The translations under genes and the position numbers were made by a program. Below the pieces are notes generated by a model. The model saw only the letters and a list, made by a program, of their open reading frames with translations. It was not told the DNA's origin and did not search any database. This document shows, piece by piece, positions 1-64,000 of a stretch of DNA of 64,000 nucleotides. This DNA is from Sipunculus nudus. Its lineage: Eukaryota > Annelida > Sipuncula > Golfingiida > Sipunculidae. Each line of letters begins with the position of its first letter. The stretch's first letter is position 1. The stretch spans positions 60,546,250-60,610,249 of the forward strand of contig CM049318.1 of NCBI GenBank assembly GCA_026874595.1, in the 5' to 3' direction.

Positions 1-380
1 CAACCAAAAGTAAGTTCCCACTTGCCTGTCAGGGCTAGTGAGGGCAAGCGAGTCTTTTAAACCTAAAAAGAGAGGCCTGAATCATATATAATCTTCAGTT
101 TTTTTTCCATGGACAAATGAATCATATTGATAATATCTCTTCACCTTTAATAACCTGTTCATTCATCTGTACAAATACTAGAGAGATATAATGAACAAGC
201 AAACATATGAACTTGTTTAATGTCTAACATGTAATTTTAAAACAAATGACACAATCATGTGGAACCATATGTGTTTGTGGCTGTGATCACTGATTACTGT
301 AGGACAAGTAAAAATCCACCTAGGGCAAATAAAAGTGAGATGTTACTTGCACGAGGGGGCAAGTGCATCAAAAGTTAACA
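1..380. other. No recognised gene
   Basis: AT-rich sequence with a small inverted motif near 330-372 (ACTTGC ... GGCAAGT). No coding signal seen. Confidence 0.6.
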
Positions 381-785
381 TTTGCCCTGTAACAGTGGGC
401 ACTTTAAGTAGAAGTAACCTCTAGAGCTACTGTTTTGACAAGTGAAGTCGGATCAGGATTAACCAAGCTAGCTTAATTATAAATACTGAACCCTGCTTAT
501 ACATTTATGTACTTTGTATTGGCTGAACAAAAGACTTTGAATGGTCATATTATTTCAAGCCTCTAGAGCTGTGGATTTTGTCAAACCCTGTAATGGCAGG
601 CACTTTCAGTAGATGTAACCTCTGGAACTGTGGTTTTGACAAGTGAAGTCAGATTAGGATTAACCTAGCTAGCTTAATTATCAATGTTGAACCCTACTTA
701 CATATTTATGTACTTTGTATTGGATGAACAAAAGATTCTGAATAGTCACATTATCTCAAGCTTCTAAAGCCATGGGATTTAAACC
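381..785 (+). repeat. Direct duplication, about 200-bp unit, two diverged copies
   Basis: The segment starting CCCTGTAACAGTGGGCACTT at 385 recurs about 201 bp later (586, CCCTGTAATGGCAGGCACTT). Both copies continue in parallel through AACCTAGCTAGCTTAATTAT-type sequence to CTCTAGAGC/CTTCTAAAGC. Function unknown. Confidence 0.8.
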
Positions 786-1133
786 TGCGGATCTGTGAGA
801 GAAAAGCTTCGTGGATTGTTAGAGGATCAATACCTGGGGGATCAATGGTTGTTCCTGCATTAGTCCTGTAATAAATATTAAGGAGACCTTTTAACTAACC
901 CCTATTAGTCTCCCACTGTAGGTGTATATATATCAATCATATTAGTTCCAGTGAAATAACTTGCTGGATTAAATGTTTAAACTTTTAACAAGGGTCATTA
1001 TGCTTACTAGGACACAAACTGCAAGTCCCTACATGCGCAACTACATATCTGTAGAATGGTAGCTCTAGGAACATGATATTATATAAATGGTTAATTTGAC
1101 TCTCAATTGCTGTTTGGTAGAGGTCGCTGCCTC

Positions 1134-1462
1134 CTTTTTTTTTAAAATGCTTGCTTAACTAATTACTGTGTACATCTGCAGAATTCCATTCACGTTTCAG
1201 ACTGTGACAAGGGCTTACATGTGATAATCCTGGCATCAACCAGGCTCGGTGCTGCTGGGTCATAACAAAGAGGAACCCCCTAAAGGCTTACTCGTTTGTG
1301 AGTGAAACACAACTTTTGGGCAAAGTCTCCCTATTGAGCCTGCAGAATGCACATCCTGGGTGGGGGCCGGCCATGAAAAATCTCACTCCTTCTCGGCTCA
1401 GATTTGAACTCACAACTCCCTGCTTTAAGCCCTTTACTTTCCCCTATGACCACAGAAGCCAG
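1134..1462 (-). mobile_element. tRNA-derived SINE, family A
   Basis: It shares several blocks with 48494-48873 and 52051-52432: poly-T (poly-A of the minus-strand element) at the left, CAGAATTCCATT, GCTGGGTCATAACA, GCCTGCAGA and GAAAAATCTCACT. At the right end it has a minus-strand tRNA-like head with a B-box-like GAGTTCAAATCTG. Confidence 0.75.
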
Positions 1463-1999
1463 TCTTTTACTTCTACTCTTAATGCTGTCAATAATATTGT
1501 ACTTCTAACATTTGTTATCATACACACTGATGGGGATCTCTAAATTGGTCTTGGTTTCCAGATGGATTATAAGACCATTCAGTTTTGGTCTGGATGGACT
1601 CAGCCTTGATGCTAATTGGTCTTGATCTCGAAATCCAGTCTTGACTTGGACAGCAAGCAGATATTCAGATTTTATAAAGTATACACCATAATTTTTCTTC
1701 ACTCAACTAAAGGCTACAAGTACACACTGCATTGTTGATCAAGTAGCAATTACATACTAACTGCTATTTAAAGGTACAGTGATACCTTGTGAGGACACTG
1801 ACAATATTATAAGGGATTATATGAGTCAATTAAGGGATTAATAGCTGTTCTTTTGAACCTTTGTCTGCAGCAGTTATCTGATGAGTGGGATACTGTAGTA
1901 TACATAGGCAGCTACACAATCACACTATAGCCAGATCACTTCTGGTATTTACTTGTCTCTGTGTCTGTCTCATAGTAAACTAGAATACGGGTAGTCGAC
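1463..1999. other. No recognised feature
   Basis: A short pair GGTCTTGGTTTCC / GGTCTTGATCTCG near 1547-1630 hints at a degenerate local duplication. Nothing coding seen. Confidence 0.5.
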
Positions 2000-2129
2000 A
2001 AGCGACTCCGTGTATCCGCCTAAATCAGAGTGGAACGGGTGAAGTAAGGCATGGATTGAGTGGCAAGGGGAAATAGAGTGTTGCATATTAGCTTGGATGT
2101 CTACAGCCAAATTGTGTATGTAGGTTGCC

Positions 2130-4060
2130 CCCCCTACCACAAAATCCAGAAAGCCGTCCAAGTTGTATACATATGCAAAATTTAAGGCAAATAAGTCAAA
2201 CCACTACATGTGTATAAGTGATTTTAGCCCGTGGCAGACAAACAGATGGAAGCAGAGCAAAAATGGTTGCAGGTGACGCCACCAGTTTTGTGTATGATAA
2301 AGAGCTATGTGAGAACTATACACACGCAAAACTTTGGCCCAATCAGTCAAACGGTTCCCAAGATATGAGCTTGGATATCTGATGCATAAACTAGAATGCA
2401 GGTGGCGCCACCTGTCATAAAATCAAGAGAGCTGTTGGGGATGTATAAACCTGCAAAATTTTAGGCAGATATGTCAAACCACTGTCGAGATATGAGTGAT
2501 TTTATCCCATGGCAGACAAACAGACAGGAGCTGTGCAAAAATGGCTGCAGGCGGCGCCACCAGTTTTGCGTATGATGAAGAGCTATGTGAGATCTATACA
2601 CATGCAAAATTTTGGCCCAATCGGTCAAACGGTTCCCGAGATATGAGCTTGGATGTCTGCAGCGTAAACGTGAATTTAGGTGGCGCCACCTGTCATAAAA
2701 TCAGAAAAGCTATCCAGGATGTATATGCATGCCGAATTTCAGGTGAATTAGTCAAGTCACTGCAGAGATATGAGTGATTTAAACCCAAGGCAGACGAACA
2801 GATGGACACTGTGCAAACATGGTTGCAGGTGGCACCACCATTTTTTGTGTATGTTATAAAGCTCTCCAAGGGCTACATTTGTGCAAAAAAATTTTCCTGA
2901 TCGGTCAAATGGTTCCTGAGATATGAGCTTGGATGTCTGCAGTGTAAACGTGAATGTAGGTGGCGCCACCTGTCATAAAATCAGAAAAGCTATCCAGGAT
3001 GTATATGCATGCCGAATTTCAGGTGAATTAGTCAAGTCACTGCAGAGATATGAGTGATTTAAACCCAAGGCAGACGGACAGATGGACACTGTGCAAACAT
3101 GGTTGCAGGTGGCACCACCATTTTTTGTGTATGTTATAAAGCTCTCCAAGGGCTACATTCATGCCAAAAAATTTTCCTGATCGGTCAAATGTTCCTGAGA
3201 TATGAGCTTGGATGTCTGCAGTGTAAACGTGAATGTAGGTGGCGCCTCCTGTCATAAAATCAGAAAAGCTATCCAGGATGTATATGCATGCCGAATTTCA
3301 GGTGAATTAGTCAAGTCACTGCAGAGATATGAGTGATTTTTACCCAAGGCAGACGAACAGATGGACACAGTACAAACATGGTTGCAGGTGGCACCACCAT
3401 TTTTTGTGTATGTTATAAAGCTCTCCAAGGGCTACATTTGTGCAAAAAAATTTTCCTGATCGGTCAAATGGTTCCTGAGATATGAGCTTGGATGTCTGCA
3501 GCGTAAACATGAATGTAGGTGGCGCCACCTGTCATAAAATCAAAAAGCTATCCAGGATGTTTACGCATGCCGAATTTCAGGTGAATTAGTCTAGTCACTG
3601 CAGAGATATGAGTGATTTTAACCCAAGACAGACGAACAGATGGACACTGTGCAAACATGGTTGCAGGTGGCACCACCATTTTTTGTGTATGTTATAAAGC
3701 TCTCCAAGGGCTACATTTGTGCAAAAAAATTTTCCTGATCGGTCAAACAGTTCCTGAGATATGAGCTTGGATGTCTGCAGCGTAAACGTGAATGTAGGTG
3801 GCGCCACCTGTCATAAAATCAGAAAAGCTATCCAGGATGTATAGGCATGCCGAATTTCAGGTGAATTAGTCAAGTCACTGCAGAGATATGAGTGATTTTT
3901 ACCCAAGGCAGACGAACAGATGGACACTGTGCAAACATGGTTGCAGGTGGCGCCACCATTTTTTGTGTATGTTATAAAGCTCTCCAAGGGCTACATTTGT
4001 GCAAAAAAAAATTCCTGATCGGTCAAACGGTTCCCGAGATATGTGGGTTTATGTGTGGAA
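2130..4060. repeat. 280-bp satellite array, about 7 copies, each a dimer of 140-bp half-units
   Basis: The anchor TATCCAGGATGTATATGCAT recurs at 2711, 2991, 3270, 3549 and 3829 (period 279-280), with two more diverged copies to the left. Each unit has two related halves, each opening with the palindrome GGTGGCGCCACC (or GGTGGCACCACC) and ending GAGATATGAG. The short open frames on both strands here (repeated NRSNGS, HKKWWCHLQP) are products of the repeat. Confidence 0.9.
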
Positions 4061-4221
4061 ACAGACGCACAAACGGACGCAGAGCCCAGAGGAAAGGTCA
4101 GGGCGCAGCAGTTCACATGTGACCCGAACATAATCCCGGGTTTCGTAAAATTCCGCCCAGCGGTTACGGAGGAGTTCTCCGGACACCTACGCAGCGGCGG
4201 CGGCGTGCAGCTGAAAACATA

Positions 4222-4251
4222 GTATCCGCAAAACTCTGTTTTGGCGGATAC
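4222..4251. other. Hairpin at the right end of the satellite element
   Basis: GTATCCGCAAAAC, loop TCT, GTTTTGGCGGATAC: 13 pairs with one bulged base. It is preceded by a GC-rich stretch (4130-4215) unlike the surrounding AT-rich DNA. Confidence 0.75.
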
Positions 4252-4285
4252 AATTATACATATACAACATCTTTAGGCTAGTGAG

Positions 4286-4558
4286 TAAACAGACAGTGAA
4301 ATGTACCATTTGGTGTACAATGTAAACTTACACTAATCATAAATGAGTAGATTACTCCAAGTATGATGACTGCACATACCATCATTTAGGCAGGCATTAG
4401 TAATATGTTGATATATCACGTTGTTGGCAGTATCATGAACAGTAAGTAAATATAACTGGTATCATGTCAAATCCCACAGACCAACAAGCCTAGTGTATGT
4501 TTATATACCTACACATATGATATCAGAGAGTCAGTAGGAGAGTGAAACATGACAGAGA
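4286..4558. other. Spacer between two tandem arrays
   Basis: AT-rich, no coding or repeat signal recognised. Confidence 0.5.
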
Positions 4559-6670
4559 GGACCCCTTAGTATTCCATCAATTATATAGACAGGACCCCTT
4601 GGTACTCCATCAATTTTATAGACAGGGCCCCTTGGTACTCCATCAATTTTATAGACAGGGCCCTTTGGTACTCCATCAATTTTATAGACAGGACCCCTTG
4701 GTACTCTATCAATTTTATAGACAGGACCCCTTGGTACTCCATCAATTTTAAAGACAGGACCACTTGGTACTCCATCAATTTTATAGACAGGGCCCCTTGG
4801 TACTCCATCAATTTTATAGACAGGACCCCTTGGTACTCTATCAATTTTATAGACAGGACCTCTTGGTACTCCAACAATTTTATAGACAGGGCCCCTTGGT
4901 AATCTATCAATTTTATAGACAGGACCCCCTGGTACACCATCAGTTTTTAAGACAGGACCCCTTGGTACTCCATCAATTTTATAGACAGGGCCCCTTGGTA
5001 CTCCATCAATTTTATAGACAGGACCCCTTGGTACTCCATCAATTTTATAGACAGGACCCCTTGGTACTCCATCAATTTTATAGACAGGACCCCTTGGTAC
5101 TCCATCAATTTTATAGACAGGACCCCCTGGTACTCCATCAATATTATAGTAAGGAGCCCTTGGTACTCCACCAATTTTAAAGACAGGACCCCTTGGTACT
5201 CCATCAATTTTACAGACAGGGCCCCTTGGTACTCCATCAATTTTATAGACAGGACCCCTTGGTACTCCATCAATTTTATAGACAGGACCCCTTGGTACTC
5301 CATCAATTTTATAGACAGGACCCCCTGGTACTCCATCAATATTATAGACAGGAGCCCTTGGTACTCCATCAATTTTAAAGACAGGACCCCTTGGTACTCC
5401 ATCAATTTTATAGACAAGGCCCCTTGGTACTCCAACAATTTTACAGACAGGGCCCCTTGGTACTCCATCAATTTTATAGACAAGGCCCCTTGGTACTCCA
5501 ACAATTTTACAGACAGGGCCCCTTGGTACTCCATCAATTTTATAGACAGGACCCCTTGGTACTCCATCAATTTTATAGACAAGACCCCTTGGTACTCCAT
5601 CAATTTTATAGACAGGACCCCTTGGTACTCCATCAATTTTATAGACAGGACCCCTTGGTACTCCATCAATTTTACAGACAGGACCCCTTGGTACTCCATC
5701 AATTTTATAGACAAGACCCCTTGGTACTCCATCAATTTTATAGACAGGACCCCTTGGTACTCCATCAATTTTAAAGACAGGACCCCTTGGTACTCCATCA
5801 ATTTTATAGACAGGACCCCTTGGTACTCCATCAATTTTATAGACAGGACCCCTTGGTACTCCATCAATTTTATAGACAGGACCCCTTGGTACTCCATCAA
5901 TTTTATAGACAGGACCCCTTGGTACTCCAACAATTTTATAGACAGGACCCCTTGGTACTCCATCAATTTTATAGACAGGACCCCTTGGTACTCCAACAAT
6001 TTTATAGACAGGACCCCTTGGTACTCCATCAATTTTATAGACAGGAGCCCTTGGTACTCCATCAATTTTATAGACAGGACCCCTTGGTACTCTATCAATT
6101 TTATAGACAGGACCCCTTGGTACTCAATCAATTTTATAGACAGGACCCCTTGGTACTCCATCAATTTTATAGATAGGACCCCTTGGTACTCCATCAGTTT
6201 TATAGACAGGACCCCTTGGTACTCCATCAATTTTATAGACAGGACCCCTTGGTACTCCATCAATTTTATAGACAAGACCCCTTGGTACTCCATCAATTTT
6301 ATAGACAGGACCCCTTGGTACTCCATCAATTTTAAAGACAGGACCCCTTGGTACTCCATCAATTTTATAGACAGGACCCCTTGGTACTCCATCAATTTTA
6401 TAGACAGGACCCCTTGGTACTCCATCAATTTTATAGACAAGACCCCTTGGTACTCCATCAATTTTATAGACAGGACCCCATGGTACTCCATCAATTTTAT
6501 AGACAGGACCCCTTGGTACTCCAACAATTTTATAAACAGGACCCCTTGGTACTCCATCAATTTTATAGACAGGAGCCCTTGGTACTCCATCAATTTTATA
6601 GACAGGACCCCTTGGTACTCCATCAATTTTATAGACAGGGCCCCTTGGTACTCCATCAATTATATACAGG
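4559..6670. repeat. 33-bp minisatellite, 64 units without indels
   Basis: Consensus GGACCCCTTGGTACTCCATC then AATTTTATAGACA. Units stay in register from 4559 to the last unit (which has a 2-nt deletion). Point variants are shared between units (GGGCC, ACAAGACC, CCAACAATT, TTTAAAG, GGAGCCC). They recur at spacings of 66, 132 or 198 bp, showing local higher-order duplication. Because 33 is a multiple of 3, several frames on both strands are open (an 11-residue repeat, EYQGVLSIKLM, on the minus strand). This is not evidence of a gene. Confidence 0.97.
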
Positions 6671-6880
6671 ATCCCTGGGTTAATCATCACTGTTGAAGAC
6701 AATGACTCCTAGGTTCATCGTTGCTGTTATAGACAGGACAAATGGGTTATTCATCAGTGACATACAGGACAAATGGGTTAATCAACACTATTAAAGACAA
6801 GACTCCTGGGTTCACCAGTACTGTTATAGACAGGATCTGTGAGTTTACCAGTATCATCTGTGTGATATAGACAGGACCTC
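6671..6880. repeat. Degenerate continuation of the 33-bp array
   Basis: The blocks GACAGGATCCCTGGGTTAATC, GACAATGACTCCTAGGTT, GACAGGACAAATGGGTTA and GACAAGACTCCTGGGTTC recur about every 30-40 bp with indels. This looks like the decayed edge of the same array. Confidence 0.7.
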
Positions 6881-7275
6881 TGGTCTTTTTTAATTCAAGC
6901 AAACTCAAGGTTTTTGAGAACCTGTAAAACCTGCGTACTTAGATATGATTGAAATATAAACATTTTAGACATTCACTGAAGTTTGGTAAAATGATTATAA
7001 CTGAACAAAATGTCAGACATGACATAAAACAATAAACAAAGGTTGGTGAATCTTTGATGGTACTTGACATCAAGTATTAATATCCAATACCTGGTATTTT
7101 TATATCTCCCCACAAAAACTACAGCTGATGCTGACAAAAAACAATAATTAACAACCGTGTCAGGACCATAGGGGTCAACCACAGTGTCACAGATGTCCCA
7201 CACTGTACAGGTACACATCAAAGGTAAACACCTGGCAGGTAGTCTCACCTGTAACTAAACATATTTCATACTTCT
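6881..7275. other. No recognised feature
   Basis: AT-rich, no coding or repeat signal recognised. Confidence 0.5.
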
Positions 7276-7555
7276 CATGATGACAGGCATACTGGTCTGA
7301 CCTCTTTCATATGTCATATATCTATATACTCAAATAAACTTTTGATGAGATATTTTTTTTACTTATGCAATTAAAATATAATTTTGATTGATATGTTAAC
7401 AGTTAAATGATGACAAGCATACTGGACTGACCTCTCTGTTATGTAATGTATCTATAGACTCAAACTTTTGATGTGATCTTTTTTTTCTTTATGCAGATAT
7501 AATATAGTTCTGATTGTTATATTAACAGTAAAATATAGTTCTGATTGTTATATGC
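7276..7555 (+). repeat. Tandem duplication of about 130 bp
   Basis: ATGATGACAGGCATACTGG ... ACTTTTGATGAGAT recurs as ATGATGACAAGCATACTGG ... ACTTTTGATGTGAT about 130 bp on. It is followed by two copies of AATATAGTTCTGATTGTTAT. Confidence 0.8.
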
Positions 7556-7601
7556 TTATGATCTGTCATGACCAGAATTCTGGCTGAATCAACACAGGGA
7601 T

Positions 7602-7766
7602 TTGATCTTGCATGGATTTGGATCAGCCCAACCTGATCTTGCATGGATTTGGTTCAGTCCAACACTGATCTTGCATGGATTTAGTTCAGCCCAACACTAA
7701 GCTTGCATGGATTTGGTTCAGCCCAACCCTGATCTTGCATGGATTTGGTTCAGCCCAACACTGATC
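7602..7766 (+). repeat. 32-bp tandem repeat, about 5 copies
   Basis: The unit begins GATCTTGCATGGATTTGGTT and ends CAGCCCAACACT. Copies differ by a few substitutions and one short indel. Confidence 0.88.
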
Positions 7767-8024
7767 CTGCTCAGACAATAATTAGGCCTGACTCAGTCCT
7801 CATCTGATTCTGAATAAATTATATCTATTCACGATCTGTGCTGACAAAAATCCTGATCCTGACTGATTCATAATTAGACAAGGACCTGGGCTAACTTTAT
7901 TCTTATCCTGCTCAAACTGAATGTAATCAATAGCACAAAATAAATCATACTTAAAGATAAATAAGTTCATCTGGAGGTTCCTTTAAAACCAGCTATTAAT
8001 CAACCCTATCTACAGAACTTATGT
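7767..8024. other. No recognised feature
   Basis: A CCTGACTGAT/TCCTGCTCA-rich, vaguely repetitive stretch. No gene seen. Confidence 0.4.
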
Positions 8025-8415
8025 GATTTCTGACTAACTTTTAATATATATAAATACACTCAAGGTAATTTCTTTTTGGAAAAGTTCCTTAACACATAGG
8101 TGACAGCTTGATTAGCTATAGGCTGTAAGTAAACACAGCAACAGTGACAAATGGGAAAACCAAGTAACATATAAGGTGGTTGGTGTGTATATGTGCAGAA
8201 GCTGAAAGGTCACTAGTTGCAAAACACCCTTTGCAAACACTGGTTTGTCTGACTTGCTGCCAGATATCCTTTTAGAATGTATTCGGATTATTTGGTGGGT
8301 GTCCCACTTGTTATAAACATGTGGATATAAACAAAAGGAACAACCTATGTGTAAGGTGCAAAGTGATTGGCGTTTTGTCCTATTTTTATCAAAGGTTAAG
8401 GGGTTATCTTAAGTT
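8025..8415 (+). repeat. Dispersed repeat E, copy 1
   Basis: It aligns over about 390 bp with 38255-38700 in the same orientation. Shared blocks are TTTGCAAA-CACTGG, TCTGACTTGCTGCCAGAT and TTATAAACATGT-GATATAA. No coding capacity; an old non-autonomous transposon or LINE fragment is possible. Confidence 0.75.
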
Positions 8416-9239
8416 AACAGACATCAGATATTGGAATAGGCCCTTTACGTTAATACAGCTAGGAGTCTGACATAGCATTCAATCTAGCAGGGGGCCTGTT
8501 CTGCTGCATTACAGATATATCCCCAGGTGTAAAATATAATAATGATATTTAAAACTTAATACAATTATCATTTATTTCAAAGTCAACTTTAAGATGAACC
8601 AAGAAAAATTCTCGTTTGTATATATTTTGAAGGATCAAGATACATAATGACTACATGATAGTTTTGAATCTAACACATGCAATTAATCATGATGCTCCTA
8701 GGCACATTCAAAGTTATGTATAAAATCAATAAGCACTCAATATAATAATACACTAGAGGACATCAATCATGTCTGGTTCAGTGGCCTTCACATTTCCGTG
8801 GCCTCAGCTGACACTCAGTTTGTATTCCAGATCAGTATGCTTTGTCCAGCTCTGATGGGCCGTACAGTTGGTGACAATAAACGAGGGAAGCCACTGACCA
8901 CAGGGCCTCATAACTCCCTCTTGTCTCTACCTGCGGGGCATAATCAACACCTCGGGTAGTGATGGATTGGGTGAGCGTTCAGATGAAATGGACGGCAGGG
9001 GGCACAGGTGAAAAATTCACCTCTGTCTAAGAAGTGTGTCAAATATTCATTACTCAATTTACCTGTGATCAACCTGTCAGTTAAGTTGTGACTATCACCA
9101 GAATGACCTCTTGTTCCTATACAGCAGAACTTCAATAATTCAAATACTGATTATGTCATATTTCAGTTATCAGACTTTGTGGACCTAAAGACCAACTGAA
9201 CATACACTCTACTTACGGAAAATATCAAAATCTCTGATT
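8416..9239. other. No recognised gene
   Basis: It contains a locally GC-richer stretch (8770-9020). A 63-codon minus-strand frame is open there but shows no known domain or splice context. Confidence 0.5.
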
Positions 9240-9562
9240 TTTTTTACTTGTTTTTACTTAAATGATAGATCCACCACCATTTGGTGGACCTGTTTACTGA
9301 TTTAAGATGAAGGAACAAAGGGAACCATATGATAAGAATAATATGCAGTTATTTTTACAGCCTATATAGATGGATTTTAGGTTTTATATCCACAGCAATC
9401 AAATAATCTAGATATTATCACCTGTTGTTAAGACATTTTAGCAAATCTGCGCTTAAATCAAGAATTCACCATTAAGCCACTAAGGTTACATCTGGATTCA
9501 AACCGGGGAACCTTTGGCTCTGAAACCAAATACCATTACCACTACATTATGTTCTACCGAGG
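9240..9562 (-). mobile_element. tRNA-derived SINE, family D
   Basis: Reading the minus strand from about 9560: GTGGTAATGGTATTTGGTTT, then CAGAGCCAAAGG and a B-box-like GGTTTGAATCC. This is a tRNA-like head followed by a body shared with 22370-22560 (ATGATAAGAATAA) and more weakly with 10296-10470 and 38010-38210. Confidence 0.65.
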
Positions 9563-10295
9563 GCTGTTATAAGTTTTATCTTAATTTATTCATCTGAAGA
9601 ATCAATTTCCAGAACATATTGTTCTCTCAACTGTTTAGACTATTGAGGCTCTACTGTACAAGTTATTTTAAGATAAACTCTGGGATACATCATGTAGCCC
9701 CTATGCTCGCATGACTTTCTGGTGAAGTATTGTCTAAGCTGATGACTCAACATTGCAATGTCTATTAATAATTTCAAATGACTGTTCGACTATACCTACA
9801 ATTTATGAAATCTACAAGCTCGACCATCAGCTGATACATATTGGTGTGTGTGTTTACGATGAGGGTTTGTAAGAGGCAGTAGCCATTATTTGTGAATCTT
9901 CATTCACACTGACATAGATAACAACCTGTTTACAAAAGTCCTTTAACTACTTACAACTACATCACAGGCAGAAAGACTGAGAAGGACTGATGAAGATGGG
10001 GACTGTATCCAGGGTAACAAGGCGGTTACAATTGGTCGTAGTTGTACACATGGTGTACACCAAGTGTCTTGAAACAGGCCTGAGAATATTTATTGTCTTT
10101 TAACAATGAAGTGAAAGGTAATTTAGTAGCAAAGTTAATGTATAAATTAATAGAAGTGCTTAAGCATTACTAAGCAATAATGTATACAAAGATAAAATAT
10201 AGACAGTCAACTTGTTAAGGTCTCTAGCAAGTCTGTCTAGTGTCTGTAACAAGTGAATTATTATTATTATTATCAATATTTTTAATTTGTAATTA
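9563..10295. other. No recognised feature
   Basis: AT-rich sequence with a short (TTA)n run at 10258-10273. No coding signal. Confidence 0.5.
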
Positions 10296-10470
10296 AGGAA
10301 TGGGTCCATGGCCTAATGATGGCACTGTCTTCTGAATGAGGATGAACGTTACGATAAGACAATATAATAGGTTGTTCCAATGCCATCTGAATCTCAGGTT
10401 ATATATAAGGTTAGGGAATAATTTAGAAAAAAATACCATTTCATTTGGATATTAGAGCAAATTTCTGATG
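10296..10470. repeat. Family D repeat fragment
   Basis: GGTCCATGGCCT ... GCACTGTCT ... GGGAATAATTTAGA parallels 38010-38160 (GGTCCATGGCCT ... GCACTGTCT ... GGAATAATCCAGA). Confidence 0.6.
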
Positions 10471-13400
10471 TTTTATCAAGATTACATGGTTTTGTTTTAA
10501 GAGGCACTGTTGGGTTTTAAACCAGTGACATTTTGCTCCATATTCCAAAACCTTAAATACAAGGCTATACAACCTGCATTGACAAGTGTATCATTACAAA
10601 CATCATCAGAATATCTCACCTTTCCAAACAGACCAAACACCCGCTCCTTGCCAACCTCAAACTGCACCAACACCTTGTCCTTGTGTCCAGTGTTTAACAG
10701 TCTATGTTTATGCTGGTGGGAACCAAACAGTTTTTTGCACAATTTTGCACATGTTTTCTGTATGTATTCAACTTCATGTTGGCTGGGGGAGTCAGAAAAC
10801 ATGCCCATGATATGCTCAGCTATACCTCCTCAAAGTCTATTACATTCCCTGAGCTGTTTTAAAATTCCTTGCCAGTTGGCAATACAGAGAAAATGTAGCA
10901 AAAAAAAAAAGAATCTAAAAAAATGTTTAACAAATTAAATTCCTTCCTTCGACCATGAAAGGAAACTAACAGGAAATCGTAAAATTTGACAACTAGCTAT
11001 CAGATAATTGATACACTTGCAAACATGATGCACCACCATGAAATGTTCAGCATAAGATATCCTTGTACACCTTATGACTTATCTGTCAACAGGTATGTTG
11101 TGTGTCCCTGTATCAATTTAGGAAGTTGTTATGATCCATTAACAAAGAGGTTGTCTGGAGTACACATACTTCTCCCTCGTACAGGGACCACTGCTTCTAC
11201 ATCATAGGTCATCAATGCCATGAACCATATCAGTTATTTGAAAGCCTTGGCCTGCACACAGCAAAGTGTGGGATCTCTTCAAGCAGGTGAACACAACTCC
11301 TTCCACTTGTTGCAAGTTCAATGCATCACAACTTGTAATACAACACAATCCATTTCAATAAGGCATTTAACTTGTCAGTGCTTTCATCAGAAAGACCTGC
11401 ACTGAATTGGAATTCACTTTCTGTATGTTAAATAATATCACAACTTGCTACATCACTTGAGTCATGCTCTGAATGGTAGGTTGAGTCGAGACTCTTCGCC
11501 TTACTTCCCCCATACGAAGCGAGGCATTTCACATACAGCTGTAAACTCAAATACATGTCTTTTATTCAAAACCTATGTACCAAGTATTGTACATGTCACA
11601 CAGACCGAGAAACTACTAATCCATTGGTGTATATCAGGTGTCCCACCACATAAATGCTTCCCCCAGAGCGCAGCCTAATTAGTATGCAGCCAGGTGCCAA
11701 CAACAAGGGATTTCCCTTGATTGACATGTGGGTGGGCGGGGCTTACACCTGCCAAAAGCCTGTTTACCCTTACATGATATATTGGTGCAAGTTTGCAGAG
11801 TAAACATTCAGCGGGGGTTTGTCAATTAGAACATTACAAGAGACGTGTGATATATGATATAAGTAATATGGGTGTTGTATACACTGTGGCATGTTACAGC
11901 CTCCTGGCTGATTATTTCTATGCTGCCCATATAACCTCCACACAGCTGTCCCATGCCATGCATGATTTCTATTATTTGCCCTCTGTGAACCTTGCTTTCC
12001 CCCTCACCGCTCTGCATCCAGAGCTCCACATTTCCACTCACTTTGTTTACCAAGGCTAATAAAACTAAAACATAATATCCAGAGAGGGCAAACCCCTACC
12101 AAGCTTGATTGTGAAAAATGTGTGCATAAACTCAGTAAGAAATCTGAAATTTATTGAATTTACTTGTAATGAATTTTAAAAATATCATGAAATCAGCTGC
12201 ACCAAAACCATACTCATGCCAGGAGACCCATATGATGCCCTTGCCATGTTACTTGGAAGTGGATCTGAACTATGTTTTTTGAGGTATCAGCTTGCATATG
12301 AAATGTTACAATTAAGATTGAAGAATCTGAGATAAATCTGAAAATGAACCCAGTGTGACCACAGCCTGATATGAGGCGACTCAAAAGATAAGTTGATAAT
12401 CTTAATCATAGTGTAAAAGAGTAATGTTTATTGAGATAATACAATGCCTATGAAATTTTTTTTGGAAAGACAGATGGAGAGAAACAAATTAGGACACACG
12501 GATTGACCTATCATAATATTCCCTGCTCAGCTAAGGTGAGAAATAATGAATGTCAATTGGCATGTATTCAACCCACAGTTAACAATGTTCAAATGATTTT
12601 AGCACGGGTAGCACATGCCCCCAAGAGGTTATGTAAACAACAAGATTATAAATTCTCATCAAGTCCGTGTCTTATCAAGATTTCTGTTAAAAATCTTGGT
12701 GTATTATGTAAGTGCACCTAAATTACCTGACTGCTTTATAATGAGATGACTTAACTGACATACTGTCACAGAAAATTAACTCTACGGACCAAAGAGCACC
12801 CATACTTTTGGAGTGCAACTATGGAAACAGCACACGGCCTTCTAATTTGATTGCGGAACAAGTTGGTCAGACACTGCCAGGACCGAGTTGTTTCTTTTCA
12901 GCAAATGCTCTTTTGAAATGTGGAAAATTTCAATACTATGTGACACACTACCTGCACAGTACTTAAGATTATAAAAGGTGGCACCAAAACTGGGGCTGTG
13001 ACCACACTCTGGTGAACTGATATATGACTAAAGCATCAAACATCATATTGGTACCGTCAGAAGTCTTGTATCAATGTCTGATTATCCAGAGAAGAGCAAG
13101 ATCTAACATAACATGTCCTTGTATTAATTTGTTGATGCTATTTGATATTGAGTACAGCAAGGTCAAACATTAAAAGACTCTGTGTACCATGAAAGGCATG
13201 TCAGGTGAAACGCCATTGATCAGAGACCTACTGAAGTGCATCTGATTGGCTATTTAGCTCCACAATCAAACCAATAGAAGGGGCTGTTTCAGATGCACCA
13301 CTCGTATTATTTTAAGCACGGCAATCAGCATGGTTAAAACTATTTTATTTATGGTTTAAATTTTTTTAGCTTAAGTATGTTTGCATTTCTAAAAACAAAA

Positions 13401-14160
13401 CAGAAAATTTAATTTTTTATATAAATATGTAAGGAAATACAACAAGAATTTACTCAAAGGACACAGCAAGACATGAATCTATCCACCAGGAGAGATCACT
13501 GCGACTGGACCCATGGCAGCAGTGAACTCCACAGAGTAAAACAGTTGGAGAGATCTACAGCATATCAGAGTAGGATATGCTCCCTTGAGAACAGATATCA
13601 ATTACAAGACAAGCAATTTATATTAGAAATAAGGACTTCAGTCAGGCATAGTAACAACACAATCAAAATAGCCTGTTCAGATATTCTGGGCCTCAGAAAA
13701 TCTAGGGATAATTCTAATCTATAGGTGTTAATCTCAAGAGAGCCAGAGTAGCCCTCTGAGAAGTAAAAGGTTAAATCTGACCTTATCTATTCCAGATATA
13801 TATAAAAAAGTAATATTTTTCAATAACAGAACTTGCCTTCTTTTCCATGAGTCATTCCGCTGTGTAAGTACCATGTTAATAAACAACATATACAGCTATA
13901 ATACAGATGTATCACTAACAGCTCTGTGTATAAACGAGGACACTGATCACGGAGTAACTTCACAATCCAGGATCTTTGTACTCTCTGCCCTACATAGACC
14001 ATATTTAATCTTATTATCATGTATTATTATAAGACACTTGAGTTACACTACAAGAAGTTGATATATATACATTTAAGGGGATACACCTTTATAAATAATG
14101 CAATACTGATACCATATGAGCACGAATATATGAGCATGGCATACCATCCTTGACTTAAGT
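10471..14160. other. 3.7 kb without a recognised gene (probable intron)
   Basis: Several short frames occur (for example 10497-10808 minus, open also on the opposite strand), but none has a recognisable domain, splice context or homologue I know. 11700-11770 holds a GC-box-like GGTGGGCGGGGCTTACACCT. No PDZ or PTP exon was recognised. Confidence 0.55.
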
Positions 14161-14512
14161 GTAAAGTGATAACATCTTAAAAACAAGAGCAGCACAAGGG
14201 TGCATGATATGTCAGTTGTAAGTCATATGACCTCTGACCTCATAAGATATGCATAGGTTTTGCAGATAATTAAATTCAAGAAACAACTGGTAAATATTTA
14301 TGATTTTCATCAAAATCTGTCATATTCCTGGTAAATTATCACTGCGACAACACAAAGAAGCCTGGTAATCTCTGACCTCATTAAATATGCATGGATTCTG
14401 CCTGTAATCAAACTCAGGCTTGATAATCTATTGATAAAAGTTAATGGAAGGATGAACAGACAGATTAACCTTGGGTATACCATACATCCCACCTTAGGCA
14501 AGCATATAATAA
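14161..14512 (+). repeat. Dispersed repeat G, copy 1
   Basis: AACAAGAGCAGCACAAGGGTGCAT ... GACCTCTGACCTCAT-AATATGCAT-GATTTTGC appears here, at 17655-17835 and at 40128-40660. It contains internal near-repeats of the GACCTCTGACCTCATTAAAT block. Confidence 0.8.
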
Positions 14513-16149
14513 TATGAAATTTATATTGATCCCATTCACAAATTCTGAAGTGCTTAACATAATGTTACAATATTACATATTTCTGTGAAAACCATATACT
14601 GGATTATTACAATAATTATTAAACAAGGTTGGAATATATATTTCAAGTACCAAGTAGGAAAAGACAGCCACATATCAGCTGCCATCTAGTGGCTAAACAT
14701 TTAACCAATAAGCCACAAAGTTTACTACATTACTTATTAGCCAAGTAATTAATGACTAGATAATTATCCTGTTAATTGTAATGAATAAGTAGCTATATCA
14801 ATACTGTCTTAAAATCAAATGTGTACACATGACTCTGAAAATTTATTAGGTTTCAAACGAAATTTCTAATTTCATAAAAAATTATTTTTCATAGTTTTTT
14901 TGTGCACTGCAAAACTAGCTGGACCCAAAACAGTAACAAGGGACCTATGGGTCACGATGCTCAGCTGTTATATATGATAAAAAATATTATTTAGAAATGA
15001 GGCACATGCTGGTTTTGTGTGGTAATAAATATAAGCTGTATTATGAGTTGTTGTTGTTTAGCTTATGTATGATTTTGATAGTACCTTTGGAGACAGGGAA
15101 GAGGATTGATTTCATTTATTTTATTAACAAATGGAGTACTATTGTCACACAGATTTTGACTTGGCCATATAACTTATAAGCAGAACAAATAATATAAGAG
15201 TTAAAATATTTATTAAAAAAAATTATAAATATTGTCCCAAATATAATTTTTATTAAAAATAATAAGAGAATCATATGATTTTTTTAAAAGAAATATAACT
15301 GAAATGATTATTAAAATAATATTAAAGAATATATTCATGAATGCATTCATGAATACATTTTGAAAGTATTTGCACGAGTATTCATATACTTTCATTTTTA
15401 CCTGAATTCCCATTCTTTATGCAAGAAATTTTATAATGGAGTACATAATCATATTCGTATTTAAATACAATTACAAAGTATTCGCACCATGTCTGGTATT
15501 TATTCAGTTTTCACCAAACAATGATGTTGAGAATCCAGAATATACAAAATTCACACATTTAAATAATGATCATAAGTACCTGGTTTTACGGCTTTTATTT
15601 ATATTAAAAAATAACTGTAAAAAATTCATTTTGGACTAATTTCACATCAATGTACACACTAGACACAGTAGGAATCTAGATTAATATTATCAACTGCATC
15701 TTTGTCTATCATTAATTTCCTTCATATGATCCCTAATGATTAGTAATGAATAATATGATTTACTTCTTTATCATTAAAATTGAACTGAAAAATGCCATAG
15801 GTGACTGCATGGTGTTATTTGGAATACGTGACATTCTACCCATCGATACAAGATTCTTATATCATCAGTAACTGCACGTTAATTTCCTGTTATTATAAAC
15901 TAACAAATTCCTTTTCTATTTTTCTTTAATTTGTTATTAAAAACCAATAAAAATTTATTAATTTATTGTTTATTGTTATGTTGTTGGTTAAAACTACTAG
16001 ATGAGTTGGGTTGGACACCTGGATCAACTGTGGCTGGCCATAAGCTGCCTGGATTCCATGTATGCCTCGCCTCAAGCATGCATAATACAGGTGACTCAAG
16101 AGGGCCTGGAGAGAGCCAAAGTCTGACAGGGTCTCATAAAAAACATTAA
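14513..16149. other. 1.6 kb very AT-rich, no recognised gene
   Basis: 15200-15620 is extremely AT-rich (poly-A/T runs, ATTCATGAATGCATTCATGAAT palindromic stretch near 15334). Open frames here reflect composition. Confidence 0.6.
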
Positions 16150-17512
16150 TAAAAGCTACAATTTTGGGCAAATTTCTTTCAGCTTTCTAAACTAAAAAGC
16201 TGAAATCCTTATGTGTGCATGATATGAAAATTATATCAACAGTGCTCACGGGAAACAAATGTGCCATGGTCAGTTGGGCAAAATTTAAGTTACTAATTTT
16301 ACATTTATACTAATAACTTATTAAAATGGAAAACTTCAGAACTAATTTTGGGTATTCAATTGAATCTTGATTAAATAATGTTACATCCCTGACAAAAAAC
16401 CTCTAGCTTCAGCAATCCCCTTGTTAAGGAAGTAAATATATTTCTTGATTTTTTACAAAGTGCATTATGTTTGGGCCCGTAAATTAAAACAATTACGCAA
16501 TACTGACATCATTCTGGCATGTGCATAGAGAATAAAAAAAATGTATATTATTTATGTTTAAAGTCAGATCAGTGGTTTTGATATTAGGCAGTCTTGAAGT
16601 GTAACAATGGGTTTTTAATGGAAAAATGAAGTTTTTCATTAATATCTCGAAGGTATTCAATCCTAGTAACCAAATTCTTGGCATGGTAGGGGATTTTGGA
16701 GACATCTAACTGTATGCCAAATTTAAGGAACTTAGAGCTGAAGCTGGGGAGCTGAGCTCTTGCAAACTGCATAACACAAGCTTGATGTAAACTTGATGTG
16801 ACATAGTGCTTGAAAACTTGAATAAAATCTACAGTTTTTCATCAACTGGTTTCAAACTTTTGGTGTTAACAGTTGAAATGCTAACAAAAACATGCTGTGA
16901 AAATTAAATCCACAGCAAAAAACGTGCCATGGTCAAAGTTGGGCAAAATTTAAGGTACCAATTTTTTATTTTTATTAATATTTTAAAAAATTCAAAAGAT
17001 TTTCATCTAATTTTGGGTATACAATTTAATTTTGATTAATTTAAGTTATATTACTGGAAAAAAGGTCCATATCTTTAACATGTTTTGTGTTAAGTGATCA
17101 AATATCTTTCCTGATTTTTTACAAAATGCATTATTTTTGGGCCCATAACTTTTTCAAATTAAATAATACAGACATAATTTCTGGCATGTACATGGGAACT
17201 ATATAGAGGAATATTTATGGTAAATATGAGGAAAAACAGATAAGTGGTTTTGATATTAGGCAGTCCTGAAGTGTGAAAATAGGTTTTTAATAAAAAATTG
17301 AGGTTTTTCCTTAATTTCTCAAAGGAACGAAGTTGCAAAGACCCAGTTTTCGGCTTGGTAGGAGATCTTGGGGACATCTAACATTATGCCGAATTTTGGA
17401 TTCCTAGGTCTTACGGTTTCAAAACGTGCCACATCTACGGACGGACGGACGGACGACAGACAAAGGACCACGACTATAGCTCAGATGACTTATAGTCAGC
17501 TGAGCTAAAAAC
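16150..17512 (+). repeat. Dispersed repeat F, two tandem copies about 663 bp apart
   Basis: GTGCCATGGTCA ... TTGGGCAAAATTTAAG starts near 16261 and again near 16924. The copies stay parallel through GTGGTTTTGATATTAGGCAGTC and GGGGACATCTAAC-TATGCC. Copy 2 ends in ACGGACGGACGGACGGACGA and then TAGTCAGCTGAGCTAAA, a repeat end I associate with molluscan genomes. Confidence 0.85.
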
Positions 17513-17654
17513 TAGACCAAACTGAAGTAAAGATACTAGAAGCAAGGGCTAAGGAACTTTTGAACTTTCTAACAGGCAGTCATCAGACTGACGTACAAGT
17601 CTTTTCAAGGAAATCCTAAAAATTAGCAAATTTACATCATTTTTGAAGCCCTGA

Positions 17655-17835
17655 AAAAACAAGACCATCACAAGGGTGCATAATAAGCCATTCATGTGTT
17701 TTTGTGACCTCTGACCTCATTAAATATACCTGGATTTTGCCATGAATTTAATACAGGTGAAAAACTCATTGTAAACAGTTTCATGAAAATCTCTGATTTC
17801 ATGAATATGGTATCTGAACTGATGCTGTGTGAATA
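17655..17835 (+). repeat. Dispersed repeat G, copy 2 (partial)
   Basis: AAACAAGACCATCACAAGGGTGCATAATA ... GACCTCTGACCTCATTAAAT, parallel to 14161 and 40128. Confidence 0.75.
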
Positions 17836-18602
17836 CTTGTCAATAAGGATGCATGTCAAATGCTGTTTCTGTAGTGTATACACAATTGGGAAGAATATTT
17901 ACGCCTAACCTGCTATAGCTGCAAACAGAAGCGTATACAGTATCATATTTAAAACATGTCCAGAGTACACATAAAAAGTGAATTAAATACCTCATCAAAT
18001 ACTGTACTGAATACACTTATCCTGGTCAGTGTTAACACAGGAAGTGTAATGAATATCTTATGCTGAACAGAGTCTTGCAGAAACAGCATATGACATGCAT
18101 GAAGTGTGAATTAAACAATGTCAGCTTGACTGAAACTTCTTCCATCCAGCAAGGCTCTGGCCGCTAAGCTACCACATACCTTGCTTCATCAAGCTGCTCA
18201 AGCGTCTATTTCATGAATTATGAACAAGCCTACAGGTGATTGGCCCAAAATCACAACTGCAAGTTAAATCTAATAAACCAAATGCAAACAATACACTGTT
18301 TATATGCTGCCTGAACCAGATCATGTGTGCCAGAAAAGGACAGGCTTAAAGGTTTTATTTGAACTGTCAGATTCTCAAAGCTCTTCTGGCTATGCTAAAT
18401 GTTTCATCTAAGAATAGATAGATTTTGGAAGCAACGCATAGGAAGTGTATTTGAGTCATCTGATTGCTTCAACTGCCTTATTAATGAAATAGACAAGAGA
18501 GCCGCTTGATGAAACAAGGTATCTGGCAGTGTAGCTGCCAAAGCCTTGGTGGTATGAAGATAAGTGAAATAATAGATGTAAACATAAAATCAAATGACTT
18601 AC
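17836..18602. other. Intron side of the exon 15 donor, no feature seen
   Basis: Unique-looking AT-rich sequence, no coding signal. Confidence 0.5.
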
Positions 18603-18801
18603 CACTGTGTGATCATTGTAGGCTGGCAGTTCAAAGTTGGCTTCAGTGTTCATGCTGGTATTGTTTGAGTTGGGCTGCGACGGGAAGGCGGCAGGCGGGA
18701 CTTTTTGTGGACTAGATGGAGGGGGTGGGGTGGGGGTATGTACACTCCGCGTGCTTCGTGCTACCTCCTGTACACGTGAACGTGACAAGAAGCCACCATC
18801 A
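18603..18801 (-). CDS. PTPN4: PTPN3/4-like exon 15: Pro-rich linker, last exon seen
   Basis: 199 nt, acceptor ATTCTTTTTCACAG, donor GTAAGT, exit phase 0. It encodes [20 protein letters not shown], then [20 protein letters not shown] and an Asn/Ser-rich end (residues 476-541). The [13 protein letters not shown] stretch is a possible SH3/WW ligand. There is no stop codon, so coding continues to the left of 18603 after an intron with no recognised end in this window. Confidence 0.87.
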
Positions 18802-20096
18802 CTGTGAAAAAGAATTTAAATTTTATCAAATAACAAAATACATCATCAATAAATGAAAGCACAACATGGTTATGAACACACTCATTACACAGTGGTTGTA
18901 CATTGCAGTCATTCCAGATCTCTTTTGTTTTACTCCCATGCTTTGTATAACAAGATTCTCCGGATTTCACCACCAGGGGTGCGGCACAGAGCACAGAATC
19001 AGATGAAGAATCTTGCTATAGTACAAAGCAGCAGTTAAAACAGAATGAGTGCAGTGTATAAATGCTGCGTGAGGAGTGTAGATTATGAAAGGCTTTAATC
19101 AACATTACAGTGTAGTCTTAAAATAAATCTAATGTGTACTGGAGCATTTTGCATGAAATAATAGTCAACAACCAAAATCAAATGGTTATCTTTGTCAATA
19201 ATAAATTTTAAGGATGGTTTTCTGAGCAGACAAATTAAGCTATATACTCTCAAAATCATTCTGAAGAATTTTGTATTGAGCAATCTCAGATAGAAAGGAA
19301 ATTATTGTTATGCTGAGACACAATGAATTGTGAAGAGGACCTGACAGTGGAAGCCACACAAGCCTTCAGTGAAGTTAATGTGACACACCATCAACAGTTT
19401 TACATGAATATTAATGAAGCCATGTGACCTTCTGGAGGGTGCTGATTGGTCTATACTACAGGTGCCCGGTGCTATGGTTAAAGTGGGTGTTCAACAAGTA
19501 ACATCTCTCATCTTTCTTGGCACACATTCATGCCACTAAATATTATATAAAATTCCCGGAAAAGTTTTACTTGTTGCCCCAGGTATCTCAGAGACCATTT
19601 GAAGGTGAAAATGGTGTTTTCAGTTCGAATATTATAGAAATGAGGTTGTAGTGCCCTGCTTTGTGATCAGGAAGAAGATTTTATCAATTTACCCTGGGTG
19701 TCAAATTGGAACAAATAGCTTAAATGGTTACAAAACATCTGATTGTAAGAGTGAAATTGGCATTTTGGGGGGGGGGGGGGGGGGAGATTTGGGGAAACCA
19801 AGTGGTTGTCCTTGCATAAAATGAATGGGCATCTACATAGTGTTATGCACAAATTAACAGGACTAATGGTTTAACACATAAACCATTAACACAGCCTCCT
19901 GGGTCACACACAAAGGGTCAACACGTGTACTGGGTTCTGGTATGACAACAAAATATGACTTACACAAAAAAAATGGTTTGGGTCATGAACTGAGTAACAC
20001 CTACAATTTCACAGTGACACATACAACATATTCATGGGTAAAATGTACAAATGTGTATGAATACAATATCTTGTATATATATATATATATATATAT

Positions 20097-20149
<53 letters not shown>

Positions 20150-23100
20150 TAGATAGATAGATAGATAGATACACATTCAAACCTAGGACTGAAATCCAAA
20201 CAGTTTATTTACAGATACCAGCTTGGAAGACAATGTAAGTGTCTGTTGCCAATTTTTTACTTCATTCGAGGTCATTTATTAAAGGTGATTTCTTATAGTG
20301 TAAACTAAATTTGAAACTTAGTTGTTCAGTCATTTTTCGGTTCCTCTTCCAGTTAATTGACGCACTAATATCAATACACTCTGGTATAACAGTATAGTTG
20401 TGATATTATAGATGACAATGAAACTGACATGCTGCAATGAACCTATCAATTTTATTGTACATTGTTGCTGCAAGCTAAATTATCAATTAAAGACCCTTGA
20501 TTGAGGTACATAAAATCCTCTTTTTACTGATGAGTTTGCATCCTTTGTGACAGAGTGAACATCACAATTAGAAAATTGTTGAATCTAGTTTATTTTTTTC
20601 CTTTTGGCTAATTCACAGATAGTTGAAAATAAAACAGATCCATGGGGAAATGCTTTATACTAAATTATAGTATTAGATAATTAAGGGTAATTAAGCATAG
20701 TCTGCCTGAAGATAAGTCCTGACTTGTGAAAGGACAAAACCATAACCAATTTTATCTATTGTTCATAAATAAGATGTCTTGCACATTGAGACAAACACAC
20801 AAGCACTGTGTCATAACTGGTGTTCATATCTCACAGCAAAATGCAAACTGCACATGCATGGGGTTTGGCTGCATGACCTTTGACCTTTTATGGCAACTGT
20901 AATTGATCCTGCCAATAACCAACATAGGCAGGTACAAATGTAATACTCTGTGAAAAATAGGGTTGTACTTGTAACGATACACTGGTGCAAAGATACATTA
21001 CAATACAAAGCCAAATATTGCATCTGTATCATCTGATTCATTATGATACAAAGCCAAATATTTTTTCTGTATCATCTGATACCTTACAATACAAAGCCAA
21101 ATACTGTTTCTGTATCATCTGACACATTACGATACAAAGCCAAATATTGTATCTATATCATCTGACACATTACGATACAAAGCCAAATACTGTATCTGTA
21201 TCATCTGACACATTACGACACAAAGCCAAATATTGTATCTGTATCATGACACATTATGATACAAAGCCAAATATTGTATCTGTATCATCTGACACATTAT
21301 GATACAAAGCCAAATATTGTATCTGTATCATCTGATACGTTACGATGCAAAGCCAAATATTGTATCTGTATCATCAGATATCCCTTTATGGATACACTGA
21401 TGATGTCCGATCATCCAATTGACCATGATGTCTCATACTGAACAACAGTTCATATCATGAAAGGTAGGTATGATGTATCGGTCAGAAACCAGTTCAACAG
21501 CATTTGATTGGTTGTTGGTTTGAATGAAAGTTTATGGTTCATAAATTGTCAGTAATGAAACATTTTTTTGTCCAGAAATAAATTCCATGAAAAAATGAAG
21601 CTCAATTTCATTAAGCTCTTGGTCCTTTTTCCACAAAAGAGCTAGAATTAGGCTTAGAATCTAAAACCATAATACAGCTTATACAGAATGTATATTGTAG
21701 CATAATTTGTACCATACAGAAAGACAGTGTATCATTACAGCCCTCATAATAAATCACCATAATCTTGCTCATTTGTTTTTTGTTTGCTTTTAATATATAT
21801 TACATATCCTGAGGTCATACTACATGCTTTCTATAACTCCAAATTTAACCTCTATTTCAACAGTACTGTTTGTAAAATATTACCAACAGCTGACTGGTGC
21901 AGGGGCAATTATGTTCCAACTAATGAGAACTGGGTCTTGCACAGCTTGGAACCTGCAGTATTTGCCTCTTATTGGTTGGGCCATTCTTGGCCCTCTGCCA
22001 AAGCCCTGGTAGTGATACACAGCAAACCTTGCTTTTGAAATCAGTGGTTAAATTGAAAAGATTATAGAACGAATGTCGTATGACCATTGTGCAAGGCCCG
22101 TATCAATATACTTGATTTTCAAAATTAAGATGTCCACTGCCGTAAACTTAAAGTAGAGGGCATGTGTTTTTACAGCCGATGGTGTAACTGCTGCATTTAG
22201 CGGTCATGAAGCGCGGTTAGCCATCACCTTGAATTAGTCATTCTCATGCTGTTAACCTCATGCTCATGCAAATGTTAGCCCTTTCCTGTCCTGATAATCA
22301 TCACACTTTCTACTTTAACCTTACATTTACCATTTTTTTTTAATTTTCTCAATTTACATGAGAAGTCATGTTGGTACCATTATCTGCTGATCGATGGTAA
22401 GGGTAACTAGGTATGATAAGAATAACATGGAACGCTGAATGCCTTCTGGATTCTATGTTTTATATGCACAGGCTAGGTATAATCAAGAAGTTTTTTTCCT
22501 GTCACAAAGACACTGCAGTAAATTTCCAATGTTCTACCAAGATTTTACTATGCTGCCTTTGAGGCACCTTATACTTTAGCTGGACTTTACTTTAACCTCC
22601 AGGTTACAACTTATTCTTGCTCTGAATGGTATTTCAAATTTTATTCCAACAAAAAATTACCAATTTAACATTGCATCCAAAGAAGCAAAACTCAATGATC
22701 TGAGACTTAACCTCTATATATCACCTAGAGGACTCTGTCAGCTATATCTTAGCCAAATATCATATAGAGGCAAACCTGCTGGCGATATCTCAGCCAAATA
22801 TCAACAAGAGGCAACCTGCTGCCGATATCTTAGCCAAGTATCTAGAGGCAAACCTGTTGGTGATATCTTAGCCAAATATCATCTAGAGGCAAACCCGCTG
22901 ATGATATCTTGGCCAAGTATCCAGAGGCAAACCTGATGGTGAATTCTTGGCCAAATTCCATCTAAAGGAAACTTCGCTGCCATGGCCTATCATATCCTGG
23001 GCAATATACTACATATTTGAAGTGCAACTAGCTATTATTAAAGAGACATGGGAAGTGAAAAGAATTACAAAGGATCCACATAATGTGATGGGGCACCCTA

Positions 23101-26100
23101 TCAGGGCACCAAACTAAACCGGAAGGGTGAGGAAGTAGGCCTGAGGGAGTTATGCCAGAGGAGCTAACTGACACGTGTCTGTCTAAACAACAGCTATATA
23201 AAAGGCACCATATGTGATGGTCTTGAGAAATATCAAGGAAATTAAGTATACTTACTCATCTGTGGCTTTGCCTTCAGTCCATGCTCGGCGCGGCTTCTGT
23301 TCGTTATAGAGAGCCGAGTTCCTAACATTGCTACCGTAATTGTCATAAGTCTTAGCAGTGGAGTTGCCAATGAAACCCCGTGAATGTCTCGGTAGTGAGT
23401 TAGAATTAACGGAGTGGACAGTACTGATCGTGTTCACACTTTGCATGGAGTTCCTATAGGCAGCATCCACAATATTCCGCACTGGAGTGTTTCTATATCC
23501 ATCAATAGTGTTACGTTCCTCCATTATCACATTGCGAGTGGTGCCACCTACAGTCCTCCTGGCATATCGTTTGCTCGGGGATCTGCAACCACAGATTTCT
23601 GACGGATGCAACTCTTTTCTGATGAACATGTGAACACAGACAGCATTCCCTACTCTCCTCTTTTATCGTCCTTAAAGTTTAAAGCTTACTTAATCAACCT
23701 TGTATTAAGGTCAACATAATGATGGCTTCATTAACTTTTCATGTTTATTAATAATCCTTAGGATTCTTAGTGCCATTTAGTTACTAATTGATTAAAAAGA
23801 AAAAACAAACCCAAACAATCCAAACCCTGTTATGCATAAACCAGTGCATGACCTTTAGAATATAACACAGATTGTATGAAAATGTAAGTAAAATGAGTGG
23901 AACAGTAAGTAAATGATAAGGCAACAAACACAGAGACAGGAGAATATGCATGACTGTTTGATCTGAATGCATTAAGGTCATGATGTCATTTGTAAGGATG
24001 AAAATGCTAAAATAAACAGGCAGGCAAACATATAAAATACCTGAAACAGAAGCACGATTGTTGTCCAGTTATAAAGGAGCAAGCAGCGACTTGAACATTC
24101 ATGCAGATGGCCCATTGTCTTCCGTGATACATATTCAACTTATTTAGCATATGTACAACGAAATAGGGCTGTAGGCAGCATATGTATTTTTGAACAACTG
24201 CAATAATTGGTTCAAGATGTCTTAATTTGTGACAAAATACATTGTCTGTTGCAAAAAAACATTTTGAAACTTGTCTGAGCCAATTTAATCATGAATATTA
24301 TCTGGGAAAAATTTCAAAACGGCATTTATTTTCTAAATTGTAACATATTCTCCTATCAGAAGACATGATTTGTGTAGCTTTGGTAAAATATCATACTGTC
24401 TTTATACTTTAGCCCTGAAGACTATTGTTAAGTAGGTGTTTTGAGGTTTTAATCTTATGTATGCAAAACATCATTTTTTTAAAGTCTTTCCAGGCCTGTG
24501 TCTCTCAGTCTTAAAATAATAGGTAAAAAGAAATTTTCAGAACAACTTCTCATAAGTTTAAACTATAATTGATTAACAATTCTTATTTCATGCTTAACAA
24601 ACATCAGGTGAGAACAAATAAAGACAGTCTTGAAAATTAAGTACAGTTGATCACAGACTACTACTGCAGAAGCATACATAATACATGTTATATACAGGTT
24701 ACGAAGCTCCGATTAGTGCTTAAAATGGCCCACCAGGTCACAGGGCAGGGGTCACATGTTTTCTTATGTTAAGGTAGTTATTACTACAACAGCAAAACTT
24801 GTACAGCAATTGTTCTGATGGGTTAAAATCTTCAACCAATAACTGGATGCTATGGCATTCTGTGCGGTATACCTGGCAGTTTCCTCGTCTGAACTTTCAT
24901 CCTGACCCACTTTGGCCGACCTTGAAAGAGGGGGAAATGACATGATAAAGTATGGGTTGTTACTTCATTGTTACTCCTTTTACATTCTTTAGACCCATTT
25001 TTATCTATATCAAACACAGCAAAGGCTTTCTCACTAAAGGCAGAGATGCTGTTTTAATAATATGGTTGTGTCTCCATTCAATAACAAAATTAAAACATTT
25101 TCTTGCCATTGGTGACAAACCAATGTATTATCGAAACTATCAAACTGATTTTACACTTCTAAGAATAATTTTTTTTCAGAAGAACTTACACTACAAACAA
25201 ATAAACATTGAAATTTTCTTTTAAAAACTTTATGAACTGTTTTTCTTTATATCAAATAATGCTTGTATTGAAGCATTAGGTCCGTAAATATTCAGTTAAA
25301 ATTAGTACTAATTATAACCAGTGATCCATGACTTGTGTCCAAACAGTTAAGGACAGAGACCACTTTTTCAAGGATTACACTCTGATATGCAGTCTGCCTC
25401 AGAGAGAATGGATATTGTGGACTACTCTGCAACAAACCCACCCCTGTGAAAGTTAGATGTGTCAACATTTTATTATTAACACACATCAAGGTAATACTGT
25501 AATATCATTTAAACATTTTTACAGAATTTTATGGAATTTTGATAGCATCTTTTCCTGTAGTGAGAAGGCCATTGTGGAGCTTTTGTACAGCTTGGTGCCT
25601 GCTCTAACCAGTGTGATTTGGAAGGCTGCAGAGTCTTGGGATAGATACATTAACAAGCTTCGCATGCAGCTATACAGCAGGCAAACTACCTGTTGGACCA
25701 GGGTACCCAACATGTGCATCTACACTATTGTACCCAGACCTTGGGGGGCAATTCTAATTTTACAATTCCAATTCAAGTCCAATTTGCCAATTGTAATTAA
25801 ATTTTTATTTCAATGCTGTTAAAAAAATGTTATGAAATTTCCATTCCAATTCAATGTAAAAACATTCATGAAATTTTAATCTGAATTGGATTCAATGTGA
25901 AAGGGAAAATATCAATTACAATTTGTTTCTAATCATTTATATTCAATACAAATTCAGTGCACAGTTTTAGTGTTGCCATATTTAAGTAACAAGACATTTC
26001 TTTAGCATGTGGATAGATGAAAAAAGCCAAGTACAAGAGATTAAGCAGCATTTCAGATGTTCACTTCACTCACTGTGACATCCATTTGAAAGCATGTCTG

Positions 26101-29100
26101 TCTTACCACACGGCTGATTTGCAAATATGAACTGATTCCAGATACAAGTAACTTCAGATGAGCAATATTTTTTAAACTGCTGGAGCACTTGTTTATCAAT
26201 GCAGCTCCATGTAATTGTGCCTAGGGGATTCAATTCCAATTTCGTTTTTATCAATTCAATGCCAATGCATTAATTTAATCTTCAGTTTCAAGTCAATTAC
26301 AATTCAGATCAGAATTGCTCCCAGGTCTGAAGGTTTCCTTAAACTCAGACACCTAAACAGTGTAATCATTCATAAAAAGGACATTGCAGTCATTATCTTT
26401 CCAATCTGTCATGATTTGTTCACAGATTTGATCAAACAATTCATCCAACTACATTTCAAAATCACAAAATAAGATTTAAAACCAAGATTCATTCTTTGAT
26501 TAGGCAATCATAATTACCTGTGACTAGTGTGAGAATTAACACAAGAGATTTATAAAGAAAACTCATCTATCTAAATTTCATGCCAGATACAGATATATAA
26601 TGTGCTGATCAAAGATCAACAGGTAATTATAATTCATTCAGTAAGCTGTTAGCTCTACCTGTCACTCAGAAAACATCTTTTTGTTATACATCTGTCAAGA
26701 GGTATTATGTATTCATCATGGGTTGTTGGTTACTTGTGTAATTAGTTAGCCGAAAAAGTTATGAATGGATTTTGAGGAAATTTTGTTGAGTATTTGCACT
26801 ACACTCAAGGAACAATCCATTATATTTTTGGGGTCATCTGGATCCCCATAATGTCTCTTTAAAAATAAAATCTTTAACAGTGCAAAATAGGCAAATTTTT
26901 TAATCGTGGCTGGGAGGGACAGTCAGTCAATAGTAATTGATCTGTCTTTGTTCTGGCATGCAGAACTGACCTGTGATGTGACCACTGATTTTGTGACACA
27001 TTTCTCCTACTGCTAATGTAGCAGACACTACAATCTGATCAAGATTCTCTTAGTATTTCTGATCTGGTGATTGTAGAGGTTGATGGATGTATATATGCGG
27101 ACTTCTTTTTAGTTTCATGTTATTTCCAGGAATTTCATGCTATGAAAAAGGGGTTCATAAACTTCCATAACATTACAATCTCAAGAGTTTTCATTACCAT
27201 GGTAAATAATTCAATATCTATAAGATGGCAATGGCAATACAATGGCAGTAAATATCATGAGAGATATCAAAATACAACTATTATAGATTTTTAAAAAAAT
27301 TTACTGTAATTAATCTTATGCTGTCTACATGTTTGTTTCTGTAATTTCTGGAAAATGTTATCACATGAGTACAAGCACAAATCAAACCAAAGTGAACAAA
27401 GTCACTCTTTAAAAGGCAAATGTGACAGTTAATATGTTCAGTACAGTGATTACGGGTTTCATGTCATAAGCTGGTATTACTTTTGTGATAAGAATAACTT
27501 TTTGGGAGTTATCTTATTGAGAGCCACATTTCTTGATGTTGCACAAAGTTAGCTGAATTTAGCTTCATGAAATATTTGCCTTGACTGCTGGTAAACTTGA
27601 CTCAGTTTGACTCCATTCTGTCTCAGCTGTCTTTATTTTGCATCACTGGGCCCTACTACAAGGATTCTGTCACAGGTTTTATCATTATAATTTTTTAACT
27701 TTCAGTGAGTGATGTATCAAACTTTCATGAAAAATAAACCAAAACCAAAACATAGAAAGCTGACCAGAAAGACCAATGAAAATACCCCTGAAGCACTGAG
27801 CATATGTCAAACAAGCAAATCATATTACCGGTAAATAACACTGCATTCTAAATCAATTACATCATTATCTGATCATGCTTTCACCAAGCAAAATTAAACC
27901 AATTTTCATTCCTATGAAGAAAACCAAATGATACAGTGGAGATATGGAGATTCTAATTTTCCTTTTCTATAAATAATAACTCTTGTATGTTTTTGTTTAA
28001 ACATTTACAGAGCTCCTTTCCTCAAATGTCCATTTTTCATACTGTTTCTCCTTTTAAAGGCTGATCTTTGTCAGAACTCAAGCAGACCACATCAATTAAG
28101 TCCTAAAGGTAATAAATGTTACATTTGATCTCACGCACTTCATATACCCCCTGCTTAAAATGGCTGCTTTTGACTTCAATAGCCACTGGGGTGTTGGCAA
28201 AGGGCCAAGATAAATTATTCCCAAATAAGATCAGGGTCCTGCAGGGTTTTGCAAAAGTATGTCTTATTCATCCCTTCAAAACACAGTTCTCATTAGTCAA
28301 GAGCATTTATGGTCTTGTGCCAGGACCCTGGAAGTTGTATTAGGCAAAGGCAGCATTTGAAAGCAGAAGGTATATATGGATAAGTTAGCATAAGAATGTC
28401 ACTTGAGCACTGCTTAAGGAGTCAAATTAAATTACTCTTTATCTCATACATGGCCATCAAATTATACAGCAGTTGGAGAGGGGCATGTTTTCTGTCTTGT
28501 TAGAAAGAAGGAAGTTGCTAGGATAATTCTGTATTTTGCAAGTCAAATTCTGCAGTCAGAAAAGGTGGTGTTGTTTTACATATGTATATATAACATAAAC
28601 TGAGATGCAGGACATGATGTTTTTATACAGACAAAATAACATTAAAAAGATAAATGAGACAGAAATGCCCCTGGACCTCAGAAAAAGGTAATTCTGACAT
28701 ACATGTTTTAAAGTTTTTTTGCTTTTATGAATTTATCTTTTCTATAGATGAGGGGGGCTTTACAGAGCCATGTACAGAATACCAGACAAATAATTCAAAA
28801 CTATAAAAAATACATGAAGTGCAAGTAATTAGGATAGCTGTTTACAAAACATCTGGTGTCTGACTGCATGACCTTTGACCTCTACAAAGTTCCTGTCATC
28901 TGACTACAGCTGATAGAATCAAAGCAGTTATCCTTGGCCGATGTACATGATCTCAAGCAGGACCACCACCAAATGAACCCCATAACAGAAACATCAGGAT
29001 TTACCAAATTGCCATAATAAATCCAAAAATTTCTGAATCCAATTACTGGCATGTGCCTCACTTAAGTAACCACTGCGTTAGGCCAATATGTGCGTGTTAA

Positions 29101-32100
29101 TGCACAGACTGGGAACATAATGAAAATTTTAATTATTATCCCCATATGTATGATGTACAATCAACTGTATTTTTATGTTTTTCCTTGAAATATATCTTTT
29201 TGTGGTACATGAAGCACTTCTCTGGGATGTTTATATAATAAAATTTTATAAATAAATTATCATATAAACTTTGGATAATTACTGTTTATGTGTACATGAA
29301 GCAAAGTGAACTGTTGCATAAGCTGAACACTCTTTAGGCAGTGGTCATGATACATTTACTCTGCTGCCCATTTCACATCACCACTACTTTCAATAGCAAA
29401 ATTTCCCATAGATAGCCACAATGCGGTTGGCACAGGGCCAAGAATGTGGCAACCAATGAGAGCATGGCTGGGCAAGAATTCTTGACTCTTAATACACTGC
29501 TCTCATTGGCTGGAACATTCTTGGCTCGGTGCCAAGTTTATCAATTCCCTGGTGGTTATATATGGCAGACCCTGCTGCTGAAAGCAGAGGGTGAGTGAAA
29601 GAGTTATTGAAAGAATGCAGCATGACTACAGCATACAAAGTGAACACAAGCTAATGATAGAAAGTCTGTGACAGCATGAAAGTGTTTGTTAAACAAGAGT
29701 GGTACATCGATGGCTGACAAGCACAGTGCTGATGCTACGGAAAATAGGATTGCAAGGAAGTGCTGACACCGAAACACCAAGGTCAAGGTTACTAAAGCCA
29801 CAAAAGACAGTGCCACGATGAAAATAAAAGGACCATTACTGCCACCAGGTCCTACCACACGACTAGACAGTATGCCCAACTAAACCCGAACAAGCCAGGG
29901 AGGGCTACAAACCTCGTGAATGTTCGTTCAATTTTGGCTCGTCTTTTGCTTTCTTCCAGACTCTGATACTCAGTTCTACCACTGAAACAAGAGAAATGTC
30001 AAAGAACCATAAGGGTTAAGCCCGCTTTGATAATTTATAACGCCTTCCTCCATGGTTTGGGTAAGCAGCGCTTGGTGAGGGCAGGCCAAAGGGCTTGAAA
30101 TACATGAAATACTGAATGAAGCAACTGTAATTAGCTTATTATTACTTAACTATCTGAAAAAGGTGGATTTGAGTTCTCCAACTGAAATCGACATTCTCTC
30201 AGTGCCAAGGTTTGATAACATCAAAGTGACTGTTAATGACTGTTTGATCATGGCTCTGTTTAAACCTGAATTGTTTCTCTCCAAAAGAAACAGACCACCA
30301 TTCCCTTCATACTGGAAATAATGTCAGCAGTCTCACTGGCATCCTGTATCCATTTTGTTACAGAAGTCACATTTTACAGCTCAAATAATTTACTGAGGAA
30401 TCTATCAAGAATCTCTGGAAAAATCAGTTATTTTACACAATTATTGATAATACACATTCTCTGTGCTTGTGTAACATTTCTTGGACATAAACTTACTTCT
30501 TGCTACACAATGAATAATTTCTATATTTTAAAGGGACATTAAAATTAAAATTAAAACAATTTTATATGGGTTCCAGGTTTGGCATGCACTGAATCGATTC
30601 ATTCACAAAGTTGGTAAAATGGGAGGGTACGCCTAAAAAATAGAAGTGTCACACAAACTCATAGAAAACATTAAAACGGAACCAGAACAGAATGTGCACC
30701 AAACAAAATACCAGTCCATTCATCATACAATGGCACACACTCCTTATGCAGTGGTTATACGTTACAGTAATTCCAGATCTTCTTCGATTTAACTGCTGCT
30801 CAGTTTATCAAGTATTTCGGGGTCTAACCACCAGGGCTGGCACAGGGCCAAGAATCAGACCAAAGAGAGCCGGATGATGTATATTTAAAACCTGCAGTTG
30901 GATGCCCAATGAGATACCACCCTATCATTAGTCTGACTACAATTCTTTGCCCTGTGTCAGCCCTGGAGGTGAAACCCGAAAAATCTTGCTATATAAAGCA
31001 GCGGTTAAAACAAAGGAGATATAGAATAACTGCAGTATATCACCACAGCATGAGGAGAGATCACAGCATCCATGCACATAAACTAGAGCTGTAACAAATC
31101 ATTGGCTGCACTGACACATCGCGATACAAAGTCAAGTATTGTCTAGGTATTGTCATATTTCCTTGTATCAAAACACTGATATGACATCTAACAGAAAGTA
31201 ATATATTCAAAAAGTGTGCCCCAGCATTCATTAGTGGTAAGGGGACAGGCACGTTTAACGTGAAACATTATATTTCAGAAATCACTTAATCAGCATTTGA
31301 GCTAACAGTGATCTGATCAAACAAAATGGTGGAGCTCTTTTATTATTAATTATATCTGAAGTGTGGACCCTTCAGCATAGCAAACTTGAACAAAGAAGAG
31401 CTTTGATAATATGTAATATTTATATGTAACAATATTAGTATTGCATCGAGAGTGAAGTATCGTCATATGTATCGTATTGTGAGATAATGTATCGTTACAG
31501 CCCTAAAGGGAACTGACCACAGGAGGATGATCTTTGAGGCAGGTGATAACGGAGTTTCACACCTGTCAGTCTACAGTCATTAGTACAGTCCCATGACTAG
31601 CTTCTGTAACCCTTTACAAAACCAAATTATACACTTGTTCAAACTAAGTATATTTTTTGGTTTTGTATATTATATGGTTGATTTGAAAACCCATTCATAA
31701 GAATTGTTATACTCTGCTGGTTTTATTAAATGAAGTATTATTACCAACAGGTTTTCTAGTCTTTATAATCCTTTAATCTGCACATATCATTCATCATGAA
31801 ATAACCTCACATGTAACCTGATTATTGTAATAACTACATTTTTTAAATATTTTTTCCCCTGACAATTAACTTTCTAAATAGATATTAGTAAATTACATCA
31901 TCACTGTGAAGCATGCAGATATGATGGTTCTAAGGGCACTTGACTTTTGACTGCAAGGTTGTGGGTGAAATCCTGTTCTGCTCTAACTCTAGGACTCCTG
32001 ACCAAGGTCTTCACCACAAGGGTATTCCTTCTCCACTGAAGAGTGAGTAGGTACCGGTCATGACTGGGAGATAATTGTAGAACAACCGTCTAGCACCATC

Positions 32101-35100
32101 ATGGCTGCCTGGGTTGAATGCTCCTGGGGAGCTGAGAAAAGGTATAAATTGAACAGGCCTTAAAGACAGGGAAGGCAAAGTTTGAAGTCCAATATGATTG
32201 AAATGCGTGATAATATTTCAGGCTATAAAACCAATGTTTACCTTAACCTGATCTTTTCCATCTGTTACCACAGATCCTTAGACTGTGCCTGAATACAACT
32301 GTCACTGATACAGATCCCAAGACAGTGCCTGAACACAACTGTAGGTGATAAACCCACAGATTCTTAGACATGCCTGAACACAACTGTAGGTGATAAACCC
32401 ACAGATCCTTAGACAATGCCTGAACACAACTGTCACTGATACAGATCCCAAGACAGTGCCTGAACACAACTGTAGGTGATAAACCCACAGATACTTAGAC
32501 AGTGCCTGAACACAACTGTAGGTGATAAACCCACAGATCCTTAGACAGTGCCTGAACACAACTGTCACTGATACAGATCCTAAGATAGTGCCTGAACACA
32601 ACTGTAGGTGATAAACCCACAGATTCTTAGACAGTGCCTGAACACAACTGTAGGTGATAAACCCACAGATCCTTAGACAGTGCCTGAACACAACTGTCAC
32701 TGATACAGATCCCAAGACAGTTCCTGAACACAACTGTAGGTGATAAACCCACAGATTCTTAGACAGTGCCTGAACACAACTGTAGGTGATAAACCCACAG
32801 ATCCTTAGACAGTGCCTGAACACAACTGTCACTGATACAGACCCCAAGACAGTGCCTGAACACAACTGTAGGTGATAAACCCACATATTCTTAGACAGTG
32901 CCTGAACACAACTGTAGGTGATAAACCCACAGATCCTTAGACAGTGCCTGAACACAACTGTCACTAATACAGACCCCAAGACAGTGCCTGAACACAATTG
33001 TAGGTGATAAACCCACAGATTCTTAGACAGTGCCTGAACATAACTGTAGGTGATAAACCCACAGATCCTTAATAAGTGCCTGAACACAACTGTCACTGAT
33101 ACAGATCCCAAGACAGTTCCTGAACACAACTGTAGGTGATAAACCCACAGATTCTTAGACAGTGCCTGAACACAACTGTAGGTGATAAACCCACAGATCC
33201 TTAGACAGTGCCTGAACACAACTGTCACTGATACAGACCCCAAGACAGTGCCTGAACACAACTGTAGGTGATAAACCCACATATTCTTAGACAGTGCCTG
33301 AACACAACTGTAGGTGATAAACCCACAGATCCTTAGACAGTGCCTGAACACAACTGTCACTAATACAGACCCCAAGACAGTGCCTGAACACAATTGTAGG
33401 TGATAAACCCACAGATTCTTAGACAGTGCCTGAACACAACTGTAGGTGATAAACCCACAGATTCTTAGACAGTGCCTGAACACAACTGTAGGTGATAAAC
33501 CCACAGATCCTTAATCAGTGCCTGAACACAACTGTCACTAATACACATCCCAAGACAGTGCCTGAACACAACTGTAGGTGATAAACCCACAGATCCTTAG
33601 ACAGTGCCTGAACACAATTGTAGGTGATAAACCCGCAGATCCTTAGACAGTGCCTGAACACAACTGTAGGTGATAAACCCACAGATCTGATGACAGACAG
33701 TGCCCCAACACAACTGTAGGTGATAAACCAACAGATCCTGAGACAGTGCCTGAAGACAATTGTAGGTGATTTGCCCACAGATCTAAAGACAGAGCCTGAA
33801 AACAATTGTAGGTGAAAACCCCACAGATCCTTAGACAGTGCCTGAAAACAATTGTAGTTAAAAAACCAACAGATCCCTAGACAGTGCCTGTACACAACTG
33901 TCACTGATACAGACCCCAAGACAGTGCCTGAACACAACTGTAGGTGATAAACCCACATATTCTTAGACAGTGCCTGAACACAACTGTAGGTGATAAACCC
34001 ACAGATCCTTAGACAGTGCCTGAACACAACTGTCACTGATACAGATCCCAAGACAGTTCCTGAACACAACTGTAGGTGATAAACCCACAGATCCTTAGAC
34101 AGTGCCTGAACACAACTATCACTGATACAGACCCCAAGACAGTGCCTGAACATAACTGTAGGTGATAAACCCACAGATCCTTAGACAGTGCCTGAACATA
34201 ACTGTAGGTGATAAACCCTTAGATCCTTAGACAGTGCCTGAACACAACTGTAGGTGATAAACCCACAGATCCTTAGACAGTGCCTGAACACAACTGTAGG
34301 TGATAAACCCACAGATCCTTAGACAGTGCCTGAACACAACTGTCACTGATACAGATCCCAAGACAGTGCCTGAAGACAATTGTAGGTGATTTACCCACAG
34401 ATCTAAAGACAGAGCCTGAAAACAATTGTAGGTGAAAACCCCACAGATCCTTAGACAATGCCTGAAAACAATTGTAGTTAAAAAACCAACAGATCCCTAG
34501 ACAGTGCCTGTACACAACTGTCACTGATACAGACCCCAAGACAGTGCCTGAACACAACTGTAGGTGATAAACCCACAGATTCTTAGACAGTACCTGAACA
34601 CAACTGTAGGAGATAAACCCACAGATCTGATGACAGACAGTGCCCCAACACAACTGTAAAATTTGACCAATGTGCCTAAATGAAATAACACCCAGTTTAA
34701 ATACCATCATGACATATAGCAAATATGAAAAAGATCAGGTATTTTTCTTTCAACGCTTCACTTTGAAATAAATACCTCTTCCCCCCTCCCAGTTCTGGTT
34801 ACATGTGGGGATATAACACACAAACACACACACACACACACACACAACATGCTTACAGCTAACTTTATTTAATATCATCTTCATATAACTATAATTAGTG
34901 CTGCACTTAATAATAAGAAATGTTAATTCATCTTTCTTTATGAACAACAAAATATGGGCAGGGAAATAAAGGAGGGTGGAAAAATTACCATGTTTACTAT
35001 GGAAAAAAACCATACACTCTCAACTGTATTTCCACTAATGCATTCAGGCCAAAAAATACAGGATTTGATACAGACTTGGATACAGATATTTATAGTGTTT

Positions 35101-36006
35101 CCACTAAACACATATGCCTTAGAGTGGCCAACAGACGATACAGTACAGGGTCAAAGTTTCCCCCAAGTATAACTAAGCATGATCATAATTTAATATGCTT
35201 GGGAGCTAGAAACCTTAGGCACACAATGTGTGGCCCATGGGCCATGAAGCTCAAACTAAGACATTTATTACTAATACTAGATGTCATAGTAAATGATTAT
35301 ATGTCACGGTATTATTCACATCACATCAAGGATGTAATGTTTGACATTCCAAGGTCAACAGGTATGATTTGTTCCCTGTTCACAGACAAGCTGATGGCCT
35401 TGTAAGTTTTTGCTCCCTAACTCTGTGAAAAGAGGCCAACATGACCTACTTTTTTTATTTCCACAAATGATCTTTCTGGACCTGTCAGCATGAGCAGTTT
35501 GAACTTCCTTGGCCTGATAGTCATACTCACAGACAGAATGCTGGCCTGACAGATGACAGTCAAATGGTCATCCCTACAGCACAGATGATTTACAATAAGC
35601 TAAAAATTAAATCATTTAGAATATGTCCATATGAAATCTTATATGGAGCCAGACAGGAAACTGTAGAAACAGATTTCTAAAACCTCTGTATAGAGGCCTG
35701 CATGAGGCATTATATCTGTGTCTGTACAGGTGCAGATATATCATCTTTCAGTCCCAACTGTATCCATGTCCATACCTGTGTCCTGACTAGTGGAAACACA
35801 GCTTTACATTAACAAGCAATCACACGTCCTAACACAATCAAATTATCTGAGATTTCATGGTGCTTAACCCCTGACCTCTGGAGGGATAATGCCCCACCCT
35901 GATGCACATGTAAATATTCATGGGAAGACATGACACATGTTAATGTCATGTCATTCACGTAAACAGTATACATGTATACTTACATTATGCAGGTTATCTC
36001 AACTGC

Positions 36007-36066
<60 letters not shown>

Positions 36067-39000
36067 CAGGGAAATCTTACTTGTAAGTAGATCATAAGGT
36101 CAGAATTTACAACATAATTACTTGACCAAATTTTGTATCAAACACTGACAATTCAAATGAAAACACGAGCATGCCACAGAACACACACCCCAGATAAGTA
36201 GTGATGTCAGCTCCGATAATGTCCTAATGAGCAACTAGGAATTACTGCTGAGACTGTTCGTGAATCTTCACAACAGCTGAGCTTTTCCTATTAAGTAACC
36301 ACAATTAATAGGTCAGACTGGGACTGACTGAAACAACATGCACATGCCCAAATCAAAGCAATCCATTACAAATGCAGCTAAACATGACTGTCAATGACTA
36401 ACAGAACATGACATCCAAGATCATCAATGACTGCCAATGATGAAAAGACCATAAAAAATCAGGTTGTCAGTGACTAACAGACCATGGCAAGTATGCTGTC
36501 AAATGGCTAACATGTCATGACATATCAGGCTGTCAATGACTAACATTTCATGACAAGTCAGGCTGTCAATGACTAACAGCCACTGCTGTGAATGACTAGG
36601 ATACCAGGTCGTCAGGCTGTGAATGACTAACACAAGACAAGTGATGAGCAGATAGGATCAGCAGTCTTCCTCAATTGAATAGGTAGCATTTGAGTTAATC
36701 ATTGGAACTGTATGTATAATTTATTCTATAAGACCAAAATAGCAATAGGCCAAAGGATATAAAATATTTTCGTAAACAAAAATTTGTCAACTTCATATAA
36801 TTTCAAGGACTTAAGATAACAACACATTTGCAAAACCTCCCTCTTGTTGGACTGGTAACATGGTGGAAGAGGTGCTGCCCCCTGGGGAGTTCTGAATGAA
36901 CTGTCATATGTGAGAGAGAGTGCCCAAAACAACAGCCTGAAAGTGTATAAGATGTATACAAAGCAGCAGATAGAGTCAATTGCACTCAAGAACAGGTGAT
37001 ACTCAGTGACTATAAAATCACGCTACATTTCTTTGGTGCACATTACAGTTTTGTACATGCTTATAACTCAATAACAATTTCAAACAAAATCGTTAAATTC
37101 TATATTGTACAGGTGCTTACACAAGCTAGCTATATAAACAGCACAAAATACAAAGTAAATATAACATTAATATTGTCAAAACTGAGGTAAGACTGAGTGT
37201 TTCATTTAAAGCAAGTAGCTCAGTGTAACTAATATAATTTATTTTTTTCTCAGGTGTGCGTGCTCATTTAAAATGTTCCACACTTCATACATGCTACTAT
37301 CAGACATTACTGTTGACATTAAACCTATTCAGATTCATGTTTCCATATTTGGCACGACAGTGACAACAATAGTAATTCAACTGTTTTTTTTTTGCTGTTC
37401 AAACCATTCTACTTAAACTTTCTTTCTCAAGAGATGGAGGCTGTTTTTAATTAAAGTATGAATTCAAAATTCAGAAGAGTAAAAGAAATTTTATTTAAAA
37501 AGTCTCAATAAAATAAGATAAAATAAAATAAAAAAATATATTTTAAAATAAATTCAAATTCCACATGGGCAATCAAAGTAAACTTGGCCTTAAATGAAAC
37601 CACTTGTAGGTATATAAGTGTACGTAAGGTAGGTAATAAGGATAAACTCTCGGCATGCGAACCACAACAACAGGATGTAGCCGAGAACCTACCTGTACCT
37701 GAACTTTGACCCCAGAGAGAAAAAGTAACGTTTGGCTGGCGGCGTTGGGACATGCAGTCTGAAGAAAGTGTGATGTTCGACACACGATTTCCACAGGTTT
37801 TTACAGGATCTGTAGCTTATCATGTTAAAGCCTATAAGGTTGTCTACATTGTCGTTCTGCAAAAAAAAAAAAATAACAAATAAATGTCACATTGATGTAT
37901 AAGCTCCCCTGATTTTTTTTATTTTGACCTGAATTAAGAGATTATTTAATTTAATTTTTCTGTTTATAACTTTGCTAAAAAACATTTTTTTTTTTAAATA
38001 ATCTTTAAGGATAGGTCCATGGCCTGTTACAGCACTGTCTATTCTATTAGAACAAAAGAAACAATACAAGAATGAAGGGTTATTATTAAGACTTCTGGAT
38101 TTCAGGCTTTATATACACAGGGTAAGGAATAATCCAGAAGTCATAACCCGCCATTAAGACATTAGTTTGATTCTCCCAGGTTCTATGAAGATTTTTTTCT
38201 TAGGCACCAATAGATCTGATGACTTTCAGCTACGAAGTCCAACTCTTTAAAGGTGCCCATTCACCTACTTTTGAAAAATTATTTATGTGGTTTCTGATTT
38301 CCTCTGTGTATATATTAATGTTCTAAGGGTAATTTTTGTTATGAAACGTTCTTATAAGGCCTTCGTGAAGGATGTATGAACTTGTTTATCTACAACATGT
38401 ATGTAAATACAGCAAAGTTGACAAACAGGAAAAAAAGTAACCTAAGGTGGTAGGTTGCATATATGCGGAGGTAGAAATTTCACTTGTTGCAAAATGCCAT
38501 TTGCAAAGCACTGGCTAATCTGACTTGCTGCCAGATGCCATTGTAGAAATTGTTTTGATTAATTGGCAGGCCCTCACATATTATAAACATGTCGATATAA
38601 TCAAAACAAGCAGCCTGTGTGCAGTGATATCCACGTTTTCTGGCCTATTTTTTATAAAAGCTCCAATGGATTACCTTTAGTTTATAAAGGTCAGATAGGT
38701 GACTGGACCACTTTAACCACCAGGCTACATTCCACCCCTACTTTTCTCAAAAAGTGATGAAAAGGATAGGGTAACACTGAAGAAAGAACCAGTTATAATA
38801 ATCTTATTTATTTTACATGGGTTGTACAATCAGCTGTAACTAATACAAAGCACTCTCCATGGCTCAGATGGTGGCGTTTGGTAGTCTGTAGAGGTGGAGT
38901 TAATCGGAGGACCCAGAGAAAACCACCAACCCTATATGGACCGCCACAACCCACTCTCATGACAACTCAAGAGATCAAACCCAGTCGCCAGTGGAGAGAG

Positions 39001-42000
39001 CCAAGCATTTCACCACTGACCGTCCCGAAAAGAACCAGTTAAATTTTGGAACTGGGTGAAAGTTGGTAGTGTACATATACAACTTCCTCAATATGGTTTT
39101 AGAATAAAACAAATTTTTATCATTGTTCTGGTTATATATTGCACATTAACTCTCACCAATTCTCTCCTGAGCTGAATAAAGAACTGCTTCCTCTTGAATG
39201 AGATTTTCACAATTTTTGCCCTAAAAGAAAAAGAGAAGGTATTTACTCTGAAAATGTCTTGATAATATAAATTTAAGCTATGAAAATGAATATGACAGGT
39301 CTTAAGATAACATTCATATTTTGTTTTTACCAATTACATTGAAACATAGCTCGTGCAGTGAGCTGTGCTAAATTCACTGATCTTCCTAGTTTAGTGGAAA
39401 AAATCTGCAATTAACTATAATCATAAAATAAATACAATCATATTTACAGAAACAGGAAATAATTCAAATTACTGCAGCACAGAATGGAACTACATGAATT
39501 AAGAGTATTTACTAAATGAATAAATGCTCACCATGAGAACGTGTTTATTCGAACACCATTTTGAAATACTACAAGCCCCGCAGATGTGACCCCTAGCTGA
39601 ATGTCAAGGTTGCTCTGATCCTGTGACAAAAATAAAGTATAAATATAAATCAAGTATAGCAAACAAGTATAAAAGATAATCTTAAGTTTCTCAAACCAGT
39701 GTCATCCAAATTACAACTACAATCCTTATGCAGCGCTTATACACTTTGTTTGCCTTTTGCTTAACCCTTGCTTGCTTTAGCAGGGTTTGCTTGGTTTCAC
39801 CACCACACAACAGGCATAGGACCAAGAATGTTAACAGACCAATGAGAGCAGGGCATCTCATTGTGCATCCAACTCCAAAACCTGTGATAACCCACTCTCA
39901 TTGGTCCAGATCCTTTCTTGGCTCTGTCACATGCTGCCTGGTGGTGAAACCCAGCAAATCCTCTTTAAGCGAACAGAAATTGAATGAAGGAAGAATGCAG
40001 CATATAACCATGGTGTAAAGGCTATTAATATAAGAACAATTCAGTTCACAGGAATCCAAGTCATTTTCTGCCAACAGAATTCAAGAAACTGCCCATTTAA
40101 CTCTCTCCTGGTATAAAATTGTTTTAATTATAACAAGAGCACCACAAACGTGCATAATACACCCGTCATATCTGGTGACCTCTGACCTCATTAAATATGC
40201 GTGAATTTTTATGAGAAGGTAAGTCAGGTGAAAAACCTCTATTGGTAAATAAGTATAACGAGTTTCATGAAAATCCTTAGGATTTTTGGTAAGTCACAAA
40301 GGTGCATCCAAAATTCCGTGACCTCTGACCTCATTAAATATGCATGGATTTTGCTGGAAATCAAACTTAGGCTAGATATTTTATTGATTAACATTTATGA
40401 TGAGTTTTATCAAAATCCTTTATATTCTTTTTACAAGTTATCACGGCAACCACAAAGAAGCCTAGTGACCTGTGACCTTATTAAATATGTGTGGATGTTG
40501 CTCATAATCAAACTTGGGCGAGATAATCTGTTGGTTAGCAGTCATGGTGATTTTCGTGAAAATCCATCAAAGCCCTGGTAAGTTATCGCGCTGACACTAA
40601 AAGTTAACAGACAGACGGACGGTGGGTATACCATACTGAACTATGCTACCATCCATATACAATTGTAGTTTTTGTATAAAAATGTATTGTCATGAACAAT
40701 AATCCTGTTTTCAGGTCAAGTTAATATAAACACATAGACAGTATTTACACTGCATACACACTAATAGAAAGCAATGTCAACACCCTATCTGGGAGAGAAT
40801 CAATTAACCACAGTCTTTCTGAGTTAATTACAGGCAATAAGGACATAAATTGAAATTAAAGGTTTATCATTCTACCTGATGCCTAGAACAAGGAAGTCAG
40901 ACATATAACAGTCATGTTCACCTGTGTCTGTTCATGGTTAACAATTTCAAACTTCATATTATTCAACAGGTATACAAAAGAATGGTTCACTTCATTTATT
41001 GCTGACCACTCAGCATTTTTTCTTTAGGCTTGTTGTGGCAGTGTTTATGACAGGATAACAGCCCACATAGTTCTTTGCAACAGTTAACATGTGGGCACGG
41101 ATATTTCCAGGCTGCCATCAATTAAAGCATGTGGGCTTGTGGGGGAAAATAAGTCATTCTTATCATCTGCATCATATTAAGAATCCATTCTTTAAGCCCA
41201 CATCTTCTTTTTCAATAGATTCTATACATGTTTATAATGTACATAATCATCACATGGTTGTTTACTGAATGGTTAAGCAACATACTACGATACAATAACA
41301 TTTATATTTCATATTATAAACTCTCATTAGTTATTTCAGGAATATTAAGAAAAATTGATTTCCTGCATCACTGCCAATTTATGATATTTGCACAAAGTAA
41401 TGTAAGACACCTTCACTGTAAAACCATTTTTCTTTCAGTGATGGGTCTTAAATGAGATATCTCATAACACAATATATATATATATATACAATGGCTGGCT
41501 TCATATTTGCATTTGATCTATATATTCACAGTTTAATTTCCACAATCTTACCATAAGTAACCAACAGAGTGTATCCATTATTAAATTAAATATTTAATAA
41601 GTAAGCATAATTTTAGAAATATAACAAGATAATGTATAAGATTTTATATAAAAGAAATCTCAATCAGTTATCTTTAACTAACAGATACAGTTAAATCTAT
41701 TTGATAATAAATATAACACTGATACAGTTACATATGATATTTAATTATACATATATTAAACATGTTATTTGTAATATTCGTCTTTTCCCTTTTGATACTA
41801 CAGGTATTGATAGCATAAGATGACAATGGGAATATAATATAAATGACTGAAGCTCTGTGTACGAGGGCATTTACTAAAGATTTTATCTTCAATTTCCCTT
41901 TTCAAGAATAACACAAACATGAAACACTCGAAAACATATAGCCAACAACAGTTAACTACTGAACTTCAATATCTCAGCAAGTAATTACTGAAACAACCAC

Positions 42001-45000
42001 TGTCACTATTTGGTTGATGGAAATTTTACCAACAATATGGCCATCATTATATCATAGTGATGATGCATCATTCATATAATATAACAATATGGTAATTATG
42101 TAGTTTTTTCATGCAGTAATGTTAGTATCAGATGGTTACTGGCAGTAAGTTAGGTGAGTAAACAAATTAGTATAATCAGTGCACAGAATGCATCTACAGA
42201 TTAAATTATCTGGTTATAAATACAACAGGCATAGCATGATTCAATTGATTCAAATGAATTTAATCAATTAAATTTGTGTGCTAAGCAGCTTGTAAATCTT
42301 GAAAATATTCAGTATGTGTCATATATAACAGTACACATCTTGCAACTGAAAACAATTCATAGCATTATACACTGATACTAAATATTTAACACTATATATT
42401 TAACACAATATTCCAACTATTCACAGTACGAATGCACAGACTGTAATTTAAACTATCACTGACATAATATTATCTAGTTATTACAGTCCATACCATTGCC
42501 TATGTCCACATGTATTTTTTATGATCTCCATCCTTTTTTTACCAGGGTATATACATCTATTCCTCAATAAATTTCAAGGACTTCAGAAGAAAACTTTAAA
42601 AAGTCCCAGTTTTACAAATTGATGGGATCTTCATCAAATTCTGATGCCATGGTCACACCTAAGTTGTAAGAAACCTTAAACTTTTCATAGAAAATACACA
42701 ATATCTGACAAGGTACATATGGAAGGAACTGTAACACAGAAGCTAGCTCTGCTTATAGACTATTCAAGGGTTTAAAAGGAAAGAGCACTCTTTTATAGGA
42801 ACTTCAAGGCTCTTAAATTATTAGTTTTAATTAAAACACTTTCAAGGTTTTCCAAGGACCTGCATGTGCACATTCTGTTTTATAAAGTACATGTAACAAT
42901 TTCTGGTCCAATGGTTGCAAGAGATATTCCATTCCTTGTCTGTGGGAAAAATGCTTTATGTTGCACTGAATCTATTGGGAGAAATGATGATTGAAATATG
43001 ATGTTTCCACTGTTTGCAATGAGTTTATGATGTCAGAAATGGGAAACAAACTTTGGTTATTCAATTTATTTCAATGCAAAATATAATAAATAACTTTTGT
43101 TATGCCACTATTATTTTGCAAAGTCTTAATGATCTGTACTGTCCAGTTTTCCTGGAAACATATCCCCAACATAAACAACCCAAGTCACAATGTAAATACT
43201 TCCATTTCATATCATAAAAATTTACATAAATTCAGCAGAGTATGTGCATTCATACTACGATTTTTATTTTTACAAACTTGTATAAATACATGTGGACTCT
43301 GGTATTCTTTCTATCCATTCTGTTAAGGCATGGACTGTCATCAAAACTATCACTGTTATGAAAAGGACACTAGTTATTACCTAAGATTACACATCAACAA
43401 AATACTAATACACCAGAATAGACCATGCATACAATAATTTATGAAATAAAGGAAAGCTTTCAGATTTTGGACATCCATCATAAAGAAGTGGGAACATGCA
43501 GAACAAAAAATATAAGTTAACAACTAGTATGTTCAACCAGTAGGTCCCTATTGAAATTTGGGAATATTTTCACCAATTGACAGTTTCTAAAAATTAAGCT
43601 GTTATGAATATGAAGTTAAGGCCCAGGCATAATTAACCAAAAATTAAACCAAAACAATACCTAGCAAAATATTTGAGTAATTAAATAAAATCAATATATG
43701 AGAAAACAGTCTAGTTTTACAGCATCGCAACCATACTGAGGAAGGCAAAGGTCACTGGTCACATGCTCAAACAACTACATATAACAGCCTGTTGATTGGC
43801 TGTTTAGCAGCATAAATATCCTTAAAGTGAGGCTGGAAACCCAGGAGAGATGCCATTATACTTGTCCACAAGATTCAGATGAATCAGAAGGTTGCAAAAA
43901 ATTAATATTGGATTTTGTTATGAAGTTCACACCTCATGTTAGACCTCTAGTCCCTCTTCAGCTTCAGTTCAAAATGTTTGATAATATGTTAATTTAAGAG
44001 AATGATTGAGAATTATGGGAAATACTGGTTGAACAGACAATAAACATTGGATATCACTTTGACCAGGGTTTGAAATCTTTCAATTAATTACAGGCCACAC
44101 CTTGGTCTTATAGTATGCATCTCCCAGGCCCTGGCAAATGGATCAGTTGATATTAGTTCTCTTTCATACAGGTGTGAAACCTTTAGGTTAGAAACCTACC
44201 TGCTGAATATGATCTGTTAATTGCACACTAATGGTTTATACCCCCAGACAAATGATCACACTGGAATTATCTAATGAATTACATTTTTCTGAATTCCTGA
44301 CAAACCTCCCACCAGAGGATTAGAATAACTCTCTTTGACACAATGTTTCATCCCTGTGTGTCAGTACAGTAGGTCATCAGCAGTTAGGCCCCTCCAAAAA
44401 TGAAACAGTTCTATGATATCGCCATTTCTATAATTTTTGCTGATCAACATTGTTTTTAGTGAAGGATTTTTGCAATCCTTCAGGTGTGGCCTGTTATTAC
44501 TATAAATGGAATAAATTATTTTTTTTAAATTCAGCTTTCTGTAGAATGCACCCTGCTAGACTTCACAAACGGTTCATGTGGAGAGAAGTTTTCCTATTTC
44601 CCCTTTGGTTAACAAACCTTACCTACCAGACTCAGGTTAACGAACCTTACCTACCAAAGAAGATGTACAAACACAATCACCAAAACGAGGGTCACCACGC
44701 ACAGGATTAGTTTGGTCACGGTGCAATGTCAGTCCACCACACAGCACAAGGGGCAGGGTGGGGTTGTTAATATGCATACACAAGATGCTTACCCTTACCC
44801 TAGCGGGGTGTAAATCCACGCCGTACATTTCCAACCTCCGTGCCTTGTCCAGGTAATTGTATTCTGCATCGGCCGGCGTCTGCCCTCTGAAAATACAGGC
44901 CTGTTAAGCAGAGGCTGCAGCAGTCAAAGAATCAATGCTGTACAGACATGACCAGGCTCGGATTAGCCAGGAAGCAGTCAGCTAGCAGTTCTGTACACGA

Positions 45001-48000
45001 CAGTGGCCAATTAGTCACCACCTACCTGTCAGTGTTACCTGTATTGCAGGGCTCATTATCACAAGACAAGTTACAACTGATATATCATCCCTGGTTTGAT
45101 TATTAATTATACCTTAGGTAGGTGGTATTGTTTTAAGCAGTGTTGGTTTGTATGTGACTAACTATACTCTCAAAGTTCAGAACAAATTTTGGGGATATTT
45201 TCTGGATGGCTTGGCTTAAGATCCAAAAAAGGATCCATTTAATTTTGGATTTCACATAATCTGGATCGCCTTAGTATGTTTTTGTTTATAGGTCTTACCA
45301 CAGAAAGAATTTTCATTGGCAATTTGTACATAGCAGCCAAAGATGAGACTATCATCTTTAACCATTATTCAGGGAAATCAAATTAACTCAATTTAACTTC
45401 TGGATAAACTGTTTCTATTTTTGAATAGATAAGGGAAAGTTAATTTTCTCTGCACAGCTGACCACAAGCAGAATACTATAAGATCATGTATTTACAAAGA
45501 AATCAGCATATTTTCAAATGCCATTCATGTTTTAGCAGATTCCTTGTTCATCATGTCAGATTTGGAAATGGCAGCAAGGCAGTCTTATTGTATGTACAGA
45601 AGTAGTGCACTGAATCAAGGTCATTCTGTCCTCTGTAGCACATAGTCTCTGAAGCACATGATCTGCGTAGCATTTAATCTTGGTAACACATAATCTCTGT
45701 AGCACATGATCTCCTTAGCGTTAGGGCTATAACGATACATCAACAAACAGATACACTGTGATACAAAGCTAAATATCACACTGGTATCATCAAATATCAC
45801 TGTATGGATGCATTTATAATATTTGCTCATCAGATGGTGACACCTGACATTTATTTTAATAAGAGTGTCTTAATATCACATGGGGCATGTCAGTGAAATG
45901 TACAGCATATTTGCTAATGGTTATCCAATTTAACAAAAGTTTAAAGCAGCATTTTCAGAATCATTCCTGAACTATACTGAACAATGAATTTTATTTATGT
46001 TTTGGAGATGAATTTTCAATGAAGCTTGGTTATCTACACTCAAGGAAGAACATTAGCTTGGAATGTAAATTAAAATATATCTTACAATAACAAGGTATCT
46101 CCATAAATATCACACTCTGAGCTAATGTATTTTTACAGCCCTTTATCCTACATACAACTGAAAATATCAATATATACAGACAATCCTGCAAGCCAGCCAG
46201 TTTTTTGTATGTATGCAAAGCAGAACCAAGGCTTCAGAATCCTCACCCTGGGTCGTGCTGACTTGAATATATGAGCACCGTACATATCCAAAAAACGGGC
46301 TTTTTGCAGAAATGCAAACTCAGCGTCAGATGGTCTGTACCCCCTGAGTAGGAAACGTAGAACATGAGAGACACTGACAATGGTTCTCTGCTGATATAAA
46401 ACATTTTGTGAACTGATATTCAAAACATTTCGTGAACTCATTATTTTGTGGTTTTGTCTTTAAAATACAGTGGTCACAATACATTTGTTCTAGTTTCCTT
46501 CCTCTTAACCACTGCTTTGCTGGATATTGCTGCAGGGAAGTTGGCACAGGTCAAAGAATGTTCCAATCAATGTAACTGTAGTTTTGCCTGGCATCAGTAA
46601 AACCTGCAATACTTAGCTCCCATTGGTCAGAACATTCTGGGCTCCGTGCCAGCTTCCCTGGCGGCAATAACTAGCAAACAGTGCAAAAGAAAGCAGTGAG
46701 AATGAGTTCTAGAACAATTGAAGTGTGATCACTGCATAAGAAATGTATCTTCAAAATGTCTCTGAAAAGTATAAAACTGGCAAAAATGGGAGGCCCTCAT
46801 TAACAAGGGGTGTTTCCCTAGATAATCATAAGTTTTTTATGCAGTGACACTTTGGAGGAATTAAAATGTATTACACATGACTTTGAGATGGTGCTGTAAA
46901 TTGAAGGCAGTTCAGTAACTGAATCTATGCACTTTCAGATAAATGGGTTGGGTTCCAAGTTCATGAATTTTGATATCACCAAATTTCATGAAGTTTAAAT
47001 CACCCAAAATAAACATTTCCACGAGGCAAGGCTTTTGGTTGGATTGCAGTGTGTTAGTAAGATTATGCAAATTTTAAAACTAATATTGATGGAAGTTTGT
47101 AAATATGGAGGAATGGGACATGGTGAAGGGAAAGGAACTTTGGTGCAGAATGGGGAAAAGATGTGGATGAGGTGGTATGGTTTTGTCCTTGCGGAGGTAT
47201 GTGTGCTCTACTGAGGGCCCTCTAGTTTTGAATAGTACCACTCATTGAAAATGTCACATTAAGCATAAGACAGCATACAGATAAAAGCTCCAACTAATAC
47301 TGAATGGCATGTCCTGTCACCCAACTTTGCTTCAAAATGACTCTATATTACAAGGATTACATTTTTGTTAGGTCATTATGGATACACCCATAACAATGTG
47401 GTTTTGTGTGGCTGCTGTGGTTGGCACAGAAATACATCATAGCACAAACCACTCGATGTGGTCCAAAATACCAACACTGTCCCCACCACGGTCTCCACAT
47501 GCCTGAAAATAGATGACCCAAACTGCTTACTTAATGCTGCTTTTCCGGATGATATTTTTTTTTTCTTGGTTTTTAACATTCATGAACTGATATAATCACT
47601 GCAGTGTTTCTGGAATTTATTCAATTTGGCCAGACATGCTAGCAGGTTTTTAACCTTATTCATGAGCAAATTTAATGGACTTTTCAATGAATTATAAACA
47701 TCAGTTCTATACTTTTCAAAGCTGTTCTTCACATATTTCTGTTCATATTTCTGTCAGTGCACTGATCAGGCACTCCAACTGCTTCACATTATACTGACTC
47801 TATATCATTTTGAGATCTCAAAGATGATGAAGGCGTTTTTCTAGCTCAGATGCCGTTATAATCTCAACAGGGGTAGATGTATCCTAAGTCCAAAAAGAAC
47901 CAACTAAAAGCTTTATTTGTAAATGCCAAAATTTTCAGCCATGCACTTATGTAGGAATAAAAATTTGGTGACAGATTCCAACTGCTTCAAAATTCAAGGA

Positions 48001-51000
48001 GTCTGAAGATCCCAATAGACAGGTTTAATTTTCAAGGATTCCAATGCTTTAAAATGCCATTTTTAAAAATTCTAGCACTTTCAAGCTTGTCAAAGACCCA
48101 TATGAACCAAACGTGCAATTTCAGGACTCATTCCTAGTGCAAATCAAGTTACTAATCTTACCGATGTTTCTCATGTAAATCCATCACCTCTCTCTCAAAC
48201 TCCTCTGTCTGACTTGGAATAAAGCGGAACTCGGATAAATAACCATTGGCATGCTCTTCTGGATTGTAATCACCCAGCTCAGCTGAAATACACAAAGTAT
48301 AACAATCATGACTGGCCTGATAAATTGAATGACACATAAGAACAGGTATATTAAATTCCTATTTCAGAAACCTAACTTTAATCAGTCAATGCCTAAACAA
48401 TTTCTTTGGCATCCTCTTATCAGTCTGATGGGTCTGACCATAAGTACAAGATTAAAAAAAATATATTTTTTAAGGTGGAGTTATTCATCTCAATTTTTTT
48501 TGCTTACTAAGCTTTACCTGTATGTACATCTGCAGTATTCCATATCGATTTGGGACTGCATGACAAGGGGATAGTACACAGCTCCTCACATTTATATTCT
48601 AATTACACCAAACAATAGCAATTACCGCACCTTTGGGTCCTGGATGTGTAATCAACCCAACTGCTGGGTCATAACACTGAGGAACTCCCCTAAGTCGCAC
48701 ATGTTGGTGGTTGATACCCACCGCTCCCATAAAGAACACAGAGCACTCACCCTGGGTGGTCACCCACCTTGAAAAAATTTCACTGGTCCTCACCTGAGAT
48801 TCTAACTTTACCAGGAGATTCTAATTTTCCCAGGATCTCCCAGCGAGTACAGTGCTCTATCCAATGACCACACAAACCATTGTATGAGAGAGTGAGAATG
48901 ATACCATCATACTTACACTGGACTGCCAAGCTGGCAAGGAGCGCTGCTGTACTTCGTGGACACATTAGTCGACCTTCTAGGATATCTCTCTTCAGTTGAA
49001 GAAAGAAATGGTATCTGATAAAATATAACAACCATGTGATGAACATATTTCTCTTCTGAGTTCCTGGAAATCTTTCCTTGCATACAAAGCAGTGTACATT
49101 AATAAGATTAAGAGAAACCCTTACCAAACATGAACTGTACCCTAAAATGTAACAAGGGGCCTGAATATTTTCATATTCCAAAGAACATAAAGCATCACAA
49201 AACTGACACTTTATATCAGACAGATTATTCTTGTACTGAAAACACAGGAACATTGTTAATTCCAACTGAAACAATCCTTAATTTGTCAACCTATTTGAGT
49301 GTTTTCATGTGATGCACAATATGTGAGAAGATCTTGTATTGAATCATTCCAAGCTGTGCTCCAAATTACTCTGCAAATTCCTCACTACAGAAGTTTGATA
49401 TTGTCTTCTCTCTTGTTGTTACACCAGTTAAAACAGATTGTGTTGTAAAAATTACAAAAAAAAATGCTTCTATTACTTTTCTGACTTTTGCACGAACCCA
49501 AGATAATTTAAAATATTCTTTACACTACAGTGCATCATGCATTTTTCTTGTTCTGTTTTAAGCAAATTTGGCTGAATACAATGTGACTGGAAAAAAGGAA
49601 AATGGACAAAGGTGAATGTAATTAAACCCTTCTCTTACCTAGTGTATTCTTCTTGTAACTTGCTTGGATCCGAAACATAGAACTTAACCCGAAAATATAG
49701 TACATATGGTGGTCCTAGAAAACAGAAAACTTTTAAGTATAAGGGTTTTAAACAGTCATAATGTATCAATATGGTTTTATTCAGACCATGTACCCTTTGT
49801 TACTATATTTGATCTGTTTTGCATATTTTATCATTTAAAGTTTATAAAGAGGGGAGGTTCATACCAAGGTAATCCCTATAGTAAGTTGCTTTACAATGTT
49901 TACAGAATCACTGGTAATATACTGAAATGCATATCATTATTTAACACTGTTTTTTGTTTGATTCACTTCATATCTAAATTTAAACAAATTCTGAACAAAT
50001 ATGTATCTTATTTCACAACTTATCAGTTGATGATTGGGCATTTCTGACATAATAAAAGACAGGTAGAGGTGAAAAGTAACAAGACTTATTTTGGTCAAAT
50101 TCCTAACAAACAGGATAGCCCATGTATCTTCAGGTAATTAAAAGTTGCGTCTTACTGTATATGCACTGTATAACTTACTCAAAATACCAAAAAAAAAACA
50201 CTGCAATAGTAAGGAACACACAGTAAACAATATTATTTACAAACCTTTTACTTGCTTCTTGAGTGCTTTCAAAGGATCAAGCCATCTCTGTAACAAAGTA
50301 AACATTACATCTTCCATCTTAATCATTTAGTCTCTACATTAAATTTGTAACATTAATTGATACCACATATTCCTTGGAAAGTATCGTTTTCCAGTTTGCA
50401 GCAGTTGAAAAATATATGTTTCGTATCTATATTCCATTACAAGAATTGTTATTAATTTTTTTCCCAATAATATCCAAAATTTCATTTTGCATACTTTCAT
50501 ACAAAGTCAATTAATACATGATGGAAATGACCTGATTTTTCTATTAAGGGAAAGCACATAAAAGAAACCGTAAAGCTCTCAAAGACAACATATGTGTCTC
50601 TGCCAATATTACCAGGACCCTTATCAAAGTTTTATATGTGGCACATAAGCACAAACAACTGAGCGACCACCCCCCCCCCCCCCCCAAATTCATTAAAATC
50701 TGTCCATATCTTGAATATGTAAAGTAGCAAACAGACACCAACCAATAGTGACAAAAATAGTGGATGTATAATAATATCCCAAGAAACATGAGACGGAGTC
50801 AATTCATGGTGACAAAAAAAAGAATGGCAAAAAAACAAAACTGGGTTAATGAGATGGCTCTACCAGAACATAATGACATAATGAGGTTGCCCAACTGATT
50901 TTTTTTTATTTCTCTGCAAATTCTAGGTGTGTCAGATCATTCAACTGATGTTCTGGTTGTTTAACACAAGAATATTTATGCTATTTATGGTTTAACTCAA

Positions 51001-52802
51001 AATTACTGACTACAGCATACTGACTGAAAAATTAATGAAATGTAATATACATACCATAACATCTGTATTTGGCACAACTGTGGCAGGCTGAAATAGAAAG
51101 CAGAGAATACACCCTTTATAAATGTTTTAAAATTTGATTCTTGCATTCAGTTTTATGTAAACCTATTCCAGTCTTCAATGAGTACAGATTTATATAAAAG
51201 ATAAGGAACTAAAGGAATATAATGAGAAACTTCATGACAAGAATCAACATTTATATTTTACAGACTTATATGTCCTCTGGGTCAACTGCTGCTGGTTTTT
51301 GGAAATCATAATGCCAATTAATGAAAATATTTCAACTGAATCATTTATCAACTGGTAAAATCATAGAGTATTCCAAAATTAATTCACAATAAACAAATTT
51401 TAGACTTCTGAGGTAAAATCATCTTGAGTGACTTGAGTTTTGAAAATGTCTTTCTCCAAAGCAGTTATTTTGAAAATGATTAAAACATGTATTTAATTAC
51501 TAATCTAACTCACCATAGTATCAAGAGCTGGTCCAACATCTGCATACTGTAAACCAAAGTAATCCTTCTCCACAAGTTCAAGATGATCAAATACTTTGTC
51601 CAGTAATATCTGACCCTTGGCCCGCTTCTGTAAATATACAGTAAACAGAACAGTCAAATACTTTTTCAAGTAATATCTGACTCTAAACCCATTTTCTAAA
51701 CATCTGCAAACATTGCAGTCAAATACTTTATCAAATAATATCTGTAATATCAGACCCTGCTTCTGTAAACATCTTTAAGACACAATACAGATGATTATCT
51801 AAAATAAGTTCAACATAAAAATAAACATATGTAATTTATTTCATAAAATTATGAAACTTGTTGCTTTAAATTAAAATGTACATTCAATATAATCTATGAA
51901 TGAAATTTAGTTATACATATGCACAAACATTTCCTAGGTTTGACCAGGTTATACTTATACCAACATTGAATAAGATGCTGAAACAATCAAAACCTAGTTT
52001 AGAAGAAGCAACTAGGTCACAGCACAAGTGTAACTGCTTGGTAAGGCATGTTTTTTTTTTTGTTCTGTTTTTCTTTTACAGTAGATACATTTGCAGAGTT
52101 CCATTTCAGTTTTGGACTGTGTGACAAGGCGGTAGCACCACTATCTCCCATGTTATTTTGTATCCTGGTGTTACCCTGGCCCAGCGTCTGCCACACCTTT
52201 AAGTCCTGGGGGTGTAATCAGCCTGATTGCTGGGCCATTACACCAAGGAACCCCCTATAAAACACACTTGTCTGGGAGTGATGACGGCTGTGGGGCACAG
52301 CCTTCCCATTAAGCCTGCAGAGCACTCACCAGGGTGGGGCCAACAGTGAAAAATCTCAGGGCTCCTCAGGTGAGATTTGAACTCATGACCTCCGAACTTT
52401 GAACCTTGTGCTCTACCTCATGGCTGCAGAGGCTGATGGTCAGCATGTTGTCACATTGTTTGATTTATAAAAAGTACGCCTGCTTTGGTGCTATATCTGG
52501 TCAGCATGTTGTCACATTGATTTATCAAAAGTACGCCTGCTTTGGTGCTATATCATAGATTACCTTGTGAATTAATTTACCTGTATTGCCTTCAAACGTT
52601 TTGTGTGTGCTAGAGATCAAACAGAAGGGATTTAAGAGTGTTTTGTATAAGGAAGAATACTCACATCCACTTCAAAGCTGCATTCTGTGTCATCTAGGAA
52701 ATGGATGACACATTTGATTGTTTTGACGGTGGTCTTGTCCCTGGCTAACTCAGAAGCTCTCACATTGTACGTCCCGCTCGAGACCCCGAGCTTCACAGAC
52801 AT
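18603..52802 (-). CDS. PTPN4: PTPN3/PTPN4-like FERM tyrosine phosphatase, N-terminal half (gene span, 3' part outside window)
   Basis: Family role (known): cytosolic, membrane-associated protein tyrosine phosphatase with FERM, FA, PDZ and PTP domains in that order, acting at the cell cortex and at neuronal contacts. Seen here: coding segments 52802-52665, 51627-51514, 51087-51055, 50287-50245, 49714-49639, 49014-48917, 48282-48162, then either 46343-46247 or 44886-44799, then 39620-39532, 39220-39157, 37856-37693, 29981-29913, 23582-23256, 18801-18603. All junctions keep frame with GT..AG. The isoform using 44886-44799 totals 1623 nt (541 aa). F1 is about residues 25-112, F2 118-236, F3 237-325, FA 335-380, linker 380-541. 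Diagnostic strings are [48 protein letters not shown] and GSKFRYSGRTE, which match vertebrate PTPN4 better than protein 4.1, FARP or FRMD proteins. PDZ and PTP are not seen. Vertebrate PTPN3 and PTPN4 are paralogues, so the symbol stands for the shared invertebrate orthologue. Confidence 0.9.
18865..19070. mobile_element. Foldback (MITE-like) element, shortened copy
   Basis: GTGGTTGTACATTGCAGTCA, TTCCAGATCT, CACCAGGGGTGCGGCACAG and a rightward arm AATCTTGCTATAG ... GCAGCAGTTAAAACAGAATG. It is the same family as the 30722-31062 copy but lacks the central part. Confidence 0.65.
19071..20073. other. Intron sequence, includes an 18-G run
   Basis: G run at 19767-19784 after CATTTT. Otherwise no coding or repeat signal recognised. 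Confidence 0.55.
20074..20170. repeat. Compound microsatellite (TA)n-(GATA)n
   Basis: TA repeats interrupted by a GAT at about 20098, then a GATA run from about 20146. Confidence 0.95.
20959..21744. mobile_element. TIR element of the AGGGCTGTAACGATAC family, copy 1, with an expanded core
   Basis: The left end AGGGTTGTACTTGTAACGATAC and right end GTATCATTACAGCCCT are inverted. Two further copies (31085-31504 and 45723-46142) are each 420 bp; this one is longer because of the 43-bp array. The ends resemble widespread hAT-type non-autonomous elements; no clear 8-bp duplication was found. Confidence 0.7.
20990..21385 (+). repeat. 43-bp tandem array, about 9 copies, inside a TIR element
   Basis: TACAAAGCCAAATATTGTAT recurs at 21004, 21047, 21090, 21133, 21176, about 21219, 21260, 21303 and 21346 (spacing 43, one of 41). 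Confidence 0.93.
21850..22095. mobile_element. Foldback element, diverged copy
   Basis: The left arm ACTGGTGCAGGGGCAATTAT / CCAACTAATGAGAAC and right arm TTATTGGTTGGGCCATTCTT / GGCCCTCTGCCA are inverted. The family core is GGCACAGGGCCAAGAATGT...CCAATGAGAG. Confidence 0.7.
22370..22565. repeat. Family D repeat fragment
   Basis: GGTATGATAAGAATAACATG ... TTTTATATGCACAGG, parallel to 9320-9400. Confidence 0.55.
22740..22985 (+). repeat. 40-bp degenerate tandem repeat, about 6 copies
   Basis: The unit GATATCTTAGCCAAATATCA then AGAGGCAAACCTGCTG occurs at 22744, 22784, 22824, 22862, 22903 and 22941. Confidence 0.85.
22986..23255. other. Intron side of the exon 14 donor, no feature seen
   Basis: No repeat or coding signal recognised. 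Confidence 0.5.
23256..23582 (-). CDS. PTPN4: PTPN3/4-like exon 14: end of FA and Asn/Ser/Arg-rich linker
   Basis: 327 nt, the longest exon here; acceptor TCTGTGGTTGCAG, donor GTAAGT. It starts [17 protein letters not shown] and continues as a polar, low-complexity, presumably disordered stretch (residues 367-474) with YRN and NSxx repeats. SPSKRYARR also resembles EPB41L5/Yurt, but the F3 exons favour PTPN3/4. It is the linker between FA and the expected PDZ domain. Confidence 0.88.
23583..25734. other. Intron between exons 13 and 14, right-proximal part
   Basis: AT-rich; no coding exon recognised. A cassette exon too diverged to recognise cannot be excluded. Confidence 0.5.
25735..26329. 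mobile_element. TIR element, 595 bp (non-autonomous)
   Basis: The left end CAGACCTTGGGGGGCAATTC and the reverse complement of the right end, CAGACCTGGGAGCAATTCTG, match at 17 of 20 positions. The interior is filled with degenerate CAATTCCAATTCAA-type sequence. The terminal CAG hints at a hAT- or CACTA-like origin; no convincing target duplication was seen. Confidence 0.65.
26330..28110. other. Intron sequence without recognised feature
   Basis: AT-rich; no coding or clear repeat signal. Confidence 0.5.
28125..28365. mobile_element. Foldback element, degraded copy
   Basis: GCCACTGGGGTGTTGGCAAA and GGGCCAAGATAA on the left, with CTTGTGCCAGGACCCTGGAA on the right, are inverted; arms are decayed compared with 39700-40020. 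Confidence 0.55.
28366..29299. other. Intron sequence without recognised feature
   Basis: A short piece (28860-28890, CTGCATGACCTTTGACCTC) resembles part of repeat G and 20870-20890. Nothing else recognised. Confidence 0.45.
29300..29640. mobile_element. Foldback element next to exon 13
   Basis: GGTTGGCACAGGGCCAAGAA then CCAATGAGAGCATGG on the left, and CTCATTGGCTGGAACATTCT then TGGCTCGGTGCCAAG on the right, form long inverted arms. Confidence 0.75.
29913..29981 (-). CDS. PTPN4: PTPN3/4-like exon 13: FERM-adjacent segment
   Basis: 69 nt, acceptor CTCTTGTTTCAG, donor GTTTGT. It encodes [20 protein letters not shown] plus FT. With the flanking exons it reads FRYSGRTEYQ ... RTFTRSPSKR, the FA layout of PTPN3/4 (FRYCGRTE ... 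FARSPSK), rich in basic residues and possible Ser/Thr phosphorylation sites. Confidence 0.92.
30722..31062. mobile_element. Foldback element, best-preserved copy (about 340 bp)
   Basis: The left arm TGCAGTGGTTATACGTTACA, CACCAGGGCTGGCACAGGG is mirrored on the right by CCTGTGTCAGCCCTGGAGGT, TTGCTATATAAAGCAGCGGT and AACTGCAGTATA. The copy is palindromic over almost all its length. Confidence 0.8.
31085..31504. mobile_element. TIR element of the AGGGCTGTAACGATAC family, copy 2 (420 bp)
   Basis: The left end AGAGCTGTAACAAATCATTG and right end AATGTATCGTTACAGCCCT are inverted. The single interior GATACAAAGTCAAGTATTGT corresponds to one unit of the 43-bp array of copy 1. Confidence 0.75.
31505..31917. 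other. Intron sequence, no feature seen
   Basis: AT-rich, nothing recognised. Confidence 0.5.
31918..32162 (+). mobile_element. tRNA-derived SINE, family C
   Basis: Plus-strand tRNA-like head: GATGGTTCTAAGGGCACTTG, ACTGCAAGGTTGTGGG, B-box-like GGTGAAATCC. The body includes CACAAGGGT-TTCC and CTGCCTGGGTTGAATGCTCC. A more diverged relative is at 55678-55905 (CCACAAGGGTGTGCCT, CAGCTGCCAAGGGACCT). Confidence 0.65.
32268..34657. repeat. Higher-order minisatellite of 46/46/40-bp units in the intron between exons 12 and 13
   Basis: The 46-bp unit TGCCTGAACACAACTGTAGG / TGATAAACCCACAGATCCTT / AGACAG occurs in pairs. It alternates with a 40-bp unit in which TGTCACTGATACAGATCCCA / AGACAG follows the same start. 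The trio is 132 bp, and a larger period of 396 bp is visible from shared variants (ACATATTC at 32882 and 33278; TTCCTGAACA at 32721 and 33117). Since 132 is divisible by 3, long minus-strand frames stay open (up to 400 codons). These are repeat products. Confidence 0.96.
34658..36005. other. Intron sequence with a (CA)n run
   Basis: (CA)n at 34817-34849. No exon recognised. Confidence 0.55.
36006..36066. repeat. Compound microsatellite (AT)n-(GT)n
   Basis: AT repeats interrupted by AA, then eight or nine GT units. Confidence 0.95.
36390..36645 (+). repeat. Degenerate tandem repeat, about 33-40-bp units
   Basis: GTCAATGACTAACA-CATGACA-GTCAGGCT recurs about seven times with variable length (36392 to 36632). 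Confidence 0.8.
36646..37692. other. Intron side of the exon 12 donor, no feature seen
   Basis: AT-rich, with A-rich runs at 37500-37560. Nothing coding. Confidence 0.5.
37693..37856 (-). CDS. PTPN4: PTPN3/4-like exon 12: end of F3 and start of FA
   Basis: 164 nt, acceptor TTTTTTTTGCAG, donor GTAGGT. It encodes 54 residues (289-342). They include [20 protein letters not shown] and VEHHTFFRL (the terminal F3 helix), a short TPPAKRY linker and LGSKFRY, which opens the FERM-adjacent segment. Ser343 is split with exon 13. Confidence 0.95.
38010..38210. repeat. Family D repeat fragment
   Basis: GGTCCATGGCCTGTTACAGC, GGCTTTATATACACAGGGTA, GGAATAATCCAGAAG; related to 10296-10470 and 22370-22565. 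Confidence 0.6.
38255..38700 (+). repeat. Dispersed repeat E, copy 2
   Basis: Same orientation as 8025-8415. Shared strings include ATATGCGGAGGTAGAAATTT (versus ATGTGCAGAAGCTGAAAGGT), CACTTGTTGCAAAA and TCTGACTTGCTGCCAGATG. Confidence 0.75.
38850..39012 (-). mobile_element. tRNA-derived SINE, family B (minus)
   Basis: Its reverse complement reads GTGGTGAAATGCTTGGCTCT, CCACTGGCGACTGGGTTTGA, TCATGAGAGTGGGTTGTGGC, the same element as 56205-56490. It ends about 150 bp before exon 11. Confidence 0.75.
39157..39220 (-). CDS. PTPN4: PTPN3/4-like exon 11: F3 lobe core strand
   Basis: 64 nt, acceptor TTTTTCTTTTAG, donor GTGAGA, exit phase 0. It encodes [20 protein letters not shown] plus L (residues 268-288). 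[15 protein letters not shown] is nearly identical to PTPN4 and is the best single discriminator from 4.1, Yurt and FARP proteins. Confidence 0.95.
39532..39620 (-). CDS. PTPN4: PTPN3/4-like exon 10: start of F3 (PH/PTB-like) lobe
   Basis: 89 nt, acceptor TTTTTGTCACAG, donor GTGAGC. It encodes [20 protein letters not shown] then NGVRINTFS and two bases of Trp267. DQSN..I.IGV.S.G..... NRVR.NTF is the same order as in PTPN4. A foldback repeat starts about 80 bp upstream of the acceptor. Confidence 0.93.
39700..40020. mobile_element. Foldback element beside exon 10
   Basis: The left arm (CAGGGTTTGCTTGGTTTCAC, CACAACAGGCATAGGACCAA, CCAATGAGAGCAGGG) and right arm (ACTCTCATTGGTCCAGATCC, TTGGCTCTGTCACATGC, CTGGTGGTGAAACCCAGCAA) are inverted. 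Confidence 0.78.
40128..40660 (+). repeat. Dispersed repeat G, copy 3 (longest)
   Basis: Three internal blocks of GACCTCTGACCTCATTAAAT (or GACCTGTGACCTTATTAAAT) each followed by ATGCGTG/ATGCATG/ATGTGTG. It ends ACAGACAGACGGACGGTGGG and TATACCATACTGAAC. Confidence 0.8.
40661..44600. other. 3.9 kb of intron between exons 9b and 10, no recognised exon
   Basis: AT-rich with a short (AT)n at 41472-41488. I looked for further FERM-like exons and saw none. Confidence 0.55.
44615..44656 (-). promoter_or_regulatory. Two tandem donor-like decoys beyond exon 9b
   Basis: Reverse complement TGGTAGGTAAGGTT occurs twice with a 27-28-bp period (44615-44628, 44643-44656), 143-184 nt downstream of the exon 9b donor. 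Each contains GTAGGT and GTAAGG. They may act as decoys or as U1-binding enhancer sites; this is an inference from position and sequence only. Confidence 0.35.
44799..44886 (-). CDS. PTPN4: PTPN3/4-like exon 9b: canonical end-of-F2 exon
   Basis: 88 nt, acceptor CCTGTATTTTCAG, donor GTAAGG. It encodes [20 protein letters not shown] then YGVDLHPAR (residues 209-237 of the 541-aa isoform), ending in phase 0. PADAE.NYL..AR.LE.YGV matches vertebrate PTPN4 and other FERM domains closely, so this looks like the ancestral copy. Two splice-donor-like decoys (revcomp TGGTAGGTAAGGTT) lie 143-184 nt beyond its donor. Confidence 0.92.
44887..45722. other. Intron between exons 9a and 9b, left part
   Basis: No further exon copy recognised. 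It ends in an 18-bp tandem repeat at 45625-45720 (CTCTGTAGCACATGATCT-like, about 5 copies). Confidence 0.55.
45723..46142. mobile_element. TIR element of the AGGGCTGTAACGATAC family, copy 3 (420 bp)
   Basis: The left end AGGGCTATAACGATACATCA and right end AATGTATTTTTACAGCCCT are inverted. Interior GTGATACAAAGCTAAATATC is one unit of the 43-bp array seen in copy 1. It sits between the two alternative exons, about 100 bp downstream of the exon 9a donor. Confidence 0.75.
46247..46343 (-). CDS. PTPN4: PTPN3/4-like exon 9a: alternative end-of-F2 exon
   Basis: 97 nt, acceptor CGTTTCCTACTCAG, donor GTGAGG, entry phase 2 and exit phase 0, the same phases as exon 9b. It encodes [20 protein letters not shown] then [12 protein letters not shown] (32 codons after the split Arg). 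It is homologous to exon 9b (shared G..P.DAE...L.KAR.L.MYG, about half identical) and 3 codons longer. Splicing it between exons 8 and 10 keeps frame. It is more diverged from the vertebrate sequence than 9b, so it may be a specialised variant. A decaying duplicate is less likely, given intact splice sites, frame and motif. Confidence 0.8.
46455..46745. mobile_element. Foldback element upstream of exon 9a
   Basis: GCAGGGAAGTTGGCACAGGT, CAAAGAATGTTCCAATCAAT on the left, and CATTGGTCAGAACATTCTGG, GCTCCGTGCCAGCTTCCCTG on the right, are inverted. Confidence 0.75.
46746..48161. other. Intron between exons 8 and 9a, no feature seen
   Basis: AT-rich; no coding signal recognised. Confidence 0.5.
48162..48282 (-). 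CDS. PTPN4: PTPN3/4-like exon 8: F2 lobe
   Basis: 121 nt, acceptor GTATTTCAG, donor GTAAGA. It encodes [20 protein letters not shown] and then [19 protein letters not shown] (residues 169-207), with split codons Ser168 and Arg208. ELGDY and FRFIPSQ are hallmark F2 motifs. It ends CG| (phase 2), which matches the first base of either alternative exon 9. Confidence 0.94.
48494..48873 (-). mobile_element. tRNA-derived SINE, family A, next to the exon 7 donor
   Basis: Minus-strand head TGGTCATTGGATAGAGCACT near 48873, then CTGCTGGGTCATAACAC-type body in reverse, ending in a plus-strand T-run at about 48494. A local duplication TTAGAATCTCCTGGTAAAGT/TTAGAATCTC lies within the head. Confidence 0.78.
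48917..49014 (-). CDS. PTPN4: PTPN3/4-like exon 7: F2 lobe helices
   Basis: 98 nt, acceptor TTTTATCAG, donor GTAAGT. It encodes [19 protein letters not shown] and then [13 protein letters not shown] (residues 136-167). This is the F2 (acyl-CoA-binding-like) helix pair typical of FERM domains. The donor lies about 40 bp from the tRNA-like head of a SINE at 48494-48873. Confidence 0.94.
49015..49638. other. Intron between exons 6 and 7
   Basis: No repeat or exon recognised. Confidence 0.55.
49639..49714 (-). CDS. PTPN4: PTPN3/4-like exon 6: F1-F2 junction
   Basis: 76 nt, acceptor TTTTCTAG, donor GTAAGA. It encodes [20 protein letters not shown] and then QEEYT, with split codons at both ends (Gly110, Arg135). 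[10 protein letters not shown] matches the FRVKFFVSDP-type string of PTPN4, and QEEYTR starts the first F2 helix. Confidence 0.92.
49715..50244. other. Intron between exons 5 and 6
   Basis: AT-rich; a 113-codon plus-strand frame here is opposite to the gene and has no recognisable domain. Confidence 0.55.
50245..50287 (-). CDS. PTPN4: PTPN3/4-like exon 5: end of F1 ([14 protein letters not shown])
   Basis: 43 nt, acceptor TTTGTTACAG, donor GTTTGT. Residues 96-109 plus the first base of Gly110. WLDP followed by a basic KKQVK stretch is the standard end of the F1 lobe in FERM proteins. Confidence 0.9.
50288..51054. other. Intron between exons 4 and 5, includes a 16-C run
   Basis: C run at 50670-50685. 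Nothing else recognised. Confidence 0.55.
51055..51087 (-). CDS. PTPN4: PTPN3/4-like exon 4: 33-nt in-frame microexon in an F1 loop
   Basis: Eleven codons ([11 protein letters not shown]), phase 0 on both sides, acceptor TTCTATTTCAG and donor GTATGT. Its product adds 11 residues between YFGLQYAD and RWLDP, where vertebrate PTPN3/4 have only about 7 residues. Skipping it keeps the frame, so it can behave as a cassette exon. It is supported by good splice sites and by the flanking exons fitting either way; whether it is always included is unknown. Confidence 0.72.
51088..51513. other. Intron between exons 3 and 4
   Basis: AT-rich, no feature seen. Confidence 0.5.
51514..51627 (-). CDS. PTPN4: PTPN3/4-like exon 3: FERM F1 lobe
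   Basis: 38 codons, phase 0 at both ends (residues 47-84). Acceptor TTTACAG, donor GTGAGT. It carries the FERM F1 signature [20 protein letters not shown] followed by YFGLQYAD. The last residues (VGPALDTM) lie in a loop that varies among FERM proteins. Confidence 0.93.
51628..52050. other. Intron between exons 2 and 3, exon 3-proximal part
   Basis: 51655-51775 holds two diverged copies of exon-edge-like sequence (TCAAATACTTT-TCAA-TAATATCTG), resembling the 51588-51612 stretch of exon 3. It is a local tandem duplication of the exon start without coding potential. Confidence 0.55.
52051..52432 (-). mobile_element. tRNA-derived SINE, family A, most complete copy
   Basis: Minus-strand head: AGCCATGAGGTAGAGCACAA (A-box region), then GAGTTCAAATCTCACC (B-box region). 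The body covers the SINE core and ends at a plus-strand T-run (52051-52061). Confidence 0.85.
52436..52562 (+). repeat. Tandem duplication, about 60-bp unit
   Basis: GGTCAGCATGTTGTCACATT ... AAAAGTACGCCTGCTTTGGT GCTATATC occurs twice in a row, directly abutting the SINE head. Confidence 0.93.
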
Positions 52803-52813
52803 GATGGATCAGC
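52665..52813 (-). CDS. PTPN4: PTPN3/4-like exon 2: start codon and F1 N-terminus
   Basis: The acceptor (TTTTTTCGTTTCAG) precedes 52813 and the donor GTGAGT follows 52665. The ATG is at 52802-52800. An in-frame TGA lies 9 nt upstream (52811-52809) inside the same exon, which fixes this Met as the start. It encodes residues 1-46 and ends in phase 0. It opens [10 protein letters not shown], then [12 protein letters not shown], a near-identical match to the N-terminus of vertebrate PTPN4, then the first strands of the ubiquitin-like F1 lobe. Because the acceptor lies 11 nt before the ATG, at least one 5' non-coding exon must lie further right. Confidence 0.93.
52809..52811 (-). promoter_or_regulatory. 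In-frame stop just upstream of the start codon
   Basis: TGA in the same frame and exon, 9 nt before ATG 52802. It excludes an N-terminal extension through this exon. Confidence 0.85.
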
Positions 52814-52983
52814 CTGAAACGAAAAAACAAGGCCATATTAATAGAAATTAAATAAAAGTTTTACAGATCTGATGCTGTGATTTTTTTAAACATTTTCCTT
52901 TTTCTTATTCTTTTTTAAATTCATTTTTTCTTGCAGGTAAACACCGCCATTTTTTATGCTGTCTTATCTAATTTTCCATTTAA

Positions 52984-53155
52984 ATAAGTAGATCTGCAGT
53001 TCTGTAGTTGGCTTTCCATTTGGGACAGGATGGTAGCACCCACTTCTATTATGTTATTTTGAATCCAGGTGTCACCCAGGCCTGGTGTCCATCATGCCTA
53101 TGGGTCCTGGTTGTGTAATCAATACCATTACTGTATGGGTCAGGACACTGATCAA
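52984..53155 (-). mobile_element. SINE family A, truncated copy
   Basis: TGGGACAGGATGGTAGCACC, GTGTCACCCAGGCCTGGTGT, GGGTCCTGG-TGTGTAATCAA match the 52051-52432 copy, but the tRNA-like head is missing. Confidence 0.75.
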
Positions 53156-54840
53156 TACATATAATATTATATGTCATGGCTGACTATATTATAGACATCT
53201 GAGCTGAAAACCTAAAGTTACAAAATATCACAATGAAAAGAATAATCTTAGATTTCAGAATAGGTAAATGTCAAGTGGTTTAAGAGCAGTAGTTTGTATA
53301 ATGTTCAGGAAAATCTGAAGCAATGTTTAAACACCCTGGGCCTCCTGGGCCTTCTGAGACCTTAAATCACGGCACCCTAGCATCCCAGCAACTATAAACT
53401 GGTTACAGAAATGAGAAACATCTTCAGAGGACAAACAACATTCCAACCTGATAAATTCACTCTTCACATGTTGGTACAACCAGTTAATGTGTCACTGGGC
53501 TCCACAGGCTGTTCTATACAGCCTGTCAGGGGCTGCCAGCATACTTGTCACAGCGGCTGATTTGATAAGTGCTGCATGTATCCTGTCATCACCTCACAGT
53601 ATACTACAACAGTGTCCCCAGCGCTTCATGTAAACAAAATTCACAGATATCCTCCCTTGAGTTGTCCACTTGAATTTTCAAAACCCTAAAATAAATATTT
53701 ACCATAATACTAAAATAGGCCAATTCCCATATCTGTCCTCTGTTAAGTGATGAACTCTTGAACTTTTTAAAAAATCTATGATAAATTATATTTACTATAT
53801 ATAGTATAATATTTAAAATTTCCACACTTAAAGGAAATCATTACTAATCTTATCTGATTGCCAGGATAGCTGCTGCAGAACTAGCCAAATGGACATGAGC
53901 CAAAGGAAGCTTTTTTTTAAATATCATTTATTTTCACATCATCATACGGAATGGCTCAGTATGACACATTAAGGTTTCCTTAACAGCAATGTATGAAATC
54001 TAAATACATGATTTCCTTGATAGGTTTTGAAAATTCCAGGAGAATTATTTCCACCATGTTATTTTTTTTTGGGGGGGGTGGGGGGGGGAATTGCCCACGT
54101 CAGAAAATCAATATATACAAATGGTTTTGTTAGTTTATAGCTTTTTAGCAGCTGATAAACCAAGTTTTGGTAAGAGAGAAAGATATTAAGGGATTTTATC
54201 AAAACCGAATAGATTCTGAATACAGCTGTCCAGTACAGCAAGCAGCAGGTATTTTTTGTTTGCCCTGCAATGTCAACTCTAATTAAGAAATGGTTGGTGG
54301 TACTGGAACCCCAGTTCCATATGTGAGGGGAAGGTGGGGGAGGGGCTGGCTGGACCATACAAACCCACCTGGCTTGGGGAACAATTGTAGTCTTACAGAC
54401 AGATATATCATACAATACTTTTGGCCATTAAATTCATTTAGTTTTAACTTTTCTTCATCATCTTTTACATTCTGCACTCCAATCCATAAATACAACATAT
54501 ATATTGCTGCTTCCTAAATTATTTAAGACAGTAAGTACTTGGTAATGATCAGTGCTTCAGGTCTGAGACCCTGCAGGTTTGAACTGGACAGGAAGACATT
54601 AATATCTGCTGCCAGAAGGAAGCTGCTGCTTATAGCTGATACGCCACAGCCTTGGTTTACAGCACTGAGAGGTCCAGCTGTTACTGCAGACTTGATAACA
54701 ACAGTAGTAAACACTCTGTTACTACATAACTCAGCTTGGCTGGTGTTTGCTATTTCTAAACAAGGAGTTCAAACTGTGCTGTCTGAAATTTTATTTATCC
54801 AAATCTAAATTCAGCTTATTTTATATTAAATTTTTGTGTT
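53156..54840. other. Upstream region of the gene, no recognised exon
   Basis: It contains T-run plus G-run at 54062-54088 (8 G, T, 9 G). The open frames have no recognisable domains. Confidence 0.5.
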
Positions 54841-55060
54841 ACCTGATGCTTAATTATTCTCTGCACTTGCTTTTTTTTTAAAGTTTGCTATACAATGGAC
54901 ATGCACAGACACAGACATGCCCAATTCAGGCCAAGGTAATAATTACATGCTATGATTCTCTAGATCAGTGTTCCAAATCCCACAGGGAAGAGGTCAGCCA
55001 AAGGGTGGTTTATTATACTGTTGAACAGAGTTCAGTTTTATTACATTAATATTCCCCTAC
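54841..55060 (+). repeat. Dispersed repeat H, copy 1
   Basis: GTTTGCTATACAATGGACAT, GACATGCCCAATTCAGGCCA, AATTACATGCTATGATTCTC parallel 55424-55575. Confidence 0.85.
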
Positions 55061-55423
55061 TTCAACCACTGACATTGAAAACTTGACATTTAACATTTTT
55101 TTTTGGGGGGGGGGGGGGTGTACACATTATTATCTACAACTTTATGAAAATAGAGCAATGAAAGACGGAGCACCTTGCTTTAAATCCTTAACATAACAGA
55201 GCTCAGTAATTTGGTGTTAAATTCGAAATGAATGCCATTCTAAATGCAACAAAATCTGTTCAAAATTTACATTATGTTTTACATCCTTGACCAAGACAGC
55301 CAGAGACTGCAGACCATTGCAGTGCTGCCATCTGGGGAGAGAAGAGTGAACTACAATTTTATAAATTTCTAGCGTATGAATTCTACAATCTGGATACTTA
55401 ACCATCTTCTGCTGTATTTTTTT

Positions 55424-55575
55424 AAAGTTTGATATACCTTGGACATGAAGAGACATAGACATGCCCAATTTCGGGCCAGGGTAACAATTACATGCTGTGA
55501 TTCTCAGGTTTGGTGTTCCAAACCCCACATGGATGAGGTCAGCCACAGGTTAGTTTATTACACAGTTCATGTTCT
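55424..55575 (+). repeat. Dispersed repeat H, copy 2
   Basis: GTTTGATATACCTTGGACAT, GACATGCCCAATTTCGGGCC, AATTACATGCTGTGATTCTC. It lies 535-540 bp from copy 1; a 14-G run (55105-55118) lies between the copies. Confidence 0.85.
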
Positions 55576-55677
55576 TTCTACTGGCATGCCAGTCTGACCA
55601 AACATCAATTACAGTAGCAATGCTAGCATCCCTGGCAAAAGTCCCTTCCAAAAAGATTTTGAAGACATATTATTGAA

Positions 55678-55905
55678 GATATGGTGGCATAATGGTTGGG
55701 GTGGTGAACCTGTGAAGCTAGGCTGAGGACTGACCTCTTGTATGGAGAATTCTCAATACAGACTTAGACTCAAGGTTACAGCCACAACCACAAGGGTGTG
55801 CCTGCTTGATCTAGGAGTGAATGGATAATGTTCAGTGCTCTAAAAATGTTGAAAGAATAGCCCCACAGCTGCCAAGGGACCTCAGTAGGAAGGTAAAGTT
55901 TAAAA
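55678..55905 (+). mobile_element. SINE family C, diverged copy
   Basis: ATGGTGGCATAATGGTTGGG, ACCACAAGGGTGTGCCTGCT, ACAGCTGCCAAGGGACCTCA; related to 31918-32162. Confidence 0.55.
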
Positions 55906-56204
55906 TCACATTTGAGACCGATATTGTCCAGATATCAAGCCTGCAAACTCACTATTTTTTTATCTTTACTGATATATACCTGGTGGTTTGAGGCCTGCAT
56001 TTTTACAGGAGCCTACATTTTGAAAAGATGATGGCCCAGGTGTTCTGTAAAAATCATAGTTTGTCTCCCACATTCTCATAACATGAAGCCATATCAAATC
56101 TCTTTTAAGAATATTAACAGATATTGAAGGTAAAACCTTTTTGTCATTGAGTGTCACTATGGATTCTTTTATCCAAAACACTAGGGCCTCCAGCTGGACA
56201 CCAG

Positions 56205-56490
56205 GGGCCTGGACAGCTGAGCAGTGAAATGCTCAACCTTCTCCACTGGCGACCTGGGTTCGATCCCAGGTGCTGCCATGAGAGTGGGTTGTAGTGGCCC
56301 GCCCAAGGTCATTGGTTCTCTCTGGGTTTTCCGTCTTCCTCCACCTCTCACACTATGATCTTCAACTCTACCAGTATCAGTATCTTCTATTTTTGCTATT
56401 TAACTAACTGTATACCGACTCAATCTGTCAAACTGAGTTGTTGCTGAGAGAGCCAGTGATTTGCTCAAATGCCAACTTCTCTTTCAGTCA
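56205..56490 (+). mobile_element. tRNA-derived SINE, family B (plus)
   Basis: tRNA-like head: GGACAGCTGAGCAGTGAAAT, CTCCACTGGCGACC, then a perfect B box TGGGTTCGATCCCAGG. The body TGAGAGTGGGTTGTAGTGGC and TCTCTCTGGGTTTTCCGTC matches 38850-39012 in reverse. Confidence 0.85.
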
Positions 56491-59400
56491 GTCAAAAAGA
56501 GTCTACATCAAGAATCTGAAAACCTTGTCTGTATACAACACATGACTTTCTACCTTTCTAAAACAGCAGTAAATTATGGTTGTTTCAATGAATAATCAGA
56601 CAAATACTTTAAGTTTCCATTTAAATATTAATTAATTAGTTTACATTTATAAATTATTATAAAAGATTTTTTTTTCAGCTCTCCATCCTTCACCAATTTT
56701 GTAAAATTTATTACAAAACACATACATGTGTCCCTATATTTTGATTCTACTGTTTTATTTTCTACTGTACCAGTAAAATCTGGAATTTTCAGGCCAAGCA
56801 GTTCTGTGAATGTGAATTGCAAAACAAATTTCAAACCCTGCTTACCTAAAGAACAAGCAGCACTTACTGCCCTGCCTCGCCCAGTGAGAGCTGTGGTAGT
56901 GCACTTAAATACAAGTAACCACATGTGCAGTAATTAATATTTACATGTACACACAAGTGTGCTAATTAGTTCTGACAGTGGAGGTAGGGCTGCTCAGACC
57001 AGGAAGCCTAGTGTTGATGTATTTATATGTTCTCTTTTATTATGAGATCTTGACATAACCATGTCTGCACTGGGGCTGATGAGATGCTTGCTGTATTCAA
57101 ATGACCTATATCTGACAATGCCAGCTTGGTTTTGTATGTTTAGTCTTCCTTTAACCAAATCCCCTCTGGTAGTCTGTACAATTCTTTGTGTTTATAAATA
57201 TGAATTATGATTATTTACAAAATTTAAAATGACACATTTTCAAAGAAAAATTATATTATTACAGGGGTTATTTTAGACATTCTTAGGGCATTATTTAAGC
57301 CCATTCAACTTTGAAAATTTGTGGGTTTTTTTTACATGAAATTCCTCCATTCACCTTAACATTAACATTCGACCTGAACTTCATCTTTCAAATATTACTT
57401 AAAATATCCCCCTTTAGATATAAAGAGTCTGATGCCTTGAGCCCTAACAGACAAAATAACCCCTGGATTATCATTATGTTAAATAATATCACCTCTGCCA
57501 TTGCACAAAGTGCCATTGGAGCAAAAAGAGAATGAGAACCAAAAATTGACCAGAATCACACTCTTCCAGATCATTTTCTTAATTTTCAGTACCATGCATA
57601 CATTCTGGTGGTGATGGTGGGGGGGGAGGGGGCTGTTGCTGGATGTTAAACATTCAACATCCATCTGTAGACCACCCCACCTTTCCTTTGCAACCCTTTC
57701 CACATTCTCAGATCCACCAATGGCACAGTACCACAACCCTGTGAGATTTTGAGATAAATCACAGGAAACAGTACCATTTGAAGCCTCTGTTGATTCACAC
57801 TGGTGGACCATATAGTATAACCATGTGGGACCAACCACTTGGAGTTCAGAAGACTCAGGGTGTTGGATATTTGTGGTTGATAACACCTGTACCACCCAAA
57901 CCTGACATGTTTAAACAACTGAGTCACTGGAAAAGTGTATATGGGAATAAGGCTACTAAATATGAAAAATAATTTTCATGTGGGTCATAATACAAGCAGA
58001 GCAGACCATGATCCAGATCGGAGCACACAAAAGCTGATCCAGTTTCCTGCATAGTGCACTAGGGTCATACAGAAAGTGTTCAATGCAATAACCACTGATA
58101 TTTTTCCCATTTTTTTTAAACAAGCACAAAGTCCTAAATATTGTTTCTAGCTGGTTCTATTGCCTTTCATCCTCAATTTTTTTTTATGTCCCAGATTCAG
58201 CAGGATGGGCCATTTTCAGATGTCACCTGATAAAGGACACTTTCAGTCAGTGATCTGGTAAGGTTCCTTGCATGCCAATGGAAAAAGGCCAGATTTTTGT
58301 CACATAAGCCAAGTCACCTCAATAGTGTATCCATCATATGCATTTCACCAGTTTGTTTAGATTCCTAACATCCAGGGGATTGACTATACCACTGCCTGAC
58401 TGACTGGGGCAAGTGATTGAGGTTTTTCGGGCAGGTGAAAACCAATAGGCAGGAAGTCCAACCAATCACTGACATTAATTTTAAGGGCAATTGTTTTTGC
58501 ATGTGACCAGTGTCGATTACATCAACTTGAGATGAAACTTTATTCTTTTCCCATATATAAAAAATAAGTTTTTTTTCTCAAAACTGTCAGTGTCATTGGT
58601 TTTTATCACACTGATTGCCAAAGTATCTCATTAATTTTCTGGAAAGCAAATTTTTTTTATGGATATGAATTCTAGGAATAAATTTCTCTAAATATTTATC
58701 AACACCCCTTGTTTGAATGGACTATAAAATTTAGGGGACAAGTTATGAACTGAACAAGTGTTAATGAATTTATTCCCTTATGGAAAAAAATGGACAGGTG
58801 ACCAAAACACTAGGCGGGTGAGAAATAATAACAGTGTCTAACCCTGACATTTGTCCATTTCAACCAAACAGTCATTCAGGGACTTCAAGCTTAGAGTAAA
58901 AACTATGCTATCATGTACAGAAATTGGAAAAAGGAGGAGAAAGTGGCAAAATAAGTTATACACTGATCTGAGTTAAATACAAACTTTGAAGACAATGCAA
59001 ACACTGTAGTTAAACAGGTAAACAGTAACTTTATACAGGACATTTCACTGAAAGGGTCCAAGGAAAGGAGTCAAAGGAAGGACTTAAATGTGCTCTGATC
59101 CTTACCAAGCAGCTCCAGCTCTCTTGGACAGTCAGTCTCTGCTGTTTTGATGTGCATGTGAGGCCTGACAGTCTGATATGGATGGTGAACCATGGGTGGT
59201 TGTCATTATTGTAACTGATAATCAGAAAATTTTTTTCATGTTAATCCCTGACAGATGGTTTGACAGGTCTCACGTGCAATAACATTTTATATAACATTTT
59301 AAATTCAGGAAATTATTACTCATTACATGTCTATGTGCTTTGGAAACCACAAGCTTAATGATCACCTGACATCATATGACATGTACTATGACATCAACTT

Positions 59401-60396
59401 ATGATCAACGCAAAATTAACAGGATTCCTAGTATTTCATGAAAACAAAATTCCCTGAATTTTGTTCTGTGAGTTTTCCTCGGATAATGAATATTCTTAAT
59501 TCTGGGGTAATTATTTGGAAATATTTCTGCACTAAAAGCCACCGGAGCCAATAATTCAGGGGATACCCCATTTGAACATGAGACAAAATATATAGTATCC
59601 ATTTTTTCCCTAAAATCAATGGACTTTTATAGGGTTTTTTTCTTGTTCTGAATGATTTTTCTCTGACTGGAAAGGATTCTTATTCCCTGGGGTTTCCTTG
59701 AGTCCTAGGCAGCCTTGGAACCCTTATTATTAAAGATACTAATTCTGAATGCACCTTAATGTCATAGAAATAAAAGGGTCTGTGGGAAAATTGATCTGTC
59801 TGATCAGGTTATATACAGCAGGTTTGAAAGTTTAAAACAGGGAGATTTAAACCAGTTAATACTACCCCTAGAAAATTATTCACACAAGTCTGATACTGCA
59901 GATGCCTATGCACATATAAAAAGAAATTAAAAAACAAAACAAATAACGATGGGAGGACTGAGATAGTGGAACAGGGATTAGACTCAGTCATTAGTGTAAT
60001 GCCGTCACACAGGTTTCCTGAGCTAATCACTCACTGTGAGGCAATCCTGGCTTCCTCAACCTCCCCGCACCAGAAAAACATGTCCCAGTGCAGAAGGGAC
60101 ACTAGATCTTCTCATCTTGAGACGGCCATTAGCGGCCGGCTTATACATACAAATTACCACACAGGACCAGTAGCAGATAGAGGATGAAACAATGTCAGAT
60201 AACGAGATGATTGTGTCGCATGCAAACCGTCCCTTTTTTATATAAAATCTCTTGTATAAATTAACCAGTAGTCCACTGCCTGCAAAATATAGACTCAATA
60301 CTTCACTGTCACCTCGTTTGACATATTAAGTCACTGTCATCTCGTTTGACATATTATGTCACTGTAAACTAGCAATGATGCAGCTCTATTATATAA
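56491..60396. other. 3.9 kb without a recognised gene
   Basis: A 138-codon minus-strand frame (57479-57895) is open but unrecognised. A 31-bp direct duplication occurs at 60304-60362 (CACTGTCACCTCGTTTGACA). A locally GC-richer stretch at 60040-60185 might hold a 5' non-coding exon. Confidence 0.45.
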
Positions 60397-63231
60397 GGGT
60401 CATTCCACAGTAAATTGGGCAAATTGGTGATACTGCTTGGTCAAAAAATTTTTTTGTCATATCTGGCTTAAATTTGTAGCACATGTAGGCAGAGATGTCT
60501 AGTTTCACTTACACATAAAAGCCAAGCTTAAACAACAAAGTCCTTTTTGAAAATAACAAGCATCCAAAGCTCAGTAAAACACTTTTTCAACTCCGTCACA
60601 GTCATGTTAATTGATCTGAAATACAAAATTTAAGGAGATGACACCAGTTAAATAATACAAGACAATGGCATAATATCATTCCTCCCTTGGAAAATTAAAT
60701 AAAACTTTGCCTTATAAATTAGACCAATGTATATACAAAAAATGTTAAGAAAATTGCAAACTTTATCAAAAACTATTTTTTTCTTTAATTCTTTTTCTCA
60801 GGTAAAGACAATTATTCTAATAAAAATAGATTCAATCATCATTAGATAAATCAAGATTTCCTTTATTTACATTTATAACAGAAAAATCTGTGTAGTTAAA
60901 TGATTCCCTTGATAATATTTAGCTAGCAAAGACCACGAGTATTTGTGACGGAGTTGACAGAACAGGCTTTCGACCGGTATACTCTAACATATGACTTTAT
61001 AAATCTCTTAATTATTTTCATGCACAAGTCTTCTATGATCAAATATTTCCTTATATGGTATTTAATTTTTTTTATTGACCAGCACTTGATTGTGTCACAT
61101 AAATTGGCTCATATTTAAGTTCTGGCTGACAGAAGAAAATCTGTTGTCGCATAACTAAATATTTCTCTGCAAACTTATGAAAACAACTTGACTGTATGTT
61201 TAAAATATTTAAAGTATACAGCACAGGTATTTCAAAATGATTAGACATCCTACAGTTGATTTAAATTTCCTTTTCCTTGTCAGTTTTGGGGTCTGTAGAT
61301 GTCTTGAAATATTTTAAAGGCCACTGAAATCTCTGGGAGGCGAGACCTTAAGATGAGATGGGGCTGCTCTTTGTAAGGGTTGTAGATTCAGTTTTGCCTT
61401 CTTTTTGCTGACCACTAGAGGACTGGAACTGTCCATCAGCTGCCAAATATGCCAAAGTGATGCAAGAAGTTGCTATTATTCATCATCCTAACTAGATAAT
61501 ATATCAAACAAGATTGGCACTATTGATTCTGGATGTTTCAACAACAGAGTTACAGGTAGTGCAAAAGTTTCTGTTTGTACTCAATTACCAGTTCAAAAGT
61601 GGAAAACTATTTAGTGAACCAAATTAACAGTTACATTAAACAATGAAACAGGTTTCACAGAAACTGAAGAACAATACCAGGTGTCATGGAGTCATCTTCA
61701 TTAGTGTCTGCATTTGCAAGAAAGATTCTGTTATTATGTTGCCACTGTCTTTTGTGGGAACCAGAAGCAGCATGTTAGCAGGAAAAGAGGAATTGACACC
61801 ATTTGTTTTTATTTTTTTTTATTTTATGCAGCATGTCTACAATCAAGTGTCATACAATGGACATATGAATAATTAAATCATATTAATGTCCACAGAGAAA
61901 ATTATATTATAGCACAATAATTGACCAAGTCTGCTGCAACATGCTTAGGTTTTCCTGCTGGGACAGGATGTATTAAATGCTGTCAGAATCTAGCAAATGT
62001 ATTCTAAATGACTTTGGATATTGTAGTTCAAGGTACAGGCCTGACACTCTTTAGCAGAATGAAACCACTATTAATCTGGGGTCATAAGAATATCTTTATT
62101 GATTATATGGAACACAGGCTTCAAGAGTGAATGCCCTGTATCATATCTAGCTTCATTTTATTTTTAAATGATTTAGATTGCCAATTGCCCATGCTGTTAA
62201 AAAAATATTCAGTTATATAAAAAGCAGTGGATGTTTCAGGTGAGAATACCAAAATGCAATGATCTTTCTGCTGGGTAAATGTATTTCATTAGTTAGCCAA
62301 TTCATAAATCATTAATATTGCCTGGAACTAAATAAATTGAACAATAATTAAGCTTACACATAAAATAAAGTTGCAATCTAATGGAATATACAGTATATTA
62401 GTATATATAATAATGGTGAAAGCTTTGTTAAGTAATCAGTGCTCAAAATACAGACATGTCAACTCCATCATGTGACGGAGTTGACTGTGATGGAGTTGAC
62501 AAATGCTTGATTTTTAATTTATAAATTTTTTGAAAATCACGTTATAAGCCAGTTATTACAGATTTTGAACAAAAAACACATGTTTTTCTTGAACATAATA
62601 ACATTTTACCCATTTATCTATTTATGAGGGTGAAAAAGCTGTGACGGAGTTGACACGTTAATTTTCCACCCTCCAGGATGAAGACATAAAGGGTTCCATT
62701 TCTGATACAAGATCCATGTTATGTATAAAACAGTGTTTCATGGATAAAGTATGTCCATGCAACATTTTATATTTGGCTTTGTATAGATATAAATATGTAA
62801 CTGTCAATTTGCTTGGATATAATTCTTTTTGTGACGGAGTTGACTCAAAACTGGGGGACAGATCTGAAATGCTCGCAAAAAAAAGTTAGTGGCAACAATT
62901 GCTTCAAGCAACAATGGAATCTGAACACCTTATTGTGTATTTTAATTTAGCTAATTAAGATAATGAATGAGTTCTTTATCTACTCTACCAAATGACCTAA
63001 TATATTAGCTCCTTGCTCTGGAGACATGCTATTTGTCTGAAAGTGCATATATTGGGACGGGCCTGCACAAGTTATAATCCATCCTTTATTATCTGAGTTT
63101 GGATGGCTGGAGAACCCATGCCAAGGTATATAACTACATGTATTTGTGTAAAACCTTTAACTACTTGCTGATGAATGAATAAGGAGAGACCAGATATATA
63201 GGAAATTGCTCATTTTACTGCGGAATGACCC
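60397..63231. mobile_element. 2.8-kb TIR transposon-like element with ATAA target duplication
   Basis: The left end GGGTCATTCCACAGTAAATT and the reverse complement of the right end, GGGTCATTCCGCAGTAAAAT, are inverted repeats. Both sides are flanked by ATAA (60393-60396 and 63232-63235). The interior is AT-rich with no intact transposase frame. It carries several copies of GTGACGGAGTTGAC. A 4-bp duplication with GGG-starting ends is compatible with Sola-type elements; this is a tentative inference. Confidence 0.75.
62458..62500. repeat. Inverted and direct copies of GTGACGGAGTTGAC
   Basis: GTCAACTCCATCA (62458-62470), GTGACGGAGTTGAC (62472-62485) and GTGATGGAGTTGAC (62487-62500) stand side by side, the first two forming a near-perfect palindrome. 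Further copies are at 60945-60958, 62641-62654 and 62831-62844, with an inverted one at 60587-60599. Confidence 0.9.
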
Positions 63232-63235
63232 ATAA

Positions 63236-64000
63236 AGAGCAGCTCTGAACTTTGATGCCAGAATCTGCAGAAACCAACCCCACACTTGACCAGGCTCAAC
63301 TGGCAGGGTTTGAAATTTACAGGTCAGAGGGGCTCCAGGTCGTAACATAAAGCAGGGTCCCAAGCTTTTCATGAATTTTCCTTGAGATTTCCCCGAAGAA
63401 ATTAAATATCAAGACTGATTGTTTTAATCTACTTCTAGTCTGATAGTGATACCATCTTCAGTGCTGTTAGAGTCAGCAAATTGCAGTGAAAATGGTAAGA
63501 ATATTGTTTGATGCAACATACATTTGTATTGACCTCTACTGGCCAATTAATGCAAATATCCAGTCAATTGTTTTGGCAGAGTATCACTGACTGGCCACTT
63601 TCTTGTTTTCACTAATAACATTTCATTAATGTTTCTGGACTGGAAATAAATGGGATACTTATAATCTAGTTTTAGCTGGATTTTTATGATTACTGGCCCA
63701 GAAATAAGAAAACTACTGAAAGTTCTACAGGACTATGGGAACCATTGGGGCAGAAAATTACTGGCAAACCATGAAATTTAAAGCCCTTTTTAATAGCTAT
63801 TTCTTTAAATGTATTAATCCTAATGTATTTCATGGATTTGTGTCAAGTTTGCTTATATTGTAATTTGTATAGCTAATGACACACCTTAACCAACAGGTTT
63901 ATTGTGAAGACAACGCCAAACTTTGTAAGCCCAGGGGGGGGCTAATAGTAGGCAAATTTCATGAATTCAATTGCAGTTACATGAATTTACTTTCCAATGT
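63236..64000. other. Right window edge, no recognised gene
   Basis: AT-rich sequence. A 71-codon minus-strand frame (63157-63372) straddles the end of the TIR element and is not convincing. Confidence 0.5.

Follow-up and report, generated by a model that had tools for sequence, protein, structure and literature searches.

The 64-kb window, the whole stretch of Sipunculus nudus DNA that was analysed, carries on its minus strand the FERM-coding part of a PTPN3/4-like gene, within which two tandem exons, 9a and 9b, lie between the same two FERM exons. The gene model was built from tblastn matches of human PTPN4 and 4.1R, plus a reading of the splice sites. It contains ten other coding exons, which run from 52802 down to 29913 and all join in frame. 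The first coding exon (52665..52802) is followed by two FERM_N exons (51514..51627, assigned by Pfam, and 50245..50287) and, again by Pfam, by an exon at the FERM_N/FERM_M junction (49639..49714) and a FERM_M exon (48917..49014). Exon 8 (48162..48282), placed in FERM F2 by its homology to PTPN3, lies upstream of the pair; it ends in ...DLHEKH(R), its last 2 nt being the start of a split Arg codon. Downstream of the pair, Pfam places the start of FERM_C in exon 10 (39532..39620), which is followed by a second FERM_C exon (39157..39220), an exon with the end of FERM_C and the start of FA (37693..37856) and an FA exon (29913..29981).

The modelled protein has 354 residues with 9b and 357 with 9a, and Pfam FERM_N, FERM_M, FERM_C and FA all score above cut-off in both versions. 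An earlier note on this DNA had assigned the gene to the PTPN3/4 type, and the assignment is supported by the FERM and FA domains, by a PTPN3/4-type N-terminus and by the PDB search with the modelled protein, in which human PTPN3 came out best (E 2.4e-99 with 336 bits, aligned from residue 11). Band 4.1-like protein 3 is close behind (325 bits, from residue 27). No PDZ or PTP exon was matched in the window by tblastn: with E values of up to 1 allowed, human PTPN4 had no match past its residue 362. The gene can therefore be called a phosphatase gene only by the resemblance of its FERM half to the family. The PDZ and PTP exons probably lie beyond the edge of the window.

Direct reading of the minus strand confirmed the earlier note on the coordinates and strand of the two exons, on their phases and splice dinucleotides and on the peptides that they encode. 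Exon 9a (46343-46247) is 97 nt long and exon 9b (44886-44799), the conserved version, is 88 nt long, both with entry phase 2 and exit phase 0. Each opens with the last base of the split Arg codon and closes on a codon boundary, and the 9a peptide is three residues longer than the 9b peptide. A second GT donor (GTAAGC) is found 6 nt downstream of 9b and could add Val-Arg. The two exons are separated by an intron of 1360 nt (44887..46246), inside which a degenerate array of 16-nt tandem repeats lies at 45631-45713.

The lengths of both exons are 1 mod 3. With either 9a alone or 9b alone, the reading frame continues from exon 8 (48282-48162) into exon 10 (39620-39532), as had been claimed. When 9a and 9b are joined together, the frame shifts and a stop is reached at the end of 9b, and when both are skipped, the shifted frame is closed after about nine codons of exon 10. 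Since either exon keeps the frame while both or neither lead to early stops, the layout is the one expected of mutually exclusive tandem exons, among which unproductive double inclusion and double skipping are common, though not universal. The early stops produced by including both exons or neither would probably lead to mRNA decay.

The results show that 9a and 9b encode homologous segments, as the earlier note had proposed. Their peptides share 13 of 26 ungapped residues. When the 9b peptide was searched against the whole window with tblastn, 9a was found at E 4.6e-6 (13/25 identical). A profile made of six exon-9 segments (9b, PTPN3, 4.1-like 3, 4.1R, FARP1 and FARP2) was also searched against all pieces of 15 residues or longer in the six-frame translation of the 64 kb; the 9a piece was found at E 2e-7, and the next-best piece reached only 0.11, so that the profile reveals no clear further copy of exon 9 in the window besides 9a and 9b. 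Copies of the other exons were sought by tblastn of 12 exon peptides on the window, and none was convincing. The lowest non-self E outside 9a/9b was 0.052 (the 39220-39157 peptide with the 49014-48917 exon), followed by 0.12 and 0.15, and the match at 0.15 reproduces just a part (9 residues) of the 51627-51514 exon. A recent duplication with matching flanks was ruled out, as blastn of each exon with 700 nt before it and 600 nt after it gave short matches only, the best of them (E 0.006) being out of register. Taken together, common ancestry, adjacency, the same phases and similar lengths (both 1 mod 3) mark 9a and 9b as a tandem pair.

The two copies differ in how closely they follow the family. 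Human PTPN4 is matched by 9b at E 2.1e-7 and by 9a at 0.068, in line with the description of 9b as the conserved version. The 9b peptide alone has FARP1 and band 4.1-like 3 as its best PDB matches, with PTPN3 only at E 0.6, and the 9a peptide alone has a PDB match only at E 0.48. The FERM_M score is 103.7 bits with 9a compared to 112.2 bits with 9b. Of 13 family-conserved columns, 9a alters 5, including the V and H of YGVxxH. These conserved columns were not significantly richer in 9a/9b identities than the others (8/13 vs 5/13, P 0.22), nor were they when 9b was left out of the definition of conservation (9/15 vs 4/11, P 0.21). A scan for relatives, with the 9b protein as query, found none among 53 pattern matches in genome_contigs and 3 in viral_contigs, neither of which is an animal genome collection.

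Over the 26 ungapped codons, 33 of 78 sites differ between 9a and 9b, with 8, 7 and 18 differences at codon positions 1, 2 and 3, respectively (pS 0.82, pN 0.32). Third positions differ at 18 of 26 sites and the first two positions at 15 of 52 (Fisher P 0.0008), which shows constraint on at least one copy, without proving it for both. We then simulated the divergence along two branches from two alternative ancestors, with 9b held at omega 0.05 and omega of 9a varied, keeping the runs with 30-36 differences. With 9a neutral, an open frame and at least 13 identical residues were seen in 2.7% of 5490 runs, and in 2.3% of 5414 runs with the other ancestor; when at least 18 third-position changes were added as a condition, the fraction fell to 0.11-0.13% of runs. 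The first outcome, without the third-position condition, was seen in 37% or 30% of runs with 9a at omega 0.3, and in 88% or 83% at omega 0.1. With 20 mutations per branch, a neutral 9a remained open with pN no higher than observed in 57% of the runs of an earlier simulation grid; with 40, it did so in 10%, and the highest figure was 4.5% once pS of at least 0.7 was added. Taken together, these statistics support an old divergence of 9a and 9b, with synonymous differences near saturation and with protein-level constraint, and they make it unlikely that 9a has been neutral throughout its life.

Both exons have GT-AG sites. The 9a acceptor reads ...CTACTCAG|GGGG and its donor AGG|GTGAGG, and the 9b acceptor reads ...TATTTTCAG|AGGG and its donor AGG|GTAAGG. 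The earlier note had called the sites of both exons good, which holds for the presence of AG and GT on both, while the scores depend on the matrix used. With a generic matrix of splice-site frequencies, which favours 9a, the 9a acceptor falls in the top 0.87% of 7368 AG sites in the window, and among 7373 GT sites the 9a donor reaches the top 0.58%, whereas the 9b acceptor is only in the top 16.94% of AG sites. With a small matrix trained on the nine other acceptors of the gene, which favours 9b, the 9b acceptor is in the top 8.28% and the 9a acceptor in the top 41.8%; in the leave-one-out scores, 9a has -1.64 and 9b 5.79, compared to 3.36 to 14.75 for the other acceptors. We also searched 52664-29982 on the minus strand for intervals of 60-150 nt, 1 mod 3 in length, with both generic scores at least those of 9a. 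Exon 9a, whose frame is open, was the sole such interval, and the plus-strand control gave 0. Since the thresholds were set from 9a itself, and since, among the ten other exons for which both sites were scored, 37856-37693 alone reaches them, this count is a measure of rarity and not an exon finder.

In the 9a and the 9b form alike, Pfam FERM_M runs to residue 223, and FERM_C starts at the first residue of exon 10, which is residue 227 in the 9b form and 230 in the 9a form. Thus, exon 9 covers the final portion of F2 and the F2-F3 junction, and the claim that the pair sits at the end of FERM F2 agrees with these domain limits. Going by known FERM structures, we take the exon 9 segment to be the final helix of F2 and the first strand of F3. 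The phmmer alignments put the three extra residues of 9a within its last six, at a point that differs slightly between 4.1-like 3 and 4.1R. The 9a peptide contains 6 K/R and 3 D/E and the 9b peptide 4 K/R and 5 D/E, so the charge of the segment changes from -1 in 9b to +3 in 9a. In T cells, PTPN3/4 depend on their FERM domains for membrane localisation, and FERM domains are able to bind PIP2, according to excerpts of PMC2602985. The change in length and charge brought by 9a could alter membrane or partner binding.

Judged from the sequence, we consider it probable (about 0.78) that 9a and 9b are tandem-duplicated alternative exons whose mutually exclusive splicing yields two FERM forms from one PTPN3/4-type gene. 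In this view, 9a and 9b would go back to a tandem exon duplication in an animal gene of the PTPN3/4 type, within its FERM-coding part, and both would be used, in different cells or at different stages. Splicing of 9b would produce the conserved FERM, and splicing of 9a would produce a FERM with an altered last F2 helix and an F2-F3 junction that is three residues longer and more basic. The 9a form may then bind acidic membrane lipids, or the tail of a partner, with a different affinity, which would change the site at which the phosphatase acts.

An alternative that we regard as improbable is that only 9b is in use and that 9a, though still intact in appearance, is a remnant of the duplication on its way to decay. 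Exon 9a is indeed the more diverged copy by its FERM_M score, its PDB match and its match to PTPN4; it has altered the conserved V and H, its acceptor is poor by the standard of the gene's own acceptors, and a single genome is compatible with a recent loss of 9a use. Young neutral ages also fit the data unless the high synonymous divergence is counted. However, the frame of 9a is open and its sites are good by the generic matrix, and near-saturated synonymous change is found with half of the residues kept, a combination that a neutral 9a gives in only about 2-3% of simulations of like divergence. It is less probable still that 9a is a poison exon, mainly included together with 9b so that the frameshift and the ensuing mRNA decay lower the level of the protein. 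The stop reached at the end of 9b on joint inclusion is what such an exon would produce, but a poison exon would have no need of a peptide that is homologous, open in the same frame and constrained at the protein level, and the codon-position pattern also speaks against this reading. Chance resemblance between 9a and 9b has a negligible probability: the ungapped alignment spans only about 26 residues, yet the E values of 2e-7 and 4.6e-6 apply to the whole window, and phases and gene position match as well.

For the preferred reading, in which the two exons are mutually exclusive, the means of exclusion was also considered. Known devices include a very short intron, mixed spliceosomes and competing RNA pairing, and they are not required in every case. 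At 1360 nt, the intron between 9a and 9b is too long for steric exclusion as it is known elsewhere. Eight splicing-factor motifs were not enriched in the four 300-nt flanks (lowest P 0.103), and Rfam gave 0 matches at gathering scores in the 64 kb. A search for pairing RNA in 39600-48200 (8.6 kb), with a seed of 11 and a length of at least 16, such that shorter pairings would escape, found 11 inverted pairs, one of which has arms that flank the exon pair (43266-43288 with 47084-47106, 83% of 23 nt). This pair would loop out both exons and is unconvincing as a docking device; it looks like chance in AT-rich DNA. Exclusivity may rest on frame-coupled decay plus further factors.

If both exons are used, they provide a natural swap of one helix and one loop at the F2-F3 junction, with the rest of the protein identical, which would reveal which surface of a PTPN3/4-type FERM picks the membrane or the partner. 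Such use would also show by what route a single invertebrate gene could acquire what gene duplication gave to vertebrates. A broader proposal, possible but rather doubtful, is that the pair is old and lineage-wide in invertebrate PTPN3/4 and serves as a splice-controlled F2-F3 switch; 9b would be the standard form, and 9a, more basic and with a longer first F3 loop, would send the phosphatase to another membrane or receptor, a task that vertebrates would have split between PTPN3 and PTPN4.

We know of no such exon pair in vertebrate PTPN3/4. With vertebrate PTPN3 and PTPN4 and fly Ptpmeg, the gene shares the FERM and FA layout and an N-terminal stretch before FERM that can be aligned to PTPN3; unlike this gene, they have no alternative FERM exon of the 9a/9b kind in the open-licence literature searched. 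No report of an alternative FERM exon in PTPN3/4 was found in that literature, which included portions of PMC9741552, PMC2933243, PMC5703972, PMC2602985 and PMC4138107, and the main text of PMC9741552 holds no words beginning PTPN, FERM or EPB41. Tandem exons spliced in a mutually exclusive way are well known, with 236 human events and 154 fly genes given in that paper, where a low identity is also seen within an exclusive pair (16/39 residues in Cacophony). They resemble 9a and 9b in being adjacent homologous exons that make proteins differing in one homologous segment, and they differ in that use in mRNA is a prediction for 9a and 9b. Lineage-specific alternative exons are also described, in other genes, in excerpts on duplicated-exon splicing of oyster AOX (PMC5589949) and on oyster-specific Fgfr exons (PMC5703972). 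Although isoforms of this sort may already be present in annotated animal genomes, the pair may add a new example, of the PTPN3/4 type, to the known principle of swappable exons.

Two donor sites lie in tandem (GTAAGGGTAAGC, window 44798-44787) at the 3' side of exon 9b, the conserved version of the two probable alternative exons that encode the end of the FERM F2 lobe in the PTPN3/4-like gene. Judging from the sequence, the second of these donors, if used, would insert Val-Arg ahead of DQSN. In the intron after 9b, a 54-nt element occurs three times (window 40175-40518), with spacings of 143 and 147 nt. A partial copy of part of the FERM_N exon 51627-51514 was found in the intron immediately upstream of that exon, where the peptide QILLEKVFD (51679-51653) is identical at 8 of 9 residues (E 0.15). 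The intron separating exon 37856-37693, which encodes the end of FERM_C and the start of FA, from the FA exon 29981-29913 contains an array of 46-nt/132-nt units at window 32268-34658, with about 18 copies of the 132-nt unit, and this array produces ORFs of 402 and 221 codons on the minus strand.

At the low end of the window, a 280-nt unit is repeated seven times in tandem (2085-4043), and a minisatellite with about 64 copies of a 33-nt unit spans 4554-6680. Since 33 is a multiple of 3, several frames of this minisatellite are open on both strands; its long ORFs consist of the repeats and do not count as evidence of genes. Two open stretches on the minus strand, at window 23662-23252 and 18815-18456, encode Ser/Pro-rich peptides and may be linker exons of the PTPN3/4-like gene downstream of the FA domain.
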